DNA of 64,000 bases from Tahibacter harae (lineage in GTDB: Bacteria; Pseudomonadota; Gammaproteobacteria; Xanthomonadales; Rhodanobacteraceae): positions 1-64,000 of the forward strand of contig NZ_JANFQO010000005.1 in NCBI RefSeq assembly GCF_024437735.1, read 5' to 3'. The stretch's first letter is position 1, and each line of letters opens with the position of its first letter. The notes below the pieces were generated by a model. The model had not been told where the DNA came from and ran no database searches. It saw nothing but the letters and a program-made list of their open reading frames with translations. A program made the translations under genes and the position numbers. Below, in pieces: positions 1-64,000 of this stretch.

Positions 1-1
1 C

Positions 2-376
2 TACGTCGACAACCAGTACCTGCAGGTTCCGCTGCGTGGTCCGGGCGCCGTCGAGCCGTTCGTCTTCACCATCGGCGAAGACGCTGACGGTAACGGCGAT
101 GGCCTGTCCTGCTCGGAAGTCGGTATCCTCCAGTACGACCGTGAAGAAGGCGCCCCGACCGAAGACAGCGACGGCTTCTCGCCGCCGCCGCCGCAGCCGG
201 GTGCGCCGCCTGTGCCGCCGCCGGCCGTGGCGCCTGCGCCCGGCGCGCCGGCCAGCGTGCCCGGGCAGCCGCCGCCGGATCGCGCGGCGGAACTGCAGCA
301 ACGAATCGAAGCGCGCCGCCGCGAAATGCGCGAGCAGGCGGAAAAGCTGCGCGAGCAGCAGGAAAAGTCCAAATGA
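2..376 (+). CDS. 3' end of an open frame: exported-protein fragment joined to a GspN/XpsN-like tail
   Basis: The frame is open from the window edge to a TGA that overlaps the gspD start by four bases (ATGA). It has two parts. The first ~64 codons are a near-identical copy of residues ~330-393 of the exported protein encoded at 3288-4817, including the DADGNGDG calcium-loop-like motif. After a run of CCG codons it continues as a Pro/Ala-rich linker and a charged helical tail ending REQQEKSK. That tail and its coupling to gspD suit the C-terminus of a type II secretion GspN/XpsN protein, the usual upstream neighbour of gspD in Xanthomonas relatives. The fusion may be genuine, a paralogue, or an assembly join at the CCG repeat. 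The role of the tail is inferred from position only. Confidence 0.5.
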   Translation, partial: YVDNQYLQVPLRGPGAVEPFVFTIGEDADGNGDGLSCSEVGILQYDREEGAPTEDSDGFSPPPPQPGAPPVPPPAVAPAPGAPASVPGQPPPDRAAELQQRIEARRREMREQAEKLREQQEKSK

Positions 377-2673
377 ACGGAGTGCGACCAGTGCGTCTAC
401 GTCTCTATCCTCTCTGCCTGGTGGCGCTGCTGGTCGCCCTGGCGGGCTGCACCTCGGGCGGCAGCGTACGCCCCGACGCGGATGCCGAGCCCCTGCCCAC
501 ACGTTCCGCTCCGAGCGCCACCGAGGCCGAACGCGCCTTGGCCGGCAATGCCCGCGACGAAGGCCCGATCTCGCTCAGCGGCAGCAAGGATGCGCACGCC
601 AACGTGCCCAAGCCGGAAATCGAGAAGGGAACGGCCAAGTTCATCAACGAAGCCGCCGCCAGGGCGCCGGTCGCGGCCGTCCCCGACGGCGACGGCCAGC
701 TCACCTTCAATTTCGAGAACCAGCCCATCCAGGCCGTGGCCAAGGCCATCCTGGGCGACCTGCTGCAGCTCAACTACGTGATCGCGCCCGGCGTGCAGGG
801 CAACGTGAGTTTCTCCACGTCCAAGCCGATCAAGTCCGACCAGGCCATGTCCATCCTGGAGATGCTGCTGTCCTGGACCAACAACTCGCTGGTCTACAGC
901 GACGGCCGCTATACCGTGCTGCCGACCAAGGACGCGCTGCCGGGCAAGCTGGTGCCGCGCATCGCGCCGCCGGGCGCATCCAAGGGCTATGAAGTGCGCG
1001 TGTTCCCGCTGCGCTTCGTTTCGCCCAAGGAAATGGAGAAGCTGCTCAAGCCCTACGCCAAGCCGGATGCCTTCGTCTCGGTCGATACCTCGCGCAGCAT
1101 GCTGGTGCTGGCCGGCACGGCGACGGAGCTGTCCAACTACCAGCGCACCATCGACACCTTCGACGTGGACTGGCTCAAGGGCATGTCCATCGGCGTCTAC
1201 GCCGTGGTCAATGTCGAGGTCGCCAAGATCATGCCGGAGCTGGACAAGCTGTTCGGCGCCACCGGCGAATCGCCCATGGCCGGCATGTTCCGCTTCGTGC
1301 CGATCGAGCGCACCAACTCCGTCATCGTGATCACGCCGAATCCGGATTACCTGGCCCAGGCCGAGGAATGGCTTCGCCGGCTCGACATGGGCGGCAGTGA
1401 AAACGGTACTCAGCTCTATGTATACGATGTCAAGAATGTGAAATCGGTGGATCTGGCCGACCGCCTCAACGAGGTGTTCACCGGACAGCGCGGCAGCGGC
1501 GGCAGCTCCTCGCGGCGCAGCTCGCGCGGCGGCGTCGCGCCGGGCCTGCAGTCGGTCGAGGTGCGCGGCACCAACGACACCAGCCGCCGCGCCGAGGCCG
1601 CGCGCGAGAAGCAGGCGGCGGCGACGGCGGGCACCGCCGGCGGCGGCACCCAGTCCTTCACCATCGGCGATGACGAGAACGAAGTCCGCATCACCGCGGT
1701 GGAAGAGAACAACCAGATCCTGGTCATGGGCACGCAGAGCCAGTGGGGCATCATCCAGAGCGCGATCAAGCGCCTGGACGTGGAGCCGCTGCAGGTGCAG
1801 ATCGAGACCAAGATCCTCGAAGTCAAGCTCGACGGCTCGCTCAAGTACGGCGTCAAGTGGTATCTGGAAGGCCTGATCGGCACCAGCAACCAGGACGCCA
1901 ACGGGCCCAACCGCTTCAGCGACTCGCAGCCGGGCAACCAGCAGCGCGGCCTGTTCGGCTCTCAGGGCAAGCCCGACGCCAACGCGAACTTCTTCTACTC
2001 CTTCATCAACAGCGAGATCGAAGTCGCCATCAACGCGCTGCAGTCCAACGGCAATACCAAGACCCTGTCGGCGCCCTCGCTGGTGGTGCTCAACAACAAG
2101 GAAGCCCGCATCAATGTCGGCGACCAGATCCCGGTGGTGCAGAACTACCTCAACGGCGGCATAGGCACGGGTTCGCTGGGCACCAGCTACGGCTCGGTGC
2201 AGTTCCGCGACGTGGGCGTGATCCTGACGGTCACGCCGCGGGTGAATCCCGGCGGCCTCGTCTATATGGAAGTGAGTCAGGAAGTGAGCAAGCCCGGCGT
2301 GGCCGACGTCACCGGCAACCGCGCCGTGTCCAAGCGCGAGATCGAGACCGAGATCGCGGTGCAGAGCGGCCAGACCGTCCTGCTGGGCGGCCTGATCGGC
2401 GAAGACGAAAGCAAGAGCAGGAACGGCGTGCCGGGCCTGAGCAAGATCCCGGTCATCGGCAATCTGTTCGGCTCCACTGACAAGAGCCGCACCCGTACCG
2501 AGCTGATCGTCATGATCACGCCGCGCGTGATCGGCAACGCCGTCGATGCCCGCTCCATCACCGAGGAATACCAGCGCCGCTTCGAATCCCTGCCGCCGCT
2601 CAAGGGCGCCGGCGGCGACACGCTGGAGAGCGCCTTCGGCGACGACAGCGAGAAGAAGAAAGCCAAGAAGTAA
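373..2673 (+). CDS. gspD: Type II secretion system secretin GspD (XpsD-like)
   Basis: 766-aa outer-membrane secretin, the channel through which folded exoproteins leave the periplasm. The N-terminus is a lipoprotein signal with lipobox LAGC (Cys26), as in Xanthomonas XpsD. N0 lies at about residues 113-190, followed by N1-N3 repeats (for example IERTNSVIVITPNPDYL). A Gly/Ser/Arg-rich loop at ~370-390 sits inside N3. The C-terminal secretin domain (~540-730) carries NNKEARINVGDQIPVV and the terminal motif TELIVMITPRVI. The start codon overlaps the preceding stop (ATGA), implying translational coupling. The other gsp genes must lie left of the window. Confidence 0.97.
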   Translation: MNGVRPVRLRLYPLCLVALLVALAGCTSGGSVRPDADAEPLPTRSAPSATEAERALAGNARDEGPISLSGSKDAHANVPKPEIEKGTAKFINEAAARAPVAAVPDGDGQLTFNFENQPIQAVAKAILGDLLQLNYVIAPGVQGNVSFSTSKPIKSDQAMSILEMLLSWTNNSLVYSDGRYTVLPTKDALPGKLVPRIAPPGASKGYEVRVFPLRFVSPKEMEKLLKPYAKPDAFVSVDTSRSMLVLAGTATELSNYQRTIDTFDVDWLKGMSIGVYAVVNVEVAKIMPELDKLFGATGESPMAGMFRFVPIERTNSVIVITPNPDYLAQAEEWLRRLDMGGSENGTQLYVYDVKNVKSVDLADRLNEVFTGQRGSGGSSSRRSSRGGVAPGLQSVEVRGTNDTSRRAEAAREKQAAATAGTAGGGTQSFTIGDDENEVRITAVEENNQILVMGTQSQWGIIQSAIKRLDVEPLQVQIETKILEVKLDGSLKYGVKWYLEGLIGTSNQDANGPNRFSDSQPGNQQRGLFGSQGKPDANANFFYSFINSEIEVAINALQSNGNTKTLSAPSLVVLNNKEARINVGDQIPVVQNYLNGGIGTGSLGTSYGSVQFRDVGVILTVTPRVNPGGLVYMEVSQEVSKPGVADVTGNRAVSKREIETEIAVQSGQTVLLGGLIGEDESKSRNGVPGLSKIPVIGNLFGSTDKSRTRTELIVMITPRVIGNAVDARSITEEYQRRFESLPPLKGAGGDTLESAFGDDSEKKKAKK

Positions 2674-2693
2674 CAGGAAGTTCGGAGAATTCT

Positions 2694-3122
2694 ATGAAAA
2701 ACATCAAGTTGCTGTTCATGATCGCAGTTCTGGCCCTGCTTGCCGGCTGCGGCACCATGGGCGGCACCAAGTCCGGTGCCGCCGGCGGCAAGGGCAAGAC
2801 GGTCGAGGAGCGCGCCCAGGAGCGCTGGAACTACCTGATCGAGCGCAAGGCCGGCGAGGCCTACGAGTACCTCACCCCCGGCTACCGCAGCGCCCATCCC
2901 AAGGACGCCTATGCCGCCAAGATGTCGACCCGGCCGGTCAAATGGACCAAGGCGACCGTCACCGGCAAGCAGTGCGAGGATGAGAATACCTGCGAGGTCG
3001 CCCTCACCATCGAGTTCAGCCTGCGCATGGGCGGAGGTGTCGGAACGGTCTCAAGTTTCAATGTCCAAAAGGAAAAGTGGCTCCGGATCAAGAATCAGTG
3101 GTATCACCTTCCGGCCCAGTGA
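2694..3122 (+). CDS. Small lipoprotein of unknown function behind gspD
   Basis: 142-aa predicted lipoprotein with lipobox LAGC (Cys19) after a short hydrophobic signal. The mature part opens with a Gly/Ser/Lys linker, then a compact domain with AQERWNYLIERKAGEAYEYL near its start and a conserved-looking Cys pair (QCEDENTC). The arrangement of a helix plus Tyr-rich segment resembles small periplasmic domains that follow secretion or lipoprotein genes, but I do not recognise a named family. It lies 20 bp after gspD with its own GGAG ribosome-binding site, so it is probably co-transcribed and could be an accessory lipoprotein of the secretion system; that role is inferred from context. Confidence 0.8.
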   Translation: MKNIKLLFMIAVLALLAGCGTMGGTKSGAAGGKGKTVEERAQERWNYLIERKAGEAYEYLTPGYRSAHPKDAYAAKMSTRPVKWTKATVTGKQCEDENTCEVALTIEFSLRMGGGVGTVSSFNVQKEKWLRIKNQWYHLPAQ

Positions 3123-3287
3123 AGGTGGCCTCCGGAGCCGTTATTCCCGGGATTGCGTTGCCATAACCTTTGTTCTAGCATTGGCGCGCTGTTGCCCTAC
3201 CATGCCCAAAAAAGGCGGGCCAAAACCGCTGCTGCGGAGCATGGTCGGTTGTAAGCAAAAGCCCTGTGGTTCATTAGGAGTGTTGTG

Positions 3288-4817
3288 ATGAAAAGAAATA
3301 ATCTGACGACCTCGGTTGTCGCGGGCCTCGCCGCTATCGCCGGCATCGCCAGCACCGCGAACGCCGTTGAACTGAACCCGGATGGCCTGGGTCAGGTTCT
3401 GCTCTACCCGTACTACACCGTGAACGAAGGTCAGCAGACCCTGATCTCCGTGGTGAACACGGCCGAAGTTGCCAAGGCTGTCAAGGTCCGCTTCCTGGAA
3501 GGCTACAACTCCCGCGAAGTCCTCGACTTCAACCTGTTCCTGTCCCCGTTCGACGTGTGGACCGGCAACATCTTCGCCCTGTCCGATGCCACCCTGTCCG
3601 GCGACGGCGCCGCGATCGGTACGGCCGACAAGAGCTGTACCGCTCCGGACAAGAACCGTTGGACCGGCACCATCCCGGGCTCGACCGTTCCGTACAACAC
3701 CTTCCGCAACTACGCCTACACCGGCCGTAACGTCGACACCGGCCCGACCGGCTTCGAGCGTACCCGTGAAGGTCACATCGAGCTGATCTCGATGGCCGAC
3801 CTGGCTGGCTCGCTGGCTTCTGCCGTCACCCATCGTGGTGGCGTGCCGAACAACTGCTCGGTCGTCCAGTCGATCAGCCCGCAGAACTCGCTGCTCGTCG
3901 CTCCGACCAGCGGCCTGTTCGGCGCCGGCGGCATCGTCAACGTCTCGCAGGGTACGTTCTTCACGTACAACGCCGAGGCCATCGACGGCTTCACCAACAC
4001 GGTTCTGTTCTCTGACCAGTCCTCGCTGACGCCGTCGCTGGCTCAGGCGATCACCGGTCAGGACGGCACGGGCCAGGACATCGCCACTGCCTACGTCTTC
4101 GGCACCGGCGGTCAGCTGATCCGTTCGGACTACCTCGCCGGCGGCACGCCGAACAACGCCATCGACGCGGTCAGCGCCGTGTTCATGTCGTCCAACCTGT
4201 ACAACGAATACAACGTTGACTCCAGCGTTGGTTCGAACACCGACTGGGTTGTGACCTTCCCGACCAAGCGCTTCTACGTCGACAACCAGTACCTGCAGGT
4301 TCCGCTGCGTGGTCCGGGCGCCGTCGAGCCGTTCGTCTTCACCTTCGGCGAAGACGCTGACGGTAACGGCGATGGCCTGTCCTGCTCGGAAGTCGGTATC
4401 CTCCAGTACGACCGTGAAGAAGGCGCCCCGACCGAAGACAGCGACGGCTTCTCGCCGCCGCCGCCGGATCAGCCGCCCTCGGCTCTGTGCCGCGAAGTCA
4501 ACGTGATCAGCTTCCTGAACATCCCGCAGGGCTCTCCGGCCCCGACGGAATCGGGCGTGCTGTACTCGAAGCTCGTTGCCAACATCGATCCGTACGCTTC
4601 GACCGGCTGGCTGAACCTGGACCTGGCCGCCGACTCCGCCCACGTCAGCCGCGCCTCCATCGACGGCGACGTGTACAGCGGTCTGCCGGCTACCGGCTTC
4701 CAGGCTGTGAACTACGTCAACGAGAACGTGACCGAAGGCGTGCTGTCGAACTACAGCGGCCTGTTCCGTCACCGCGCCAGCCGCTCCTGCGCCAACGGCT
4801 CGGCCGTTTGCTCCTGA
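3288..4817 (+). CDS. Abundant exported protein with Ca-loop-like motif
   Basis: 509-aa exported protein of unknown function. ATG at 3288 is preferred over the GTG three bases upstream because AGGAG sits seven bases before it. A Sec signal peptide ends at ...STANA (residues 1-26). The mature protein begins VELNPDGLGQVLLYPYYTVN and has an all-beta look, six Cys, a DADGNGDG calcium-loop-like motif at ~356-363 and a Pro-rich stretch at ~389-398. Codon use differs from neighbouring genes: CGT, GGT and GTT are frequent, as in very highly expressed genes. With the strong ribosome-binding site and strong terminator this suggests a major exported or surface protein. Placement behind gspD makes it a candidate type II substrate (inference). 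Residues ~330-393 are duplicated at the window start. Confidence 0.85.
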   Translation: MKRNNLTTSVVAGLAAIAGIASTANAVELNPDGLGQVLLYPYYTVNEGQQTLISVVNTAEVAKAVKVRFLEGYNSREVLDFNLFLSPFDVWTGNIFALSDATLSGDGAAIGTADKSCTAPDKNRWTGTIPGSTVPYNTFRNYAYTGRNVDTGPTGFERTREGHIELISMADLAGSLASAVTHRGGVPNNCSVVQSISPQNSLLVAPTSGLFGAGGIVNVSQGTFFTYNAEAIDGFTNTVLFSDQSSLTPSLAQAITGQDGTGQDIATAYVFGTGGQLIRSDYLAGGTPNNAIDAVSAVFMSSNLYNEYNVDSSVGSNTDWVVTFPTKRFYVDNQYLQVPLRGPGAVEPFVFTFGEDADGNGDGLSCSEVGILQYDREEGAPTEDSDGFSPPPPDQPPSALCREVNVISFLNIPQGSPAPTESGVLYSKLVANIDPYASTGWLNLDLAADSAHVSRASIDGDVYSGLPATGFQAVNYVNENVTEGVLSNYSGLFRHRASRSCANGSAVCS

Positions 4818-4854
4818 TAGTTCAGCATCAGAAGTAGCAGGTAAGCAGTAAAGG

Positions 4855-4885
4855 AAAGAGGGGCCTCCGGGCCCCTCTTTTTTTT
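4855..4885 (+). terminator. Rho-independent terminator
   Basis: Perfect 11-bp stem (AAAGAGGGGCC with GGCCCCTCTTT), TCCG loop, followed by an uninterrupted T tract. It lies about 40 bp after the stop of the exported-protein gene and is one of the strongest terminators in the window. Confidence 0.95.
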
Positions 4886-5790
4886 GCTTTTCCGGATTTG
4901 CCGGTATGCGATCCGCTGCCGTGGCCGCGGAAAACCGACCGGAGCGGGGTGCGCGGCCGGGGACGGCTCCGCTGTGGCTGCCGAAACAGGTTCGGGATGC
5001 AACCATGGCTGGTTTGGCGCGAACCGGCGAACCGGTTCGCCACCTGATGACGCTGCGCAACGGATCAGGTTTGCGGGGTTGGCTGGCGGGGCACGCGGCT
5101 ACTGCTGGAGCAGTTCAGGACGCCGGTGCCACTACCGGTTCGATTTACACCGGCCAGCCAGTCCGGTCAGCTGCTGCTGTGGCGAAAACCGATTGACTTG
5201 AAATCGGCTTCGGCTGACAGGCAGCCGCCCGCTGTCGTTGCCGGGGGCAGATCCGGGGCGCCAGGGCGCCACCGCAAGGTCGATCCATACGATGAGCCGG
5301 TCCGCGACTGGCCGACTGCAAGCCAGAATCCGTACAGAGCTGGTCGCCACGCCGAATCGCGAGGTCCGCAACATCGGCGCAGCGCCGCGCGAGTGCGATC
5401 GGCCTCGGCTCCGGATAAGTCGGCCAGCCTTGCCGTTTGTCTGCCAGGAGCCGCGCACCGCTTCATTTCCCGCCGGCTGCCGGTCATCAACACGGCACCA
5501 ACCCGGGAAAGGCCGCTGCCGGCGCCCGGCCGCCTGGTGTCTATACTCCGGGCAAAGCCCCGGAGCGACCGGGGCAGCATCCAAACCGCGGCTCCACGGA
5601 TTGGCGACAAACTGCAATCCGCGGCAGGCAAGCTCGCCGCAGGTCCCTGGTCCCCGAACCAACGCCGTCATTCAGCACCGTGCCATCGCCGCAACGGCCA
5701 TCACCCCCTCCAAACGCCCCTTTCCCCTGGCGCGACCTGCTACCCGGCCGCTTCCTGCGACAGAGGACTTGACTGTATTTAACGAAGGGT
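4886..5790. other. ~900-bp stretch without a recognisable gene
   Basis: Open frames exist on both strands, as expected at this GC content, but none has a plausible ribosome-binding site, signal peptide or protein-like composition, and none resembles a family I know. The stretch contains a perfect 16-bp palindrome GGCGAACCGGTTCGCC at 5026-5041, preceded by a direct partial copy (GCGAACC), and several further CCGGT-containing short repeats. It could hold regulatory sites, a decayed gene or an untranslated RNA; nothing decides between these. Confidence 0.6.
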
Positions 5791-5821
5791 TTGCACAGGT
5801 CCGGGTCTCTGGCGCTAAACT
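5791..5821 (+). promoter_or_regulatory. Possible sigma-70 promoter of the exported Cys-rich protein gene
   Basis: TTGCAC and TAAACT are separated by 19 bp, ending 33 bp before the chosen ATG. Both hexamers are good but the spacer is long, so this is only a candidate. Confidence 0.3.
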
Positions 5822-5854
5822 CCGCCCGCTCCCGATCTGATTTGGAATTTGTCA

Positions 5855-6994
5855 ATGCCTGTTTTGCGCCTGCCCGCTACCGCTGCGCTGCTGCTCACCA
5901 TTGCAGCCGCCTCCGGTTCCGTGAACGCCCAGACTTCCGTGCCGCTGCAATTGGAATGGGAATCCCCCACGGGCACCAAGACCTGTACTTTCACTACAGA
6001 TTCCAATGGTGTGACCCTGGTGGGCGGCGGCCCCGCGCTGAAGGCCAAGGGGGCCTTCGGCACGACGGATTGCCCTACCGGCACCACGACGCCGCCGACG
6101 GGGCCTGCCATCGTCAACGACATCAGCACCACTGAGATTCCGCCCACGACCACGGGCGGCGCTCAGCACACCATCAGCTGGGCGGCCACCAACGCCGACA
6201 GCTGCAGCTATTCGGGCACGTTCCCGTCCGCCGTCACGGGCTGGCCGGCCGGCGTCGCCTGTACCGGTGCGACCGATTGCGCCACGACGCGCAACGTTCC
6301 GATCACCATGCCGTCCACGGCCGGTACCTATACTTTCACGCTGACCTGCAGCAAGTCCGGCTTCAGCCCGGTCAGCTCCAGCGCCTCGACCACGATTTCC
6401 TCCGGCCCGCCGCCGGCCGGCTGTATTGCGCCCACCGGTCTGACCCGGCTGCTGTCCGGCAGGGTGGCCTACAACGACGGCAACGATCGCAACAATATCG
6501 ATCTGACCCGCTTCGAAAACGTCTTCGGCCATGACAACCAGGGCGGCTCGAACCGTCTGTGGCCGGGCACGCAGAACATCAACCAGCGCATCTTCATCCC
6601 GCGCAACAACTACGTCTCGCTGCAGTTCACCGTGCCTTCCAATTTCCACTCGGATACGCGTGGCCAGTACCGCTTCGAGGAAACCGCGCCCAGCGCCAGC
6701 GTCATGTCGATCACCGTCAGCAAGGCCTGCGGCGACTTCAACACCACGCCGACCTCGCCGATGACGACCAAGTGCATCCTCAACGGCGGCGCGCTGAACA
6801 GCGCACTGACCTGGGGCAAGACCGGCCTGACCGCGCGCTGCCAGCTGGATCCCGGCCAGACCTACTACCTCAACATCGTCCACGCCAATCTCAATACCAT
6901 CACCACTTCGGGTTGCTCGGTTGCCAGCTGCGCCAACACGATCCAGAACCAGAACATGAACCCCAGCACCAACCCGACCATAGGCTGGCCCTGA
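5855..6994 (+). CDS. Exported Cys-rich protein of unknown function
   Basis: 379-aa protein with a clear Sec signal peptide (MPVLRLPATAALLLTIAAAS..., cleavage near SVNAQ). I chose ATG 5855 over the in-frame TTG two codons upstream. The mature part contains 12 Cys, an even number that suits disulfides in the periplasm or outside the cell. Residues ~90-190 look like one Ig-like or PKD-like beta domain (TISWAATNADSCSYSG ... GTYTFTLTCSK). After a PPPAGC linker, a second beta-rich domain ends in TIGWP. Thr/Ser-rich linkers are prominent. No catalytic motif is visible. Like its upstream neighbour it may be a type II secretion substrate, but only position suggests this. Confidence 0.8.
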   Translation: MPVLRLPATAALLLTIAAASGSVNAQTSVPLQLEWESPTGTKTCTFTTDSNGVTLVGGGPALKAKGAFGTTDCPTGTTTPPTGPAIVNDISTTEIPPTTTGGAQHTISWAATNADSCSYSGTFPSAVTGWPAGVACTGATDCATTRNVPITMPSTAGTYTFTLTCSKSGFSPVSSSASTTISSGPPPAGCIAPTGLTRLLSGRVAYNDGNDRNNIDLTRFENVFGHDNQGGSNRLWPGTQNINQRIFIPRNNYVSLQFTVPSNFHSDTRGQYRFEETAPSASVMSITVSKACGDFNTTPTSPMTTKCILNGGALNSALTWGKTGLTARCQLDPGQTYYLNIVHANLNTITTSGCSVASCANTIQNQNMNPSTNPTIGWP

Positions 6995-7029
6995 TAGGGC
7001 CCGGCAAGGCGGGATAGCCTGAGATTGCG

Positions 7030-7065
7030 GCCCCGGCCCGGCATCTGCCGGCCGGGGCTTGTATT
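7030..7065 (+). terminator. Probable intrinsic terminator
   Basis: A 12-bp GC-rich stem with a single bulged base (7030-7042 against 7047-7058), ATCT loop, then TTGTATT. The T tract is broken, so strength is uncertain. It lies 36 bp after the preceding stop. Confidence 0.55.
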
Positions 7066-7172
7066 ATCCGGCTTCTGATCCGGGAACCCGGGCTGTTTTC
7101 GACGGTCCATTCCCCGCGAATCGCATCCTGTGGGCGTGCTAGTCGCGCCCCTTTTTCTTTTTGGGGTATTCC

Positions 7173-8123
7173 ATGCACAAACTGTTGTTTGCTCTCGGTC
7201 TGGCGCTATCGACGACGGCGGCTTTCGCGGCGGAAGCCAAACCTGAAGACCAAGTCCTGATCACCCAGGGCGAGGTCAAGCTGACCATGGCCGATGTCGA
7301 TGCCTATGTCGCGCGCATCCCGGCGGCCGACCGCGCCGGATTCATGGCCAAGCCCGAGCGCATCCAGACCATGCTGCGCAATATGTTGCTGGACCGTCAG
7401 CTCGCCGCCGAAGCGCGCAAGCTCGGCCTGGACAAGGATCCGCTGGTACAGCGCCAGATCGGTCTCGCCACCGATTCCACCCTCGGCCGCGTGCGCACCC
7501 AGAAGCTGCTCGAATCCCTCAAGGTGCCGGATTTCAGCGCCCAGGCCGAAGAGGAATACCTGGCCAACAAGAGCAAATACAGCGTGCCGGCGCGCGTCGA
7601 CGTCAAGCACATCCTGATCGGCGACAAGACCCGCACGCCGGAAGAGGCTGCGGCGCTGGCGCAGGACACCCTGGCCAAAGTGACCAAGAACCCGGCCCAG
7701 TTCGATGCGCTGGTCGAATCCCTGTCGGATGATCCGAGCAAGAAGGACAACCACGGGCTGATCGAGAACGCGACCTCGAGCCAGCTGGTCCGCCCCTTCG
7801 CCGAAGCCTCCGGCAAGCTGGCCAAGCCCGGCGACCTGTCGCCGGTCGTGAAAACCACCTTCGGCTACCACATCATCCGTGCCGAGAGCATCACCCCGGC
7901 CAAGCCGCGTCCGTACGAGCAGGTGCGCGAAAACATCATCGCCTCCCTGACGAAGGAATGGACCGAGAAACAGATGCGCGGCCATATCGACGAGCTGCGC
8001 AACATGCGCAGTGAGGAAAATGCCGAACTGCTGCTGTCCCTGCGCGACCGCTACAGGACCGCGGGTGCCAGCGTGGATGCGACGGCGGTGGATGCCGGGA
8101 CCGAGTCCGACAAGGTCGAGTGA
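7173..8123 (+). CDS. Periplasmic parvulin-type peptidyl-prolyl isomerase (PpiC/SurA-like)
   Basis: 316-aa exported chaperone/prolyl isomerase. ATG 7173 gives a signal peptide MHKLLFALGLALSTTAAFA; an upstream TTG is less likely. A helical SurA-N-like region (~30-125) has the typical RNMLLDRQLAAEARKLGL segment. It is followed by a rotamase domain (~140-238) with VDVKHILIGD at its start and FGYHIIRAE at its end, and a charged C-terminal helix. Expected role: assisting folding of exported or outer-membrane proteins, which suits its place behind two exported-protein genes and before a surface-polysaccharide exporter. Confidence 0.9.
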   Translation: MHKLLFALGLALSTTAAFAAEAKPEDQVLITQGEVKLTMADVDAYVARIPAADRAGFMAKPERIQTMLRNMLLDRQLAAEARKLGLDKDPLVQRQIGLATDSTLGRVRTQKLLESLKVPDFSAQAEEEYLANKSKYSVPARVDVKHILIGDKTRTPEEAAALAQDTLAKVTKNPAQFDALVESLSDDPSKKDNHGLIENATSSQLVRPFAEASGKLAKPGDLSPVVKTTFGYHIIRAESITPAKPRPYEQVRENIIASLTKEWTEKQMRGHIDELRNMRSEENAELLLSLRDRYRTAGASVDATAVDAGTESDKVE

Positions 8124-8180
8124 CGGCCGCCGCATGCACCTGCTGATTCGAGGGTGGGCCGCCGCGGCCCGTCCCGCGGC

Positions 8181-8975
8181 ATGATGCCGGCGCTCGCTGC
8201 GCGCCTGCCCACGCTGGGACTGGCGCTGCAGCTCGCCCGCCGCGAGCTGCGCAACCGCTATCTGGGCAGTTTCAGCGGCGGCGCCTGGGCGCTGCTGCAG
8301 CCGCTGGTGCAGCTGGCGGTCTACGCCTTCGTATTCGGCTACGTGTTCCGCGCCCGCCTGCCGGGCGCGGATGCGCCGGGCTACGTGCCCTTTCTCGTGG
8401 TGGCGCTGTGGCCGTGGACGGCCTTTGCCGAGGCGCTGAGCCGCGCCACCACCGCGATTCCGGACAATGCCAGCCTGATCGGCAAGGTCGCCCTGCCGCG
8501 GGTGGCCCTGGTGATCGCGCCGGTGCTGGCCAGCTTCACCATCCACGGTGCCGGCTTCATCGGCCTGCTGCTGGTGCTGCTGCTGGCCGGCGCGGGCATC
8601 TCCCCGGCCGGGCTGCTGCTGATGCTGCCGGCGCTGCTGCTGCTGTTCCTGTTCGCGCTGGGCCTGGCTCTGCTGCTGTCCGCATTGCAAGTCTTCGTGC
8701 GCGATATCGCACCGGCCCTGCCGCAGCTGCTGATGCTGTGGATGTTCCTTTCCCCGGTGTTCTACGCGCGCAGCGCCATGCCGGAATTCGTGCAGCCCTG
8801 GTTCGATCTCAACCCCATGACCGGCGTGGTCGAATACCTGCGCCAGGTGCTGCTGGGCATGCCGCCGCCGGGACTGCGCGCGCTGGCCTGCAGCCTGCTC
8901 GCCGTGGCCCTGGCACTGTGGCTGGGCGGTTTCGCCTTCCGCCGCCTGCAGCGCCATTTCGAGGATTTCCTGTGA
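8181..8975 (+). CDS. wzm: ABC-2 polysaccharide exporter permease (Wzm-like)
   Basis: 264-aa inner-membrane permease with about six hydrophobic segments and the ABC2-membrane family pattern: amphipathic RRELRNRYLGSFSGGAWALL at the N-terminus and FLSPVFYA plus NPMTGVVEYLRQ in the last third. It would carry lipid-linked O-antigen or another polysaccharide across the inner membrane together with the ATPase encoded next. The start is not certain: ATG 8181 and 8184 are both possible, and a GTG lies 27 bp upstream; none has a strong Shine-Dalgarno sequence. Its stop overlaps the next start (GTGA), so the two are translationally coupled. Confidence 0.92.
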   Translation: MMPALAARLPTLGLALQLARRELRNRYLGSFSGGAWALLQPLVQLAVYAFVFGYVFRARLPGADAPGYVPFLVVALWPWTAFAEALSRATTAIPDNASLIGKVALPRVALVIAPVLASFTIHGAGFIGLLLVLLLAGAGISPAGLLLMLPALLLLFLFALGLALLLSALQVFVRDIAPALPQLLMLWMFLSPVFYARSAMPEFVQPWFDLNPMTGVVEYLRQVLLGMPPPGLRALACSLLAVALALWLGGFAFRRLQRHFEDFL

Positions 8976-10192
8976 GCGCCGACCTGCTGGTCCAGGCCAG
9001 CGGCCTGGGCAAGAGCTATCCGCGCGTATTCCGCCGCAGCGACCGCCTGCGTGCGCTGCTGGGCTTGCTGGCCGGACGCCAGACCGGCGAAGTCACGCCG
9101 GTGCTGCAGGACATCGACCTCAGCGTGCTGCGCGGCCAGTCGCTGGGCCTGATCGGCGACAACGGCGCCGGCAAGTCCACCTTGCTGAAGCTGCTGACCG
9201 GCGTGCTCACGCCCAGCCAGGGCAGCGTGCGCGTCAACGGCCGCATCGGCGCGCTGCTGGAACTGGGCGCCGGCTTCCATCCCGAATACAGCGGCCGCGA
9301 CAACATCGCCATGGCGGCGGCCCTGCAGGGCTTTTCCGCCGACGAACTGGCCGCGCGCCTGTCCGACATCATCGCCTTCGCCGACATCGGCCACTACATC
9401 GACGAGCCGGTCAAGCACTATTCCTCGGGCATGGTCGTGCGCCTGGGCTTCGCCATCGTCGCGGCGACCCGGCCGGACCTGCTCATCACCGACGAAGTAC
9501 TCGCCGTCGGCGACGAATCCTTCCAGAAGAAATGCGTGCGCTGGATGGAGGATTACCTGGCCCAGGGCGGCACCCTGATCCTGGTCTCGCACAGCATGTA
9601 CCACATCCAGAAACTGTGCCGGCAGGCGCTGTGGCTGCGCCAGGGCCGCATGCAGGCCTGCGGCGACGTGTACGAGGTGACCCAGGCCTACCTGGCCTAC
9701 CACGAGCGCAAGTCCGCCGGCGAAGGCCCGGCCGCGCGCGATCTCGACGCGGTGCGCGGGCTGGAATTCCACGTGCGCGGCATGCGCGTCAACGGCGAGG
9801 AAGCCGAGACCTTGACGCCGGTGGACCACGGCGCGCCGCTGACAGTCGAGGCCACCATCGCCTCCCGCGACGGCCGCGTGCCGGTGGTCAACATCGGCAT
9901 CGCCCGGGCCGACGGCACGCCGGTCTACGGCGTCAGCACCGACATGGACGGCGTGCAGCCCGCGCCGCTGGCCGACGGCGACTACCGCATCGTGCTGCAT
10001 TTCCCGGCGCTGCCGCTGCTGCCGGCCAGCTATACGATACGGGTCCATCCACTGGACACCGAAGGCATGCGCCTGTTCGACACCCTGGAACGGCTGCTCA
10101 CGGTGCGCGGGCGCAGTTCCGAGTCGGGACTGGTGCGGCTGGCCCACACCTGGGAACATGCCGCCCCCTTGGTCAGGCCCCGTCGCGAATGA
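8972..10192 (+). CDS. wzt: Polysaccharide ABC exporter ATPase with C-terminal substrate domain (Wzt-like)
   Basis: 406-aa ATPase starting at GTG within the wzm stop. The nucleotide-binding domain (~1-235) has Walker A GDNGAGKST (~63), a YSSGM signature (~150), Walker B LLITDEVLAVGDE (~168) and a His switch (LVSHS). A C-terminal beta-sandwich (~250-395; VNIGIARADGTPVYG) matches Wzt carbohydrate-binding domains. In known systems this domain recognises a terminal modification of the glycan, such as methylation. The next gene is a methyltransferase, so chain termination by methylation is a reasonable inference, as in O8/O9-type antigens. Confidence 0.95.
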   Translation: MSADLLVQASGLGKSYPRVFRRSDRLRALLGLLAGRQTGEVTPVLQDIDLSVLRGQSLGLIGDNGAGKSTLLKLLTGVLTPSQGSVRVNGRIGALLELGAGFHPEYSGRDNIAMAAALQGFSADELAARLSDIIAFADIGHYIDEPVKHYSSGMVVRLGFAIVAATRPDLLITDEVLAVGDESFQKKCVRWMEDYLAQGGTLILVSHSMYHIQKLCRQALWLRQGRMQACGDVYEVTQAYLAYHERKSAGEGPAARDLDAVRGLEFHVRGMRVNGEEAETLTPVDHGAPLTVEATIASRDGRVPVVNIGIARADGTPVYGVSTDMDGVQPAPLADGDYRIVLHFPALPLLPASYTIRVHPLDTEGMRLFDTLERLLTVRGRSSESGLVRLAHTWEHAAPLVRPRRE

Positions 10193-11121
10193 CTGGCAGC
10201 GTCCCCCTGGAGTTCACCGGCGAGCGCTTCACGCCCGAGTGCGTGCGCGAGATCTGGTACGAGCACTGGCATCGCTATGCCCTGGTACAGCCCTGGGCGC
10301 AGGGCCGGCGCGTGCTCGACGCCGCCTGCGGCGAGGGCTACGGCAGCGCGCTGCTGGCGCGCGGCGCGCAGTCGGTGCTGGGCCTGGACATTTCCCCGGC
10401 CGCCGTCGCCCATGCCCGGGCGCGCTATGCCGGCCTGCCCAACCTGCGCTACGAACAGGCCGATGCGACCCGCCTGCAATTGCCGGCCGGCGCCTTCGAC
10501 CTGGTCGTCTCCTTCGAGACCCTAGAACACGTCGAGGCCCAGGAAGCGCTGCTGGACGGTCTTTGCCAAGCCCTGGCCGACGACGGCCTGCTGGTGATTT
10601 CCTCGCCGGACAAGGCCACCTACGGCGAAGCCGCCGGCTTCCGCAACGAATTCCACGTGCGCGAGCTGTACCGGCACGAGTTCGAGCAGCTGCTGCGCGC
10701 GCGCTTCGCCCATGTGCGCCTGTATGCCCAGCGCCTGCTGTTCCAGTCGGCAATCTGGGCGCTGGATCCGCCCCCCGGCGCCGAGCCCGCGCACTACGCC
10801 ACGGCCGCCCTGGACGGCCAGGTCCAGCCGGGCCTGGACTACGCGCCGATGTACTACATCGCCGTGTGCTCGCGCCGGCCGCTGCCGCCGCTGCCGGCTT
10901 CGTCCTGGTTCGGCGACCGCGACGAAAGCGTCTATCAGCACTACAATCACGAAATCCGCAAGAACATGGCCGCGGGCGCGCGCATCGCGGAACTCGAGGC
11001 GCAAGTGGCCCAGCTGCAGCGCGAACAGGCTGCGGCGGCGGCACCGGTCCCGATGCCGGCGCCGGACGCGGCCCCCCCGGCGCAGCCCTGGTGGCGGCGC
11101 TGGCGGAGCAGGGGACGCTGA
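10189..11121 (+). CDS. SAM-dependent methyltransferase of the glycan cluster
   Basis: 310-aa class I methyltransferase. Motif I is VLDAACGEGYG (~42), the acidic end of strand 2 is VLGLDIS, and motif IV/post-IV is FDLVVSFETLEHV. Beyond the Rossmann domain come FRNEFHVREL and, at the C-terminus, a short coiled coil (ARIAELEAQVAQLQREQ, ~265-282) and a Pro/Ala linker ending in Trp/Arg. Coiled coils in terminating methyltransferases such as WbdD act as length rulers; the resemblance is only in layout. ATG overlaps the wzt stop by four bases, so this is one translational unit with the exporter. Confidence 0.88.
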   Translation: MTGSVPLEFTGERFTPECVREIWYEHWHRYALVQPWAQGRRVLDAACGEGYGSALLARGAQSVLGLDISPAAVAHARARYAGLPNLRYEQADATRLQLPAGAFDLVVSFETLEHVEAQEALLDGLCQALADDGLLVISSPDKATYGEAAGFRNEFHVRELYRHEFEQLLRARFAHVRLYAQRLLFQSAIWALDPPPGAEPAHYATAALDGQVQPGLDYAPMYYIAVCSRRPLPPLPASSWFGDRDESVYQHYNHEIRKNMAAGARIAELEAQVAQLQREQAAAAAPVPMPAPDAAPPAQPWWRRWRSRGR

Positions 11122-11223
11122 CATCATCCACGCGCGCCGGCAGCCGCCGGCACTGCGGCATTTTCCGAGACATCCCGCGCGGCAGCCGCACCGGCCGCCG
11201 GCGGGCAAAGGCGACAAGGCTTC

Positions 11224-13092
11224 ATGAGCAGCAATCTGCAGTACCAGTACACCTTCGACGCCACGCCCGCCGTGACGATTCCGCCGCTGCGGCCCAATCC
11301 GGCCACGCCGGTCTACGCCTCGGAGGACGCCGTGGTCGCCTCGCTGTCCAACAGCGAGTGCGTGTTCCAGGTCAAGCGCACCGGCGACGCCCATGTGATG
11401 ACCTTCCAGGTGCTGCAGGCGCTGGATCAGTGCCGGGAATTCCGCACCCTGGACGAACACGTCGCGCGCATCCAGAGCACCATCCCCGGCCTGGAACAGC
11501 AGCGCGAAGCCGTGACCCGCGTGCTCCAGAACCTGATCGAGCGCGACCTGCTCATCTCCGACGCGCGTTTCACCCAGCGCCTGACCGCCGCCGCGCCGCG
11601 TCCGCTGGAGCCGCTGCGCGCCATCTTCATCCGCGCCTGCGACCGCCCCGCCCAACTGGAACGCCTGCTGGCCACGGTCGGCGAATACGAGCGCCGCCAC
11701 CGTGCCGGCCGCCATTACGTGGTGCTGGACGACTCCAGCCTGGCCACCAACATCGACCGCCACCGCGACCTGCTGCGCGAATTCGCCCGCACCACCGGCT
11801 GCAAGGTCAGCTTCTTCGGCCCGGCCGAGCGCCAGCGCCTGGTCGAACGCTTCGCCAAGGCCGTGCCTGGCAGCACCGGCGTGCTGCAGCAGATGCTGCT
11901 GCCGGCCGCCGGCGCCAACCGCTTCGGCGGCGGCCGCAGCTGGAACCTGGCCCTGCTGCTCTCTGCCGGCGGCCGTTTCGTGCTGTTCGACGACGACCAG
12001 CGCCTGCCGCTGCGCCGCCACGAGCTGGCCCAGGGCGGGCTTGACCTGAACCCGACCCAGTCGCCGTTCGCGCGCTTCTACCGCAACATGGAAGAGGCCC
12101 TGGCTGCCGGCGAGGAAATCGCCGACGACCCGTTCGGCCTGCACCTGGATGTGTGCGGCCTGTCCATCGGCGAGCTGATCGCACGCAGCGAATTCGGCAT
12201 CAACCGCGAATCCCTGCGCGGCCTCAACCTGGCTCGCCTGGCGCACCTCAACAGCGACACCCGCGTACTGGTGACCCAGCAGGGCACCTACGGCAGCGCG
12301 CGCTCGGAAAGCGCCGCCTGGATCTACCACCTCGACGCCGCCGGCCGCGCCGATCTGTGCGCCAGCCGCGAAGCCTATCTGGCCAATGTCGAGGCCCAGT
12401 TCATCTGGCAGGGCACCAGCCGTGCGCGCCTTTCCACCATCTCCTGGTTCACGCCGTTCGCGTTCGACAACAGCGTGCTGCTGCCGTGTACCAACGCGGT
12501 GGGCCGCGGCGAGGATGCGCTGTTCTCCGCCGCCGCGCATTTCTGCCATCCGGATGCGCTTGCGCTGGAACTGCCGTTCGCGGTCGGCCATGTGCAGGAA
12601 CAGTCGCGGCGCCGTTCGCAGCGTTCGCTGCTGGCCAGCACGCCGCGCGTGAACCACTTCGCCACCGACTACATCCAGCGCCAGTTCGGCAGCTTCCTCG
12701 CCAGCGATCCGGCCCAGCGCCTGGAACTGCTGGCGAACATCTTCCGCGACCTGGCCGGCGCCAGCGAGATGGTGCGCATTACCCACCTGCGCGAATACCT
12801 CAACTACGTGCGCGCCGATGCGATCGAGCGCCTGCAGCAGCAGTTCGAGAGCGCCTCCGACGCGCCGGTGTTCTGGCAGGCTGACGTGCGCAGCATCATC
12901 GACGCCAACGGCCGCGCCCTGATCGCCAAGGCGCCGCCGCGCCTGGGCGACTGGGGCGACGATTTCGACAATGCGGCCTGCGCCCGCGCCCTGCGCGACG
13001 AACTGCAGGGCCTCGCGGCCAACTACAGCGCCTGGCCGGCGCTGTGGGAACGCGCGCGCGAACTCGGCGACAAGACCCTGGCCGGGGCCTGA
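11224..13092 (+). CDS. Glycosyltransferase-like protein with PqqD-like N-terminal domain
   Basis: 622-aa cytoplasmic protein with no signal peptide. Residues ~35-118 resemble a PqqD-type winged helix (MTFQVLQALDQC ... VLQNLIERDLLISD), the fold used as a peptide-recognition element in RiPP enzymes. From ~137 a GT-A-like domain begins (AIFIRACDRPAQLERLL, then HYVVLDDSS). It continues with RSWNLALLLSAGG and FVLFDDDQRLP, in which the DDD at ~255-257 would be the metal/nucleotide-sugar site, and RGEDALFSA near ~429. The C-terminal ~150 residues are helical. Assigning it as a glycosyltransferase rests on these motifs and on neighbours that build and export a glycan. The PqqD-like call is by pattern only. 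Confidence 0.65.
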   Translation: MSSNLQYQYTFDATPAVTIPPLRPNPATPVYASEDAVVASLSNSECVFQVKRTGDAHVMTFQVLQALDQCREFRTLDEHVARIQSTIPGLEQQREAVTRVLQNLIERDLLISDARFTQRLTAAAPRPLEPLRAIFIRACDRPAQLERLLATVGEYERRHRAGRHYVVLDDSSLATNIDRHRDLLREFARTTGCKVSFFGPAERQRLVERFAKAVPGSTGVLQQMLLPAAGANRFGGGRSWNLALLLSAGGRFVLFDDDQRLPLRRHELAQGGLDLNPTQSPFARFYRNMEEALAAGEEIADDPFGLHLDVCGLSIGELIARSEFGINRESLRGLNLARLAHLNSDTRVLVTQQGTYGSARSESAAWIYHLDAAGRADLCASREAYLANVEAQFIWQGTSRARLSTISWFTPFAFDNSVLLPCTNAVGRGEDALFSAAAHFCHPDALALELPFAVGHVQEQSRRRSQRSLLASTPRVNHFATDYIQRQFGSFLASDPAQRLELLANIFRDLAGASEMVRITHLREYLNYVRADAIERLQQQFESASDAPVFWQADVRSIIDANGRALIAKAPPRLGDWGDDFDNAACARALRDELQGLAANYSAWPALWERARELGDKTLAGA

Positions 13093-13102
13093 GCGGCCCG
13101 CC

Positions 13103-14002
13103 ATGCCGCTGGCCGGAACGACCAGCGTGATCATCGTCGCCGCCGACAGCGGCGACGGCCTGATTGCCGGCGCACGCCGGGTACTGGCGGCGGATGCGCC
13201 GCTGCAGCTCATCGTCAGCGACAACGCCAGCAGCGACGGCAGCATCGGACAGCTGCAGCGGGAATTCGGCGGCGACGCGCGGCTGCGCATCGTGCACAAC
13301 GGGAAAAATCTCGGCTTCGGCGCCGGCGTCAACCGCGCCGCCGCGCTGGCCGACGGCGATTGCCTGCTGGTACTCAATCCGGACTGCCTGATCGAGCACG
13401 ACACCCTCGCGCGCCTGCGCGGCCAGGCGCGCGCACCGCGCACCGGCGTGGTCGGCGTGCGCATACAGGATGGTGCCGGGGTGGACGAACCGGCCTCGCT
13501 GCGGCGGGATCCCACCCTGCGCCGCAGCCTGTGCAGCCTGCTGCGGCTGGACCGCTTCGCCGCGCGCTGGCCGGCCCTGGCCGGTGTGAACGTGGCGGCC
13601 GACGCGGTGCAGCGCGGCGAGGACGGCATTGCCGAGGCAATTTCCGGCGCGGTGATGCTGTTCCCGCGGGAAGCCTTCGACGCGGTCGGCGGCTTCGACG
13701 AAGACTTCTTCCTGCACTGCGAAGATCTCGACATCTGCCGCCGCCTGCGCGATGCCGGCTACGCCGTGCGCTATGCCGGCTCCATCCGCGTGCCGCACGG
13801 CAAGGGCGGTTCCAGCCGGCACCGGCCGGTGTTCGTCGCCTGGCACAAGCACCGCGGCATGTGGCTGTGGTTCCGCCGCCATGACCCGGCCGCGCGCAAT
13901 CCGCTGCTGCGCGTCCTGGTCCGGGCCGGCATCTGGACGCGCTTCGGCCTGTTGTTGCCGCTGTTGCTGTGGCGCAAATGGCACCATCGCCGCGGCGGCT
14001 GA
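13103..14002 (+). CDS. Family 2 glycosyltransferase (rhamnosyltransferase-like)
   Basis: 299-aa GT-A enzyme. Strand-1 and nucleotide motifs are SVIIVAADSG and IVSDNASSDGS, then NGKNLGFGAGVNRA, the metal-binding LNPDC (~92) and FFLHCEDLDICRRLRDAGY (~205-222), all typical of rhamnosyltransferase/WbbL-type family 2 enzymes. The C-terminal hydrophobic, basic tail (FGLLLPLLLWRKWHHRR) suggests membrane association. It starts 10 bp after the previous stop and closes the rightward half of the glycan cluster. Confidence 0.9.
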   Translation: MPLAGTTSVIIVAADSGDGLIAGARRVLAADAPLQLIVSDNASSDGSIGQLQREFGGDARLRIVHNGKNLGFGAGVNRAAALADGDCLLVLNPDCLIEHDTLARLRGQARAPRTGVVGVRIQDGAGVDEPASLRRDPTLRRSLCSLLRLDRFAARWPALAGVNVAADAVQRGEDGIAEAISGAVMLFPREAFDAVGGFDEDFFLHCEDLDICRRLRDAGYAVRYAGSIRVPHGKGGSSRHRPVFVAWHKHRGMWLWFRRHDPAARNPLLRVLVRAGIWTRFGLLLPLLLWRKWHHRRGG

Positions 14003-14060
14003 TTCGCGCGGGATGTTGCCGGGCCGGCTGATTTCAGGCCGGCAGGTTCCCGCGCCGGCG

Positions 14061-14729
14061 CTACCAGTGCTCGCCCAGCACCGCCGGCACATAGCGCGCG
14101 CCGCGTTCGCGCACCAGGCGCGAGTAGATCTGTCCGTCGGAGGCGGCGGAGCGGTCGTACCAGCCGCCGATCTCGCGCCATACCGTGGCCCTGGCCACCA
14201 GCTGCAGGCAGTCGATCAGGCCGGGCACGGTGGGAAAGCCGGCGTAGATCAGGCCGTGCTGCGGCCGGGCCGGGTCGCGGTAGATCGAGCCGCGTCCGCT
14301 GAAGTGCATGCCGCGCATCAGCACGGCGAAGATCAGGATATCCGGGTTCTCCAGCAGTTCCGGCGCGGGCGCCGGCGTCACCGGCTGGCGGCTCCAGTGG
14401 TCCAGCACTTCCAGCGCTTCCGGATAGAGCAGGTTGTCCGGGTTGAAGTGGACGATGTACTCGCCGCGGGCCTCGGCGATGCCCCGGTGGCGCAGCGAGT
14501 GGCCCCAGTCGTTGTGGCGCTGCCCGGCGATCTCGATGCGCAGGCGCTGCTCCAGGCCCAGGGCGGAAAGATCGGGCAGCGGCCGCGACAGCGGGCCGTC
14601 GTGGTACAGCAGGACCTCGAAATCGCCGAAGCGCTGCTGCGCCAGGCAGTCCAGGCCGCGCAGCAGCACGGCGTCGCTGATGCTGCCGTCGTAATGCGGC
14701 ACGATGATGCTGAAGCGCGGCGAACTCAT
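14061..14729 (-). CDS. Family 2 glycosyltransferase, short
   Basis: 222-aa GT-A-like protein beginning MSSPRFSIIVPHYDGS. It shows LLYHDGPLS, NDWGHSLRHRGIAEARGEY and the DxD-type motif HFNPDNLLYPEAL, then an acceptor half ending VPAVLGEHW. It ends facing the rightward cluster, with 58 bp between the convergent stops. Its ATG overlaps the stop of the gene upstream by four bases (ATGA), so the two are made together. Sugar and acceptor are unknown. Confidence 0.85.
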   Translation of the reverse strand: MSSPRFSIIVPHYDGSISDAVLLRGLDCLAQQRFGDFEVLLYHDGPLSRPLPDLSALGLEQRLRIEIAGQRHNDWGHSLRHRGIAEARGEYIVHFNPDNLLYPEALEVLDHWSRQPVTPAPAPELLENPDILIFAVLMRGMHFSGRGSIYRDPARPQHGLIYAGFPTVPGLIDCLQLVARATVWREIGGWYDRSAASDGQIYSRLVRERGARYVPAVLGEHW

Positions 14730-16072
14730 GTCGGGCATTCCTTGGCGGTGGCTGCCGGTGCGGCAGCGGCGACGCTGGCGCGCACCTGCTGTTCCAGCGT
14801 GGCGTCGGGCAGGGCGGTCCAGTGCGCCAGCCAGTCCTGGATAGGCACCAGTTCGGCGTCCTCGGCCAGGGCGAGCTGGCCCAGGCGCTGGGCCGGCGGC
14901 GTCTCGCTGTGCAGGGCGGGGAACTTGGCGGTGAATTTCCGCGCGAACTCCCAGTACACCGGGTTGTAGTCGCCCTTGGACTCGTGCAGCAGGCCCAGGT
15001 CCAGACACAGGCCGCAGCGGAAGCCGGCCTGGGCGGCGCGCCAGCTCAGGTCCAGGTCGTAGAAATGGAAGCCGTCGAAGGTCTGCGCGTCGAACGGCAG
15101 CTGTTCGAACACGCGGCGGTGGCCGGCGATGAACACCCCGTCCATCAGCAGCGCGCCGTCCACCGTCGCGCCCTGGCTGCCGAGCAGCAGCATCAGGCCG
15201 CGGCCGGCATCGTCGCGGTGGGCTACCCAGCAATGCGCATGCGGCGGCCCGGCCCAGCCCCAGGTCGGGCCGCTGGCGCGGGTGCCGCCGGCCACGCCCA
15301 GCAGTTCGTAGCGGGCCAGCCCGGCACGCAGGCGCGCGGGGAAGTCCTCGGCCAGCAGCAGGATGTCGTCGTGGCACAGCACCAGCAGCTCGCCGCGGCT
15401 GGCGGCCACGCCGCGGTTGTAGCCTTCGCACAGGGAGCGTGCGTCGTCGATCAGCACCAGTTCCCAGGGCTCGTCCGCCAGCAGCTGTTCCAGGCGTGCG
15501 CGCAGGCGGCCGATCTTGGCCGGCGTGATGCTGCAGACGACGAAGGAAATCAGCCCCGGCGCCAGCGCCGGCCGCGGCCGTGGCGGTGCGGATTCGCCGC
15601 GCTGCACCAGCTGCTGGGCGCACTGGGCCAGGCCCATCATGGCCTCGGCATGGTTGGGTTGCAGCCGCGCCGCGCGCAGCAGGGCGGCGGCGGCGGCCGG
15701 CCAGCGCTGTTCCCGGCCCAGGGCGATGCCGAGCTTGAACCAGCTGTCGCCGGCCGTGTTCGCCTGCGTCGTGGCCGCGAACAGGGCGCGGCAGGCCCCG
15801 GCCGTATCGCCCAGGCCCAGGCAGGCGCTGCCCAGCGCATGGCTGGCTTCGGGATTGCCGGGTTGCAGCTGCAGCGCGCGCTGCAGGGCATCAGCCGCCG
15901 CGGCGTAGCGGCCCTGCTGCAGCAGGGCGCTGCCGAGCAGGTGCAGCGGTTCAAAACGGCCGGGCGCGGCCGTCGCCACCTGCGCGGCCAGGGCGGCGGC
16001 GCCGGCGGCGTCGCCGCGGTTCCAGGCGGCCAGGGCGGCGCGCCATTGCTGGGCTTGCTGATGTTCGGGCAT
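14726..16072 (-). CDS. TPR-glycosyltransferase fusion protein A
   Basis: 448-aa protein. The first ~160 residues are Ala-rich TPR repeats (for example ALQRALQLQPGNPEASHALG). From ~190 a glycosyltransferase-like domain follows, with ISFVVCSITPAKIGRLRA, LIDDARSLCEGYNRGV, LLVLCHDDI, LLMDGVFIAGHR and [15 protein letters not shown]. The same ordered motifs occur in the protein encoded at 18076-19059, so the two are paralogues. The HDD motif is the likely metal/nucleotide site. TPR-plus-glycosyltransferase layouts are common in protein glycosylation and surface-glycan loci; the acceptor is not known. Confidence 0.85.
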   Translation of the reverse strand: MPEHQQAQQWRAALAAWNRGDAAGAAALAAQVATAAPGRFEPLHLLGSALLQQGRYAAAADALQRALQLQPGNPEASHALGSACLGLGDTAGACRALFAATTQANTAGDSWFKLGIALGREQRWPAAAAALLRAARLQPNHAEAMMGLAQCAQQLVQRGESAPPRPRPALAPGLISFVVCSITPAKIGRLRARLEQLLADEPWELVLIDDARSLCEGYNRGVAASRGELLVLCHDDILLLAEDFPARLRAGLARYELLGVAGGTRASGPTWGWAGPPHAHCWVAHRDDAGRGLMLLLGSQGATVDGALLMDGVFIAGHRRVFEQLPFDAQTFDGFHFYDLDLSWRAAQAGFRCGLCLDLGLLHESKGDYNPVYWEFARKFTAKFPALHSETPPAQRLGQLALAEDAELVPIQDWLAHWTALPDATLEQQVRASVAAAAPAATAKECPT

Positions 16073-16160
16073 CCGGATTCCCGCTCGGAGAAAAACCACG
16101 TATTGCGCCGTGCCTCCCGTCCCCAAGCGCGGGAGGCACGGACCGGGCTGTCCGCCGGCC

Positions 16161-17822
<1,662 letters not shown>

Positions 17823-18040
17823 TGGACTCGCTTCCGGAAGGCGGAAAAGTCCGCAATTATCCTCGATAAGCTCCCCGCGGGGCCAGCGCGCGGCCGGCAT
17901 ATGCAACGGACGCGCAATGCGCGGTGCGCCATCGCAGGCCGTGCGACGGCCGCGGCGCAGTATCTGTCTGCCGGCGTCGCCCAGGATGGGAGTCGCGGCC
18001 GGATTGGCCGGCGCCGGCACCACAGGACTGTTCAGGTCTG

Positions 18041-18071
18041 GCGCGGCTGCGCAAGCAGCCGCGCTTTTTTT
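18041..18071 (+). terminator. Intrinsic terminator on the strand opposite to both neighbours
   Basis: Perfect 10-bp stem GCGCGGCTGC / GCAGCCGCGC closed by a GCAA (GNRA) tetraloop and followed directly by seven T. The T tract is on the plus strand, while the genes on both sides run on the minus strand, where the hairpin is preceded by A7 and followed by no T tract. It therefore cannot be a normal terminator for either neighbour. Confidence 0.85.
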
Positions 18072-18075
18072 CGTC

Positions 18076-19059
18076 TCAGCCGGGTGCGGCCAGCCAGTGG
18101 CCTATCCAGTCGTGGATCGGTTCGGCCAGGCGCTCGTCGGCCAGCAGCAGGGTGCCCGGGCGGTAGGCCGGCGCCTCCCGGCGCGGCGCCAGTTCGGGGA
18201 ACTTGGCCAGGAATCGCCGGGCATAGCCTTCCCAGCTCGCGGCGAAATTGCCGCCGGAGGCATGCCACAGCAGCAGGTCCAGGGCGACGGCGCAGCGCAG
18301 GCCGGTGCGGTGGGCGCGCCAGCTCAGATCCAGGTCGTAGAAATGGAAGCCATCGAAGGTTTCCGCGTCGAAGCCCAGCTGCTCCAGCGCACCGCGGCGC
18401 GCCGCCAGGAATACGCCGTCCAGGCCCTGGGCTCCCGCGATCAGCGGCCCGCGGCTGCCGAGCAGGCCCAGCAGCCAGCCCTGGCCCTGGGGCTGGCCGA
18501 CCCAGGAATAGGTATGCGGCGGCCCGCTCCAGAACCATTTCGGGCCGTCCAGGCGGTCGCAGCCGGCCACGCCGATCAGGTCCTGTCCGGCCAGGTGACG
18601 ACGCAGGGTGGTGGCGAAGCGGCGGGTGAACAGGCCGATGTCGTCGTGGCAGAGCACGATCAGCTCGCCGCGGGCGCGGGCCAGGCCGCGCGCATAGCCC
18701 TCGTTGAGCGAGCGCGCATCGGCGATATGCACCAATTCCCAGTCCTCGCCGGCCAGTTCGCGCTCCAGGTCGCGGCGCAGCCGCGCCAAGCGCGCCGGTT
18801 CAATGCTGCAGACGATGACCGAGATGCGGCCGGCGGCGCGCTCGCCGTCGGGCTCCTGGCGCGGTGCCTGGCGTCCGGCGATGACCAGCCGGGCCGCACA
18901 TTCGAGCAGGCCCTGCGCCGCGACATGCTGCTGCGGATCGGCCCGCCAGGCCTCGCGCAGCCCGGCCGCCGCGCCCAGCCAGTCGCCGCGTCGGCCGGCA
19001 TCCAGGGCCTGTTGCAGCAGGCGGGCGGCGAGCTGTGGCTCGGAGGCGGATTCAGTCAT
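18076..19059 (-). CDS. TPR-glycosyltransferase-like protein B
   Basis: 327-aa paralogue of the protein encoded at 14726-16072, with a shorter N-terminal helical repeat region (~1-75). Shared motifs in order are [56 protein letters not shown] and [15 protein letters not shown]. Its start overlaps the stop of the upstream SPINDLY-like gene by eight bases. The duplicated pair now lies on either side of ettA. Substrate unknown. Confidence 0.83.
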
Positions 19060-21244
19060 GGGCGGTGACCGCGGGCGGCTGCACCTGGCACAGGAAATCC
19101 GCCAGGGCGGCGCAGACGCCGCTGTCTTCGAACAGCACATGCTTGCGCTCGGCGATGGTGCGGCCCAGCGCGTGCAGCTGTTCCGGCGCGCCGGCCAGGG
19201 CGACGGCGCGGGCGATATAGTCCTCGGCGGAATCGGCGATCAGCGCATCCAGCTCCAGCGCGCGCAGCATGGCGTAGCTCTGCCGGCCGCGCATGCACTC
19301 GCCGGGCAAGGTCAGCCAGGGCTTGTCGCGCCACAGCGCGTCCAGGGTGGTGATGCCGCCGGAGAAGCCCAAAGTGTCCAGCAGCAGGTCGGCCTGTTCC
19401 ACGGCCTGGAGATATTCCGCAGCCGGCAGCGCGGTGCAGACCTGCACCCGGGCCGGATCCACGCCGTATTCGCCCAGGCTGGCGTGCAGGCGGCGCGCGA
19501 AACCTGCGGCCTGTTCTTGCGTGGCGGCGGTCAGGAATTGCAACGTCGTGCCCGGCGCCTGGGCCAGGATGCGGCCGAACAGCGCATCGTGGGCGGGATA
19601 CAGCTTGTACAGGTTCTGCAGGCAGGCCAGGCGCACCGGGCCCGGTGCGCGCGGCGCCGCCGCGACCGGCCCGGGCCGGGCAAAGCAGCCGCCCAGGCGC
19701 GGCAGGCGCTGCAGGATCTCGCTGTAGTGCTGCTGCGCGTGGGCCGGCTCGGCCGCGTCCGCGGACAGGAAATAGTCGATCGCTGCCGCGCCGCTGGTCA
19801 CCGGATGGGCCCAGGTCGCCACCTGCACGGGCGCATGCCGCAGTGCGGCCAGGCACTGGTTGACCACGTCCAGGCCCAGGTCGAGAAAGATCAGGACATC
19901 CAGTTCCGCCGCGCGCAGCCGCGCGCTCCAGTCGGCAAAGCTGCCGCCGCCGGCCTGGTAGTGGTCGGCGCGGGCGCGGAAGCGCTGCACCATTGCGTCG
20001 TCGCCGCTGCCGGTGTGGAACACGCACAGCTCCAGCCGCTCGCGCGGCAGGGCGAGCAGGGCTTCGCCCCAGGCCCGCGTGACGGAATGCTGGTGCAGGC
20101 AGCTCGATACCAGGCCTATGCGCCGGCGCGCGCGCCGTATCGGCCGCGGCGGCAGGTCGGCAATGGCGGCGCCCGTGGCGGCGTCGAGCAGGCGCCGCAC
20201 CACGGCCGCGTGGCGCCGGTGCAAGGCCACATGGGCGCCGTCCTGATAGGCCAGGGCGAAATCCGGCACGCTGCCGAGCAGGCGTCCGGCAGTGGCGGCA
20301 TCCAGGTCTTCGTGTTCAAACCCGGCCAGGCCGCGCTCCCAGTCCGCCAGCCATTGCGCGCGCTGGGCTTCGGACTCGAAGCAGGGCAGGGCCGGCGTAT
20401 GGAACAGCACCCAGCGCGCCAGCGCGTCGCGCGGCGACTGCGCCAGCACCTGGCGGAAAGTGGCGACGGCGGCGGCGGTCTGGTGCGCGCCGATGCGGGC
20501 CAGGCCCAGCTGTTGCAGCGCGGCCAGGGAGCCGGGCTGCAGCCGCACCAGTTGCTCGTGCACGGCGACGGGCTCCGCGCCGCCCTGGCGCCAGGCGTCG
20601 AGCACGGCGGCGCGGCGCTGCCAGATGGCCAGGTCCTGCGGCGCCAGCTCGCTGGCCCGGCGCAGCGCCGCGGCGGCGGCGTGCCAGTCCTGCGCGGCGG
20701 CGGCGGCCTGGCCCAGGGCGTCCCAGGCGGCGGCCTGGTCCGGCAGCCATTCGACCAGGCGGCGTGCGTGGAAGCCCGCGGCCAGTGCATCGCCGCGGGC
20801 CAGTGCATCCGCCACCAGGCCCAGGCGCGCCTGGGCCATGCCGGCGGCTTGGCGCAACGGCGCGAATTCGCGCTCGGATTCGTCAAACCGATGGCGCAGG
20901 CCCAGCACATGGCCGCGCAGGAAGGCACCGCCGGCGTCGGCCGGCTGCAACCGGCGCATTTCGGCGGAAGCGGTATCGGCCTCGTCCAGCTGCCCGGTCT
21001 GCAGGGCGGCTATCGCGAGTTCGCGCCAGGCCGCGGCCAGGCGCGGATCGGCCTGTACCGCCTTGCGCAGCGCAGCCAGTGCCTCTTCGCCGGCACCGCG
21101 CCGGCGCAGGAGCTGGCCCAGCAGCAACTGCAGCGCGGCATCGCGCGGCCGCGCCGCCAGCGCCCGCCGGCACAGCTGTTCCGCGGCCGCGGCATCGCCC
21201 CGCTGCAGCGCCGACTGGATTTGCGCAGCACTCTGATCGGACAC
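19052..21244 (-). CDS. TPR protein with SPINDLY/OGT-like (GT41) domain
   Basis: 730-aa protein starting with GTG. About ten TPR-like repeats fill residues ~1-270. The C-terminal half has the layout of GT41 O-GlcNAc/O-fucosyltransferase-like proteins: [33 protein letters not shown], a [16 protein letters not shown] stretch, [19 protein letters not shown] and LALGC-type NDP-site equivalents near [19 protein letters not shown]. Bacterial members usually glycosylate proteins in the cytoplasm. Together with the two TPR-glycosyltransferases downstream it suggests a protein-glycosylation module. No GTG ribosome-binding site is strong, so the exact start is uncertain. Confidence 0.85.
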
Positions 21245-21364
21245 GCAAAAATCCGCGCAGGAGCCACTTTCCGCCGAACCGGTGGACAGTGGCCTTATTC
21301 AGTGGGAGAGCCGGAACGAAACCGCTACCATCGGCGGATTCCCAGCCCAGAAGGCGATTCTCCC

Positions 21365-22618
21365 ATGTTTGCGAAGGATCTGCGTATTGCCGGTTACGAC
21401 GACGCCCTGGCCCAGGCCATTGCCGCCGAACGGCAGCGCCAGGAAGACCATGTCGAACTCATCGCGTCGGAAAACTACGCCAGCCCGCGCGTGCTCGAAG
21501 CCCAGGGCACGGTGCTGACCAACAAGTACGCCGAAGGCTATCCCGGTAAGCGCTACTACGGCGGTTGCGAATATGTGGACATTGCAGAAAAGCTCGCCAT
21601 CGAGCGCGTCAAGCAGCTGTTCGGCGCCGACTATGCCAACGTGCAGCCGCACTCCGGTTCGCAGGCCAATGCCGCGGTCTACCTGGCCCTGCTCAGCCCC
21701 GGCGACACCATCCTCGGCATGAGCCTGGCCCACGGCGGCCACCTCACCCACGGCGCCAAGGTCAATTTCAGCGGCAAGATCTTCAACGCCGTGCAGTACG
21801 GCATCGATCCGGCCACCGGCCTGATCGACTACGACGAGATCCAGCGCCTGGCCGACGAGCACAAGCCGCGCATGCTGGTCGGCGGCTTCAGCGCCTATTC
21901 GCAGGTGATCGACTGGGCGCGCATGGCGCAGATCGCCAAGTCCGTCGGCGCCTACTTCTTCGTCGACATGGCCCATGTGGCCGGCCTGGTCGCCGCCGGC
22001 GTCTATCCCAACCCGGTGCCGCATGCCGACATCGTCACCTCGACCACGCACAAGACCCTGCGCGGCCCGCGCGGCGGCATCATCCTGGCGCGCGCGAACG
22101 AGGAGATCGAGAAGAAGCTGCAGTCCATGGTGTTCCCGGGCACCCAGGGCGGCCCGCTGATGCACGTGATCGCGGCCAAGGCGGTCGCGTTCAAGGAAGC
22201 GCTGGAGCCGGAATTCAAGGCCTACCAGCAGCAGGTGGTGAAGAACGCCAAGGCGATGGCGGCGGCACTCACCGCGCGCGGCTACCGCATCGTCTCCGGC
22301 GGCACGGAGAACCACCTCATGCTGATCGACCTGATCGGCCGCGAAGTCACCGGCAAGGACGCAGAGGCGGCCCTGGGCAAGGCGCATATCACGGTCAACA
22401 AGAACGCGGTGCCGAACGATCCGCGCTCGCCCTTCATCACCTCGGGCCTGCGCATAGGCACGCCGGCGGTGACCACGCGCGGCTACACCGAGCAGGACTG
22501 CACCGACCTCGCCAACTGGATCTGCGACGTGCTGGATGCCCCCACCGACGACGGCGTGCTGGCGCGCGTGCGCGAAGCGGTGACGGCGCAGTGCAAGCGG
22601 CTGCCGGTCTACGGCTGA
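21365..22618 (+). CDS. glyA: Serine hydroxymethyltransferase
   Basis: 417-aa PLP enzyme that interconverts serine plus tetrahydrofolate with glycine plus methylene-tetrahydrofolate; 417 aa is the family length. Landmarks are [45 protein letters not shown] and the PLP-lysine motif [13 protein letters not shown] (Lys ~230). AAGG lies 11 bases before the ATG. It is transcribed away from the glycosylation island, with 120 bp between the divergent starts. Confidence 0.98.
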
Positions 22619-22670
22619 GCCGGATTCGAGCAAGGCATGAAGGGCCGGCGGAACGGGTGAGGCATACGGC

Positions 22671-22845
22671 TCTCCCCCGCGCTTGCGCGGGGAGCGGGTC
22701 GGGTGGGGGCGGCGCTTCCGTCGCGTCGCCGCCCAGGTTTCATCCCCGGCAACCCGCCTGCGCGGACCTGTCGTGAAAACCTGGGCGCAGCGCCGGGTTT
22801 CTGGCGTCGCTTCGCCCGCTCCCCCGCGCAAGTGCGGGGGAGCGG
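22671..22845. repeat. REPIN-like element (two inverted REP hairpins around an inner inverted repeat)
   Basis: Left end: CTCCCCCGCG-type hairpin followed by GCGGGTCGGGTGGG. Right end: a 12-bp-stem hairpin CCGCTCCCCCGC / GCGGGGGAGCGG. The right end is nearly the reverse complement of the left end. Inside lies a second inverted pair, GCCCAGGTTT (22731) and AAACCTGGGC (22777). This nested organisation is that of REP doublets. It fills most of the glyA-nrdR gap and would also fold in RNA. Confidence 0.7.
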
Positions 22846-22878
22846 AATCAATGCAGGACGCGGATTTCCTGCGAAGGT

Positions 22879-22908
22879 TTTACCGATTTGCCAATTTCGC
22901 TTTACGAT
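22879..22908 (+). promoter_or_regulatory. Possible promoter of nrdR and the riboflavin genes
   Basis: TTTACC and TACGAT are separated by 18 bp. A transcript from here would begin within a few bases of the nrdR ATG, leaving almost no leader. Candidate only. Confidence 0.3.
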
Positions 22909-22916
22909 CCGCAGCC

Positions 22917-23438
22917 ATGCACTGCCCCTTCTGCCAGCACGAAGACACCCGCGTGATCGACTCGCGCCTGGCCGAGGACGGCGCCACCGTGCGGCGGCGG
23001 CGCGAATGTCCCGCCTGCGGCGAGCGCTTCAACACCTTCGAGACGGCCGAAATCAAGCTGCCGGCCATCGTCAAGAGCGACGGCCGCCGCGAGGCCTTCG
23101 ACGAAAACAAGCTGCGCGTGGGCGTGGAGCGTTCGCTGCAGAAGCGTCCGGTTTCCAGCGATGCGGTCGACGAAGTGGTGCGCAACATCCTGCGCAACCT
23201 GCGCCAGGTCAACGAGCGCGAGGTCGCTTCGCGCCGGGTCGGCGAATGGGTGATGGAGGAACTGCGCCGCATCGATTCGGTGGCCTATGTGCGCTTCGCC
23301 TCGGTCTACCGCCGCTTCGCCGACGTGCAGGCCTTCCGCGAGGAAATCGAACGGCTGGAACGCGAGCTGCCGGTGCTGGAAGGCCTGCAGCTGCCGCTGC
23401 TGGGCGAAGGCGTGCCCGCGGCGCGCAAGAAATCGTGA
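22917..23438 (+). CDS. nrdR: Transcriptional repressor NrdR
   Basis: 173-aa regulator of ribonucleotide reductase genes. The N-terminal zinc ribbon has Cys3, Cys6, Cys31 and Cys34, then the ATP-cone begins at [20 protein letters not shown]. The conserved core ends near [21 protein letters not shown]. About 15 further residues extend past the usual ~150-aa length. NrdR next to ribD and nusB is a common gammaproteobacterial order. Confidence 0.97.
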
Positions 23439-23475
23439 GCGCGCTCCGCCGCGACCGGCGCTGAGTCCGGCCCGC

Positions 23476-24585
23476 ATGTTCGACGCCGCCGATCACGCCC
23501 ACATGGCCCTGGCCCTGCGCCTGGCCGAACGCGGCGCCTTTACCACCTCGCCCAATCCGCGCGTGGGCTGCGTCATCGCCCGCGGCGGAGAAATCCTCGG
23601 CAGCGGCTGGCACCAGCGCGCCGGCGGCCCGCATGCCGAAGTCTTCGCCCTGCGCGAAGCCGGCGAGGCCGCCCGCGGCGCCTGCGCCTACGTCACCCTG
23701 GAACCCTGTGCCCACCACGGCCGCACGCCGCCCTGCGCCGACGCGCTGATCGCTGCCGGCGTGGCCCGCGTCGTGATCGCGGCCGAGGATCCGTTCCCGC
23801 AGGTGGCCGGACGCGGCATCGGGAACCTGCGCGCCGCCGGCATACAGGTCGATACCGGCCTGCAGCGCGAGGCGGCGCGCGAACTCAACCGCGGCTTCTT
23901 CAGCCGCATCGAACGCGGCCGTCCCTGGCTGCGGCTCAAGCTGGCGCAGAGCCTGGACGGCCGCACCGCGCTGCACAACGGCCAGTCGCAATGGATCACC
24001 GGCGCCGCTGCGCGCGAGGACGTGCAGCGCTGGCGCGCGCGCAGCTCGGCCCTGCTCACCGCGGCGGGCACGGCGCGGGCCGACGATCCGCGCCTGACCG
24101 TGCGCCTGCCCGCCGGGGTCGATTTCCAGCCGCCGCTGCGCGTGGTGCTGGATGCGCGCCTGGATGCGCTGGCGCCGGGCTGCCATCTGCTCGACGGTTC
24201 GGTGCCGACGCTGGTCGTGCATGGCGAAGGTGCAGCCGTGCCCGCTGCTTATGCCGCGGTCGAATGTCTGCCGCTGCCGCTGGAACAGGGCCGTATTCCG
24301 CTGCCGCGGCTGCTGCAGGAGCTGGCGGCGCGGGGCGTCAACGAGATCCAGGCCGAAGCCGGCCCGGCCCTGGCCGGCAGCCTGTACGCCGCCGGCCTGG
24401 TCGACGAGCTGCTGCTGTACGTGGCGCCGCTGCTGCTGGGCGACGCCGGCCTGCCGCTGCTGCGCCTGCCGCTGCTGTCGGACATGGCTGCGCGCTGGCC
24501 GCTGCGGCTGCTGGAGCAGCGCCAGCTCGGCGAGGACTGGCGCCTGCTGCTGCGGCCCTTGCCTGGGGCGCAGGCGGCCCCATGA
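23476..24585 (+). CDS. ribD: Bifunctional riboflavin biosynthesis deaminase/reductase RibD
   Basis: 369-aa enzyme for the second and third committed riboflavin steps. The N-terminal deaminase has zinc ligands in PHAEVFALR (His53, Glu55) and EPCAHHGRTPPC (Cys78, Cys87). The C-terminal reductase begins at LRLKLAQSLDGRTA and contains EAGPALAGSL. ATG at 23476 follows the nrdR stop by 37 bp. Confidence 0.97.
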   Translation: MFDAADHAHMALALRLAERGAFTTSPNPRVGCVIARGGEILGSGWHQRAGGPHAEVFALREAGEAARGACAYVTLEPCAHHGRTPPCADALIAAGVARVVIAAEDPFPQVAGRGIGNLRAAGIQVDTGLQREAARELNRGFFSRIERGRPWLRLKLAQSLDGRTALHNGQSQWITGAAAREDVQRWRARSSALLTAAGTARADDPRLTVRLPAGVDFQPPLRVVLDARLDALAPGCHLLDGSVPTLVVHGEGAAVPAAYAAVECLPLPLEQGRIPLPRLLQELAARGVNEIQAEAGPALAGSLYAAGLVDELLLYVAPLLLGDAGLPLLRLPLLSDMAARWPLRLLEQRQLGEDWRLLLRPLPGAQAAP

Positions 24586-24722
24586 CGGGGAATCGCGCCG
24601 GCGGTCCGTCTGCATTGCGGCCGGACGGCGGCGCCCGGGCTGGCCTGTGCGGGCAGCCTCTCCGCTGTCGGGTCGGGGGTGCGGCGTTGAAATATTTTCC
24701 TGATTTATAGAAGTTAATAAAT

Positions 24723-25328
24723 ATGTTTACTGGAATAATCCAATCGGTGGGCCGCGTGCGCGCGATCGAACCCGTCGGCGGCGATGTGCGCCTGGTGGTG
24801 GATACGGCCGAGCTGGACCTGTCCGATGTGCGCCTGGGCGACAGCATCGCCGTGGACGGCGTCTGCCTGACCGCGGTGGCGCTGGACGGCGCCAGCTTCG
24901 CCGCTGACGTCTCGCGCGAGACCCTGAACTGCACCACCCTGGGCGCCTGGGCCGCCGGCCGCCGGGTGAATCTGGAAAAGGCCCTGCGCCTGGCCGACCG
25001 CCTGGGCGGGCACCTGGTCTCCGGCCATGTCGACGGCGTCGGCGAAGTGGTCTCCGTGCTGCCCGAGGCGCGTTCGCTGCGCTGGGTATTCGCCGTGCCG
25101 GCAGCGCTCGCGCGCTATATCGCCGCCAAGGGCTCGATCGCGGTGAACGGCGTCAGCCTCACCGTCAACGAAGTGGACGGCCGCCGCTTCGGCGTCAACC
25201 TGATCCCGCACACCCTGGAAAAAACCGGCTTCGGCGACTGCGCCGTCGGCAGCGCGGTGAATATCGAGGTGGACCTGATGGCGCGCTACGCCGAAAGGCT
25301 GTCATCCGAAAAAGCCGCGGAAGCGTGA
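24723..25328 (+). CDS. ribE: Riboflavin synthase alpha chain
   Basis: 201-aa enzyme that dismutates two 6,7-dimethyl-8-ribityllumazine molecules. Two lumazine-binding barrels are visible: [10 protein letters not shown] ... [10 protein letters not shown] ... SRETL and [13 protein letters not shown] ... [12 protein letters not shown]. It is preceded by an AT-rich leader (24686-24722), unusual for this genome, but no FMN riboswitch core was recognised. Confidence 0.97.
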
Positions 25329-25424
25329 CAAACTAGCCGGTCTCCGCGGCGTTTGCGCCACTTCGGTCTGCTGTCCGGCGCGGGCGAACCGCTGCTCCGA
25401 ATCCCCCATCCCGAATCGAATCCC

Positions 25425-26519
25425 ATGCCCTTCGACACCATCCCCGACATCATCGACGACATCCGCGCCGGCCGCATGGTCGTCATCCTCGACGACGAGG
25501 ACCGCGAGAACGAAGGCGACGTCATCATGGCGGCGGAAAAAGTCCGTCCCGAAGACATCAACTTCATGGTGCGCGAGGCGCGCGGCCTGGTCTGCCTGTC
25601 GCTGACTCAGGCGCGTTGCCGCCAGCTGGGCCTCAAGCCCATGGTGATGGACAACACTTCGCCCTACCACACCAACTTCACCGTCTCCATCGAGGCGGCC
25701 GAGGGCGTGACCACGGGCATCTCCGCTTACGACCGCGCACACACCGTGCGCACCGCCGTGCGCGCCGATGCGCGCGCGCAGGACCTGTCCCAGCCCGGCC
25801 ATATCTTCCCGCTGACTTCCCAGCCCGGCGGCGTGCTGACCCGCGCCGGCCATACCGAAGCCGCCAGCGACCTGGCGGCCCTGGCCGGGCTGGAGCCGGC
25901 CGGCGTACTGGTCGAGGTGCTGCACGACGACGGCCGCATGGCGCGGCGGCCCGAGCTGGAGGCGTTCGCGCAGAAGCACGGCCTGCGCATAGGCACCATC
26001 GCGGACCTGATCCGCTATCGCCTGCAGACCGAGAAAACCATCGAGCGCGTGCATGACGAGGCGGTGCAGACCGAATTCGGCCCGTTCCGCCTGGTCGCGT
26101 ATCGCGACATTGTGAATAAATCTCTTAATTTCGCCCTGGTCCGCGGCGACGTGGCCGATGGCGCGCCGGTGCTGACCCGCGTCCACGTGCGCAACACCTT
26201 GTCCGACGTGCTGCATCTGGTCCGCGCCGACCTGGGCCTGACCGTGACCGCGGCGCTGCGCCGCATCGCCGCCGAGGACCGCGGCGTAGTGCTGGTGCTG
26301 TCCGAACCCGGCGAAGATCAGGCCCTGCTCGACCGCCTGAGCCGCCGCGCCGCCGCGCCGGGCAAGGCCGAGGCGGTGCAGGAATGGCGCCGCCACGGCC
26401 TGGGGGCGCAGATCCTGGCGGATCTGGGCGTGCGCCAGCTGCGCGTGCTGGGCACGGCACGGCGCCTGGTCGGCCTGGCCGGCTTCGGCCTGGAAGTGGT
26501 CGGCCACGAGCCGGGCTGA
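25425..26519 (+). CDS. ribB: 3,4-dihydroxy-2-butanone-4-phosphate synthase with degenerate GTP cyclohydrolase II half (RibBX type)
   Basis: 364 aa; ATG at 25425 gives the usual [18 protein letters not shown] start. The N-terminal ~205 residues are an intact DHBP synthase ([34 protein letters not shown]). The C-terminal half keeps GTP cyclohydrolase II fold landmarks ([23 protein letters not shown]) but lacks the zinc cysteines (normally RVHSEC...CDCG) and the HLRQEGRGIGL motif, so cyclohydrolase activity is not expected. Such RibBX proteins are known in proteobacteria. A separate ribA should exist elsewhere in the genome. Confidence 0.93.
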
Positions 26520-26589
26520 ACCGGTCCGGACAGCCCGCCCGGCCGGGCTCAGGTAGAATGGCGCCCCTTTCCCGTCCGACTTCCTGCCC

Positions 26590-27054
26590 ATGTCCCTGAT
26601 CGCCGGCGAGCTGCGCGTCGCCCCGGACAGCCGCTACGCCGTGATCGCGAGCCGCTGGAATCCGCGCATAGTCGACACCCTGGTCAGCGGCGCCGAGCAG
26701 GCGCTGCGCGCCAACGGCGTCGCCGCCGACGCCATCGATGTGGTGCGCGTGCCCGGTGCCTGGGAAATTCCCATCGCCGCCGCGCGCCTGGCCGCGGCCG
26801 GCCAGCATGCGGCGCTGCTCTGCCTGGGCTGCGTGGTGCGCGGCGATACGCGCCACTACGAACACGTCGCCGACGGCTGCGCCCAGGGCCTGATGCGGGT
26901 TGCGCTGGATCACCGCCTGCCGGTGCTCAACGGCGTGCTCGCGGTGGAACGCCACGAGGACGCCGCCGCCCGCGCCGGCGGCGCGCACGGCAACAAGGGC
27001 GAGGAAATCGCCCTGGCCGCTTTGGAAATGGTTGATTTGTGGAGAAAGCTGTGA
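26590..27054 (+). CDS. ribH: 6,7-dimethyl-8-ribityllumazine synthase
   Basis: 154-aa lumazine synthase. Family landmarks are [51 protein letters not shown] and [19 protein letters not shown]. The normal final substrate site (ENxEQA) is replaced by VERHEDA, which is a tolerated variation. It is coupled to nusB by a four-base stop/start overlap (GTGA). Confidence 0.96.
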
Positions 27055-27506
27055 CGCACGCACGCAAACCCGATGGTGTCGATCTGGCCGCACGTTCGCG
27101 CGCACGCCGCCGCGCGCTGCAGGCCCTGTACGCCTGGCAGATCTCCGGCAGCGCCATCGGCGGTGTGATCGACCAGTTCCGCCATGAGCAGGACATGGAA
27201 GTGGCCGACATCGACTACTTCATCGACCTGGTGCGCGGTGTGGAAAGCCACTGTGCCGAACTCGACGCCGGCCTGCTGCCGTTCCTCGGTCGCGAAGTGG
27301 CCCAGGTCGATCCGATCGAGCGCGCCGCGCTGCGCATCGGCGCCTACGAACTGAAATACCGCGTCGACGTGCCCTACCGCGTCGTCATCAACGAGGCGAT
27401 CGAAACCACCAAGCGTTTTGGCGCCGATCACGGCCACACCTACGTCAACGGCGTGCTGGACAAGCTCGCCGGCGAGTGGCGCAAGCCCGAGTACCGCGGG
27501 CGCTGA
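27051..27506 (+). CDS. nusB: Transcription antitermination protein NusB
   Basis: 151 aa starting at GTG within the ribH stop; GGAG lies seven bases upstream and decides this start over an earlier GTG. The all-helical core shows [42 protein letters not shown] and [25 protein letters not shown]. NusB binds boxA RNA with NusE (S10) in rRNA antitermination. Position after ribH is conserved in proteobacteria. Confidence 0.97.
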
Positions 27507-28477
27507 TGGGCGAATTCGCCCTGATCGACGAGATCCGCCGGCGCTGCGCACTGGCGCGGCCGGACGTCGTTCTGGGCATAGGCGACGACGCGGCGCTGCT
27601 GCGCGTCGCCGCGGACCAGGAGCTTGCGGTGAGCATGGACACGCTGGTCGCCGGCGTGCATTTCCCGTTGCAGACCGAGCCCTTCGACATCGGCTGGAAG
27701 GCGCTGGCGGTGAATCTTTCGGACCTCGCCGCGATGGGCGCCGCACCGGCCTGGGCCACGCTCGCGCTGACCTTGCCGCAGGCCGACCGCGACTGGGTCG
27801 CTGCTTTCTGCGACGGCTTTGCCGCACTGGCCCGGCCGCATGCGCTGGCCCTGGTCGGCGGCGATACCACGCAGGGGCCGCTGAGCATCACCGTCACCGT
27901 GCATGGCTTCGTTCCCGCCGGCCGCGCGCTGCGCCGCGACGGCGCACAGCCCGGCGATGCGGTGCTCGTCAGCGGCTTCCCCGGCGATGCCGCCGCGGGC
28001 CTGACCTGCGTGCTGGCCAGCGCCCTGCTGCGTGCAACGGCCGAAGCCGAGCGCGCCGAACTGCTGCAGCGCGTGAACCGGCCTACGCCGCGGGTAGACC
28101 TGGGACTGGCCTTGCGCGGCCTCGCGACGGCGGCGATCGACGTATCCGACGGCCTGGTCCAGGATCTGGGCCATATCGCCGCGCGCAGCGGCGTGGCGGC
28201 GCGGGTCGAAGCAGAACAGCTGCCGTGTTCGCCCGCGCTGGCCGCGGTCGGCGACGCCGCGCAGCGGCGCCAGTGGCAATTGTTCGGCGGCGACGATTAC
28301 GAACTGTGCTTTACCGCGCCGCCGGCCGCGCTGCCGGCCGTACATGCGGCGGCGGCCGCTGCCGGCGTGCCCGTGCGCGTGATCGGCCGCATCGAAGCGG
28401 GCAGCGGCGTGCGCGTGTGCGATGCCGATGGCGCGGAAGTGAGCCTGCAGCGCGGCGGCTGGGAGCATTTCGCCTGA
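27506..28477 (+). CDS. thiL: Thiamine-monophosphate kinase
   Basis: 323-aa ATP-dependent kinase that makes thiamine diphosphate. Motifs are [13 protein letters not shown] at the start, VLGIGDDAALL and the metal-binding SMDTLVAGVHF, AVNLSDLAAMGA, LVGGDTTQG, DVSDGLVQDLGHI and FGGDDYELCFT. ATG overlaps the nusB stop by one base (TGATG). Confidence 0.97.
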   Translation: MGEFALIDEIRRRCALARPDVVLGIGDDAALLRVAADQELAVSMDTLVAGVHFPLQTEPFDIGWKALAVNLSDLAAMGAAPAWATLALTLPQADRDWVAAFCDGFAALARPHALALVGGDTTQGPLSITVTVHGFVPAGRALRRDGAQPGDAVLVSGFPGDAAAGLTCVLASALLRATAEAERAELLQRVNRPTPRVDLGLALRGLATAAIDVSDGLVQDLGHIAARSGVAARVEAEQLPCSPALAAVGDAAQRRQWQLFGGDDYELCFTAPPAALPAVHAAAAAAGVPVRVIGRIEAGSGVRVCDADGAEVSLQRGGWEHFA

Positions 28478-28989
28478 TGGCGCTGAGTGCGCAGCAGCGC
28501 CGCGTCGTGCTCGGCCATCCGGCCGGCTGGATCGCCAGCGGCCTGGGCACGGGGCTGAGCCCCGTCGCACCCGGCACGGTAGGCTCGGCCGCGGCCTTGC
28601 TGCCGTATCTGTGGCTGCGCGAATTGCCGCTGTTGGCCTATCTGGGCGTGGTGCTGGCGGTGTTCGCGCTGGGCGTGCTGGTGTCGCGCACCCTGTGCCG
28701 GCGCTGCGCGGTAGAGGATCCGGGCTTCATCGTCATCGACGAATTCGTGGGCCAGTGGCTGGCCCTGGCCCTGGCGCCGCCGGGCTGGGTCTGGATACTT
28801 GTAGGCTTCTTGCTTTTTAGATTGTTCGATGTGTGGAAGCCATGGCCGGTATCCTGGGCCGACCGCGAAGTCGAAGGCGGGCTGGGTGTGATGCTGGACG
28901 ATGCCCTGGCCGGCGTGCTCGCCGCCTTCGCGCTGGCGGGGGTGGTCTGGGCTGCACGGGCGGCCGGGTTCCCGGCGATCCTCGCTTGA
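28477..28989 (+). CDS. pgpA: Phosphatidylglycerophosphatase A
   Basis: 170-aa inner-membrane phosphatase that dephosphorylates phosphatidylglycerophosphate. Characteristic motifs are GLGTGLSPVAPGTVGS, DPGFIVIDEFVGQWLAL, FRLFDVWKPWPVSWADR and GGLGVMLDDALAG, with four hydrophobic segments. Its start overlaps the thiL stop by one base, so nusB-thiL-pgpA are translated as a unit. Confidence 0.96.
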   Translation: MALSAQQRRVVLGHPAGWIASGLGTGLSPVAPGTVGSAAALLPYLWLRELPLLAYLGVVLAVFALGVLVSRTLCRRCAVEDPGFIVIDEFVGQWLALALAPPGWVWILVGFLLFRLFDVWKPWPVSWADREVEGGLGVMLDDALAGVLAAFALAGVVWAARAAGFPAILA

Positions 28990-29162
28990 AACCAGCGGCT
29001 TTCGCGTAATTCCCGCGTTCATTCTCCCCCGGGCTGCCCTGGTGGCAAGCGGCCGGCGTGACGTGGCGACGCCAGAATCCCGCCCTGTCGCAACGCTTTC
29101 CGCGATTCCGCCGCTGGGCCTTCCAGCCTGTGCCGGCAGCTACGCCACGCTTCGCTCCGTAC

Positions 29163-29600
29163 TCACGGATCGCACGGCGAGCCGCGCTCCTGCAACGGCG
29201 GCCCGCGCCGGTACGCCGTCACCTGCGCATTGCCGTTCGCATCCTCGCGCAAGGTCACTTTCTCGCTGATCACATGTCCGTCGGCGAATTCGGTGATGAA
29301 CACCGTATCGATGCGGTCAGGCTTTTCCAGCAGCTCGAAATCCAGCCCCTTGCGGCATTTCACCGTCGCCTCGCTGCGCCGCGCCTTGCGGATGGCGGCG
29401 CTCCAGTCGGCCAGGCTCTGCCGGCGCAGGTCGGCTGAGGCTTCGTTCCAGGCCTGTTCGAACTTGCCGGCGTCGATCAGCTCCAGCCAGTTCTTTGCCA
29501 GGTTCATCTGCGGCAGGGTGGGTTCCACCGGCTTCTGCGCCAGGCCGGCCAGGGGCAGGGCGAACAGCAGGGCTAGGGCGGTTGCAGGCAGCAGGCGCAT
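29163..29600 (-). CDS. Periplasmic DUF4019-type protein
   Basis: 145-aa protein with signal peptide MRLLPATALALLFALPLAGLA and mature start near QKPVEP. The domain shows NWLELIDAGKFEQAWNEAS, WSAAIRKARRS and TVFITEFADGHVISEKVTL, the pattern of DUF4019 proteins, whose function is unknown. It is the last gene of the leftward lpoA operon, 11 bp after the FAD oxidoreductase. Confidence 0.8.
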   Translation of the reverse strand: MRLLPATALALLFALPLAGLAQKPVEPTLPQMNLAKNWLELIDAGKFEQAWNEASADLRRQSLADWSAAIRKARRSEATVKCRKGLDFELLEKPDRIDTVFITEFADGHVISEKVTLREDANGNAQVTAYRRGPPLQERGSPCDP

Positions 29601-29611
29601 GGCCGGTTCCT

Positions 29612-30988
29612 TCAGTCGGGCAGCAGTTTGCCGGGATTGAGTATGCCATCCGGGTCGAACTGGGCCTTGATCCGGCGCATCAGTTCCAGGCTGACCGGAT
29701 CCAGCGCGCGCGGCAGGAATTCGCGCTTGACCAGACCTATGCCGTGTTCGCCCGACAAGGTGCCGTCCAGCGCCAGCACCAGGTCGAACACCGCGGCCAG
29801 GCAGCCCGGCGCGGCGGCGGCCTGGGCCGGATCCTCCGGCCGGTACAGCAGGTTGACGTGGATGTTGCCGTTGCCGGCATGACCGAAGTTGACGATAGGA
29901 ATTTTATACTTTTCCGAAATCTGCTTCAGCCCGGCTATCAGCTGCGGCAGCCGGCTCACTGGCACCACCACGTCCTCGTTGATCTTCATGGGGGCAATGG
30001 AGCGCAGTGCCGGCGACAGCGCCTTGCGCGCGGCCCAGAGGCTGTCCACCTCGGCCGCATTCGCGGCGCTGCGCCATTCGAGCAGGCCTTCGCCGGCGGC
30101 GGCGCGGGCCACGGACTGTTCCGCCGCGGGCAGGAAATCGGCCTCGCCGTCGACCTCGATCAGCAGCATGGCGCCGGCGACGGGTATGGCCTCGCCGCCG
30201 TGGCGGCGGGCCAGGCGCAGGGCTTCGTCGTCGAGGAATTCCAGCGCGCAGGGCGTCACCGGCTGGGCCATGATGCGCGAGACCGCGGCCGCGGCGGCCT
30301 CGATGCCGGAGTAGGTCGCGCGCAGCACGCGCTTGGCGGCGGGGAGCGGCGTGAGCTTGAGCGTGGCTTCGGTGATGAGCGCCAGCGTGCCTTCGGCGCC
30401 GATCAGCAGCCGCGTCAGGTCATAGCCCGTGGCGCCCTTGCTGGTGTAGTAGCCGGCGCGGAATTCCTCGCCGCTGCCGGCGACGGCGCGCAGGCCCAGG
30501 GTGTTCTCGCGCGGCGCGCCGTATTTCACCGTGCGCGGCCCGGCCGAATTGCAGGCCAGGTTGCCGCCTATGCTGCAGTAGGGACTGGAGGTGGGATCCG
30601 GCGCCCAGAAGAAACCCAGCGGCTTGAGCGCTGTCTGCAGATCGCCGTTGAGTACGCCGGGTTCGACCACGGCCAGGCGGTTGGCCGGATCCAGCCGCAG
30701 CACGCGGTTCATGCGTTCGAACGAGGCCACCACGCCGCCGGCCACCGGCACCGTCGCGCCGGTGGTATTGGTGCCGCGGCCGCGGGCGACCAGCGGCGTG
30801 CGCGCGGCGCGGCAGGTGCGCACCAGGGCGACGACCTGTTCGTGCGTCTGCGGAAACACCACCGCATCGGGCGCGGCCTGGCGGCGCGAATTGTCGTAGC
30901 CGTAGACCAGGCACTCGGCCGGGTCGGTGCTCAGCGCGGCGCCGAAGATGTCGGCCAGGCTTGCGCGCAGCGGCGGCGCGAGCGCCAT
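29612..30988 (-). CDS. FAD-linked oxidoreductase (D-lactate dehydrogenase / GlcD type)
   Basis: 458-aa flavoprotein. The FAD-binding domain (~37-215) has VVFPQTHEQVVALVR, RGRGTNTTGATVP, PDPTSSPYCSIGGNLACNSAG and LLIGAEGTLALITEATL. The C-terminal cap/oxidase domain ends KAQFDPDGILNPGKLLPD and has FGHAGNGNIHVNLLYRP. Likely substrates are D-lactate, glycolate or another 2-hydroxyacid, with electrons passed to the quinone pool; the exact one cannot be decided. It lies one base after the BON-lipoprotein stop. Confidence 0.92.
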   Translation of the reverse strand: MALAPPLRASLADIFGAALSTDPAECLVYGYDNSRRQAAPDAVVFPQTHEQVVALVRTCRAARTPLVARGRGTNTTGATVPVAGGVVASFERMNRVLRLDPANRLAVVEPGVLNGDLQTALKPLGFFWAPDPTSSPYCSIGGNLACNSAGPRTVKYGAPRENTLGLRAVAGSGEEFRAGYYTSKGATGYDLTRLLIGAEGTLALITEATLKLTPLPAAKRVLRATYSGIEAAAAAVSRIMAQPVTPCALEFLDDEALRLARRHGGEAIPVAGAMLLIEVDGEADFLPAAEQSVARAAAGEGLLEWRSAANAAEVDSLWAARKALSPALRSIAPMKINEDVVVPVSRLPQLIAGLKQISEKYKIPIVNFGHAGNGNIHVNLLYRPEDPAQAAAAPGCLAAVFDLVLALDGTLSGEHGIGLVKREFLPRALDPVSLELMRRIKAQFDPDGILNPGKLLPD

Positions 30989-30989
30989 G

Positions 30990-31574
30990 TCAGTCCTGGT
31001 ATTCCAGCACGCGCACGACTTTTTCCACGCCGGCCACGTTGCGCGCGATCTCCGCCACGCGATCGGCTTCCTCGCGGCTGAGCAGGCCCATCAGATACAC
31101 CGTGCGATGCACCGTGGTGATATTGACCCGGGTCGGATCGAAGCCCGGCATGTCGACGATGTCCAGCAGCGCGGTCTTCACGTGTGCGGTGATGGTGTTG
31201 TCGCGGCGCTGGGACAGAAAGCCTTCGGGCTCGCGCACCTCGATTTCGTTGACCAGCTTGCGCACGCCCTCATAGCCGCTGACGCGCTGCTCGGCGCGCT
31301 GCTTCAGCTCCGGCGTGCGTACTTCGCCCACCAGCAGCATGACACCGTTGTAGACGACGATGGACACGTTGTTCTTGAGCGCGAGTTCCTTGTCCTTGTT
31401 GAAATTGTCGTAGGCGCTGGCCTGGATGTTGCGGTCGGCGATGACCGTGGTCCAGGAGCGCCGGTCATGGCCCACGCCGGCGGCAGTGCCGCCGACCACG
31501 GCGGCGATGCAGCCCGACAGCAGGCTGGCGGCGATGGCGATACAGAGGAAATGACGCAGGGGGCGCAGATTCAT
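30990..31574 (-). CDS. dolP: Dual-BON-domain lipoprotein (DolP/YraP-like)
   Basis: 194-aa lipoprotein with lipobox LLSGC (Cys22). The first BON domain (~45-120) contains NFNKDKELALKNNVSIVVYNGVMLLVGEV and the second (~120-192) contains DNTITAHVKTALLDIVDMPG and VYLMGLLSREEADRVAEIA. DolP supports outer-membrane integrity and BAM function in E. coli. Order lpoA-yraN-dolP is kept here, though E. coli has diaA between yraN and dolP. Confidence 0.93.
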   Translation of the reverse strand: MNLRPLRHFLCIAIAASLLSGCIAAVVGGTAAGVGHDRRSWTTVIADRNIQASAYDNFNKDKELALKNNVSIVVYNGVMLLVGEVRTPELKQRAEQRVSGYEGVRKLVNEIEVREPEGFLSQRRDNTITAHVKTALLDIVDMPGFDPTRVNITTVHRTVYLMGLLSREEADRVAEIARNVAGVEKVVRVLEYQD

Positions 31575-31583
31575 GCGGAGCTC

Positions 31584-31940
31584 TCAGTAGGCTTCAAAGG
31601 CGGCGCGCTGCCAGGTGCAGACCGCATTGTCGCCGCTGCCGCTGAACGCGACCGTGTCGAAGCGGCAGGTGTGGTTGGCGAAATCCGGATGCGCGGCGAG
31701 GAACATGTCCGCCGTGCGCACCAGCTTGCGCTGCTTGGCCGGACCTATCGAGGCGGTGCCGTCGGCGCTGGCCGCGCTGTCGCGGTAGCGCACCTCGACG
31801 AAGACCAGCACCTCGCCTTCGCGCATGACCAGGTCCAGCTCGCCGTAATGGCAATGCCAGTTGCGCGCGACCAGACGCAGACCGGCGCGTTCCAGTTCGG
31901 CCTGCGCGGCGAGTTCCCAGACTGCGCCTACGGAGCGCAT
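31584..31940 (-). CDS. yraN: YraN/UPF0102 nuclease-like protein
   Basis: 118-aa small protein of the UPF0102 family with a restriction-nuclease-like core: RNWHCHYGELDLVMREGEVLVFVEVRYR, in which Glu/Asp/Glu residues match the predicted metal site. ATG overlaps the lpoA stop by one base. The cellular function is not established. Confidence 0.94.
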   Translation of the reverse strand: MRSVGAVWELAAQAELERAGLRLVARNWHCHYGELDLVMREGEVLVFVEVRYRDSAASADGTASIGPAKQRKLVRTADMFLAAHPDFANHTCRFDTVAFSGSGDNAVCTWQRAAFEAY

Positions 31941-33715
31941 CACTGCATCCGGCCGTCGCCCAGGGTCAGGCCGGAAACCGGCCGCGCCACGCCGTTCTCG
32001 AAGCGCACCCAGGTCAGCAGGCGATGCACGCGGCCGAAGCTGTCGGAGGCGAGCTGGCCGGTGGCGCCGGGCAGGTAGCTGTCCGGATGCGTGCCCAGCC
32101 AGTCCATGTACGGCATCAGCGCGTACGCATCCAGGCCCAGCGCGAACAGGCGCGCACCGTTGCCGCGGGCCGAATCGATCGAGCGCAGCATCTGGTCGCG
32201 CGGCGGCAGCCCGGCGCTGGCGTCGAACAGCCACGGCGCATCGCAGAATTCCAGGCCGTCCAGATCGCGGTCCAGGCCGACATTGAGCGAACCCGAATAC
32301 ACGTGCGACGTCGCCAGCACCGGCACGTTCACGCCGGCCAGCTTGAGCTGCGGCATCAGCAGGCGCGCCTGCTGCGGCCGCATGCTGATGAAAACGCCGG
32401 CACTGCTGGCGCTGGCAAAGGCGCCGACCGACTGGCGGATCAGCCCGGCGTAGTTCACTTCACCTTCCTTGAGGCGGCCCTCGCCGATCACCATGCCGCC
32501 CAGGCTTTCAAACTGGGCGCGGAAGGCCAGCGCGGCACGCTCGGCCCAGTCGTCGGTGGCGGCGATCACCGCGGCTTCGCGTATGCCTTGGGAAACCATG
32601 CGTTCGGCTGCCTGGGCGCCTTCGGTATCCGGCAGCAGGCCGAAGGCGACGCTGCCCGGCGGCGGCGTGGCGCCGTTGTCGGCCTGGTTCAGCGCCAGCA
32701 CCGGAACCGGCAGGCGGCCCTGCTCGAACAGCAGGCCGACCGCGTCGCGGGTGAGCGGACCGACCACGCGCTCGGCGCCGTCCTGTACCGCACGCTGGTA
32801 GGCGGCGAGCGCGTCGGTGGCGCTTTGTCCGCTATCGTAAATCTGTACTTCGCCGCGTTCTGTGCCGCTCTGGCTGTCGTTGAACCAGGCGGCGAAGAAA
32901 CCGTCGCGCACCGCCGCGGCGGCGTTCTTGAGCGCGCCGCTGGAAGGCAACAGCAGGGCGACGCGGCGGCTGGGACGGTAGCCCTCGCGGCTCCAGCGGT
33001 CGCTGCCGTCCTGCTGCAGCGTGCCGACCGGGCGGCTGGGCCGCTGCAGCGCCAGCGGCAGGGCCTGGCCCTGCTTGCGCAGCGCGCGTTCTATCCACGG
33101 CCGCAGCAGGTCGTTCGGCGGCAGCTCGCTGCCGCGCTGCTTGAGCGAGGCGGCGTCCAGCGCGGCCAGGGTGTCGACGATCTCGCGCCGGTTGTTCTCG
33201 CGGTCGGCGCCTTCCAGCGAACGGTCCAGTACGGCGCGGGTGCGCGCGGCGGCAAAGCGGTCGCCGGTGGCCTGCTGCGCGCGCGCGGTGAGTTCCAGCC
33301 GGCGCAGCACCAGTGCCGGCGGCAGGGCCGAGTCCGGCAGGGCGAGCAGGGCCAGGGCGTCCTCGGGCTTCTGCTGGTTCAGCGCGATCTCGGCGCTGAG
33401 CAGGTCGTAACGGTAGGCATCCTCGCCGGCCAGGCGCTTGCGCCGCACGCCGTCCAGCACCTCGGCCGCCGCAGCCAGATCGCCTTCCTCGCGCAGGGCT
33501 TCGGCGGCGCGCAGGCGGTAGTGGCCGCGGGCATTGGAATCGGACTTGGACAGTTCCAGGAACGCATCCGCGGCGGCGCGGAAATCGCCGCGCAGATAGA
33601 GGTCCTCGGCCGAAGTGGCCTGCGCGGTCTTGGTCGGCGCCCCTGTATCCATGGTGGCGCAGCCGCCCAGCAGCAACACGAGCAGGCAGGGCAGGAGTCG
33701 CAGGTTTGCGCGCAT
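31940..33715 (-). CDS. lpoA: Outer-membrane lipoprotein activator of PBP1A (LpoA)
   Basis: 591-aa lipoprotein with lipobox LGGC (Cys19) when ATG 33715 is used; an upstream in-frame start would lengthen the signal unhelpfully. The N-terminal half is TPR-like (DLYLRGDFRAAADAFLEL). The C-terminal half is a periplasmic-binding-protein-like fold beginning RRVALLLPSSGALKNAAAAVRDGFFAAW, with PVLALNQADN and VPVLATSHVYSG. LpoA crosses the periplasm to stimulate peptidoglycan synthase PBP1A. It is divergent from rsmI, as in E. coli (yraM-yraL). Confidence 0.95.
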   Translation of the reverse strand: MRANLRLLPCLLVLLLGGCATMDTGAPTKTAQATSAEDLYLRGDFRAAADAFLELSKSDSNARGHYRLRAAEALREEGDLAAAAEVLDGVRRKRLAGEDAYRYDLLSAEIALNQQKPEDALALLALPDSALPPALVLRRLELTARAQQATGDRFAAARTRAVLDRSLEGADRENNRREIVDTLAALDAASLKQRGSELPPNDLLRPWIERALRKQGQALPLALQRPSRPVGTLQQDGSDRWSREGYRPSRRVALLLPSSGALKNAAAAVRDGFFAAWFNDSQSGTERGEVQIYDSGQSATDALAAYQRAVQDGAERVVGPLTRDAVGLLFEQGRLPVPVLALNQADNGATPPPGSVAFGLLPDTEGAQAAERMVSQGIREAAVIAATDDWAERAALAFRAQFESLGGMVIGEGRLKEGEVNYAGLIRQSVGAFASASSAGVFISMRPQQARLLMPQLKLAGVNVPVLATSHVYSGSLNVGLDRDLDGLEFCDAPWLFDASAGLPPRDQMLRSIDSARGNGARLFALGLDAYALMPYMDWLGTHPDSYLPGATGQLASDSFGRVHRLLTWVRFENGVARPVSGLTLGDGRMQ

Positions 33716-33800
33716 GTCAGCATCCGTAACGCCAGGCAATGCTGCGATGATAGCGGATCACGCCGGCGCGCCCGCGCCCGCGCCCGCAGGGAGAGTATCG

Positions 33801-34643
33801 ATGGCAGCGGACAACACCGGCCGGCTCTGGGTCGTGGCCACGCCCATAGGCAATCTGGACGATCTTTCGCCCCGGGCGCAGGAAACCCTGCGCCGCGCCG
33901 CCCTTGTCGCCGCCGAGGACACCCGCCACAGCGCCCCGCTGCTGGCCCGCTACGGTATCAGTACGCGCCTGGTCGCCCTGCACGAGCACAACGAACGCGA
34001 CGAGGCCGAGCGCCTGGTGGCGCGCCTGCAGGCCGGCGAAGACATCGCCCTGATTTCCGACGCCGGCACACCCCTGGTCAGCGATCCCGGCTTCCGCCTG
34101 GTCCGCGCGGCCCGCGCCGCCGGCATCCCCGTATCACCCGTACCTGGCGCCTGCGCCGCCATCGCCGCCCTGTCCGTGGCCGGCCTGCCCAGCGACCGGT
34201 TCGTGTTTGAAGGCTTCCTGCCGGCCAAATCCGGTGCCCGTCGCGAGCGCCTGGCGGAACTCGCCGGCGAAGCGCGCACGCTGGTGTTCTATGAATCCAG
34301 TCATCGCGTGCGCGAGTGCCTGGACGATATGGCCGCCGTGTTCGGCGCCGACCGCCCCGCCGTGCTGGCGCGCGAGCTGACCAAGCTGTTCGAAACCGTG
34401 CTCGACGGGACGTTGGCGCAGCTGGTGGCGCGCGTTGCGGCGGATCCGAACCAGGAGCGCGGCGAATTCGTGCTGTTGATCGGCGGCCGTCCCGAACAGG
34501 AAGACGCACGCCTGGCCGAAGGCCGCCGCGTATTTGCGCTGCTGCGCGAGGAACTGCCGCCGGCGCGTGCCGCCAAGTTGGCTGCGGTCATCAGTGGGGC
34601 GCCGCGCAAGGCCTTGTATGGGTCAGAGGTGGGCGACGGCTAG
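33801..34643 (+). CDS. rsmI: 16S rRNA 2'-O-ribose C1402 methyltransferase RsmI
   Basis: 280-aa SAM enzyme acting on C1402 in the ribosomal decoding centre. ATG follows a GGGAG site by eight bases. Motifs are LWVVATPIGNLDDLSPRA, ALVAAEDTRHSAPLL, ALISDAGTPLVSDPG, PVPGACAAIAALSVAGLP and VFYESSHRV. It is divergently arranged with lpoA (85 bp between starts). Confidence 0.97.
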   Translation: MAADNTGRLWVVATPIGNLDDLSPRAQETLRRAALVAAEDTRHSAPLLARYGISTRLVALHEHNERDEAERLVARLQAGEDIALISDAGTPLVSDPGFRLVRAARAAGIPVSPVPGACAAIAALSVAGLPSDRFVFEGFLPAKSGARRERLAELAGEARTLVFYESSHRVRECLDDMAAVFGADRPAVLARELTKLFETVLDGTLAQLVARVAADPNQERGEFVLLIGGRPEQEDARLAEGRRVFALLREELPPARAAKLAAVISGAPRKALYGSEVGDG

Positions 34644-35200
34644 GGTTGCTGGTGGCTTGCCGTTCGTGTGCGGATGGTGAGGCGAAGGCCGTGGCGGTTT
34701 CGCGGTGGATGCGCTGTCCCCTCACCCAACTCTCTGCCCCAAGCGCTTGAACGCGCTTGGGGCAGAGGGCTTTCTCCGTCCTGGGCTTCGGCGCAATCGT
34801 GGAGGGTGACTGAGCTTCAGCTCTCGCAGTCGATCCGGTTGTTGTTGCCGTGGCCGTGGCCGCTGCTCGTGATTGTGCTTTCGTACTGAATCCGGCCCCT
34901 GCCGTTGCTTCTGCGCGCAGGGATGCACGCCGCTCGACCGGGGCTCCATAAGCCGCGGCGAGGCGGCGCAGGATCAGCCCGCGCACCGCGCGAATCCGCT
35001 GCAGGGCCAGGATGGCCCTGCAGCGGACCCCGTAGCCGCCTCGCGAAGCGGAAGGGCAGGATGCCCGTAGGCCGCGGCTTTGGGGTGTGTTTTCTTTGCC
35101 CACTTTCTTTTGCACAAGCAAAAGAAAGTAGGTCGGCCGCCGAAAGGCGGGGCGAAACTGCCTTAAATATCAAGCATATTCGCGCCGAAGGCGCGCCAGC
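34644..35200. repeat. Gene-free stretch with a mosaic of REP-like hairpin repeats
   Basis: No gene-like frame is present. The strongest elements are: CCCTCACCCAA followed by a perfect 15-bp stem, 6-nt loop (34732-34767); a perfect 13-bp stem around AGGAT with arms CCGCTGCAGGGCC (34996-35026); a GGGCAGGATGCCC hairpin near 35055; and a 12-bp stem ACTTTCTTTTGC/GCAAAAGAAAGT around ACAA (35102-35129), followed by a GC hairpin. These types recur between genes in Xanthomonas relatives. The first could also terminate rsmI transcripts. Confidence 0.7.
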
Positions 35201-35229
35201 CCCACAAAAACCACCCCACAAGTTACAAT
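35201..35229 (+). promoter_or_regulatory. Promoter of rnpB
   Basis: A near-consensus -10 TACAAT ends seven bases before the predicted 5' end of the RNase P RNA. The -35 (CCCACA, spacer 17) is weak. Position relative to the RNA start is the main support. Confidence 0.55.
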
Positions 35230-35235
35230 CCCCAA

Positions 35236-35599
<364 letters not shown>

Positions 35600-35624
35600 C
35601 TTCACGAGGCGGAAGTGGGCGGAG

Positions 35625-35668
35625 AGAGGTGACAGGCGATGCGTGTCGTCGCCTGCCACCTCTTTCTG
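35625..35668 (+). terminator. Terminator of rnpB
   Basis: A 15-bp stem with one mismatch (AGAGGTGACAGGCGA / TCGCCTGCCACCTCT), 9-nt loop, followed by TTTC and further T-rich sequence. It begins about 25 bases after the mature RNA end. Confidence 0.75.
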
Positions 35669-35797
35669 CTCATTTCCGCCTTTTTCATTTGTACGCATGC
35701 GGTAATGCCGTCGAGGCCGGGCGGCCGTGCTGTCCTGGCGATTTCCGTGCGGTCCGCGCAGCGGCGAGCAGACGCTGCTCTGCGATCTGCACCCGGT

Positions 35798-36286
35798 TCA
35801 ATGCGCCGCCGCCGCCGGCTCCAGCCCGCTGGCCTGGCAGTGCTCCCGATACATCTCATACAGCGCCTGCGCATCGATCCGCTGCGTCACACGGTCCTGC
35901 GCATCGAGATATTCGACCGCGCCGTGCACGACGATGAAGAGGATTACGGGCTCATCGCCGACAGCGCGCCACCAGTCGGTATTGCCGGCCGGCTCGAACA
36001 CATATTCCCCAGGCCCTATGCGCTCGCCGGTGCACAGCTCGCGCGTGCCCTGCAGGTTGTAGGCGTGGATGGGGCCGGTGTGGCGGTGCAGCGGCACACC
36101 GGCGCCGGGTTCGATGCGCATCAGTTCGACGAAGCCGGTGTTGTCCGGCAGCAGGCGCAGCAGCTTGAAGGATTTGCCGGGGCCGGCCGGCACCCAGGGC
36201 GTGTCGGCGGCGGCGATGGTCTGGGCATCGGCGAAGGCGGGGTGGGTGGCGGGCTGCAGCGGCGCGGCGATGGCGGGATTCGACAT
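35798..36286 (-). CDS. Cupin-domain protein (dioxygenase-like)
   Basis: 162-aa single-cupin protein. The metal motif is PLHRHTGPIHAYNLQGTRE (His67, His69, His74), and the second cupin motif region is PGEYVFEPAGNTDWWRA, with a later His in FIVVHGAVEYL. The layout fits ChrR-like or 2,4'-dihydroxyacetophenone dioxygenase-like cupins; the substrate is unknown. It follows the glutathione S-transferase gene by 14 bp and is probably co-transcribed with it. Confidence 0.85.
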   Translation of the reverse strand: MSNPAIAAPLQPATHPAFADAQTIAAADTPWVPAGPGKSFKLLRLLPDNTGFVELMRIEPGAGVPLHRHTGPIHAYNLQGTRELCTGERIGPGEYVFEPAGNTDWWRAVGDEPVILFIVVHGAVEYLDAQDRVTQRIDAQALYEMYREHCQASGLEPAAAAH

Positions 36287-36300
36287 GATGTTCTCCGGAA

Positions 36301-37002
36301 TCAGGTGGCGGGCTTGGCGGAATTGCCGAACAGGATCTGGCGCGATTCGGCGCTGATGTTGCGCGCGGCGGCGGAGTAGGCGTCCTTGACCTCGGCATAG
36401 GCGCGCCGCGTCGCCGGACGTTCGCGGATGGTGTCGAACCAGCGCCGCAGGTTGGGGAAATCATCCAGGTTCTGTCCGTGCGCCTGGTGCGGCACTATCC
36501 AGGGATAGCAGGCCATGTCGGCGATGCTGTAGTCGCCGGCGATGAATTCGCGGCCGGCCAGGCGCTTGTCGAGCACGCCGTAGAGGCGCGCGGTCTCGCG
36601 GGTATAGCGTTCGATCGCATAGGGAACGGCTTCCGGCGCGTAGACGCGAAAATGTCCATTTTGTCCGGCCATGGGGCCCAGGCCGCCGACCTGCCAGAAC
36701 AGCCACTGCATCACCTCCATGCGTTCGCGCAGATCGGCAGGCAGGAAGCGGCCGGTCTTCTCGGCGAGGTATTGCAGCAGGGCGCCGGATTCAAACAACC
36801 TGACCGGTTCGCCGCCGTCGGCCGGGGCGTGGTCGATCAGTGCGGGAATGCGGTTATTCGGCGCGAAGGCGAGGAACTCGGGACGGAACTGTTCGCCCTT
36901 GCCTATGTCCACCGGCACGATGCGGTAGTCCAGTCCGGTTTCCTCCAGCATCAGGCGCGGCTTCAGGCCGTTGGGCGTGGCCCAGTAGTACAGCTCGATC
37001 AT
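36301..37002 (-). CDS. Glutathione S-transferase, YfcG/Ure2p-like
   Basis: 233-aa protein with an N-terminal thioredoxin-fold domain (IELYYWATPNGLKPRLMLEE, cis-Pro motif NNRIPALID, glutathione-binding FESGALLQYLAEKTGRF) and an all-helical C-terminal domain (MQWLFWQVGGLGPMAGQNGHF, FIAGDYSIADMACYPWI). The YWATPNG start and MQWLFWQ match the nu-class disulfide-bond reductase group. It is divergent from the MocR regulator gene, with 77 bp between the starts. Confidence 0.93.
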   Translation of the reverse strand: MIELYYWATPNGLKPRLMLEETGLDYRIVPVDIGKGEQFRPEFLAFAPNNRIPALIDHAPADGGEPVRLFESGALLQYLAEKTGRFLPADLRERMEVMQWLFWQVGGLGPMAGQNGHFRVYAPEAVPYAIERYTRETARLYGVLDKRLAGREFIAGDYSIADMACYPWIVPHQAHGQNLDDFPNLRRWFDTIRERPATRRAYAEVKDAYSAAARNISAESRQILFGNSAKPAT

Positions 37003-37079
37003 GTCTGGCTCCGGTGAGTGGGTGAGTCCAGCATAGGCGCCGATCTGGCATGCTTGCAGCGCCAGGAAAGGGGAAAATC

Positions 37080-38513
37080 ATGGATCCAGTTTTCGCGTTC
37101 GCCCTGGACCTGCCGGAGCGCGGCTCCGGCCAGTTGCTGCGCAGCCTGCACGGCCAGTTGCGCGCAGCGATTCTTGACGGCCGCCTGCGCCCGGGCCAGC
37201 GCCTGCCCTCCAGCCGCGCGGTGGCCGCGGCCTACGGCATCTCGCGCAATACCGCGGTGGCGGCCTACGACCTGCTGCTCAGCGAGGGCTACGTGCGCAC
37301 GCGCCGCGCGAGCGGCGTGCAGGTGGCCGATGCGCCGGCACCGCCGCCGCGCGCGTCGCGGCCGGTCGCGGCGGCGCGGCACTTGGCGGCGCACTGGCGC
37401 GGCGCGGCGCCGCCGGATACGGCGCCGGGCGGCGTGTTCCGCCTTGGCGTGCCGGAATTGGCTGAGTTTCCGTTCGATATCTGGCGCCGTCTCGGTGCGC
37501 GGGCATTGCGCCAGCTGGCCCGCGCGCCGGCGGTCTATGCGGCGGCCCAGGGCCAGCCCGCGCTGCGCGAGGCGGTGGCGCGGCATGTGGCTTTCGCCCG
37601 CGCGGTGTCCTGCGGCGCCGACGACATCGTGATCACCTCCGGCGCGCAGCAGGCTTTCGATCTGCTGGCGCGCATCCTGGTCACGCCGGGCAAGACCGTG
37701 GTCGCGGTGGAGGACCCGGGCTATCCGCCGCTGCGCGCCGCCTTCGCCGCTGCGGGCGCGCAGCTGGCGCCGGTGCCGGTCGATGCGGAAGGGCTGCAGG
37801 TGGCGCAGGTGCCAGCCCAGGCGCGGGTGATCTGCGTGACGCCGTCGCATCAGTTTCCGCTGGCCTGCGCCATGTCGCCGCGGCGCCGCGCCGAATTGCT
37901 GGCCTTCGCCCGCGCGCGCGACGCGCTGGTGATCGAGGACGACTACGACGGCGAGTTCCGCTACGGCGAGCGCCCGCTGGACGCGCTGCAGACGCTGGAC
38001 GGCGGCGAGCGCGTGTTCTACGTCGGTACCTTTTCCAAGAGCCTGTTTCCCGGCCTGCGCCTGGGCTATGTCGCCTGTCCGGCCTGGGCCCGCGCCGCGC
38101 TCGTGGAAGCGCGCCGCGCCGCCGATGTGCACGGCAACGTGCCGGCGCAGGATACCCTGGCCCTGTTCATCGCCGAAGGCCATCTGGCGCGGCATGTGCG
38201 GCGCATGCAGGCGGTGTATGCGCAGCGCCGCAGCGCGCTGCTGCACGGGCTGGAACGGCATTTCGGCGGATTGCTGGCGCCGCTGCCGTCCCAGGCCGGG
38301 CTGCACCTGGCGGTGGCGGCCGAACGCCTGGCCGCGGCGCCGGCCTGGCTGGCGCGGCCCACGGCCGGCGCGGGCGTAGCCACGCTGCGCCGCTTCCAGC
38401 TGCAGCGCAGCCGGCGCGCGGGGCTGGTACTGGGCTTCGGTGCCGCCGATACCGCCGCGATAGGGCCGGCCCTGGCCGAGCTGCGGCGGCGCTGGGAGCG
38501 GGATCAGGCCTGA
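37080..38513 (+). CDS. MocR/GabR-type transcriptional regulator
   Basis: 477-aa regulator. The N-terminal GntR winged helix (~15-80) has LRAAILDGRLRPGQRLPSSRAVA and YGISRNTAVAAYDLLLSEGYV. A class I aminotransferase-like domain follows, with ITSGAQQAFDLLARIL, VEDPGYPPL, VIEDDYDGEFRY and the PLP lysine in VGTFSKSLFPGLRLGY (Lys ~320). Such proteins sense PLP-amine adducts and often control a neighbouring divergent gene, here the glutathione S-transferase/cupin pair (inference). Confidence 0.93.
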   Translation: MDPVFAFALDLPERGSGQLLRSLHGQLRAAILDGRLRPGQRLPSSRAVAAAYGISRNTAVAAYDLLLSEGYVRTRRASGVQVADAPAPPPRASRPVAAARHLAAHWRGAAPPDTAPGGVFRLGVPELAEFPFDIWRRLGARALRQLARAPAVYAAAQGQPALREAVARHVAFARAVSCGADDIVITSGAQQAFDLLARILVTPGKTVVAVEDPGYPPLRAAFAAAGAQLAPVPVDAEGLQVAQVPAQARVICVTPSHQFPLACAMSPRRRAELLAFARARDALVIEDDYDGEFRYGERPLDALQTLDGGERVFYVGTFSKSLFPGLRLGYVACPAWARAALVEARRAADVHGNVPAQDTLALFIAEGHLARHVRRMQAVYAQRRSALLHGLERHFGGLLAPLPSQAGLHLAVAAERLAAAPAWLARPTAGAGVATLRRFQLQRSRRAGLVLGFGAADTAAIGPALAELRRRWERDQA

Positions 38514-38563
38514 TCGGAATGGTCGCCGCGGCGCCGGGCACTGGCCGCGGCGCGGCTTTCCGG

Positions 38564-38580
38564 ATACTGTACCCCAGTAT
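38564..38580. promoter_or_regulatory. Operator-like palindrome in front of frmR
   Basis: Perfect inverted repeat ATACTG-TACCC-CAGTAT, 22 bp before the frmR ATG. An AT-rich dyad around a short C tract is the pattern bound by CsoR/RcnR-family repressors including FrmR, so autoregulation through this site is likely. Similar GGTA follows directly. Confidence 0.6.
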
Positions 38581-38602
38581 GGTAAATCCAGGGGATCGTC
38601 CC

Positions 38603-40061
<1,459 letters not shown>

Positions 40062-40070
40062 GGGCGCGCC

Positions 40071-40904
40071 ATGCAGCGCATCGAGGCGCACGCCAGCCAC
40101 GGCGGCGTGCAGGAAGTGTGGCAGCATCGCTCGGCGGTGCTGGATTGCGAGCTGCGCTTCGGCATCTATCTGCCGCCGCAGGCACAGGCCGGGCCTTGTC
40201 CGGTGCTGTACTGGCTCAGCGGGCTGACCTGCAGCGAGCAGAACTTCATCACCAAGGCCGGCGCGCAGCGCTATGCGGCCGAGCACGGCCTGATCGTGGT
40301 CGCGCCCGATACCAGCCCGCGCGGCGCCGATGTGGCCAATGTGGACAGCTACGACCTGGGCCAGGGCGCCGGCTTCTATCTGAATGCGACGCGCGAGCCC
40401 TGGTCGCGGCATTACCGCATGCACGATTACGTCGTGGATGAACTGCCGGCGCTGGTCGAGGCGAATTTTCCCGCCACGGCCGCGCGTGCCGTCAGCGGGC
40501 ATTCCATGGGCGGCCACGGTGCGCTGGTGCTGGCGCTGCGCAATCCGGGCCGCTATCGCAGCGTGTCGGCGTTCTCGCCCATCGTTGCGCCCAGCCAGGT
40601 GCCCTGGGGCGAGAAGGCTTTCGGCAACTACCTTGGCGAAGACCGTGCGGCCTGGCTGGAATGGGATGCCTGCGCGCTGGTCGCCGGTGCCGCGGAGCGT
40701 CTGCCGCTGCTGGTCGACCAGGGCGAGGCCGACGAATTCCTCGCCACCCAGTTGCGGCCAGAATTGCTGGAGCAGGCCTGCGATGCCGCCGGGCATCCGC
40801 TGCTGCTGCGCCGTCGCGCCGGCTACGACCACAGCTACTATTTCATTGCCAGTTTTCTGGATGAGCATTTCGCCCATCATGCGCAGGCGTTGCGGCGCGG
40901 CTGA
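40071..40904 (+). CDS. fghA: S-formylglutathione hydrolase
   Basis: 277-aa esterase-D-type serine hydrolase that releases formate and glutathione. Motifs are [36 protein letters not shown] and the nucleophile elbow [10 protein letters not shown] (Ser145). Asp and His of the triad lie in the C-terminal third ([11 protein letters not shown] and GYDHSYYFI). It starts 9 bp after the frmA stop. Confidence 0.97.
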
Positions 40905-41077
40905 GGTGGAGCGGGGCGCGGCGCGGGCAGGGAAGCCGATGCCACGGAGGCGCAATAACGCCGGATCGCGGAATCCAGGATGCCGTTCACGGTATCCGGC
41001 GCGGTCCGGCGCCGCGCCGCATCGCCGCTGCCGTGGCTGCCGGATTTTCCGTATTTCCACAAATTAACGGAGGCGCC

Positions 41078-42097
41078 ATGAGCAGGATCGCCGTGATGGG
41101 GGCGGGCAGCATAGGCGGCTATGTGGGCGGACGCTTGATTGCCGCCGGTGCCGATGTGGTGCTGATCGGCCGCGAGCGCCTGCAGCGCGAGATCGGTGCC
41201 CATGGGCTCAAGCTCAGCGACTACCGCGGCTATCACGAGGCGCTGGCGCCGCAGCAGGTGACCGTGGCGACTTCAGCCGAGGCTGCGGCGGGCGCGGATC
41301 TGGTGCTGGTCACGGTCAAGTCCGCCGCGACTGCCGCGGCGGGCGCGGAACTGGCGCAGGTGCTGCGGCCGGGCGCCGTCGCGATCAGCCTGCAGAACGG
41401 CCTGGGCAATGCTGCCGTGCTGCGCGCCGCGCTGCCGCAGCGGATCGTGCTGGCCGGCATGGTGCCGTTCAATGTGGTGCAGGGCGGCGAGGGGCGTTTC
41501 CACCAGGGCACCGAGGGCGAGCTGGAAGTCGAGCGGCACGCTGCGCTGGAACCGTTTCTCGCGCTGTTCGCCCGGGCCGGCCTGCCGCTGGTGCAGCAGG
41601 CGGACCTGGCGCCGGTGCAGTGGGGCAAGCTGCTGCTGAATCTCAACAACCCCATCAATGCGCTGTGCGGCCTGCCGCTGCGGCAGCAGCTGTCGCAGCG
41701 CAGCTATCGCCGCTGCCTGGCCCTGGCCCAGCGCGAGGCGCTGGGCCTGCTGGCCGGCGCCGGCCTGGTTCCGGCCCGGCTGACCGCGTTGCCGCCACAT
41801 TGGATCCCGCGCGTGCTGGAACTGCCGGATGTGCTGTTCCGCCGCATCGCCGCGCGCATGCTCGCGATCGACCCGCTGGCGCGCTCGTCCATGTGGGAAG
41901 ACCTGCAGGCCGGGCGCGCTACGGAAGTGGACTGGATAAACGGCGAGATTGTGCGCCTGGCCCAGAACCAGGGACGGCGCGCGCCGGTCAATGCGCGGCT
42001 GGCCGCGCTGGTACACGCAGCCGGGCAGGGCGGACGGCGCGACTGGAGCGGGCCGGAATTGCTCGCGCAGCTGCGCGAGGTCGCAACCGCGGGCTGA
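41078..42097 (+). CDS. panE: 2-dehydropantoate 2-reductase family protein
   Basis: 339-aa NADPH-dependent ketopantoate reductase-like enzyme. The nucleotide site is RIAVMGAGSIGGYVGGRL, then LVLVTVKSAATAAAGAEL, ISLQNGLGN and LAGMVPFNVV. The C-terminal domain has the catalytic-Lys region PVQWGKLLLNLNNPINALCG and RSSMWEDLQAGRATEVDWINGEIV. A clear GGAGG site precedes the ATG. Some family members act on other keto acids, so pantothenate synthesis is likely but not certain. Confidence 0.9.
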   Translation: MSRIAVMGAGSIGGYVGGRLIAAGADVVLIGRERLQREIGAHGLKLSDYRGYHEALAPQQVTVATSAEAAAGADLVLVTVKSAATAAAGAELAQVLRPGAVAISLQNGLGNAAVLRAALPQRIVLAGMVPFNVVQGGEGRFHQGTEGELEVERHAALEPFLALFARAGLPLVQQADLAPVQWGKLLLNLNNPINALCGLPLRQQLSQRSYRRCLALAQREALGLLAGAGLVPARLTALPPHWIPRVLELPDVLFRRIAARMLAIDPLARSSMWEDLQAGRATEVDWINGEIVRLAQNQGRRAPVNARLAALVHAAGQGGRRDWSGPELLAQLREVATAG

Positions 42098-42164
42098 GAC
42101 GGCCGACTGCGGCGCCGCTGCGGCCGCTGTTCTAGAATGCTGCGTTTACCCCGGAGCCAGACCC

Positions 42165-42419
42165 ATGAGCGATACGCCTCCCGACCGCCTCGACGCCGAT
42201 CCGCGCAGCAAATTCCACGACGCCGCCGCCTTCGAGCGCGGCATAGGCATACGCTTCAACGGCAAGGAACGTTTCGACGTGGAGGAATACTGCGTCAGCG
42301 AAGGCTGGGTGCGCGTGCCCGCGGGCAAGGCGCGCGACCGGCGCGGCAATCCCATGACGCTGAAGCTCAAGGGCGAAGTCGTCGCCTATTACCGCGAAGC
42401 GGAAGCCGGCGGCGCCTGA
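42165..42419 (+). CDS. DUF3297 family protein
   Basis: 84-aa soluble protein, MSDTPPDRLDADPRSKFHDA at the start, then RGIGIRFNGKERFDVEEYCVSEGW and AGKARDRRGNPMTLKLKGEV. This matches the short, conserved DUF3297 family of proteobacteria, of unknown function. GGAG precedes the ATG by about eight bases, and a -10-like TAGAAT lies 27 bp upstream. Confidence 0.88.
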   Translation: MSDTPPDRLDADPRSKFHDAAAFERGIGIRFNGKERFDVEEYCVSEGWVRVPAGKARDRRGNPMTLKLKGEVVAYYREAEAGGA

Positions 42420-42480
42420 TTACGGAGCGTCGGTCCGGCGGTCGCTGCCGCCGGACCCCGCAGCTGGAGCGCCGGTTCCG

Positions 42481-42518
42481 CCTCCCGCCTCCGGCGGTGC
42501 GGCGCCGGAGGCGGGAGG
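42481..42518. repeat. Perfect 16-bp inverted repeat between convergent genes
   Basis: Arms CCTCCCGCCTCCGGCG and CGCCGGAGGCGGGAGG with a 6-nt loop. It lies between two convergent genes and would form a very stable hairpin in either transcript, but there is no T tract on either side, so it may not act as an intrinsic terminator by itself. A smaller hairpin TCCGGCGG/CCGCCGGA lies ~45 bp to its left. Confidence 0.75.
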
Positions 42519-42558
42519 GATCGGTCCGTGGTTCTTCACGGGTTGTTGTTTCTGGAAA

Positions 42559-43929
42559 TTACTTCTTTGCGGCTTTTTGCGCGGCATCCTTGGCCTTGTC
42601 GGTCAGGCTCTGCGCGGTATTGCCGTTCTTGATCGGGCAGGCTGCCGGCAGCGGCCCCTTGCCGTTGCCGCAGCCGCCGGTCTGCTGGGCGAAGCCCCAG
42701 AGATGGCTGAAATTCGCCGGCGCGTTATTGGGAAAGCCCATGGGCACAGGCGGCTTCACGCTCGTGTTCACGTATTGAGTCTGGGTGTGGCAGCTGAAGC
42801 AGTTGCGGCCCTCGCCCTGGAAGAACGTCTCCAGCGTGGTATTGGCGTTCTGGGTGGAGCCGGCCATGTTGCTGCTGGTCGGCGGCAGGGCGCCGTTGCG
42901 CGTCCACAGGTTGCCGGTCATCTGGTAGTTGAGCCAGATCGCCATGTTGGCGAACTTGTCCGGCGAACTCTTGAGCAGCCCCCGCAGAGTGGATTGCACC
43001 GAGGCGTTCAGCGCAATCATCGCGCTGGTGTTGTCCGTGCTACCGCCGCCCTGGGGCACGACGCGGCAGACCTGGGTCGGATTCACGCCGTTCTGGTTCG
43101 GCGTGCAGTTGGTCGTGCACTTGGGATTGTTGAACGACCAGCCGCCGGCCGGCGGCGCCTGCGGATTGGTGCAGTCCGGCGCGTTGGAATTGTGCTCGAA
43201 AGTGGCCCAGATGAATTCCGGATGATCCGGCGTATTCGCCACCAGGTGGAAGCCGACCAGGCCCAGGGTCACCGGCTGGCAGGATTCGCCGACCACGCCC
43301 TGGATCGTGTACATGTCCTTGGGCGGCGCGCCGCTGAACACGCGCCAGGCGGCCTTGAGTTCCACCGATCCCGCCGGCAGCGCCGTGGTCGACGGCGCCG
43401 AGGTGACGCAGGTGGTGTTGTTGAAATCGCACTGGGTGATGAAGTCGTACTCGGTCTGGTTTACCCACATGCTGTAGTAGACGACCTGCTTGTTCTGGTC
43501 GTACAGCGGATCGCCGGTGGCCTGGGTGTCCGAGCCCGCGTCGACGCCGGCGCCCTTGGGAACGCGCGGGCGCAGGAACAGTTTCTTTGCGTTCTTCGGA
43601 TCGGCCTTGGCATTGCTGGAACAGGGCGCGCTGGGCTGCTGGCCCCAGGGCGTCACTGCGGTGCCGGCCGGCACGAAGATGCCGTATTCGGGCATCCAGG
43701 CTTCAAACGCGCGGCCGCCGCCGGAGGCCGGCTGCACCACGTCGATGAAGGCCTGCCAGGCGAACTGGTGGAATACGCAGTCGGTATTGCCGTCGTCGCC
43801 GACTTCCGTCGGAAAGTTCGGGCTGGTGAACCAGCTGGCGCTGGCATTGCACGGGGTCTGGGCGTAGGCGGCCTGGCCCAGCAACAGCAGGGCGGCGGCA
43901 GACAGCCACCGCGGCAGGTTTGCACTCAT
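42559..43929 (-). CDS. Exported monoheme cytochrome c-like protein
   Basis: 456-aa exported protein with signal peptide MSANLPRWLSAAALLLLGQA (cleavage near AYAQ) and an AGGAG site before the ATG. One CxxCH heme site (NCFSCHTQ, ~376-381) lies in the last fifth, preceded by a large region rich in Cys, Asn and Thr (for example FHQFAWQAFIDVVQPASGG, EFIWATFEHNSNAPDC). About a dozen further Cys probably form disulfides. A short Ala/Lys tail closes it. I do not recognise a specific enzyme; the long non-heme region suggests a binding or catalytic domain with a cytochrome tail. Confidence 0.82.
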   Translation of the reverse strand: MSANLPRWLSAAALLLLGQAAYAQTPCNASASWFTSPNFPTEVGDDGNTDCVFHQFAWQAFIDVVQPASGGGRAFEAWMPEYGIFVPAGTAVTPWGQQPSAPCSSNAKADPKNAKKLFLRPRVPKGAGVDAGSDTQATGDPLYDQNKQVVYYSMWVNQTEYDFITQCDFNNTTCVTSAPSTTALPAGSVELKAAWRVFSGAPPKDMYTIQGVVGESCQPVTLGLVGFHLVANTPDHPEFIWATFEHNSNAPDCTNPQAPPAGGWSFNNPKCTTNCTPNQNGVNPTQVCRVVPQGGGSTDNTSAMIALNASVQSTLRGLLKSSPDKFANMAIWLNYQMTGNLWTRNGALPPTSSNMAGSTQNANTTLETFFQGEGRNCFSCHTQTQYVNTSVKPPVPMGFPNNAPANFSHLWGFAQQTGGCGNGKGPLPAACPIKNGNTAQSLTDKAKDAAQKAAKK

Positions 43930-44672
43930 GGCTTGCTCCTGGCGTTGGGTCGAAAGGCGGGCTCCTGCCTGCTTTTCGCGCGACTGGCGCAGGCGGGCCT
44001 GCGCTTGTTCTCCGGAAACCGGCGCGGCCGGTTCCCGGGCGCTCCGTCCCTGGGACGCATCCGGCTCTGAGTTGCAGTGTCGTATCACAGTGGCAACTGT
44101 GATTTGGATACATTGATCCAATTTCTTCCCATCTACAACCGGCAAGCGCAAAAGCGCCGCCGCGGCTATCGCCGAGCGGGTTTGTCATCGGTTTGCAGCG
44201 CGGCGGCCGGTCTGCCGGCGCCAGTTGGGTGGCCGATGATTGGCAGCCCGGTGGCGGAGGTGGACTGCGACCACTGCTGCCACCGGGGCGGCGAGGCACG
44301 GGGCGATGGTCCTGGCGCGCTGCGCCCGCCCGTGGCGATCCGTGGGATGGGGTGGAATCCGGCCCGGCGCCGTGGCGGCCGGTGGGATCCGGTGGCGCGC
44401 GTCGGCGCAGAGCGGTCCGGGTGCCGCCGCCCGGGCGCAGTCCCGTCGCAGCGCGTACGGGTGCCGGGTCAGGGCTGGATCCGCTCCCCCGGGAAAACGC
44501 CCAGGCACAGCCCGGCACATGGCGGACCCAGGCGGGCCGTGTTCAGCTTCGTAAACCGCTGTTACAGCCCAAATTTCTTTTTAATTCAAGGTGCTGACCG
44601 GTGTTTCTTAGAAACTGCGTGAATCTGCCCGAAAAATGCCACAACCCCATTGATCTGTAACGGAAATTCTCC
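43930..44672. other. ~740-bp gene-free stretch upstream of the cytochrome gene and mraZ
   Basis: No gene-like frame is seen. It contains two abutting perfect palindromes at 44084-44121 (listed separately), a long GC-rich unstructured-looking middle part, and an AT-richer end (44560-44672) with GTTTCTTAGAAAC near 44612. It probably carries the cytochrome gene control region at one end and the mraZ promoter at the other. Confidence 0.55.
44084..44121. promoter_or_regulatory. Two adjacent palindromes, candidate operators of the cytochrome c-like gene
   Basis: ATCACAGT-GGCA-ACTGTGAT is immediately followed by TTGGAT-ACATTG-ATCCAA. Both are perfect dyads, 155 to 190 bp upstream of the cytochrome start. 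The first has the half-sites TCACA and TGTGA in the order opposite to a CRP/Clp site, so it is not a standard one. The regulator is unknown. Confidence 0.5.
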
Positions 44673-44701
44673 TTGACAGTCTCAGGGGCTGAGACTAGTG
44701 T
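44673..44701 (+). promoter_or_regulatory. mraZ promoter (head of the dcw cluster)
   Basis: Consensus -35 TTGACA, 17-bp spacer, -10 TAGTGT. The spacer carries a perfect dyad AGTCTCAG-GGG-CTGAGACT (44678-44696) overlapping the last -35 base and first -10 base, which is a plausible repressor site. Confidence 0.75.
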
Positions 44702-44735
44702 GGGCGCCGGTGTGATTTCGTGGGAAATGGTGGGG
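44701..44735 (+). promoter_or_regulatory. MraZ-box array in the mraZ leader
   Basis: TGGG occurs at 44701, 44721 and 44731 with a degenerate TGTG at 44711, an exact 10-bp period. MraZ is known to bind TGGGN repeats with 10-bp spacing upstream of its own gene, so this is the likely autoregulatory operator. The last box merges with the GGGGAAGG ribosome-binding site. Confidence 0.8.
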
Positions 44736-44748
44736 AAGGCACAGGCAG

Positions 44749-45195
44749 ATGTTCCAGGGCGAAACCGCCATCACGATCGACGACAAGGGTCGGCTTGCCG
44801 TGCCGACAGCTTATCGCGAGCAGATCGCGGCGATTTCCGCCGGGCGCCTGGTGTTCACCTACAACCCCTTCGAGAACGGCTGCCTGTGGCTGTTCCCGCT
44901 CAACGAGTGGGAAACGGTCCGCGACCAGGTCAATGAACTGACCAACGTCAAGGCGGTGCACCGGGCGCTGCAGATGAAGCTGGTCGGCGCTGCCGCCCAC
45001 GTGGAGCCCGACAGCGCAGGACGCATCCTGGTGCCAGCGAGTCAGCGCGCGGCGGCCGGGATAGAAAAGAAGGCCGTGTTGCTCGGCATGGGCGCCAAGT
45101 TCGAGTTGTGGAGCGAGCAGGCGCACCTGGCCAAGATCCGCCAGACCATAGGCGAGGATGAGATCAGCGACGCGATGATGAACCTGAAGTTGTAG
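44749..45195 (+). CDS. mraZ: Transcriptional regulator MraZ
   Basis: 148-aa DNA-binding regulator of the division and cell-wall cluster, made of two SpoVT-AbrB-like repeats: [20 protein letters not shown] at the N-terminus and [20 protein letters not shown] in the second half, each with its DxxGR motif. It heads the cluster and is expected to autoregulate through the TGGG boxes in its leader. Confidence 0.98.
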
Positions 45196-45229
45196 CGGAA
45201 TTTTCTGGAAAGGACCGGGGTGGAGCAGG

Positions 45230-46165
45230 GTGAAGCAGGACACGCTCAAGCACGTCCCGGTCATGTTGGCGGAAGCGGTGGACGCGCTTGCCGTGAAGCC
45301 GGGCGGCGTCTACGTCGATGGCACCTTCGGCCGCGGCGGTCATGCGCGCGAAGTGCTGAAACGGCTGGGTGCCGGGGGGCGCCTGTTGTTGCTGGACCGT
45401 GATCCGCAGGCCGTTGCCATGGCCCGCGCCGAATTCGGTCAGGACCCGCGTGTACAGGTGAGACACGGCAGCTTCGCCGGACTTGCCGAATGGGACGCGA
45501 CGGAGGATGGGGTGGACGGTGTGTTGCTCGATATCGGTGTGTCGTCGCCGCAGCTGGACGATCCGCAACGCGGGTTCAGCTTCCAGGCCGACGCCCCGCT
45601 CGACATGCGCATGGATACCAGCCAGGGCGAGAGCGCAGCGGACTACCTGGCCCGCGCCGCCGAGCAGGACATCGCCGACGCACTTTATGAGTACGGCGAG
45701 GAGCGCAACAGCCGCCGCATCGCGCGCTGGATCGTAGAGCGCCGTGCCGACAATCCCATCCGCACCACGGCCGAGCTGGCCGAACTCTGCGCCCGCGCCA
45801 ATCCCAAGCGCGAACCGGGCAAGCACCCGGCCACGCGCACCTTCCAGGCCCTGCGCATCGTGGTGAACGGCGAGCTGGACGCGCTGCAGCGCGGCCTGGA
45901 GGGCGCGCGCCAGCGCCTGCGTCCGGGCGGCCGCCTGGCCGTGATCAGCTTCCATTCGCTGGAAGACCGCATCGTCAAGCAGTTCATACGCACTCATTCG
46001 CAGCCGCCGCCGAGCCGGCGCGGCCTGCCGCCGCCGCCGCACGCGCCGCTGACCCTGCGCGCGATCGGCTCGGCCCAGCTGCCCGGCGCCGAGGAAATCG
46101 AACGCAACCCGCGCGCCCGCAGCGCCGTGCTGCGCGTGGCCGAGCGCCTGGAGGCCGCGCCATGA
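45230..46165 (+). CDS. rsmH: 16S rRNA m4C1402 methyltransferase RsmH
   Basis: 311-aa SAM enzyme, GTG start with GGAG nine bases upstream. Motifs are [66 protein letters not shown] and [14 protein letters not shown]. It methylates the same nucleotide, C1402, as RsmI (also in this window). Its stop overlaps ftsL by four bases. Confidence 0.98.
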
Positions 46166-46434
46166 AGCGTGTGGGCTTCGTACTGTTCACCCTGTTGCTG
46201 CTGGCCGATATCGCCAGCGCGATCGGCGTGGTCTACCAGCGCCATGAAGGCCGCGTGCTGTTCATCGAACTGACCCGGCTGAACCGGGAGCGCGACGAAA
46301 TGAATTTCGAATACGGCCGGCTGCAGCTGGAACAGTCGACCTGGGCCGAACCCAACCGCATCGAGCAGGTCGCCCGCGGCCAGCTCGGCATGGGCGCGGC
46401 GGATCCGGCCGACATCGTGATCATCCGCCGCTGA
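46162..46434 (+). CDS. ftsL: Cell division protein FtsL
   Basis: 90-aa bitopic protein: short cytoplasmic end, one membrane segment ([21 protein letters not shown]) and a periplasmic leucine-zipper-like coiled coil ([21 protein letters not shown]). It partners FtsB and FtsQ in the divisome. It is linked to both neighbours by stop/start overlaps. Confidence 0.94.
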
Positions 46435-48275
46435 TGTCCCTGTCCAACCGCCCGCGCGAATTCAGCGACAACGCCGTGCGCAACAGCACCGCGGCCGGCC
46501 TGCGCGCGGCCACGCGGCCGCGGCCTGTGAACCTCAAGGCGCGCCTGTCGGCCGTGCTGATGCTGCTGACCCTGGCCGGCACCGGCCTGGTCGTGCGCGC
46601 GGTCGATCTGCAGGTGGTGCGCAAGGAGTTCTACCAGGAGCAGGGCGACGCACGCTATCTGCGCGAAGTGCCGATCCCGGTTTCGCGCGGCACCATCCTG
46701 GACCGCAACGGCGAGCCGCTGGCCGTGTCCACGCCGGTGGTGTCGATCTGGGCAAACCCGCAGGAGCTGCTGCAGCACGGCGGGCGCGTGTCCGAGCTGG
46801 CCGAGGCGCTGGGCATGGACGAGACCGTGCTCAAGGCCAAGCTGGAGCAGCGCGCGGACAAGGAATTCCTGTACCTCAAGCGTCATCTCAACCCCGACGA
46901 CGCCAAGCAGATCCTGGACCGCAAGATTCCCGGCGTCAGCTCGCAGCGCGAATTCCGCCGCTATTACCCCAGCGGCGAAGTCATGGCGCACGTGCTGGGC
47001 TTCACCAATATCGACGATCGCGGCCAGGAAGGCCTGGAGCTGGCCTTCGACGAATGGCTGGCCGGCAAGCCCGGCGCCAAGCGCGTGATCCGCGACCGCC
47101 TGGGCCATGTGGTCGAGGACGTGGAACTGCTGCGCGAGCCGCAGCCCGGCCGCGAGCTGACCTTGTCCATAGACCGGCGCATCCAGTACCTGGCCTATCG
47201 CCAGCTCAAGCGCACCCTGCTGGAGCATTCGGCGACCTCGGGCTCCATCGTCGTGCTGGATGCGCGCAACGGCGAGATCCTGGCCACGGTCAACCAGCCT
47301 TCCTACAACCCCAACGCGGTCAACAACGGCGAAACCGCCAGCCGGCGCAACCGCGCTCTGACCGACGTGGTCGAGCCCGGCTCCACCATGAAAGCCTTCA
47401 CCGTGGCCGCGGCGCTGGAAAGCGGCAAGTGGAAGCCGAACACGCCCATCGACACCTCGCCCGGCAGCATGCCGCTGGCCGGCCACATCATCCGCGACAC
47501 CAGCAACAAGGGCCTGCTCGACGTCACCGGCGTGCTGACCCGCTCCAGCAACGTGGGCGCGGCCAAGATTGCGCTGACCCTGTCCAACGAACACCTTTAT
47601 GACGTGTTCAAGCGCTTCGGCTTCGGCGAGAGCACCGGCAGCGGCTTTCCCGGCGAGGCGCCCGGCGTGCTGCCGGCGTACAAGAGCTGGGGCGTGGTGG
47701 AAAAAGCGACGCTGTCCTACGGCTACGGCCTGAACGTCACGCCCATGCAGCTCGCCCAGGCCTATGCCGTGCTGGCCGACAACGGCCGCCTGCGCGCGCC
47801 GACCTTCGTCAAGGGCGCGCAGAACCCGGATACCGCGGTGCTGGACCCGAATATCGCCCGCACCATCGTCACCATGCTGGAAACGGTGATCACGCCGCGC
47901 GGCACCGGCCTGCGCGCGGCGGTGCGCAACTACCGCGTCGCCGGCAAGAGCGGCACCTCGCGCCGCGCCGTCGCCGGCGGCTACGAGAGCCGCTATATCT
48001 CCACCTTCGCCGGACTGGCCCCGGCCAGCAATCCGCGCCTGGTCGTGGTGGTGGTGATCCACGATCCGCAGGGCGCCTATACCGGCGGCATCGTCGCCGG
48101 CCCGGCCTTCAGCCGGGTCATGGACGGCGCGCTGCGCCTGCTCGACATTCCGCCGGACAATGTGGAGAAGTGGTACTCCGACGGCAGCGGCAACTGGGCG
48201 CCGGTAGAGGCCGGCGACGCCGCGCCCGACTACGCGCCCGGCGCGACCAGCTTCGAGGAGGGCGTGCCCGAATGA
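46434..48275 (+). CDS. ftsI: Peptidoglycan transpeptidase FtsI (PBP3)
   Basis: 613-aa septal class B penicillin-binding protein. Membrane segment ~37-57, dimerisation domain with VSRGTILDRNGEPLAVSTP, transpeptidase domain with the SxxK motif EPGSTMKAF (Ser ~317), SSN (RSSNVGAAKIAL) and KSGT (~505). It crosslinks septal peptidoglycan with FtsW. ATG overlaps the ftsL stop by one base. Confidence 0.97.
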   Translation: MSLSNRPREFSDNAVRNSTAAGLRAATRPRPVNLKARLSAVLMLLTLAGTGLVVRAVDLQVVRKEFYQEQGDARYLREVPIPVSRGTILDRNGEPLAVSTPVVSIWANPQELLQHGGRVSELAEALGMDETVLKAKLEQRADKEFLYLKRHLNPDDAKQILDRKIPGVSSQREFRRYYPSGEVMAHVLGFTNIDDRGQEGLELAFDEWLAGKPGAKRVIRDRLGHVVEDVELLREPQPGRELTLSIDRRIQYLAYRQLKRTLLEHSATSGSIVVLDARNGEILATVNQPSYNPNAVNNGETASRRNRALTDVVEPGSTMKAFTVAAALESGKWKPNTPIDTSPGSMPLAGHIIRDTSNKGLLDVTGVLTRSSNVGAAKIALTLSNEHLYDVFKRFGFGESTGSGFPGEAPGVLPAYKSWGVVEKATLSYGYGLNVTPMQLAQAYAVLADNGRLRAPTFVKGAQNPDTAVLDPNIARTIVTMLETVITPRGTGLRAAVRNYRVAGKSGTSRRAVAGGYESRYISTFAGLAPASNPRLVVVVVIHDPQGAYTGGIVAGPAFSRVMDGALRLLDIPPDNVEKWYSDGSGNWAPVEAGDAAPDYAPGATSFEEGVPE

Positions 48276-49735
48276 GCATGACCCTGGACGAACTGATCGG
48301 CCCCGCCGCCGGCGCACACGGCGCGATCCGCGTGGACGGGTTGAGCCTGGACTCGCGCGCGATCCGTTCCGGCGATGCCTTCGTCGCCCTGCGCGGCACC
48401 ACCGCGCACGGCATCACCTTTGCCCCGGCGGCGTTGGCGCGGGGTGCTTCGGTCGTATTGGCCGAATCCCCCGCGCCGCCCGCTTTTGATCCGGTCGCGC
48501 CGGTGGTCTGGCTGGACGGCCTGCGCGCCCAGGCCGGCCATATCGCCGCGCGCTTCCACGGTGAGCCCTCGCGCCAGCTGCGCGTGCTCGGCGTCACCGG
48601 CACCAACGGCAAGACGTCGACGGTGCAGCTGCTGACCCAGGCGCTGGAACTGCTCGGCCACCGCGCCGCGAGCATAGGCACGCTGGGCGCCGGCCTGCAC
48701 GGCCATATCCAGGCCGGCGAGCGCACCACGCCGGACGCGATCCAGCTGCAGGCGCTGCTGGCGCAGTTCCGCGATGCCGGCGCCGACCATGTCGCGATGG
48801 AGGTGTCCTCGCATGCGCTGGAGCAGGGCCGCGTCAACGCGGTGGATTTCAGCCTGGCCCTGTTCACCAATCTGACCCGCGATCACCTGGACTACCACGG
48901 CACCATGCAGGCCTACGGCGCTGCCAAGGCGCGCCTGTTCGCCTGGCCGGGCCTGGCCCACGCCATCATCAATGTGGATGACGCATTCGGCCGCGAACTC
49001 GCCGCGCAGCTGCCCAACCGCGTCAGCCTGCTGCGCACTGGCGCGGAAAGCGCCGATGCGGACGTGCGCGCCAGCGGCATCGTGCTGGACGAGCGCGGTG
49101 TCTCCTTCACCCTGCACACGCCCTGGGGTACGGCGCGACTGCAATCGCCGCTGCTGGGGCGTTTCAACGTGGCCAACCTGCTCGGCGTGATCGCGGCGCT
49201 GGGCGCGCTGGGTTTCGATTTCGATGCCGTCGTCGCCGCGGCCGCGCAGCTGCAGCCGGTGGCCGGGCGCATGAATCGCCTGGGCGCCGCCGGCCAGCCG
49301 CTGGTCGTGGTCGATTACGCGCATACGCCGGACGCGCTGGAGCAGGCCCTGGGCACGTTGCGCACGCATGCGCGCGGCCGCCTGATCTGCGTATTCGGCT
49401 GCGGTGGCGAGCGCGACGCGGGCAAGCGGCCGCAGATGGGCGCGATCGCCGAACGCCTGGCCGATGTCGCCATCGTCACCGACGACAATCCGCGCCGTGA
49501 AGACGCAGACGCCATCGTCGCCGCCATCGTCGCGGGCTTTGCCGACGCGGCCCGCGCCCGCGTCGAGCGCGACCGCGCCAAGGCCATTGCCCTGGCCATC
49601 GCCGAGGCCCGCCCGGGCGATATCGTGCTGATCGCCGGCAAGGGCCATGAGCCCTACCAGGAAGTCGGCGCGCAGAAATTCCCGTTCGACGACACTGCCG
49701 TGGCGCGCCGGGTGCTGGAGGCGCAGCCATGCTGA
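48272..49735 (+). CDS. murE: UDP-MurNAc-tripeptide synthetase MurE (meso-DAP adding)
   Basis: 487-aa Mur ligase. P-loop GVTGTNGKTSTVQLL, YHGTMQAYGAAKARLF region, central VVVDYAHTPDALEQAL and VTDDNPRRED, whose DNPR motif marks meso-diaminopimelate specificity. ATG lies within the ftsI stop. Confidence 0.97.
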   Translation: MSMTLDELIGPAAGAHGAIRVDGLSLDSRAIRSGDAFVALRGTTAHGITFAPAALARGASVVLAESPAPPAFDPVAPVVWLDGLRAQAGHIAARFHGEPSRQLRVLGVTGTNGKTSTVQLLTQALELLGHRAASIGTLGAGLHGHIQAGERTTPDAIQLQALLAQFRDAGADHVAMEVSSHALEQGRVNAVDFSLALFTNLTRDHLDYHGTMQAYGAAKARLFAWPGLAHAIINVDDAFGRELAAQLPNRVSLLRTGAESADADVRASGIVLDERGVSFTLHTPWGTARLQSPLLGRFNVANLLGVIAALGALGFDFDAVVAAAAQLQPVAGRMNRLGAAGQPLVVVDYAHTPDALEQALGTLRTHARGRLICVFGCGGERDAGKRPQMGAIAERLADVAIVTDDNPRREDADAIVAAIVAGFADAARARVERDRAKAIALAIAEARPGDIVLIAGKGHEPYQEVGAQKFPFDDTAVARRVLEAQPC

Positions 49736-51090
49736 ACCTCGCCCTGAGCGAAATCGCCACGATCACCGCGGGCCGCCTGCTCGGCGCCGATGCGCACATC
49801 AACGGCGTGGCCGTGGATACGCGCAAGCTGCAGCCCGGCGACCTGTTCGTCGCGTTCAAGGGCGAGCGCGTGGACGGCCACGATCTGCTCGATGCGGCCC
49901 AGGCCGCCGGCGCCGTCGCGGCGCTGGTCACGCATCCGGTCGATGCCAGCCTGGCGCAGATCCTGGTCGCCGATACCGAGCGCGCGCTGGGCGATCTGGC
50001 CGCCGCGGTGCGGGCGCAGTGTGCGGTGCGGGTGGTCGGCATCACCGGCTCCAACGGCAAGACCACGGTCAAGACCCTGACCGCGTCGATACTTTCGCGC
50101 CACGGCGCCACGCACTGGAACGCGGGCAATCTCAATAACGAGATCGGCCTGCCGCTGACCCTGCTCGCCATGCCGGCGGACACCGCGTTCGCGGTGCTGG
50201 AGATGGGCGCGGGCAAGCCGGGCGACATCGCCTATCTGGCGGCGATCGCGCGGCCCGAGGTCGGCCTGGTCAACAACATCGCACCGGCGCACCTGGAGCG
50301 CATGCTGTCGCTGGACGGCATAGCCCGCACCAAGGGCGCGCTGTACGAGGCGCTGCCGCCGCACGGCGTAGCCGTGATTAACGACGAAGAACCGTTCGCC
50401 GCACTGTTTACAGGGCTGGCCGGGGCGCGGCGACTGCTGCGCTTCGGCTTTTCTGCTTCCGCCGAGGTGCGCGCCGAGGCGCTGCAGCTGGGCGAAACCT
50501 CGCGCTTCCGCCTGCATACGCCGGCCGGCAGTCGCGATGTCGAACTGGCGTTGCCAGGCCGCCACAACGTCTCCAATGCGCTGGCCGCGGCGGCGCTGGC
50601 GACCGCGCTGGACGTGCCGCTGGATACCATCCGCGCCGGCCTGGAACAGGCGCCGCGCGTGGCCGGCCGGCTCGACCGCCGCGACAGCGGCCGCGGCTGG
50701 AGCCTGATCGACGACAGCTACAACGCTAATCCCGGCTCGGCCGCGGCGGCGATAGACACGCTGGTGCTGCAGCCGGGCGAGCCCTGGCTGGTGCTGGGCG
50801 ACATGAAGGAACTGGGCCCCGAAGCCGCCGCGCTGCACGCGCGCATAGGCGCACATGCCCGCGCCCAGGGCGTGCAGCGCCTGTACGCGACGGGCCCGCT
50901 CAGCCGCGCCGCCGCCGACGCCTTCGGCGCCGGCGCGCTGCATTTTCCACAACAACCGGAATTGATCGCCCGCCTGCGGCAGGATCTGCACGCTGGCGTC
51001 TGCTGCCTGGTCAAGGGTTCGCGTTCGTCCGCGATGGATCGCGTGGTCGCGGCGCTGCTGGGGACCGAGGGGGACTCGCATGCTGCTTGA
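49729..51090 (+). CDS. murF: UDP-MurNAc-tripeptide:D-Ala-D-Ala ligase MurF
   Basis: 453-aa Mur ligase that completes the pentapeptide. ATP site [19 protein letters not shown], then [32 protein letters not shown] and [20 protein letters not shown]. Its start overlaps the murE end by seven bases and its end overlaps mraY by eleven. Confidence 0.97.
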
Positions 51091-52165
51091 ACTGGCCCAA
51101 TGGCTGACGCCCTACGTCAGCGCCTTCCACGTCGTCCAGTACCTGACTTTCCGCGCCATCATGGCCACGCTGACCGCGCTGGCCGTGTCGCTGCTGGTGG
51201 GGCCAGGCATGATCCGCCGCCTCGCCGCGCTCAAGGCCGGCCAGGTGATCCGCCAGGACGGCCCGCAGTCGCATCTGTCCAAGGCCGGTACGCCGACCAT
51301 GGGCGGCGCGCTGATCCTGGCGTCGATCGCCGTATCCACGGTGCTCTGGGCCGATCTGCGCAACCGCTATGTCTGGCTGGTACTGGCCGTGACCGTGGTC
51401 TTCGGCGCGATCGGCTTCTACGACGACTACAAGAAGCTGGTGCTCAAGGACAGCCGCGGCCTGGCCGCGCGCTGGAAGTATTTCTGGCAGTCCATAGGCG
51501 GCCTGGGCGCGGCGCTGTTCCTGTTCTATACCGCCGACGTGCCGGCGGCGACGGCGCTGTACCTGCCGCTGTTCAAGCAGGTTGCGCTGCCGCTGGGCGC
51601 GTTCTTCTTCGTGTTGCTGGGCTATCTCATGATCGTGGGTTTCTCCAACGCGGTGAACCTCACCGACGGACTGGACGGCCTGGCCATCATGCCCAGCGTG
51701 CTGGTCGCCTGCGCCCTGGGCGTGTTCGCCTATCTCGGCGGCAACGCGGTGTTCTCCAACTACCTGCAGATTCCCGCCGTGCCCGGCGCCGGCGAGCTGA
51801 CCATCTACTGCGGCGCGCTGGCCGGCGCGGGCCTGGGCTTCCTCTGGTTCAACACCTATCCCGCGCAGGTGTTCATGGGCGATATCGGCGCGCTGGCCAT
51901 CGGCGCGGCGCTGGGCCTGATCGCGGTGATCGTGCGCCAGGAAGTGGCGCTGCTCATCATGGGCGGCGTATTCGTGATGGAGACGGCCTCGGTGATGCTG
52001 CAGGTGGCCAGCTTCAAGCTCACCGGCAAGCGCCTGTTCCGCATGGCGCCCATCCATCATCACTTTGAATTGAAGGGCTGGCCCGAGCCGCGCGTGATCG
52101 TGCGCTTCTGGATCATCAGCGTGGTGCTAGTGCTGATCGGCCTGGCGACGTTGAAGGTGCGCTGA
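51080..52165 (+). CDS. mraY: Phospho-MurNAc-pentapeptide transferase MraY
   Basis: 361-aa polytopic enzyme making lipid I; 361 aa equals the common family length. About ten membrane segments and the motifs [66 protein letters not shown] and [11 protein letters not shown]. Confidence 0.98.
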
Positions 52166-53355
52166 TGAGCGAAGGCCAGGCCACCCGCCGCAGCGAATTG
52201 CCCGGTCGTTACGACCGCGGCCTGCTGCTGGCCGCCCTGGGCATCACCGCCCTGGGCGTCGTCATGGTGGCGTCCAGCTCCATCCCCGTGGCCGAGAACC
52301 AGCACTTCGGCCCGTTCTATTACGTTACGCGCCACCTCATCTTCGTCGCCCTGGGCGTGCTGCTGGCCATAGGCGCGATGCGGCTGGAGCTGGAGAAGGT
52401 CGAGCGCCACAGCGGCCTGCTGCTGCTGGTCGGCTTCCTGCTGCTGCTGGCGGTGTTCGTGCCCGGCCTGGGCATGCGCCGCAACGGCGCGCTGCGCTGG
52501 CTGAATTTCGGCATCACCGGCCTGCAGCCGGTGGAAGCGTTCAAATTGCTGCTGATCGCCTATCTGGCCAGCTATCTGGTGCGCCACCGCGAGAGTGTGC
52601 AGCGCAATTTCTTCGGTGTGATCAAGCCCATCTGCGTGGCCGGCGTGGGCGTGGTGCTGCTGCTGGCGCAGCCGGATTTCGGCTCGGCCGCGCTGGTCGC
52701 GGCGACCACGGTGGGGCTGATCTGGCTGGGCGGCGCGCGCCTGCGCAATCTGGTCTTTCTCGGCCTGCCGGTGATGCCGGTGATGGCCTATGCGGCGATC
52801 TACGCGGAATACCGTATCAAGCGCCTGACCTCGTTCCGCGATCCTTTCCTCGATCCCTTCGGCGACGGCTACCAGCTGTCGCAGGCGCTGATCGCGGTCG
52901 GCCGCGGCGAGTGGTTCGGCGTGGGCCTGGGCGGCTCGGTGCAGAAGCTGTTCTACCTGCCCGAGGCGCATACCGACTTCATCCTCGCCGTGCTGGCCGA
53001 GGAACTCGGCCTTTTCGGCGTGCTGCTGGTGCTGGCCCTGTTCGCCTGGCTGTGCGGCCGCGGCCTGCTGCTGGGTGCGCGCGCGATCCAGCGCGGCCTG
53101 TATTTCCAGGGCTATGTCGCGTTCGGCATCTCGCTGTGCATCGCGCTGCAGGCCATCGTCTCCATCGGCGTGAACCTGGGCGTGCTGCCGACCAAGGGCC
53201 TGACCCTGCCGCTGATCAGTTCGGGCGGCTCTTCCGTGCTGATGACCTGCGTCATGATCGGCGTGCTGCTGCGGGTGAGCTACGAGCTGTCGCGCGAAGA
53301 GGCGCAGAGCGCCGAAAGCACCCAGCAGCGCCTGCAGAGCGGGGTGTGGGCATGA
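52165..53355 (+). CDS. ftsW: Lipid II polymerase FtsW
   Basis: 396-aa SEDS-family glycosyltransferase of the septum with about ten membrane segments. Family motifs are [80 protein letters not shown] and [15 protein letters not shown]. Start and mraY stop overlap by one base. Confidence 0.97.
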
Positions 53356-54434
53356 GCGCGGCCGCACCCGTGCTGATCATGGCCGGCGGCACCGGCGGAC
53401 ATATCTTTCCCGGCATCGCGGTGGCCGAGGAGCTGCGCGCGCGCGGCGTGCCTGTGCTGTGGATGGGCGCGGCCGGCGGCCTGGAAACCGAACTGGTGCC
53501 CAAGGCCGGCATCGCCATCGAAACCCTGGATATCGGCGGCGTGCGCGGCAAGGGCCTGGGCACCCTGCTGCGCGCGCCGCTGCGCCTGCTGCGCGCAGTG
53601 CTCGCGGCGCGCCGCGTGCTGCGCCGCGTGCGGCCGCGCAGTGTGCTGTCGCTGGGCGGCTTTGCCGCCGGTCCCGGCGGCATCGCCGCATGGCTGGGCG
53701 GGCTGCCGCTGATCGTGCACGAGCAGAACCGCGTGCCGGGCACCACCAACCGCGCCCTGGCGAAAGTCGCGCGCCGCGTGCTGGCCGGCTTCGCCGATGC
53801 GTTCGCGCCGGCAGTGAAAGCGCTGTGGGTGGGCAACCCGGTGCGCGCCAGCATTGCGGCGATCGCGCCGCCGGCGCAGCGCCTGGCCGGCCGCTCCGGT
53901 GCGCCGCGGTTGCTGGTGCTCGGCGGCAGCCTCGGCGCGCAGGCGCTGAATACGCGCATTCCCGCGGCCGTGGCCGCGCTGCCGGCGCCGCGCCGGCCGC
54001 AGTTGCGCCACCAGTGCGGCCCGCGCCACGCCCAGGCCGCGCGCGAGGCCTACGCCGCCGCCGGCGTGGAAGCCAGCGTGGAACCCTTCATCGAGGACAT
54101 GGCCGCGGCGTATGCCTGGGCCGATCTCATCGTTTGCCGCGCCGGTGCGCTGACCCTGGCCGAAGTCGCCGCCGCCGGCTGCGGCGCGGTGCTGGTGCCG
54201 TTCCCGCACGCGGTCGATGACCACCAGACGCGCAACGCCGAAGCCTTCGTCGCCGCCGGCGCCGCGCTGTGCATCGCCGAGAGCGCCGCCACGCCGCAGC
54301 GCCTGCAACAGGAACTGGACACCTTGCTTTCCGATCCCGCGCGCCTGCTCGCCATGGCGCAAGCCGCCCGCGGCCTGGCCCGGCCCGATGCGGCGCAGGC
54401 CATCGCCGACCACTGCCTGGAGGCCGCCGCATGA
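53352..54434 (+). CDS. murG: UDP-GlcNAc:lipid I transferase MurG
   Basis: 360-aa GT28 enzyme making lipid II on the inner face of the membrane. Motifs are [60 protein letters not shown] and [19 protein letters not shown] overlaps the ftsW stop (ATGA). Confidence 0.98.
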
Positions 54435-55873
54435 CGCCGCGCCGTCTCGCTCCCCAGGACGACATCACCCATGCGCTGCGCCGCGTGCACTTCGTCGGCA
54501 TCGGCGGCGTGGGCATGAGCGGCATCGCCGAAGTGCTGCACAACCTCGGCTACGAGGTTTCCGGCTCGGACAAGGCCGACTCCGCGACCACGCGCCGCCT
54601 GAGCCAGCTCGGCATCCGCGTGGACCGCGGCCATGCGGCGGAAAACGTCGCCGCGGCCGACGCCATCGTCGTGTCCAGCGCGATCCGGCCCGACAATCCG
54701 GAGCTGCTGGCCGCGCGCGCGCGCCGCATCCCGGTGGTGCCGCGCGCGGAGATGCTGGGCGAGCTGATGCGCTTCCGCCGCGGCATCGCCGTGGCCGGCA
54801 CCCACGGCAAGACCACCACCACCAGCCTGGTCGCCAGCGTGCTCGCCGAAGCCGGCTTGGATCCCACCTTCGTCATCGGCGGCCAGCTCACCGCCGCCGG
54901 CGCGAATGCGCGCCTGGGCACCGGCGAATACCTGGTGGCGGAAGCCGACGAATCCGACGGCTCCTTCCTGATGCTGTCGCCGATGATCGCCATTGTCACC
55001 AACATCGACGCCGATCATCTGGAGAACTACGAAGGCGATTTCGGCAAGGTGAAAAAGGCCTTCGCCGATTTCCTGCACCGCCTGCCGTTCTATGGCCTGG
55101 CCGTGCTGTGCATGGACGATGCGGAAGTGGCCGAGCTGGCGCGCGAGACCGCGCGCAGCACACTCACCTACGGCATTGCCAGCAGCGAGGCCGACGTGCG
55201 CGCGCTCAACGTGCGCCAGCAGGGCGGGCAGATGCTGTTCGATCTGGTGCTGCCCGGTGCGGGCGCGCCGCTGCCGGTCACGCTGAACCTGCCGGGGCGC
55301 CACAACGTATTGAATGCGCTGGCCGCCTCGGCGGTGGCTTGGCAGCTGGGCGTGGAAGCCGATGCGATCCAGCGTGCGCTGTCGCAGTTCCAGGGCGTGG
55401 GCCGGCGCTTCCAGTCGCGCGGCGAGCTGGCCCTGGACAGCGGCCAGATCAGCCTGGTCGACGACTACGGCCACCATCCCAGCGAACTGGCCGCCGTATT
55501 CGCCGCCGCGCGTGGCGGCTGGCCGGAGCGGCGCCTGGTCGTGGCCTTCCAGCCGCACCGCTACTCGCGCACGCGCGACCTGCTCGACGATTTCGCCAAG
55601 GTGCTGAGCGAAGTCGATGTGCTGGTGCTGACCGAGGTCTATCCCGCCGGCGAAGCGCCCATCGCCAATGCCGACGCGCGCGCCCTGGCGCGGGCGCTGC
55701 GCGCGCGCGGCAAGGTCGATCCGGTGCTGGTGGAGCACCCGCGCGAACTCAAGGACGTTTTTCCCGCGCTGCTGCGCGACCGCGACCTGGTGCTGCTGAT
55801 GGGGGCCGGCGACATCGGCGCCGCCGCCAGCGAACTGGCGGCGCTGGGCCATCTGAGGACAAAGGCAGGTTGA
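54431..55873 (+). CDS. murC: UDP-MurNAc:L-alanine ligase MurC
   Basis: 480-aa Mur ligase adding the first stem residue. N-terminal [22 protein letters not shown] loop [44 protein letters not shown] and [16 protein letters not shown]. Linked to murG and ddlB by overlapping stop and start codons. Confidence 0.98.
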
Positions 55874-56805
55874 TGCGCATTCACGATCCCAAACTGTTCG
55901 GCCGCGTGGCCGTGGCCCTGGGCGGCAACTCCGCCGAGCGCGAAGTGTCGCTGGATTCCGGCCGCAACGTGCTGGAAGCGCTGCGCTCGCTGGGCGTGGA
56001 CGCGCATCCCGTGGACGGCATTCCCGCCCTGCTGGATGCGCTGCGCGCCGGCCACTTCGCGCGTGTGTTCAACATTCTGCACGGCCGCGGCGGCGAGGAC
56101 GGCATGCTGCAGGGCGCGCTGCAGGCGCTGGGCGTGCCCTTCACCGGATCGGGCGTGCTCGGCTCGGCCCTGTCCATGGACAAGGTGCGCACCAAGGAAG
56201 TGTGGATCGCCAAGGGCCTGCCCACGCCGCGCTTCCGCGCCTATGCCAAGGGCGGCGACATCGCCGCGATCATTGCCGAACTGGGCTATCCGGTCATCGT
56301 CAAACCGTCGCACGAAGGTTCCAGCGTCGGCATCACCCGCGTCTACGGCGCGGCCGATCTGCCGGCGGCGCTGGAGCTGGCCTCGCGCTACGACGGCGAG
56401 CTGGTGATAGAGCAACTGATCGAAGGCGGCGAATTCACGGTCGGCATTCTCGACGGTGCGGCGCTGCCCAGCATCCATATCGTGCCCAAGGGCGAGTTCT
56501 ACGATTACCACGCCAAGTACGTCGCCGAGGACACGCAATATCTCTGTCCCGGCCTGCAGGGCGCCGAGGAAGAAGCCCTGCGCGCGCTCGCGCTGCGCGC
56601 GTTCAACGCCGCCGGCGCCTCGGGCTGGGGCCGCGTCGATGTGATGCGCGACCGCGCCGGCAACAACTGGCTGCTGGAGGTCAATACCACGCCCGGCATG
56701 ACCAGCCACTCGCTGGTGCCCAAGGCGGCGCGCGCGGTCGGCATCGAATTTCCGCAGCTGTGCTGGCGCATCCTGGAAACCAGCCTGGGGGACGAGACGC
56801 CGTGA
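55873..56805 (+). CDS. ddlB: D-alanine:D-alanine ligase DdlB
   Basis: 310-aa ATP-grasp enzyme. Motifs are [68 protein letters not shown] and [17 protein letters not shown]. Its place inside the dcw cluster is that of ddlB. Confidence 0.98.
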
Positions 56806-57572
56806 GCGCGACCGCGATCCAGCGCCTGCTCGCCTGGGCCATTGCGCTGACCCTGGTCGCGCTGCCCGTGGTCGGCCTGCTCAACGGCTGGTACGCGGCC
56901 GACCGCTGGCCGGTGCGCCAGCTGGAGCTGCAGGCGGAGTTCGCCAATGTCAGCGCCGAGCAGATCCGCGCCGCGGCCGCGCCGGCCATAGGCATCGGCT
57001 TTTTCGCGGTGGATCTTGCGGGAGTGCAGAAGAGCGTGGCGCAGCTGCCCTGGGTGGAAAAGGTCGAGGCGCGCAAGCGCTGGCCCGACACCCTGGTGCT
57101 GCGCATCTACGAGCAGCGGCCGTATGCGCACTGGGGCCGCGAGCGCCTGCTCAACCGCGACGGCCAGCTGTTCCAGGTGCCCGGCGCGCCGGAGATCCAG
57201 GGCCTGCCGCGCCTGGACGGGCCGGACGAGCGCATAGCCGAAGTGATTAATTTCCACAATGAAATCCTGGCCGAGTCCGCCGGCAGCGGCCTGAAGATCG
57301 CCGGCGTCAGCCTCAGCGCGCGCGGCAGCTGGACCGTGCACCTGGACAGCGGCGCCGACATCTTCGTCGGCAACGATCATGCGCGCGAGCGCCTGCGCCG
57401 CTTCCTGCAGCTGTACCCGCGCGTGGCCGCCAGCGGCCAGGGCGCGTTTGAATACGTGGATCTGCGCTACAGCAACGGTTTCGCGATGAAGTGGCCGGGA
57501 CAGGATCCCGTGCCGCTGACCCCGCCGGCGCCGCCCGCCACTCCTGAGCACGTGCCGGTGGAAGACGCATGA
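56802..57572 (+). CDS. ftsQ: Cell division protein FtsQ
   Basis: 256-aa bitopic divisome protein starting with GTG inside the ddlB stop. One membrane segment (~8-30, [20 protein letters not shown]), POTRA domain ([60 protein letters not shown]) and a beta domain ending [16 protein letters not shown]. It recruits FtsL/FtsB. Confidence 0.95.
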
Positions 57573-58804
57573 ATCGCAAGACGGAAAAATCCCTCATCGT
57601 CGGCCTGGACATAGGCACGTCCAAGACCGTCGCCATCGTCGGCGAATTCCAGCCGGGCGACCCGGTGGAAATCATCGGCGTGGGCTCGCACGCCTCGCGC
57701 GGGCTCAAGCGCGGCGTGGTGGTGGACATCGAATCCACGGTGCAGTCGATCCAGCGCGCGGTGGAAGAGGCCGAGCTGATGGCCGGCTGCGAGATCCGCT
57801 CGGTCTATGCCTCGATCTCCGGCAGCCACATCAAGGACGAGAACTCCCACGGCACCGCGCCCATCCGCGACAAGGAGGTCACTCAGGCCGACCTCGACGC
57901 CGTACTCAACGCGGCCAGCGCCCTGGCCATCCCGGGCGACCGCTGGGTGCTCTACAAGGAGCCGCAGGAATACCTGATCGACGGCCAGGAAGGCATACGC
58001 CATCCGGTCGGCATGTCCGGCGTGCGCCTGGAAGCCAACGTGCACCTGGTCACCGGCGCGGCCAGCGCGGCGCAGAACATCATGAAGTGCATACAGCGCT
58101 GCGGCCTCAGTGTGGACGAACTGGTGCCCTCGGCGGTGGCCTCGGCCCGTGCCGTGCTGACCCAGGACGAGCGCGAGCTGGGCGTGTGCCTGGTCGACAT
58201 CGGTGCCGGCACCACCGACCTGTCCATCTATACCCAGGGCGCGATCCGCCACACTGCGGCGCTGCCGATCGGCGGCGACCAGGTCACCAACGATATCGCC
58301 CAGTTCGTGCGCACGCCGACGGCGAACGCGGAGGAAATCAAGATCCGCTACGCCTGCGCCCTGGCCCAGCTGGCCACGGCCGAGGAAACCATACAGGTGC
58401 CCAGCGTCGGCGACCGCCCGCCGCGGCGCCTGGCGCGGCAGACCCTGGCCGAGGCGGTGCAGCCGCGCTACGAGGAAATCTTCGAGATGGTGCAGGCCGA
58501 ACTGCGCCGTTCCGGCCTGGAGGAACTCACCCGCGCCGGCATCGTGCTGACCGGCGGCGGCGCCAAGATGGAAGGTGTGGTGGAACTGGCCGAGGAGCTG
58601 TTCCACATGCCGGTGCGCCTGGGCGTGCCGCAGCACGTCAGCGGGCTTTCCGACGTGGTCTCCAACCAGATCCATGCCAGTGGCGTGGGCCTGCTGCTGT
58701 ACGGCGCCGGCCGCGAAGCCGTGCGCCGCCCGGCCGCGGCCGGCGTGGCCCGGGTCGGTGGGCTGTGGGACAAGGTCATGCACTGGTTCAAGGGGAATTT
58801 CTGA
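57569..58804 (+). CDS. ftsA: Cell division protein FtsA
   Basis: 411-aa actin-fold protein that anchors FtsZ. Motifs are IVGLDIGTSKTVAIVGE, the 1C domain with GSHASRGLKRGVVVDIE, VDIGAGTTDLSIYTQG, GGDQVTNDIA and VLTGGGAKMEGVVELA. The C-terminal amphipathic helix LWDKVMHWFKGNF is the membrane-targeting sequence. Confidence 0.98.
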   Translation: MNRKTEKSLIVGLDIGTSKTVAIVGEFQPGDPVEIIGVGSHASRGLKRGVVVDIESTVQSIQRAVEEAELMAGCEIRSVYASISGSHIKDENSHGTAPIRDKEVTQADLDAVLNAASALAIPGDRWVLYKEPQEYLIDGQEGIRHPVGMSGVRLEANVHLVTGAASAAQNIMKCIQRCGLSVDELVPSAVASARAVLTQDERELGVCLVDIGAGTTDLSIYTQGAIRHTAALPIGGDQVTNDIAQFVRTPTANAEEIKIRYACALAQLATAEETIQVPSVGDRPPRRLARQTLAEAVQPRYEEIFEMVQAELRRSGLEELTRAGIVLTGGGAKMEGVVELAEELFHMPVRLGVPQHVSGLSDVVSNQIHASGVGLLLYGAGREAVRRPAAAGVARVGGLWDKVMHWFKGNF

Positions 58805-58973
58805 GATTTCCACGCCGGCGTCCGCGCCGGTGCGCGATACCCGCGGCAGGACGCCGCGGTGCGGGGCGAAAGGCCCCGCGAGCGGAGAACGCGCCTGTTC
58901 TCCGCGCGGCCGGCGGATCAGGCGGATGCGCGCGGTCTACACATAGCAATTCATAAAACGGAGGATGGGAGTC

Positions 58974-60149
58974 ATGTTCGAATTCGTGGAGAAGATGGCA
59001 CCGAATGCGGTGATCAAGGTCATCGGTGTGGGCGGCGGCGGCGGCAACGCGGTGGCCCACATGGTGCAACAGCATGTGGAAGGCGTGGACTTCGTCTGCG
59101 CCAATACCGACGCCCAGGCGATCAAGAACTCGGGCGCCAAGTTCAGCCTGCAGCTGGGCAGCAATGTCACCAAGGGGCTGGGCGCGGGCGCCAACCCCGA
59201 GGTCGGCCGCCAGGCCGCGCTGGAAGACCGCGAGCGCATCGTCGAGATGCTGCAGGGTGCCGACATGGTGTTCATCACCGCCGGCATGGGCGGCGGCACC
59301 GGCACCGGCGCAGCGCCGGTGGTGGCGCAGCTGGCCAAGGAGCTGGGCATCCTGACCGTCGCCGTGGTGACCAAGCCTTTCCCCTTCGAGGGCCGCCGCC
59401 GCATGCAGGTCGCGCTCAAGGGCATCGAGGACCTGGGCCAGCACGTGGATTCGCTGATCACGGTGCCGAATGAAAAGCTGCTCACCGTGCTGGGCCGCGA
59501 CGTGACCCTGCTGAGCGCGTTCAAGCAGGCCAATGACGTGCTGCTGGGCGCGGTGCAGGGCATCGCCGACCTGATCACCCGTCCGGGCCTGATCAACGTC
59601 GACTTCGCCGATGTGCGCACAGTGATGTCCGAAATGGGCATGGCCATGATGGGCACGGGTTCGGCCAAGGGCGACGACCGCGCCGTGGCCGCGGCGGAAG
59701 CCGCGATCAACAATCCACTGCTGGAAGACGTCAACCTGGCCGGCGCCTGCGGCATCCTGGTCAACGTCACCGCCGGTCCCAACCTGACCATGCGCGAGTT
59801 CGACGAGATCGGACAGGTCATCCACGGCTTTGCCAGCGAGGATGCGACCGTCGTGATCGGCACGGCGCTGGATACCGAGCTGCAGGACGAGGTGCGCGTA
59901 ACCGTGGTCGCCACCGGCCTCAATCGCATGGCCGCGCGCCAGCCGGGCACCTCGCGCCGCGACGAACCGCGTCCGCGCCTGGTTCTGCGCACCGGCACCG
60001 GCAACGAAGTGGTGGACTACGCCCAGCCGGCGGTGCGCGTGGCCGGCCCGGCCGCGCGCCAGGTTGCCATGAGCGAGGCGGCCAGCGCGGCGGAGCCGGC
60101 CATGGACTACCTGGACATCCCCGCGTTCCTGCGGCGCCAGGCGGACTGA
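58974..60149 (+). CDS. ftsZ: Cell division GTPase FtsZ
   Basis: 391-aa tubulin homologue. ATG 58974 is preferred over an ATG nine bases upstream because GGAGG ends nine bases before it. GTP-binding [11 protein letters not shown] and the tubulin signature [17 protein letters not shown]7 loop [15 protein letters not shown], flexible linker and conserved C-terminal peptide [13 protein letters not shown], which binds FtsA and ZipA. A 169-bp gap after ftsA, with two GC hairpins, probably contains an extra promoter. Confidence 0.98.
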
Positions 60150-60301
60150 GCACGCGCGGGCCCCGCGCCCGCGCCGCATTCCCATCGCCCCGCGGCGCAA
60201 GCCGCGGCCGATGGCGTGCCGCCGCGTAGGGGATTTGCGCAATCCAGCGTCAAAGACAGGTGACGACAGGCGCCGTCATCCGTCATGCTACGTCCTCCAG
60301 A

Positions 60302-60334
60302 AGGCGGTATGCCGACGGCATGCCGCCTTTTTTT
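60302..60334 (+). terminator. Terminator closing the dcw cluster
   Basis: Stem AGGCGGTATG / CATGCCGCCT with one G-U pair, extendable inward, short loop, then TTTTTTT. It lies ~150 bp after the ftsZ stop and before lpxC. Confidence 0.9.
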
Positions 60335-60353
60335 CGCCCGATTCCAGCGTTAT

Positions 60354-60371
60354 TGTTGTATTAACACAACA
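60354..60371. promoter_or_regulatory. Palindrome upstream of lpxC
   Basis: TGTTGT-ATTAAC-ACAACA, a perfect dyad in a locally AT-rich segment between the ftsZ terminator and lpxC. A TAGCAT -10-like hexamer lies at 60422-60427 but has no convincing -35 at the right distance. Regulator unknown. Confidence 0.4.
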
Positions 60372-60471
60372 GAATGTGGGCCGGGCGCGTCGTTTTGCTT
60401 TTCTGTCATAAAGCCCTGTGCTAGCATCCGGACCGTTTTGTTGGCTCCTGCCCCAGGGGACAAAAAAAGAA

Positions 60472-61383
60472 ATGATCAAACAACGCACGCTGAAGAACGT
60501 CATTCGGGCGACAGGCGTCGGCATCCACACCGGCGAAAAGGTCTACATGACCCTGCGTCCGGCGGCGGTGGACACCGGCATCGTCTTCCGCCGGGTGGAT
60601 CTGAATCCGCCGGTGGAGATCCATGCCCGCGCGGAAAATGTCGGCGATACCAGTCTTTCCAGCACGCTTACCAAGGGAACGATCCGCGTATCGACAGTCG
60701 AACATCTGCTGTCGGCGATGGCGGGTCTGGGCATAGACAACGCCTATGTCGATCTGTCGGCCTCGGAAGTGCCGATCATGGACGGCAGCGCCGGTCCCTT
60801 CGTGTTTCTGCTGCAGTCCGCGGGCATAGAAGAACAGCCCAAGGCCAAGCGCTTCATCCGCATCAAGAAGCCCCTGACCATCCAGGAAGGCGACAAATGG
60901 GCCCGTTTCGAGCCCTTCGACGGCTTCAAGGTCGGCTTCTCCATCGATTTCAACCACCCCATCTTCACCGCGCAGACCTCGCGGGCGGAGATCGACTTCT
61001 CCACCACGTCCTTCGTGAAGGAAGTCTCGCGCGCGCGCACCTTCGGTTTCATGCGTGATATCGAAATGCTGCGCGAGCGCAATCTCGTGCTGGGTGGATC
61101 CATGGACAACGCGATCGTCCTCGACGACTATCGCGTCCTCAACGAAGATGGTCTGCGCTACGAGGACGAATTCGTCAAACACAAGATCCTCGACGCAATC
61201 GGCGACCTGTACCTGCTGGGACACAGCCTCATCGGCGCGTTCTACGGGCACAAGTCCGGCCATCAGTTGAACAATCAGCTGTTGCGCAACCTGCTGGCGG
61301 ATACCAGCGCGTGGGAAGAGGTCTGCTTCGACGACCCGGCCACGGCACCGATTTCCTACGCCCACCCTGCCCAGGCGATGTAG
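60472..61383 (+). CDS. lpxC: UDP-3-O-acyl-GlcNAc deacetylase LpxC
   Basis: 303-aa zinc enzyme, first committed step of lipid A synthesis. Landmarks are [20 protein letters not shown], the zinc His in [49 protein letters not shown] (second zinc site) and [14 protein letters not shown]. It shows the organism makes lipopolysaccharide, which matches the O-antigen-type exporter earlier in the window. Confidence 0.98.
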
Positions 61384-61445
61384 GAAAGCTTTACTCTGCG
61401 GCCCTCAGCCAGCCGCAGTGCGGCGCGGAACAGAGTCCGCGCGTT

Positions 61446-61919
61446 TCAGGAATCAGCGTTTTCGGCGAGGGACGCCAACCGTAGGAAAAGGGCCCTGAGT
61501 TCGGGGTCTGCCAGTGTGACCGCGGCCTTGCTCAGATGCTCGGCGGCGGTGTTGGAAAGCGGCTTCCGCCTTGCAGGCTCCGGGGGAACGGACGGCAAGG
61601 GTGCCACTTTGACGGCGAACGACTTGAAGGGCTGGCCCAGCGCTTTTTGCGCCTCGGCCAGGATCGGGGTCTGGTGAAGCCTCAGCTTCGCCGCCCAGGT
61701 CGAGGAGTCCGCCAGAAAGACAACGCGACCCTGTCGCGCATCGGCCAGGCAGCAATGCGGCCGCAGCGCGGGAGGCAGCGTCAGGCGTAAACGAAGATCC
61801 AATGCTTCCAGCGCTCGCGCCCGCTTGATCAGGGACGCGACGGGGGAGGTCTCGCCAACCGGTTTGGGGCCGGACGTCGGGCGCCGCGTTTTCGCGGTTG
61901 GTGGGGTTTTTGTTTGCAT
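61446..61919 (-). CDS. dciA: DciA/DUF721 helicase-recruitment protein
   Basis: 157-aa protein of the DUF721 family, whose members (DciA) assist loading of the replicative helicase in bacteria without DnaC. A basic unstructured head (MQTKTPPTAKTRRPTSGPK) precedes the core: LIKRARALEALDLRLRLTLP, ADARQGRVVFLADSSTWAAK and LRLHQTPILAEAQKALGQ. A head-to-head arrangement with an M23 peptidase and secA is usual in this lineage. The start codon is the least certain part. Confidence 0.87.
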   Translation of the reverse strand: MQTKTPPTAKTRRPTSGPKPVGETSPVASLIKRARALEALDLRLRLTLPPALRPHCCLADARQGRVVFLADSSTWAAKLRLHQTPILAEAQKALGQPFKSFAVKVAPLPSVPPEPARRKPLSNTAAEHLSKAAVTLADPELRALFLRLASLAENADS

Positions 61920-61950
61920 CGCGGAAACCCAGGCAGAAAACGAATCGGGC

Positions 61951-62892
61951 ATGAACATTATTATCGTCGCAAAGCCGCACGCCTTGCCGCAGACCATCGA
62001 CCTCGGCTGCTGGCGTACCCGACTCAAATGCGGTGCCATACTCGGTTGTGCTGCCCTGGCCTGCGCCCTGCTGGGCGTCAGCGTGGCCTACAGCGTAGCC
62101 GGGCCGAAGACGCGCACCCTGGCTGAAGTGCGGGAACTGCGGGAACAGAGTGACGCGCGACTGCGCGAACTTGAGCAAGTCAAGGCCGATACCCAGCGCG
62201 ACCTCGATGCGCTGGCCGTCAAGCTCGGTGCGCTGCAGGCGCACGCCACCCGCCTCAATGCGCTCGGCGAGCGCCTGACCCGGGCCGGCAAGCTGGACGA
62301 CGGCGAATTCAGCTTCTCCGAGGCGCCCGCGGTCGGCGGCCCGGAAACCGTCGATTCCCCGGTTGTGCATGCGGCGGCGCCGCAGCTGACCAGCTCCATC
62401 GAAGAACTGCATGCCCGCTTCGTGCGCCAGCAGGCCCAGCTGGAAGTGCTGGAAAACCTGCTGCTGGACCGCAAGATCGAATCCGACCTGCTGCCCAGCG
62501 GCATGCCGGTCAAGACGGGCTATATCTCCTCCTATTTCGGCGGCCGCCCCGATCCGTTCAACGGCTCCTCCGATTACCACACCGGCATCGACTTCGACGC
62601 CAATACCGGCGCCGACATCCTTTCGGTCGCCGAAGGCGTCGTCACCTGGTCCGGCACGCGTCCCGGCTACGGCAACGTGGTCGAGGTCGACCACGGCAAC
62701 GGCTACATGACCCGCTATGCACACAACTCCCAGAACCTCGCCACTGTCGGCCAGCGTGTCCGCGTCGGCGAAGTCATTGCCAAGGTCGGTTCCACCGGCC
62801 GCTCCACCGGCTCCCACGTGCATTTCGAAGTCTGGCTCAACGGCAAGGCCGTCAATCCCATCGCCTACGTGCGCAGCCAGCGCAAGGCCTGA
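61951..62892 (+). CDS. M23 family peptidoglycan endopeptidase
   Basis: 313-aa membrane-anchored metallopeptidase. Membrane segment ~28-50 (CGAILGCAALACALLGVSVA), coiled coils (~57-100 and ELHARFVRQQAQLEVLENLL), then a LytM domain with complete zinc ligands: SDYHTGIDFDANTGADI (H..D) and TGSHVHFEVWLNGKAVNP (HxH). It should cleave peptide crosslinks in the periplasm, near division and secretion genes. Divergent from dciA with 31 bp between starts. Confidence 0.92.
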   Translation: MNIIIVAKPHALPQTIDLGCWRTRLKCGAILGCAALACALLGVSVAYSVAGPKTRTLAEVRELREQSDARLRELEQVKADTQRDLDALAVKLGALQAHATRLNALGERLTRAGKLDDGEFSFSEAPAVGGPETVDSPVVHAAAPQLTSSIEELHARFVRQQAQLEVLENLLLDRKIESDLLPSGMPVKTGYISSYFGGRPDPFNGSSDYHTGIDFDANTGADILSVAEGVVTWSGTRPGYGNVVEVDHGNGYMTRYAHNSQNLATVGQRVRVGEVIAKVGSTGRSTGSHVHFEVWLNGKAVNPIAYVRSQRKA

Positions 62893-62947
62893 GCCGCCGT
62901 ACCGTCCGCGCCGCCCCTTGAATCCGGGGGCGGGCAACCCACCATCT

Positions 62948-62976
62948 TTGTCCCACCCGGGCTGCCGGCTTATCAT
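62948..62976 (+). promoter_or_regulatory. secA promoter
   Basis: -35 TTGTCC, 17-bp spacer, -10 TATCAT, ending 73 bp before the secA ATG. Four of six and five of six consensus matches with ideal spacing. Confidence 0.65.
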
Positions 62977-63049
62977 CGGCGGTCCGGTCGTGCCTGCGTC
63001 CAGCGCGGGCCGGGCGCGTTTTCCCCTTTCCAGCTGAGCGACTGACCCC

Positions 63050-64000
<951 letters not shown>

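Follow-up and report, generated by a model that had tools for sequence, protein, structure and literature searches.

The open reading frame at 11224-13092 of the window (the whole stretch of 64,000 nucleotides of Tahibacter harae DNA analysed here) encodes a protein, labelled PQQD-GT in this analysis, that appears from its sequence to be a genuine fusion of a PqqD-like domain and a glycosyltransferase (GT). It has intact catalytic motifs, sits in a conserved neighbourhood of type II secretion system (T2SS) and glycan-export genes, and co-occurs with a family of secreted proteins, SURF510. PQQD-GT may help to build a surface glycan that is exported by an ABC transporter in a T2SS-linked system, and may be docked to a partner through its PqqD-like domain; this reading is proposed tentatively and given close to an even chance.

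PQQD-GT is a real, conserved gene. Its frame occupies exactly 11224-13092 on the plus strand and stays open throughout its 622 codons. Homologues occur in 40 of the 147 Rhodanobacteraceae genomes (5 of the 26 genera of the family) at 47-85% identity and mostly at full length, and alignments show conservation across the entire protein. Loci encoding proteins 73-84% identical to it come from Tahibacter and relatives. A class-level sample of 321 genomes contained three more matches, two of which (G151 and G292) clearly belong to the same family, and a phylum-level sample contained two distant ones; no relatives were found on plasmids or viral contigs. Searches of Pfam and NCBIfam gave no family above cut-off, and a PDB sequence search with the protein and its profile gave no match. 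At G099:C2:274743-276619 the gene was matched as three consecutive pieces rather than one frame, which reflects either sequencing errors or a decaying copy. A second copy is found in genome G059 (L050:3519-7119) beside a methyltransferase and an ATP-grasp-like ORF, and remnants of second copies, C-terminal only, are found in the genome of T. harae itself (G000:C10:38807-38965) and in G036 (C9:146948-147361).

The protein and the parts into which its sequence may be divided are as follows:

11224..13092, plus strand: PQQD-GT, PqqD-like/GT-A fusion protein of 622 aa (ORF, homologues, alignments)
11326..11571, plus strand: probable PqqD-like winged-helix domain, residues ~35-116, confidently aligned over ~64-114 (hhalign with shuffle and wHTH controls; weak AF2 model)
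11608..12633, plus strand: predicted GT-A-type glycosyltransferase domain, residues ~129-470, with DDS 169-171, DDD 256-258, GED 429-431 and H456 (alignments, PF00535, AF2, profile match)
12634..13089, plus strand: C-terminal domain, mostly helical, residues ~471-622, ending ...WPALW... (alignment, AF2)

Residues 129-470 are strongly indicated to be a GT-A-type glycosyltransferase, an assignment that is firmer than the PqqD call. The DDD and GED-type motifs named in the preliminary description are borne out by homologue alignments, in which DDS (169-171), DDD (256-258), GED (429-431) and His456 show little or no variation and G235-G-G-R238..N241 is likewise conserved. The catalytic motifs are retained in relatives at 27-28% identity, including the G292 protein (27%), which keeps DDS, GR..N, DDD, ED and H. 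These DDS, DXD, ED and His motifs are shared with GT family 2 (PF00535), to which mycofactocin MftF belongs, but PQQD-GT falls below the curated cut-offs of that family and carries extra helical C-terminal and N-terminal PqqD-like domains. PF00535 is matched weakly by 6 of 20 family members (best 6e-4, below curated cut-offs), and the query itself does not match it. The GT domain also gave no significant hhalign match to GT2a, a glycosyltransferase of the same operon (P 0.07), with the DXD region aligned. A full-length AF2 model built from 7 close sequences had a mean pLDDT of 38 and was usable only at residues 133-225, which form a beta-alpha-beta-alpha-beta unit. The best VIA matches to this segment are mostly GT-A enzymes (among them mannosyl-3-phosphoglycerate synthase, GlcAT-I, GnT-I and mannosylglycerate synthase) at Z 6-8, values that are not decisive alone. 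The profile of the GT domain matches proteins of 504-635 aa at loci L041, L093 and L094 (P 1.3e-12, 97.8%), which are GTs without the PqqD-like front domain; since the L093 protein starts straight at the GT domain, the PqqD-like domain is a separate module. One PqqD-less relative matches MftF at 0.0017. Genes of this PqqD-less family (~500-640 aa) lie directly behind one for an acetolactate-synthase-like TPP enzyme in three Gammaproteobacteria.

The N-terminal domain is probably a PqqD-like winged helix. A hydrophobic pattern of the PqqD/RRE type had been noticed there, and it holds up: strands read from the sequence near ASLS, ECVFQV and HVMT are followed by three helices, which as predicted is the order of RREs and not of DNA-binding winged helices. 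RREs have a topology of three strands and three helices (PMC12710340). In an hhalign comparison of 22 aligned PQQD-GT family members (residues 20-128) and 26 aligned PqqD sequences retrieved via PF05402, residues ~64-114 matched with P 5.3e-5, a score of 29.9 and a probability of 67%, which is below the 90% required by RRE-Finder in its own search. The best of 200 column shuffles reached 17.3 against this 29.9, and other parts of PQQD-GT scored 15.6 (GT) and 20.0 (C-terminal) with the PqqD profile. Control profiles built in the same way scored 23.2 (IclR HTH) and 19.2 (MarR) on the N-terminal domain, with only 22-23 columns aligned.

The domain could instead be an ordinary winged helix, structural or vestigial and without peptide binding, which would make PQQD-GT a divergent polysaccharide GT; this is considered distinctly unlikely. 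It would fit with the Pfam model of PqqD (PF05402), which matched neither PQQD-GT nor 19 aligned homologues up to an E-value of 10, nor anything in a search of the T. harae genome. Moreover, when PqqD is compared with MarR and IclR by the same method, the matches are about as good as that of the domain to PqqD, and HTH domains are among the main false positives of RRE-Finder (PMC7470986). AF2 modelling of the domain alone (7 close sequences, mean pLDDT 52) gave two strands (19-22 and 25-28 of the fragment, at low confidence), three helices (36-48, 56-66 and 74-86) and a fourth helix. A fold search with this weak model found diverse proteins at Z <=5.5, many of them generic winged helices; no PqqD entry was among the matches, which at this model quality excludes nothing. 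The ordinary winged helix is harder to reconcile with the profile scores, in which PqqD exceeds both MarR and IclR on the domain and covers more columns, with the strands that precede the helices, and with the comparatively high conservation of the domain within the protein.

Profile comparison of the kind that the preliminary description had suggested gave similarity to PqqD above the controls and no PF05402 match. Of the fusion it proposed, the GT half stands strongly on motifs and profile, and the PqqD half moderately, on a profile score that is itself moderate. In size, in the predicted order of strands followed by three helices, in profile similarity over ~64-114 and in fusion to a modifying enzyme the domain is like PqqD and the RREs; it differs in that Pfam does not match it directly, RiPP precursors and enzymes are missing nearby, and the context is one of secretion and glycan export. 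It is a reasonable inference that PQQD-GT may recognise a partner protein or peptide.

The conserved block around PQQD-GT contains the following genes:

391..2673, plus strand: GspD, type II secretion secretin at the end of the T2SS operon; the ORF opens at 373 (TIGR02517, 1.5e-146; upstream T2SS genes in relative L149)
2694..3122, plus strand: small lipoprotein between gspD and SURF510, conserved (synteny)
3285..4817, plus strand: SURF510, secreted protein of a multi-copy family co-occurring with PQQD-GT (genome searches, paralogue alignment)
5864..6994, plus strand: surf376, secreted protein with no family (synteny)
7173..8123, plus strand: PPIC-type peptidyl-prolyl isomerase with signal-like N-terminus (domain match; synteny)
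8154..8975, plus strand: Wzm-like ABC-2 permease (PF01061)
8972..10192, plus strand: Wzt-like ABC ATPase with Wzt_C carbohydrate-binding domain (PF00005, PF14524)
10189..11121, plus strand: SAM methyltransferase carrying a short coiled coil and a basic tail rich in Trp; candidate terminator of the glycan chain (domain match, sequence)
13103..14002, plus strand: GT2a, GT2-family glycosyltransferase, the most constant partner gene of PQQD-GT (PF00535, 3e-16; synteny)

Gene calls and BLAST across the fetched neighbourhoods show that the order gspD-lipoprotein-SURF510-surf376-PPIase-wzm-wzt-methyltransferase-PQQD-GT-GT2a is common to g1 (Tahibacter), g5, g9 and g26. The conserved context goes beyond the preliminary description in including the T2SS secretin, SURF510, the PPIase, Wzm/Wzt, the methyltransferase and GT2. 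The block of g16 is split over two loci with its parts kept, wzm-wzt-methyltransferase-PQQD-GT-GT2a at one and gspD-SURF510-PPIase at the other (L045, L153). All parts are also present in G004 and G099, with PQQD-GT and GT2a ~150 kb or more from the remaining block. Upstream of gspD, relative L149 encodes GspK, a PilN-like GspL, GspM and a weak GspC. In G292, which belongs to another family of the class, the PQQD-GT gene starts ~26 bases after gspF, and this adjacency independently links it to the T2SS. The PQQD-GT/GT2 pair of G151 is followed by genes for an epimerase, an APS kinase and a UDP-sugar dehydrogenase. At the very start of the window, positions 2-202 hold a 94% identical copy of SURF510 residues 331-398, in frame with the apparent end of an upstream T2SS protein; this junction is probably a misassembly at a repeat. 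Between SURF510 and surf376 (4817-5864) there is ~1 kb without a recognisable gene, and the same interval is only 100-170 bp in several relatives from other genera.

Wzm, Wzt with Wzt_C and a candidate coiled-coil terminator stand with PQQD-GT in one operon, and the methyltransferase ends in a conserved coiled coil of RIAELEAEV type and a tail of WWRRWR type. For O-antigens exported by ABC transporters it is established that a terminator uses a coiled-coil ruler to fix the length of the chain (PMC3482155, PMC11231755). Because the Wzm, Wzt_C and coiled-coil methyltransferase of the block resemble such O-polysaccharide systems, PQQD-GT and GT2a can be placed as chain builders. PQQD-GT would be a GT-A glycosyltransferase, either cytoplasmic or peripheral to the membrane, in a surface-glycan pathway linked to the T2SS by gene order and inheritance. 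Together with GT2a it would build a lipid-linked glycan. The methyltransferase, which bears a short coiled coil and a basic tail, might cap or measure this glycan in the manner of WbdD, and Wzm/Wzt, of which Wzt has a carbohydrate-binding domain, would export it. The linkage to the T2SS and SURF510 suggests that the exported glycan serves secreted surface proteins of the SURF510 type, which the T2SS would secrete. The PqqD-like domain would serve for docking: by binding a strand or peptide in one of the candidate partners (the methyltransferase, GT2a or a secreted-protein substrate) it would keep the GT within the complex.

The likeness to ABC O-polysaccharide assembly (WbdD/Wzm/Wzt; Klebsiella O4/O7) extends to Wzm, Wzt with Wzt_C, a coiled-coil methyltransferase and GTs. 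The PQQD-GT block differs in being joined to a T2SS operon and secreted proteins, and in having a PqqD-like domain on one GT, a short coiled coil and no kinase. Several features argue against the glycan-building reading: there are fewer GTs and no nucleotide-sugar genes compared with the usual full polysaccharide locus, the coiled coil of the methyltransferase is short relative to known rulers, and the GT pair lies away from the exporter in G004 and G099.

When the same 147 family genomes were searched with PQQD-GT, SURF510 and the methyltransferase, SURF510 was found in 39 of the 40 PQQD-GT genomes and in none elsewhere. The sole exception, G100, is an assembly of 240 contigs in which the contig starts ~5.6 kb before PQQD-GT. 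Close methyltransferase orthologues occur in the same 40 genomes, and the others hold only weaker paralogues (E around 1e-50) with longer frames. The five genera may represent one clade, so this co-occurrence could reflect a single inheritance event. SURF510 copies are present at 6 places in the T. harae genome (one a contig-end fragment) and number 10 in G036. The paralogues sit singly or in tandem elsewhere in the genome, mostly with a signal-like start, and have fold-wide conservation and usually two C-terminal cysteines; their comparison revealed no obvious shared tag and no evident C-terminal sorting signal.

These data are also the basis of the main rival explanation, which draws on the same observations as the glycan-building reading and differs from it in the acceptor. 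According to it, the PqqD-like domain would capture proteins destined for the T2SS (SURF510-family members or others) while they are in the cytoplasm, and the GT would itself glycosylate them before export, with Wzm/Wzt handling a separate or extending glycan. The near one-to-one co-occurrence with a family of several dispersed copies is what would be expected of one modifying enzyme with several substrates, and there are links to T2SS genes in two unrelated families. RRE domains, furthermore, recruit peptide substrates to fused enzymes (PMC7470986, PMC12710340). Direct protein glycosylation is nevertheless held to be possible but on balance improbable: the SURF510 paralogues have no obvious shared tag, and the close tie of PQQD-GT to Wzm/Wzt and the methyltransferase points to a glycan chain. 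Moreover, folding of T2SS substrates normally takes place in the periplasm, and glycosylation in the cytoplasm would therefore have to come before their export by Sec.

The region in front of SURF510 is conserved as well:

3168..3290, plus strand: SURF510 leader/promoter region, conserved (CTTTG..TA.CAT....CGCTGTTGCC and AAAGCCCTGTGGT..TTAGGAGTGTTG.GATG)

This leader in front of the in-locus SURF510 shows strong conservation between genera, and among the dispersed paralogues that were searched none had it upstream. A scan of window positions 1-24000 against Rfam gave no match reaching the gathering score of any family. A sigma-54 promoter was considered by eye and dropped, since the -24 box lacks a conserved GG. 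A further observation concerns protein ends of the form [IVL]F-x-[DN]-G-F-[EDQ], found on many secreted-looking proteins with kelch repeat, subtilase or endo/exonuclease/phosphatase domains (at L142, L144, L145, L146, L148, L167, L168, L221, L224 and other loci); this is possibly an undescribed C-terminal sorting tag. The C-terminal motif [IL]FxDGFE occurs in 6 of ~467 genes from three sampled PQQD-GT genomes versus 0 of ~468-470 from three genomes without PQQD-GT, and it is absent among 196 genes of the independent genome G292. Whether it marks substrates of the PQQD-GT system is a matter on which these counts are suggestive only.

A PqqD-like domain on a GT also raises the prospect of a RiPP tailoring enzyme, in which the GT would glycosylate a small precursor peptide and the domain would serve as its RRE. 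Fusions of an RRE with a glycosyltransferase are known from putative RiPP clusters (PMC7470986, PMC12710340), and the neighbours of the second copy in G059, the methyltransferase and ATP-grasp-like ORF, could be taken in the same sense. However, a search for small ORFs beside PQQD-GT at 16 loci found no conserved precursor-like ORF, and there is little room between the neighbouring genes; the only conserved small-ORF signal at these loci is the DNA/RNA leader in front of SURF510. The block contains no radical SAM, protease or other RiPP enzyme, its neighbours being secretion and polysaccharide-export genes. A RiPP role is hence very improbable, and the peptide side of the preliminary description finds no support at these loci.

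The preliminary description had also drawn attention to a SPINDLY-like protein in the locus, which is indeed present on the opposite strand:

19052..21244, minus strand: SPINDLY-like TPR/GT41 protein, a Tahibacter-only neighbour (PF13844, 6.9e-21)

As a member of the system it was rejected: it is absent around homologues in four other genera, and so is not part of the conserved block. More broadly, minus-strand positions 14061-21244 of the window hold a cluster around an ABC-F gene that consists of a GT2, a pair of PF13712-type GTs, one of them with TPRs, and the SPINDLY-like GT41; on this strand the second GT2-like gene, both TPR-GTs and the gene for the SPINDLY-like protein are all restricted to Tahibacter.

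As an architecture PQQD-GT is not new in kind, since RRE-glycosyltransferase fusions were already listed as unusual architectures by RRE-Finder in 2020 (PMC7470986), and an RRE fusion with a PF00535 glycosyltransferase was listed again in 2025 (PMC12710340). PQQD-GT shares with these the pairing of an RRE-like domain with a glycosyltransferase; they are listed as putative RiPP proteins, whereas PQQD-GT lies in a T2SS/Wzm-Wzt block and most of its family members have no Pfam GT2 call. The context of T2SS, Wzm/Wzt and SURF510 without RiPP features appears to be new, and no description of it turned up in a limited search of openly licensed papers.

In PEP-CTERM/exosortase and GlyGly-CTERM systems, sorting machinery travels together with secreted proteins and a glycan locus. 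The PQQD-GT block differs from these in that no exosortase or rhombosortase was seen in it. A broader proposal, regarded as rather unlikely, is that the block encodes a dedicated modification-and-display system for type II-secreted proteins, in which a cytoplasmic GT would select, through its RRE-like domain, secreted-protein substrates or their glycan-assembly partner, the ABC exporter would deliver the glycan and the T2SS would deliver the protein. Such a system would work like the exosortase/PEP-CTERM or T9SS/A-LPS route from unrelated parts.

RRE/PqqD-like domains are read as markers of peptide natural products. The PQQD-GT family suggests that they also serve surface-glycan or secreted-protein pathways, and it is a warning to genome miners that loci like this block should not be called RiPP clusters. 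The SURF510/T2SS/Wzm-Wzt block offers a concrete case in which a new linkage of secreted proteins and surface glycans could be tested, and hints at a dedicated coating or anchoring of secreted proteins.
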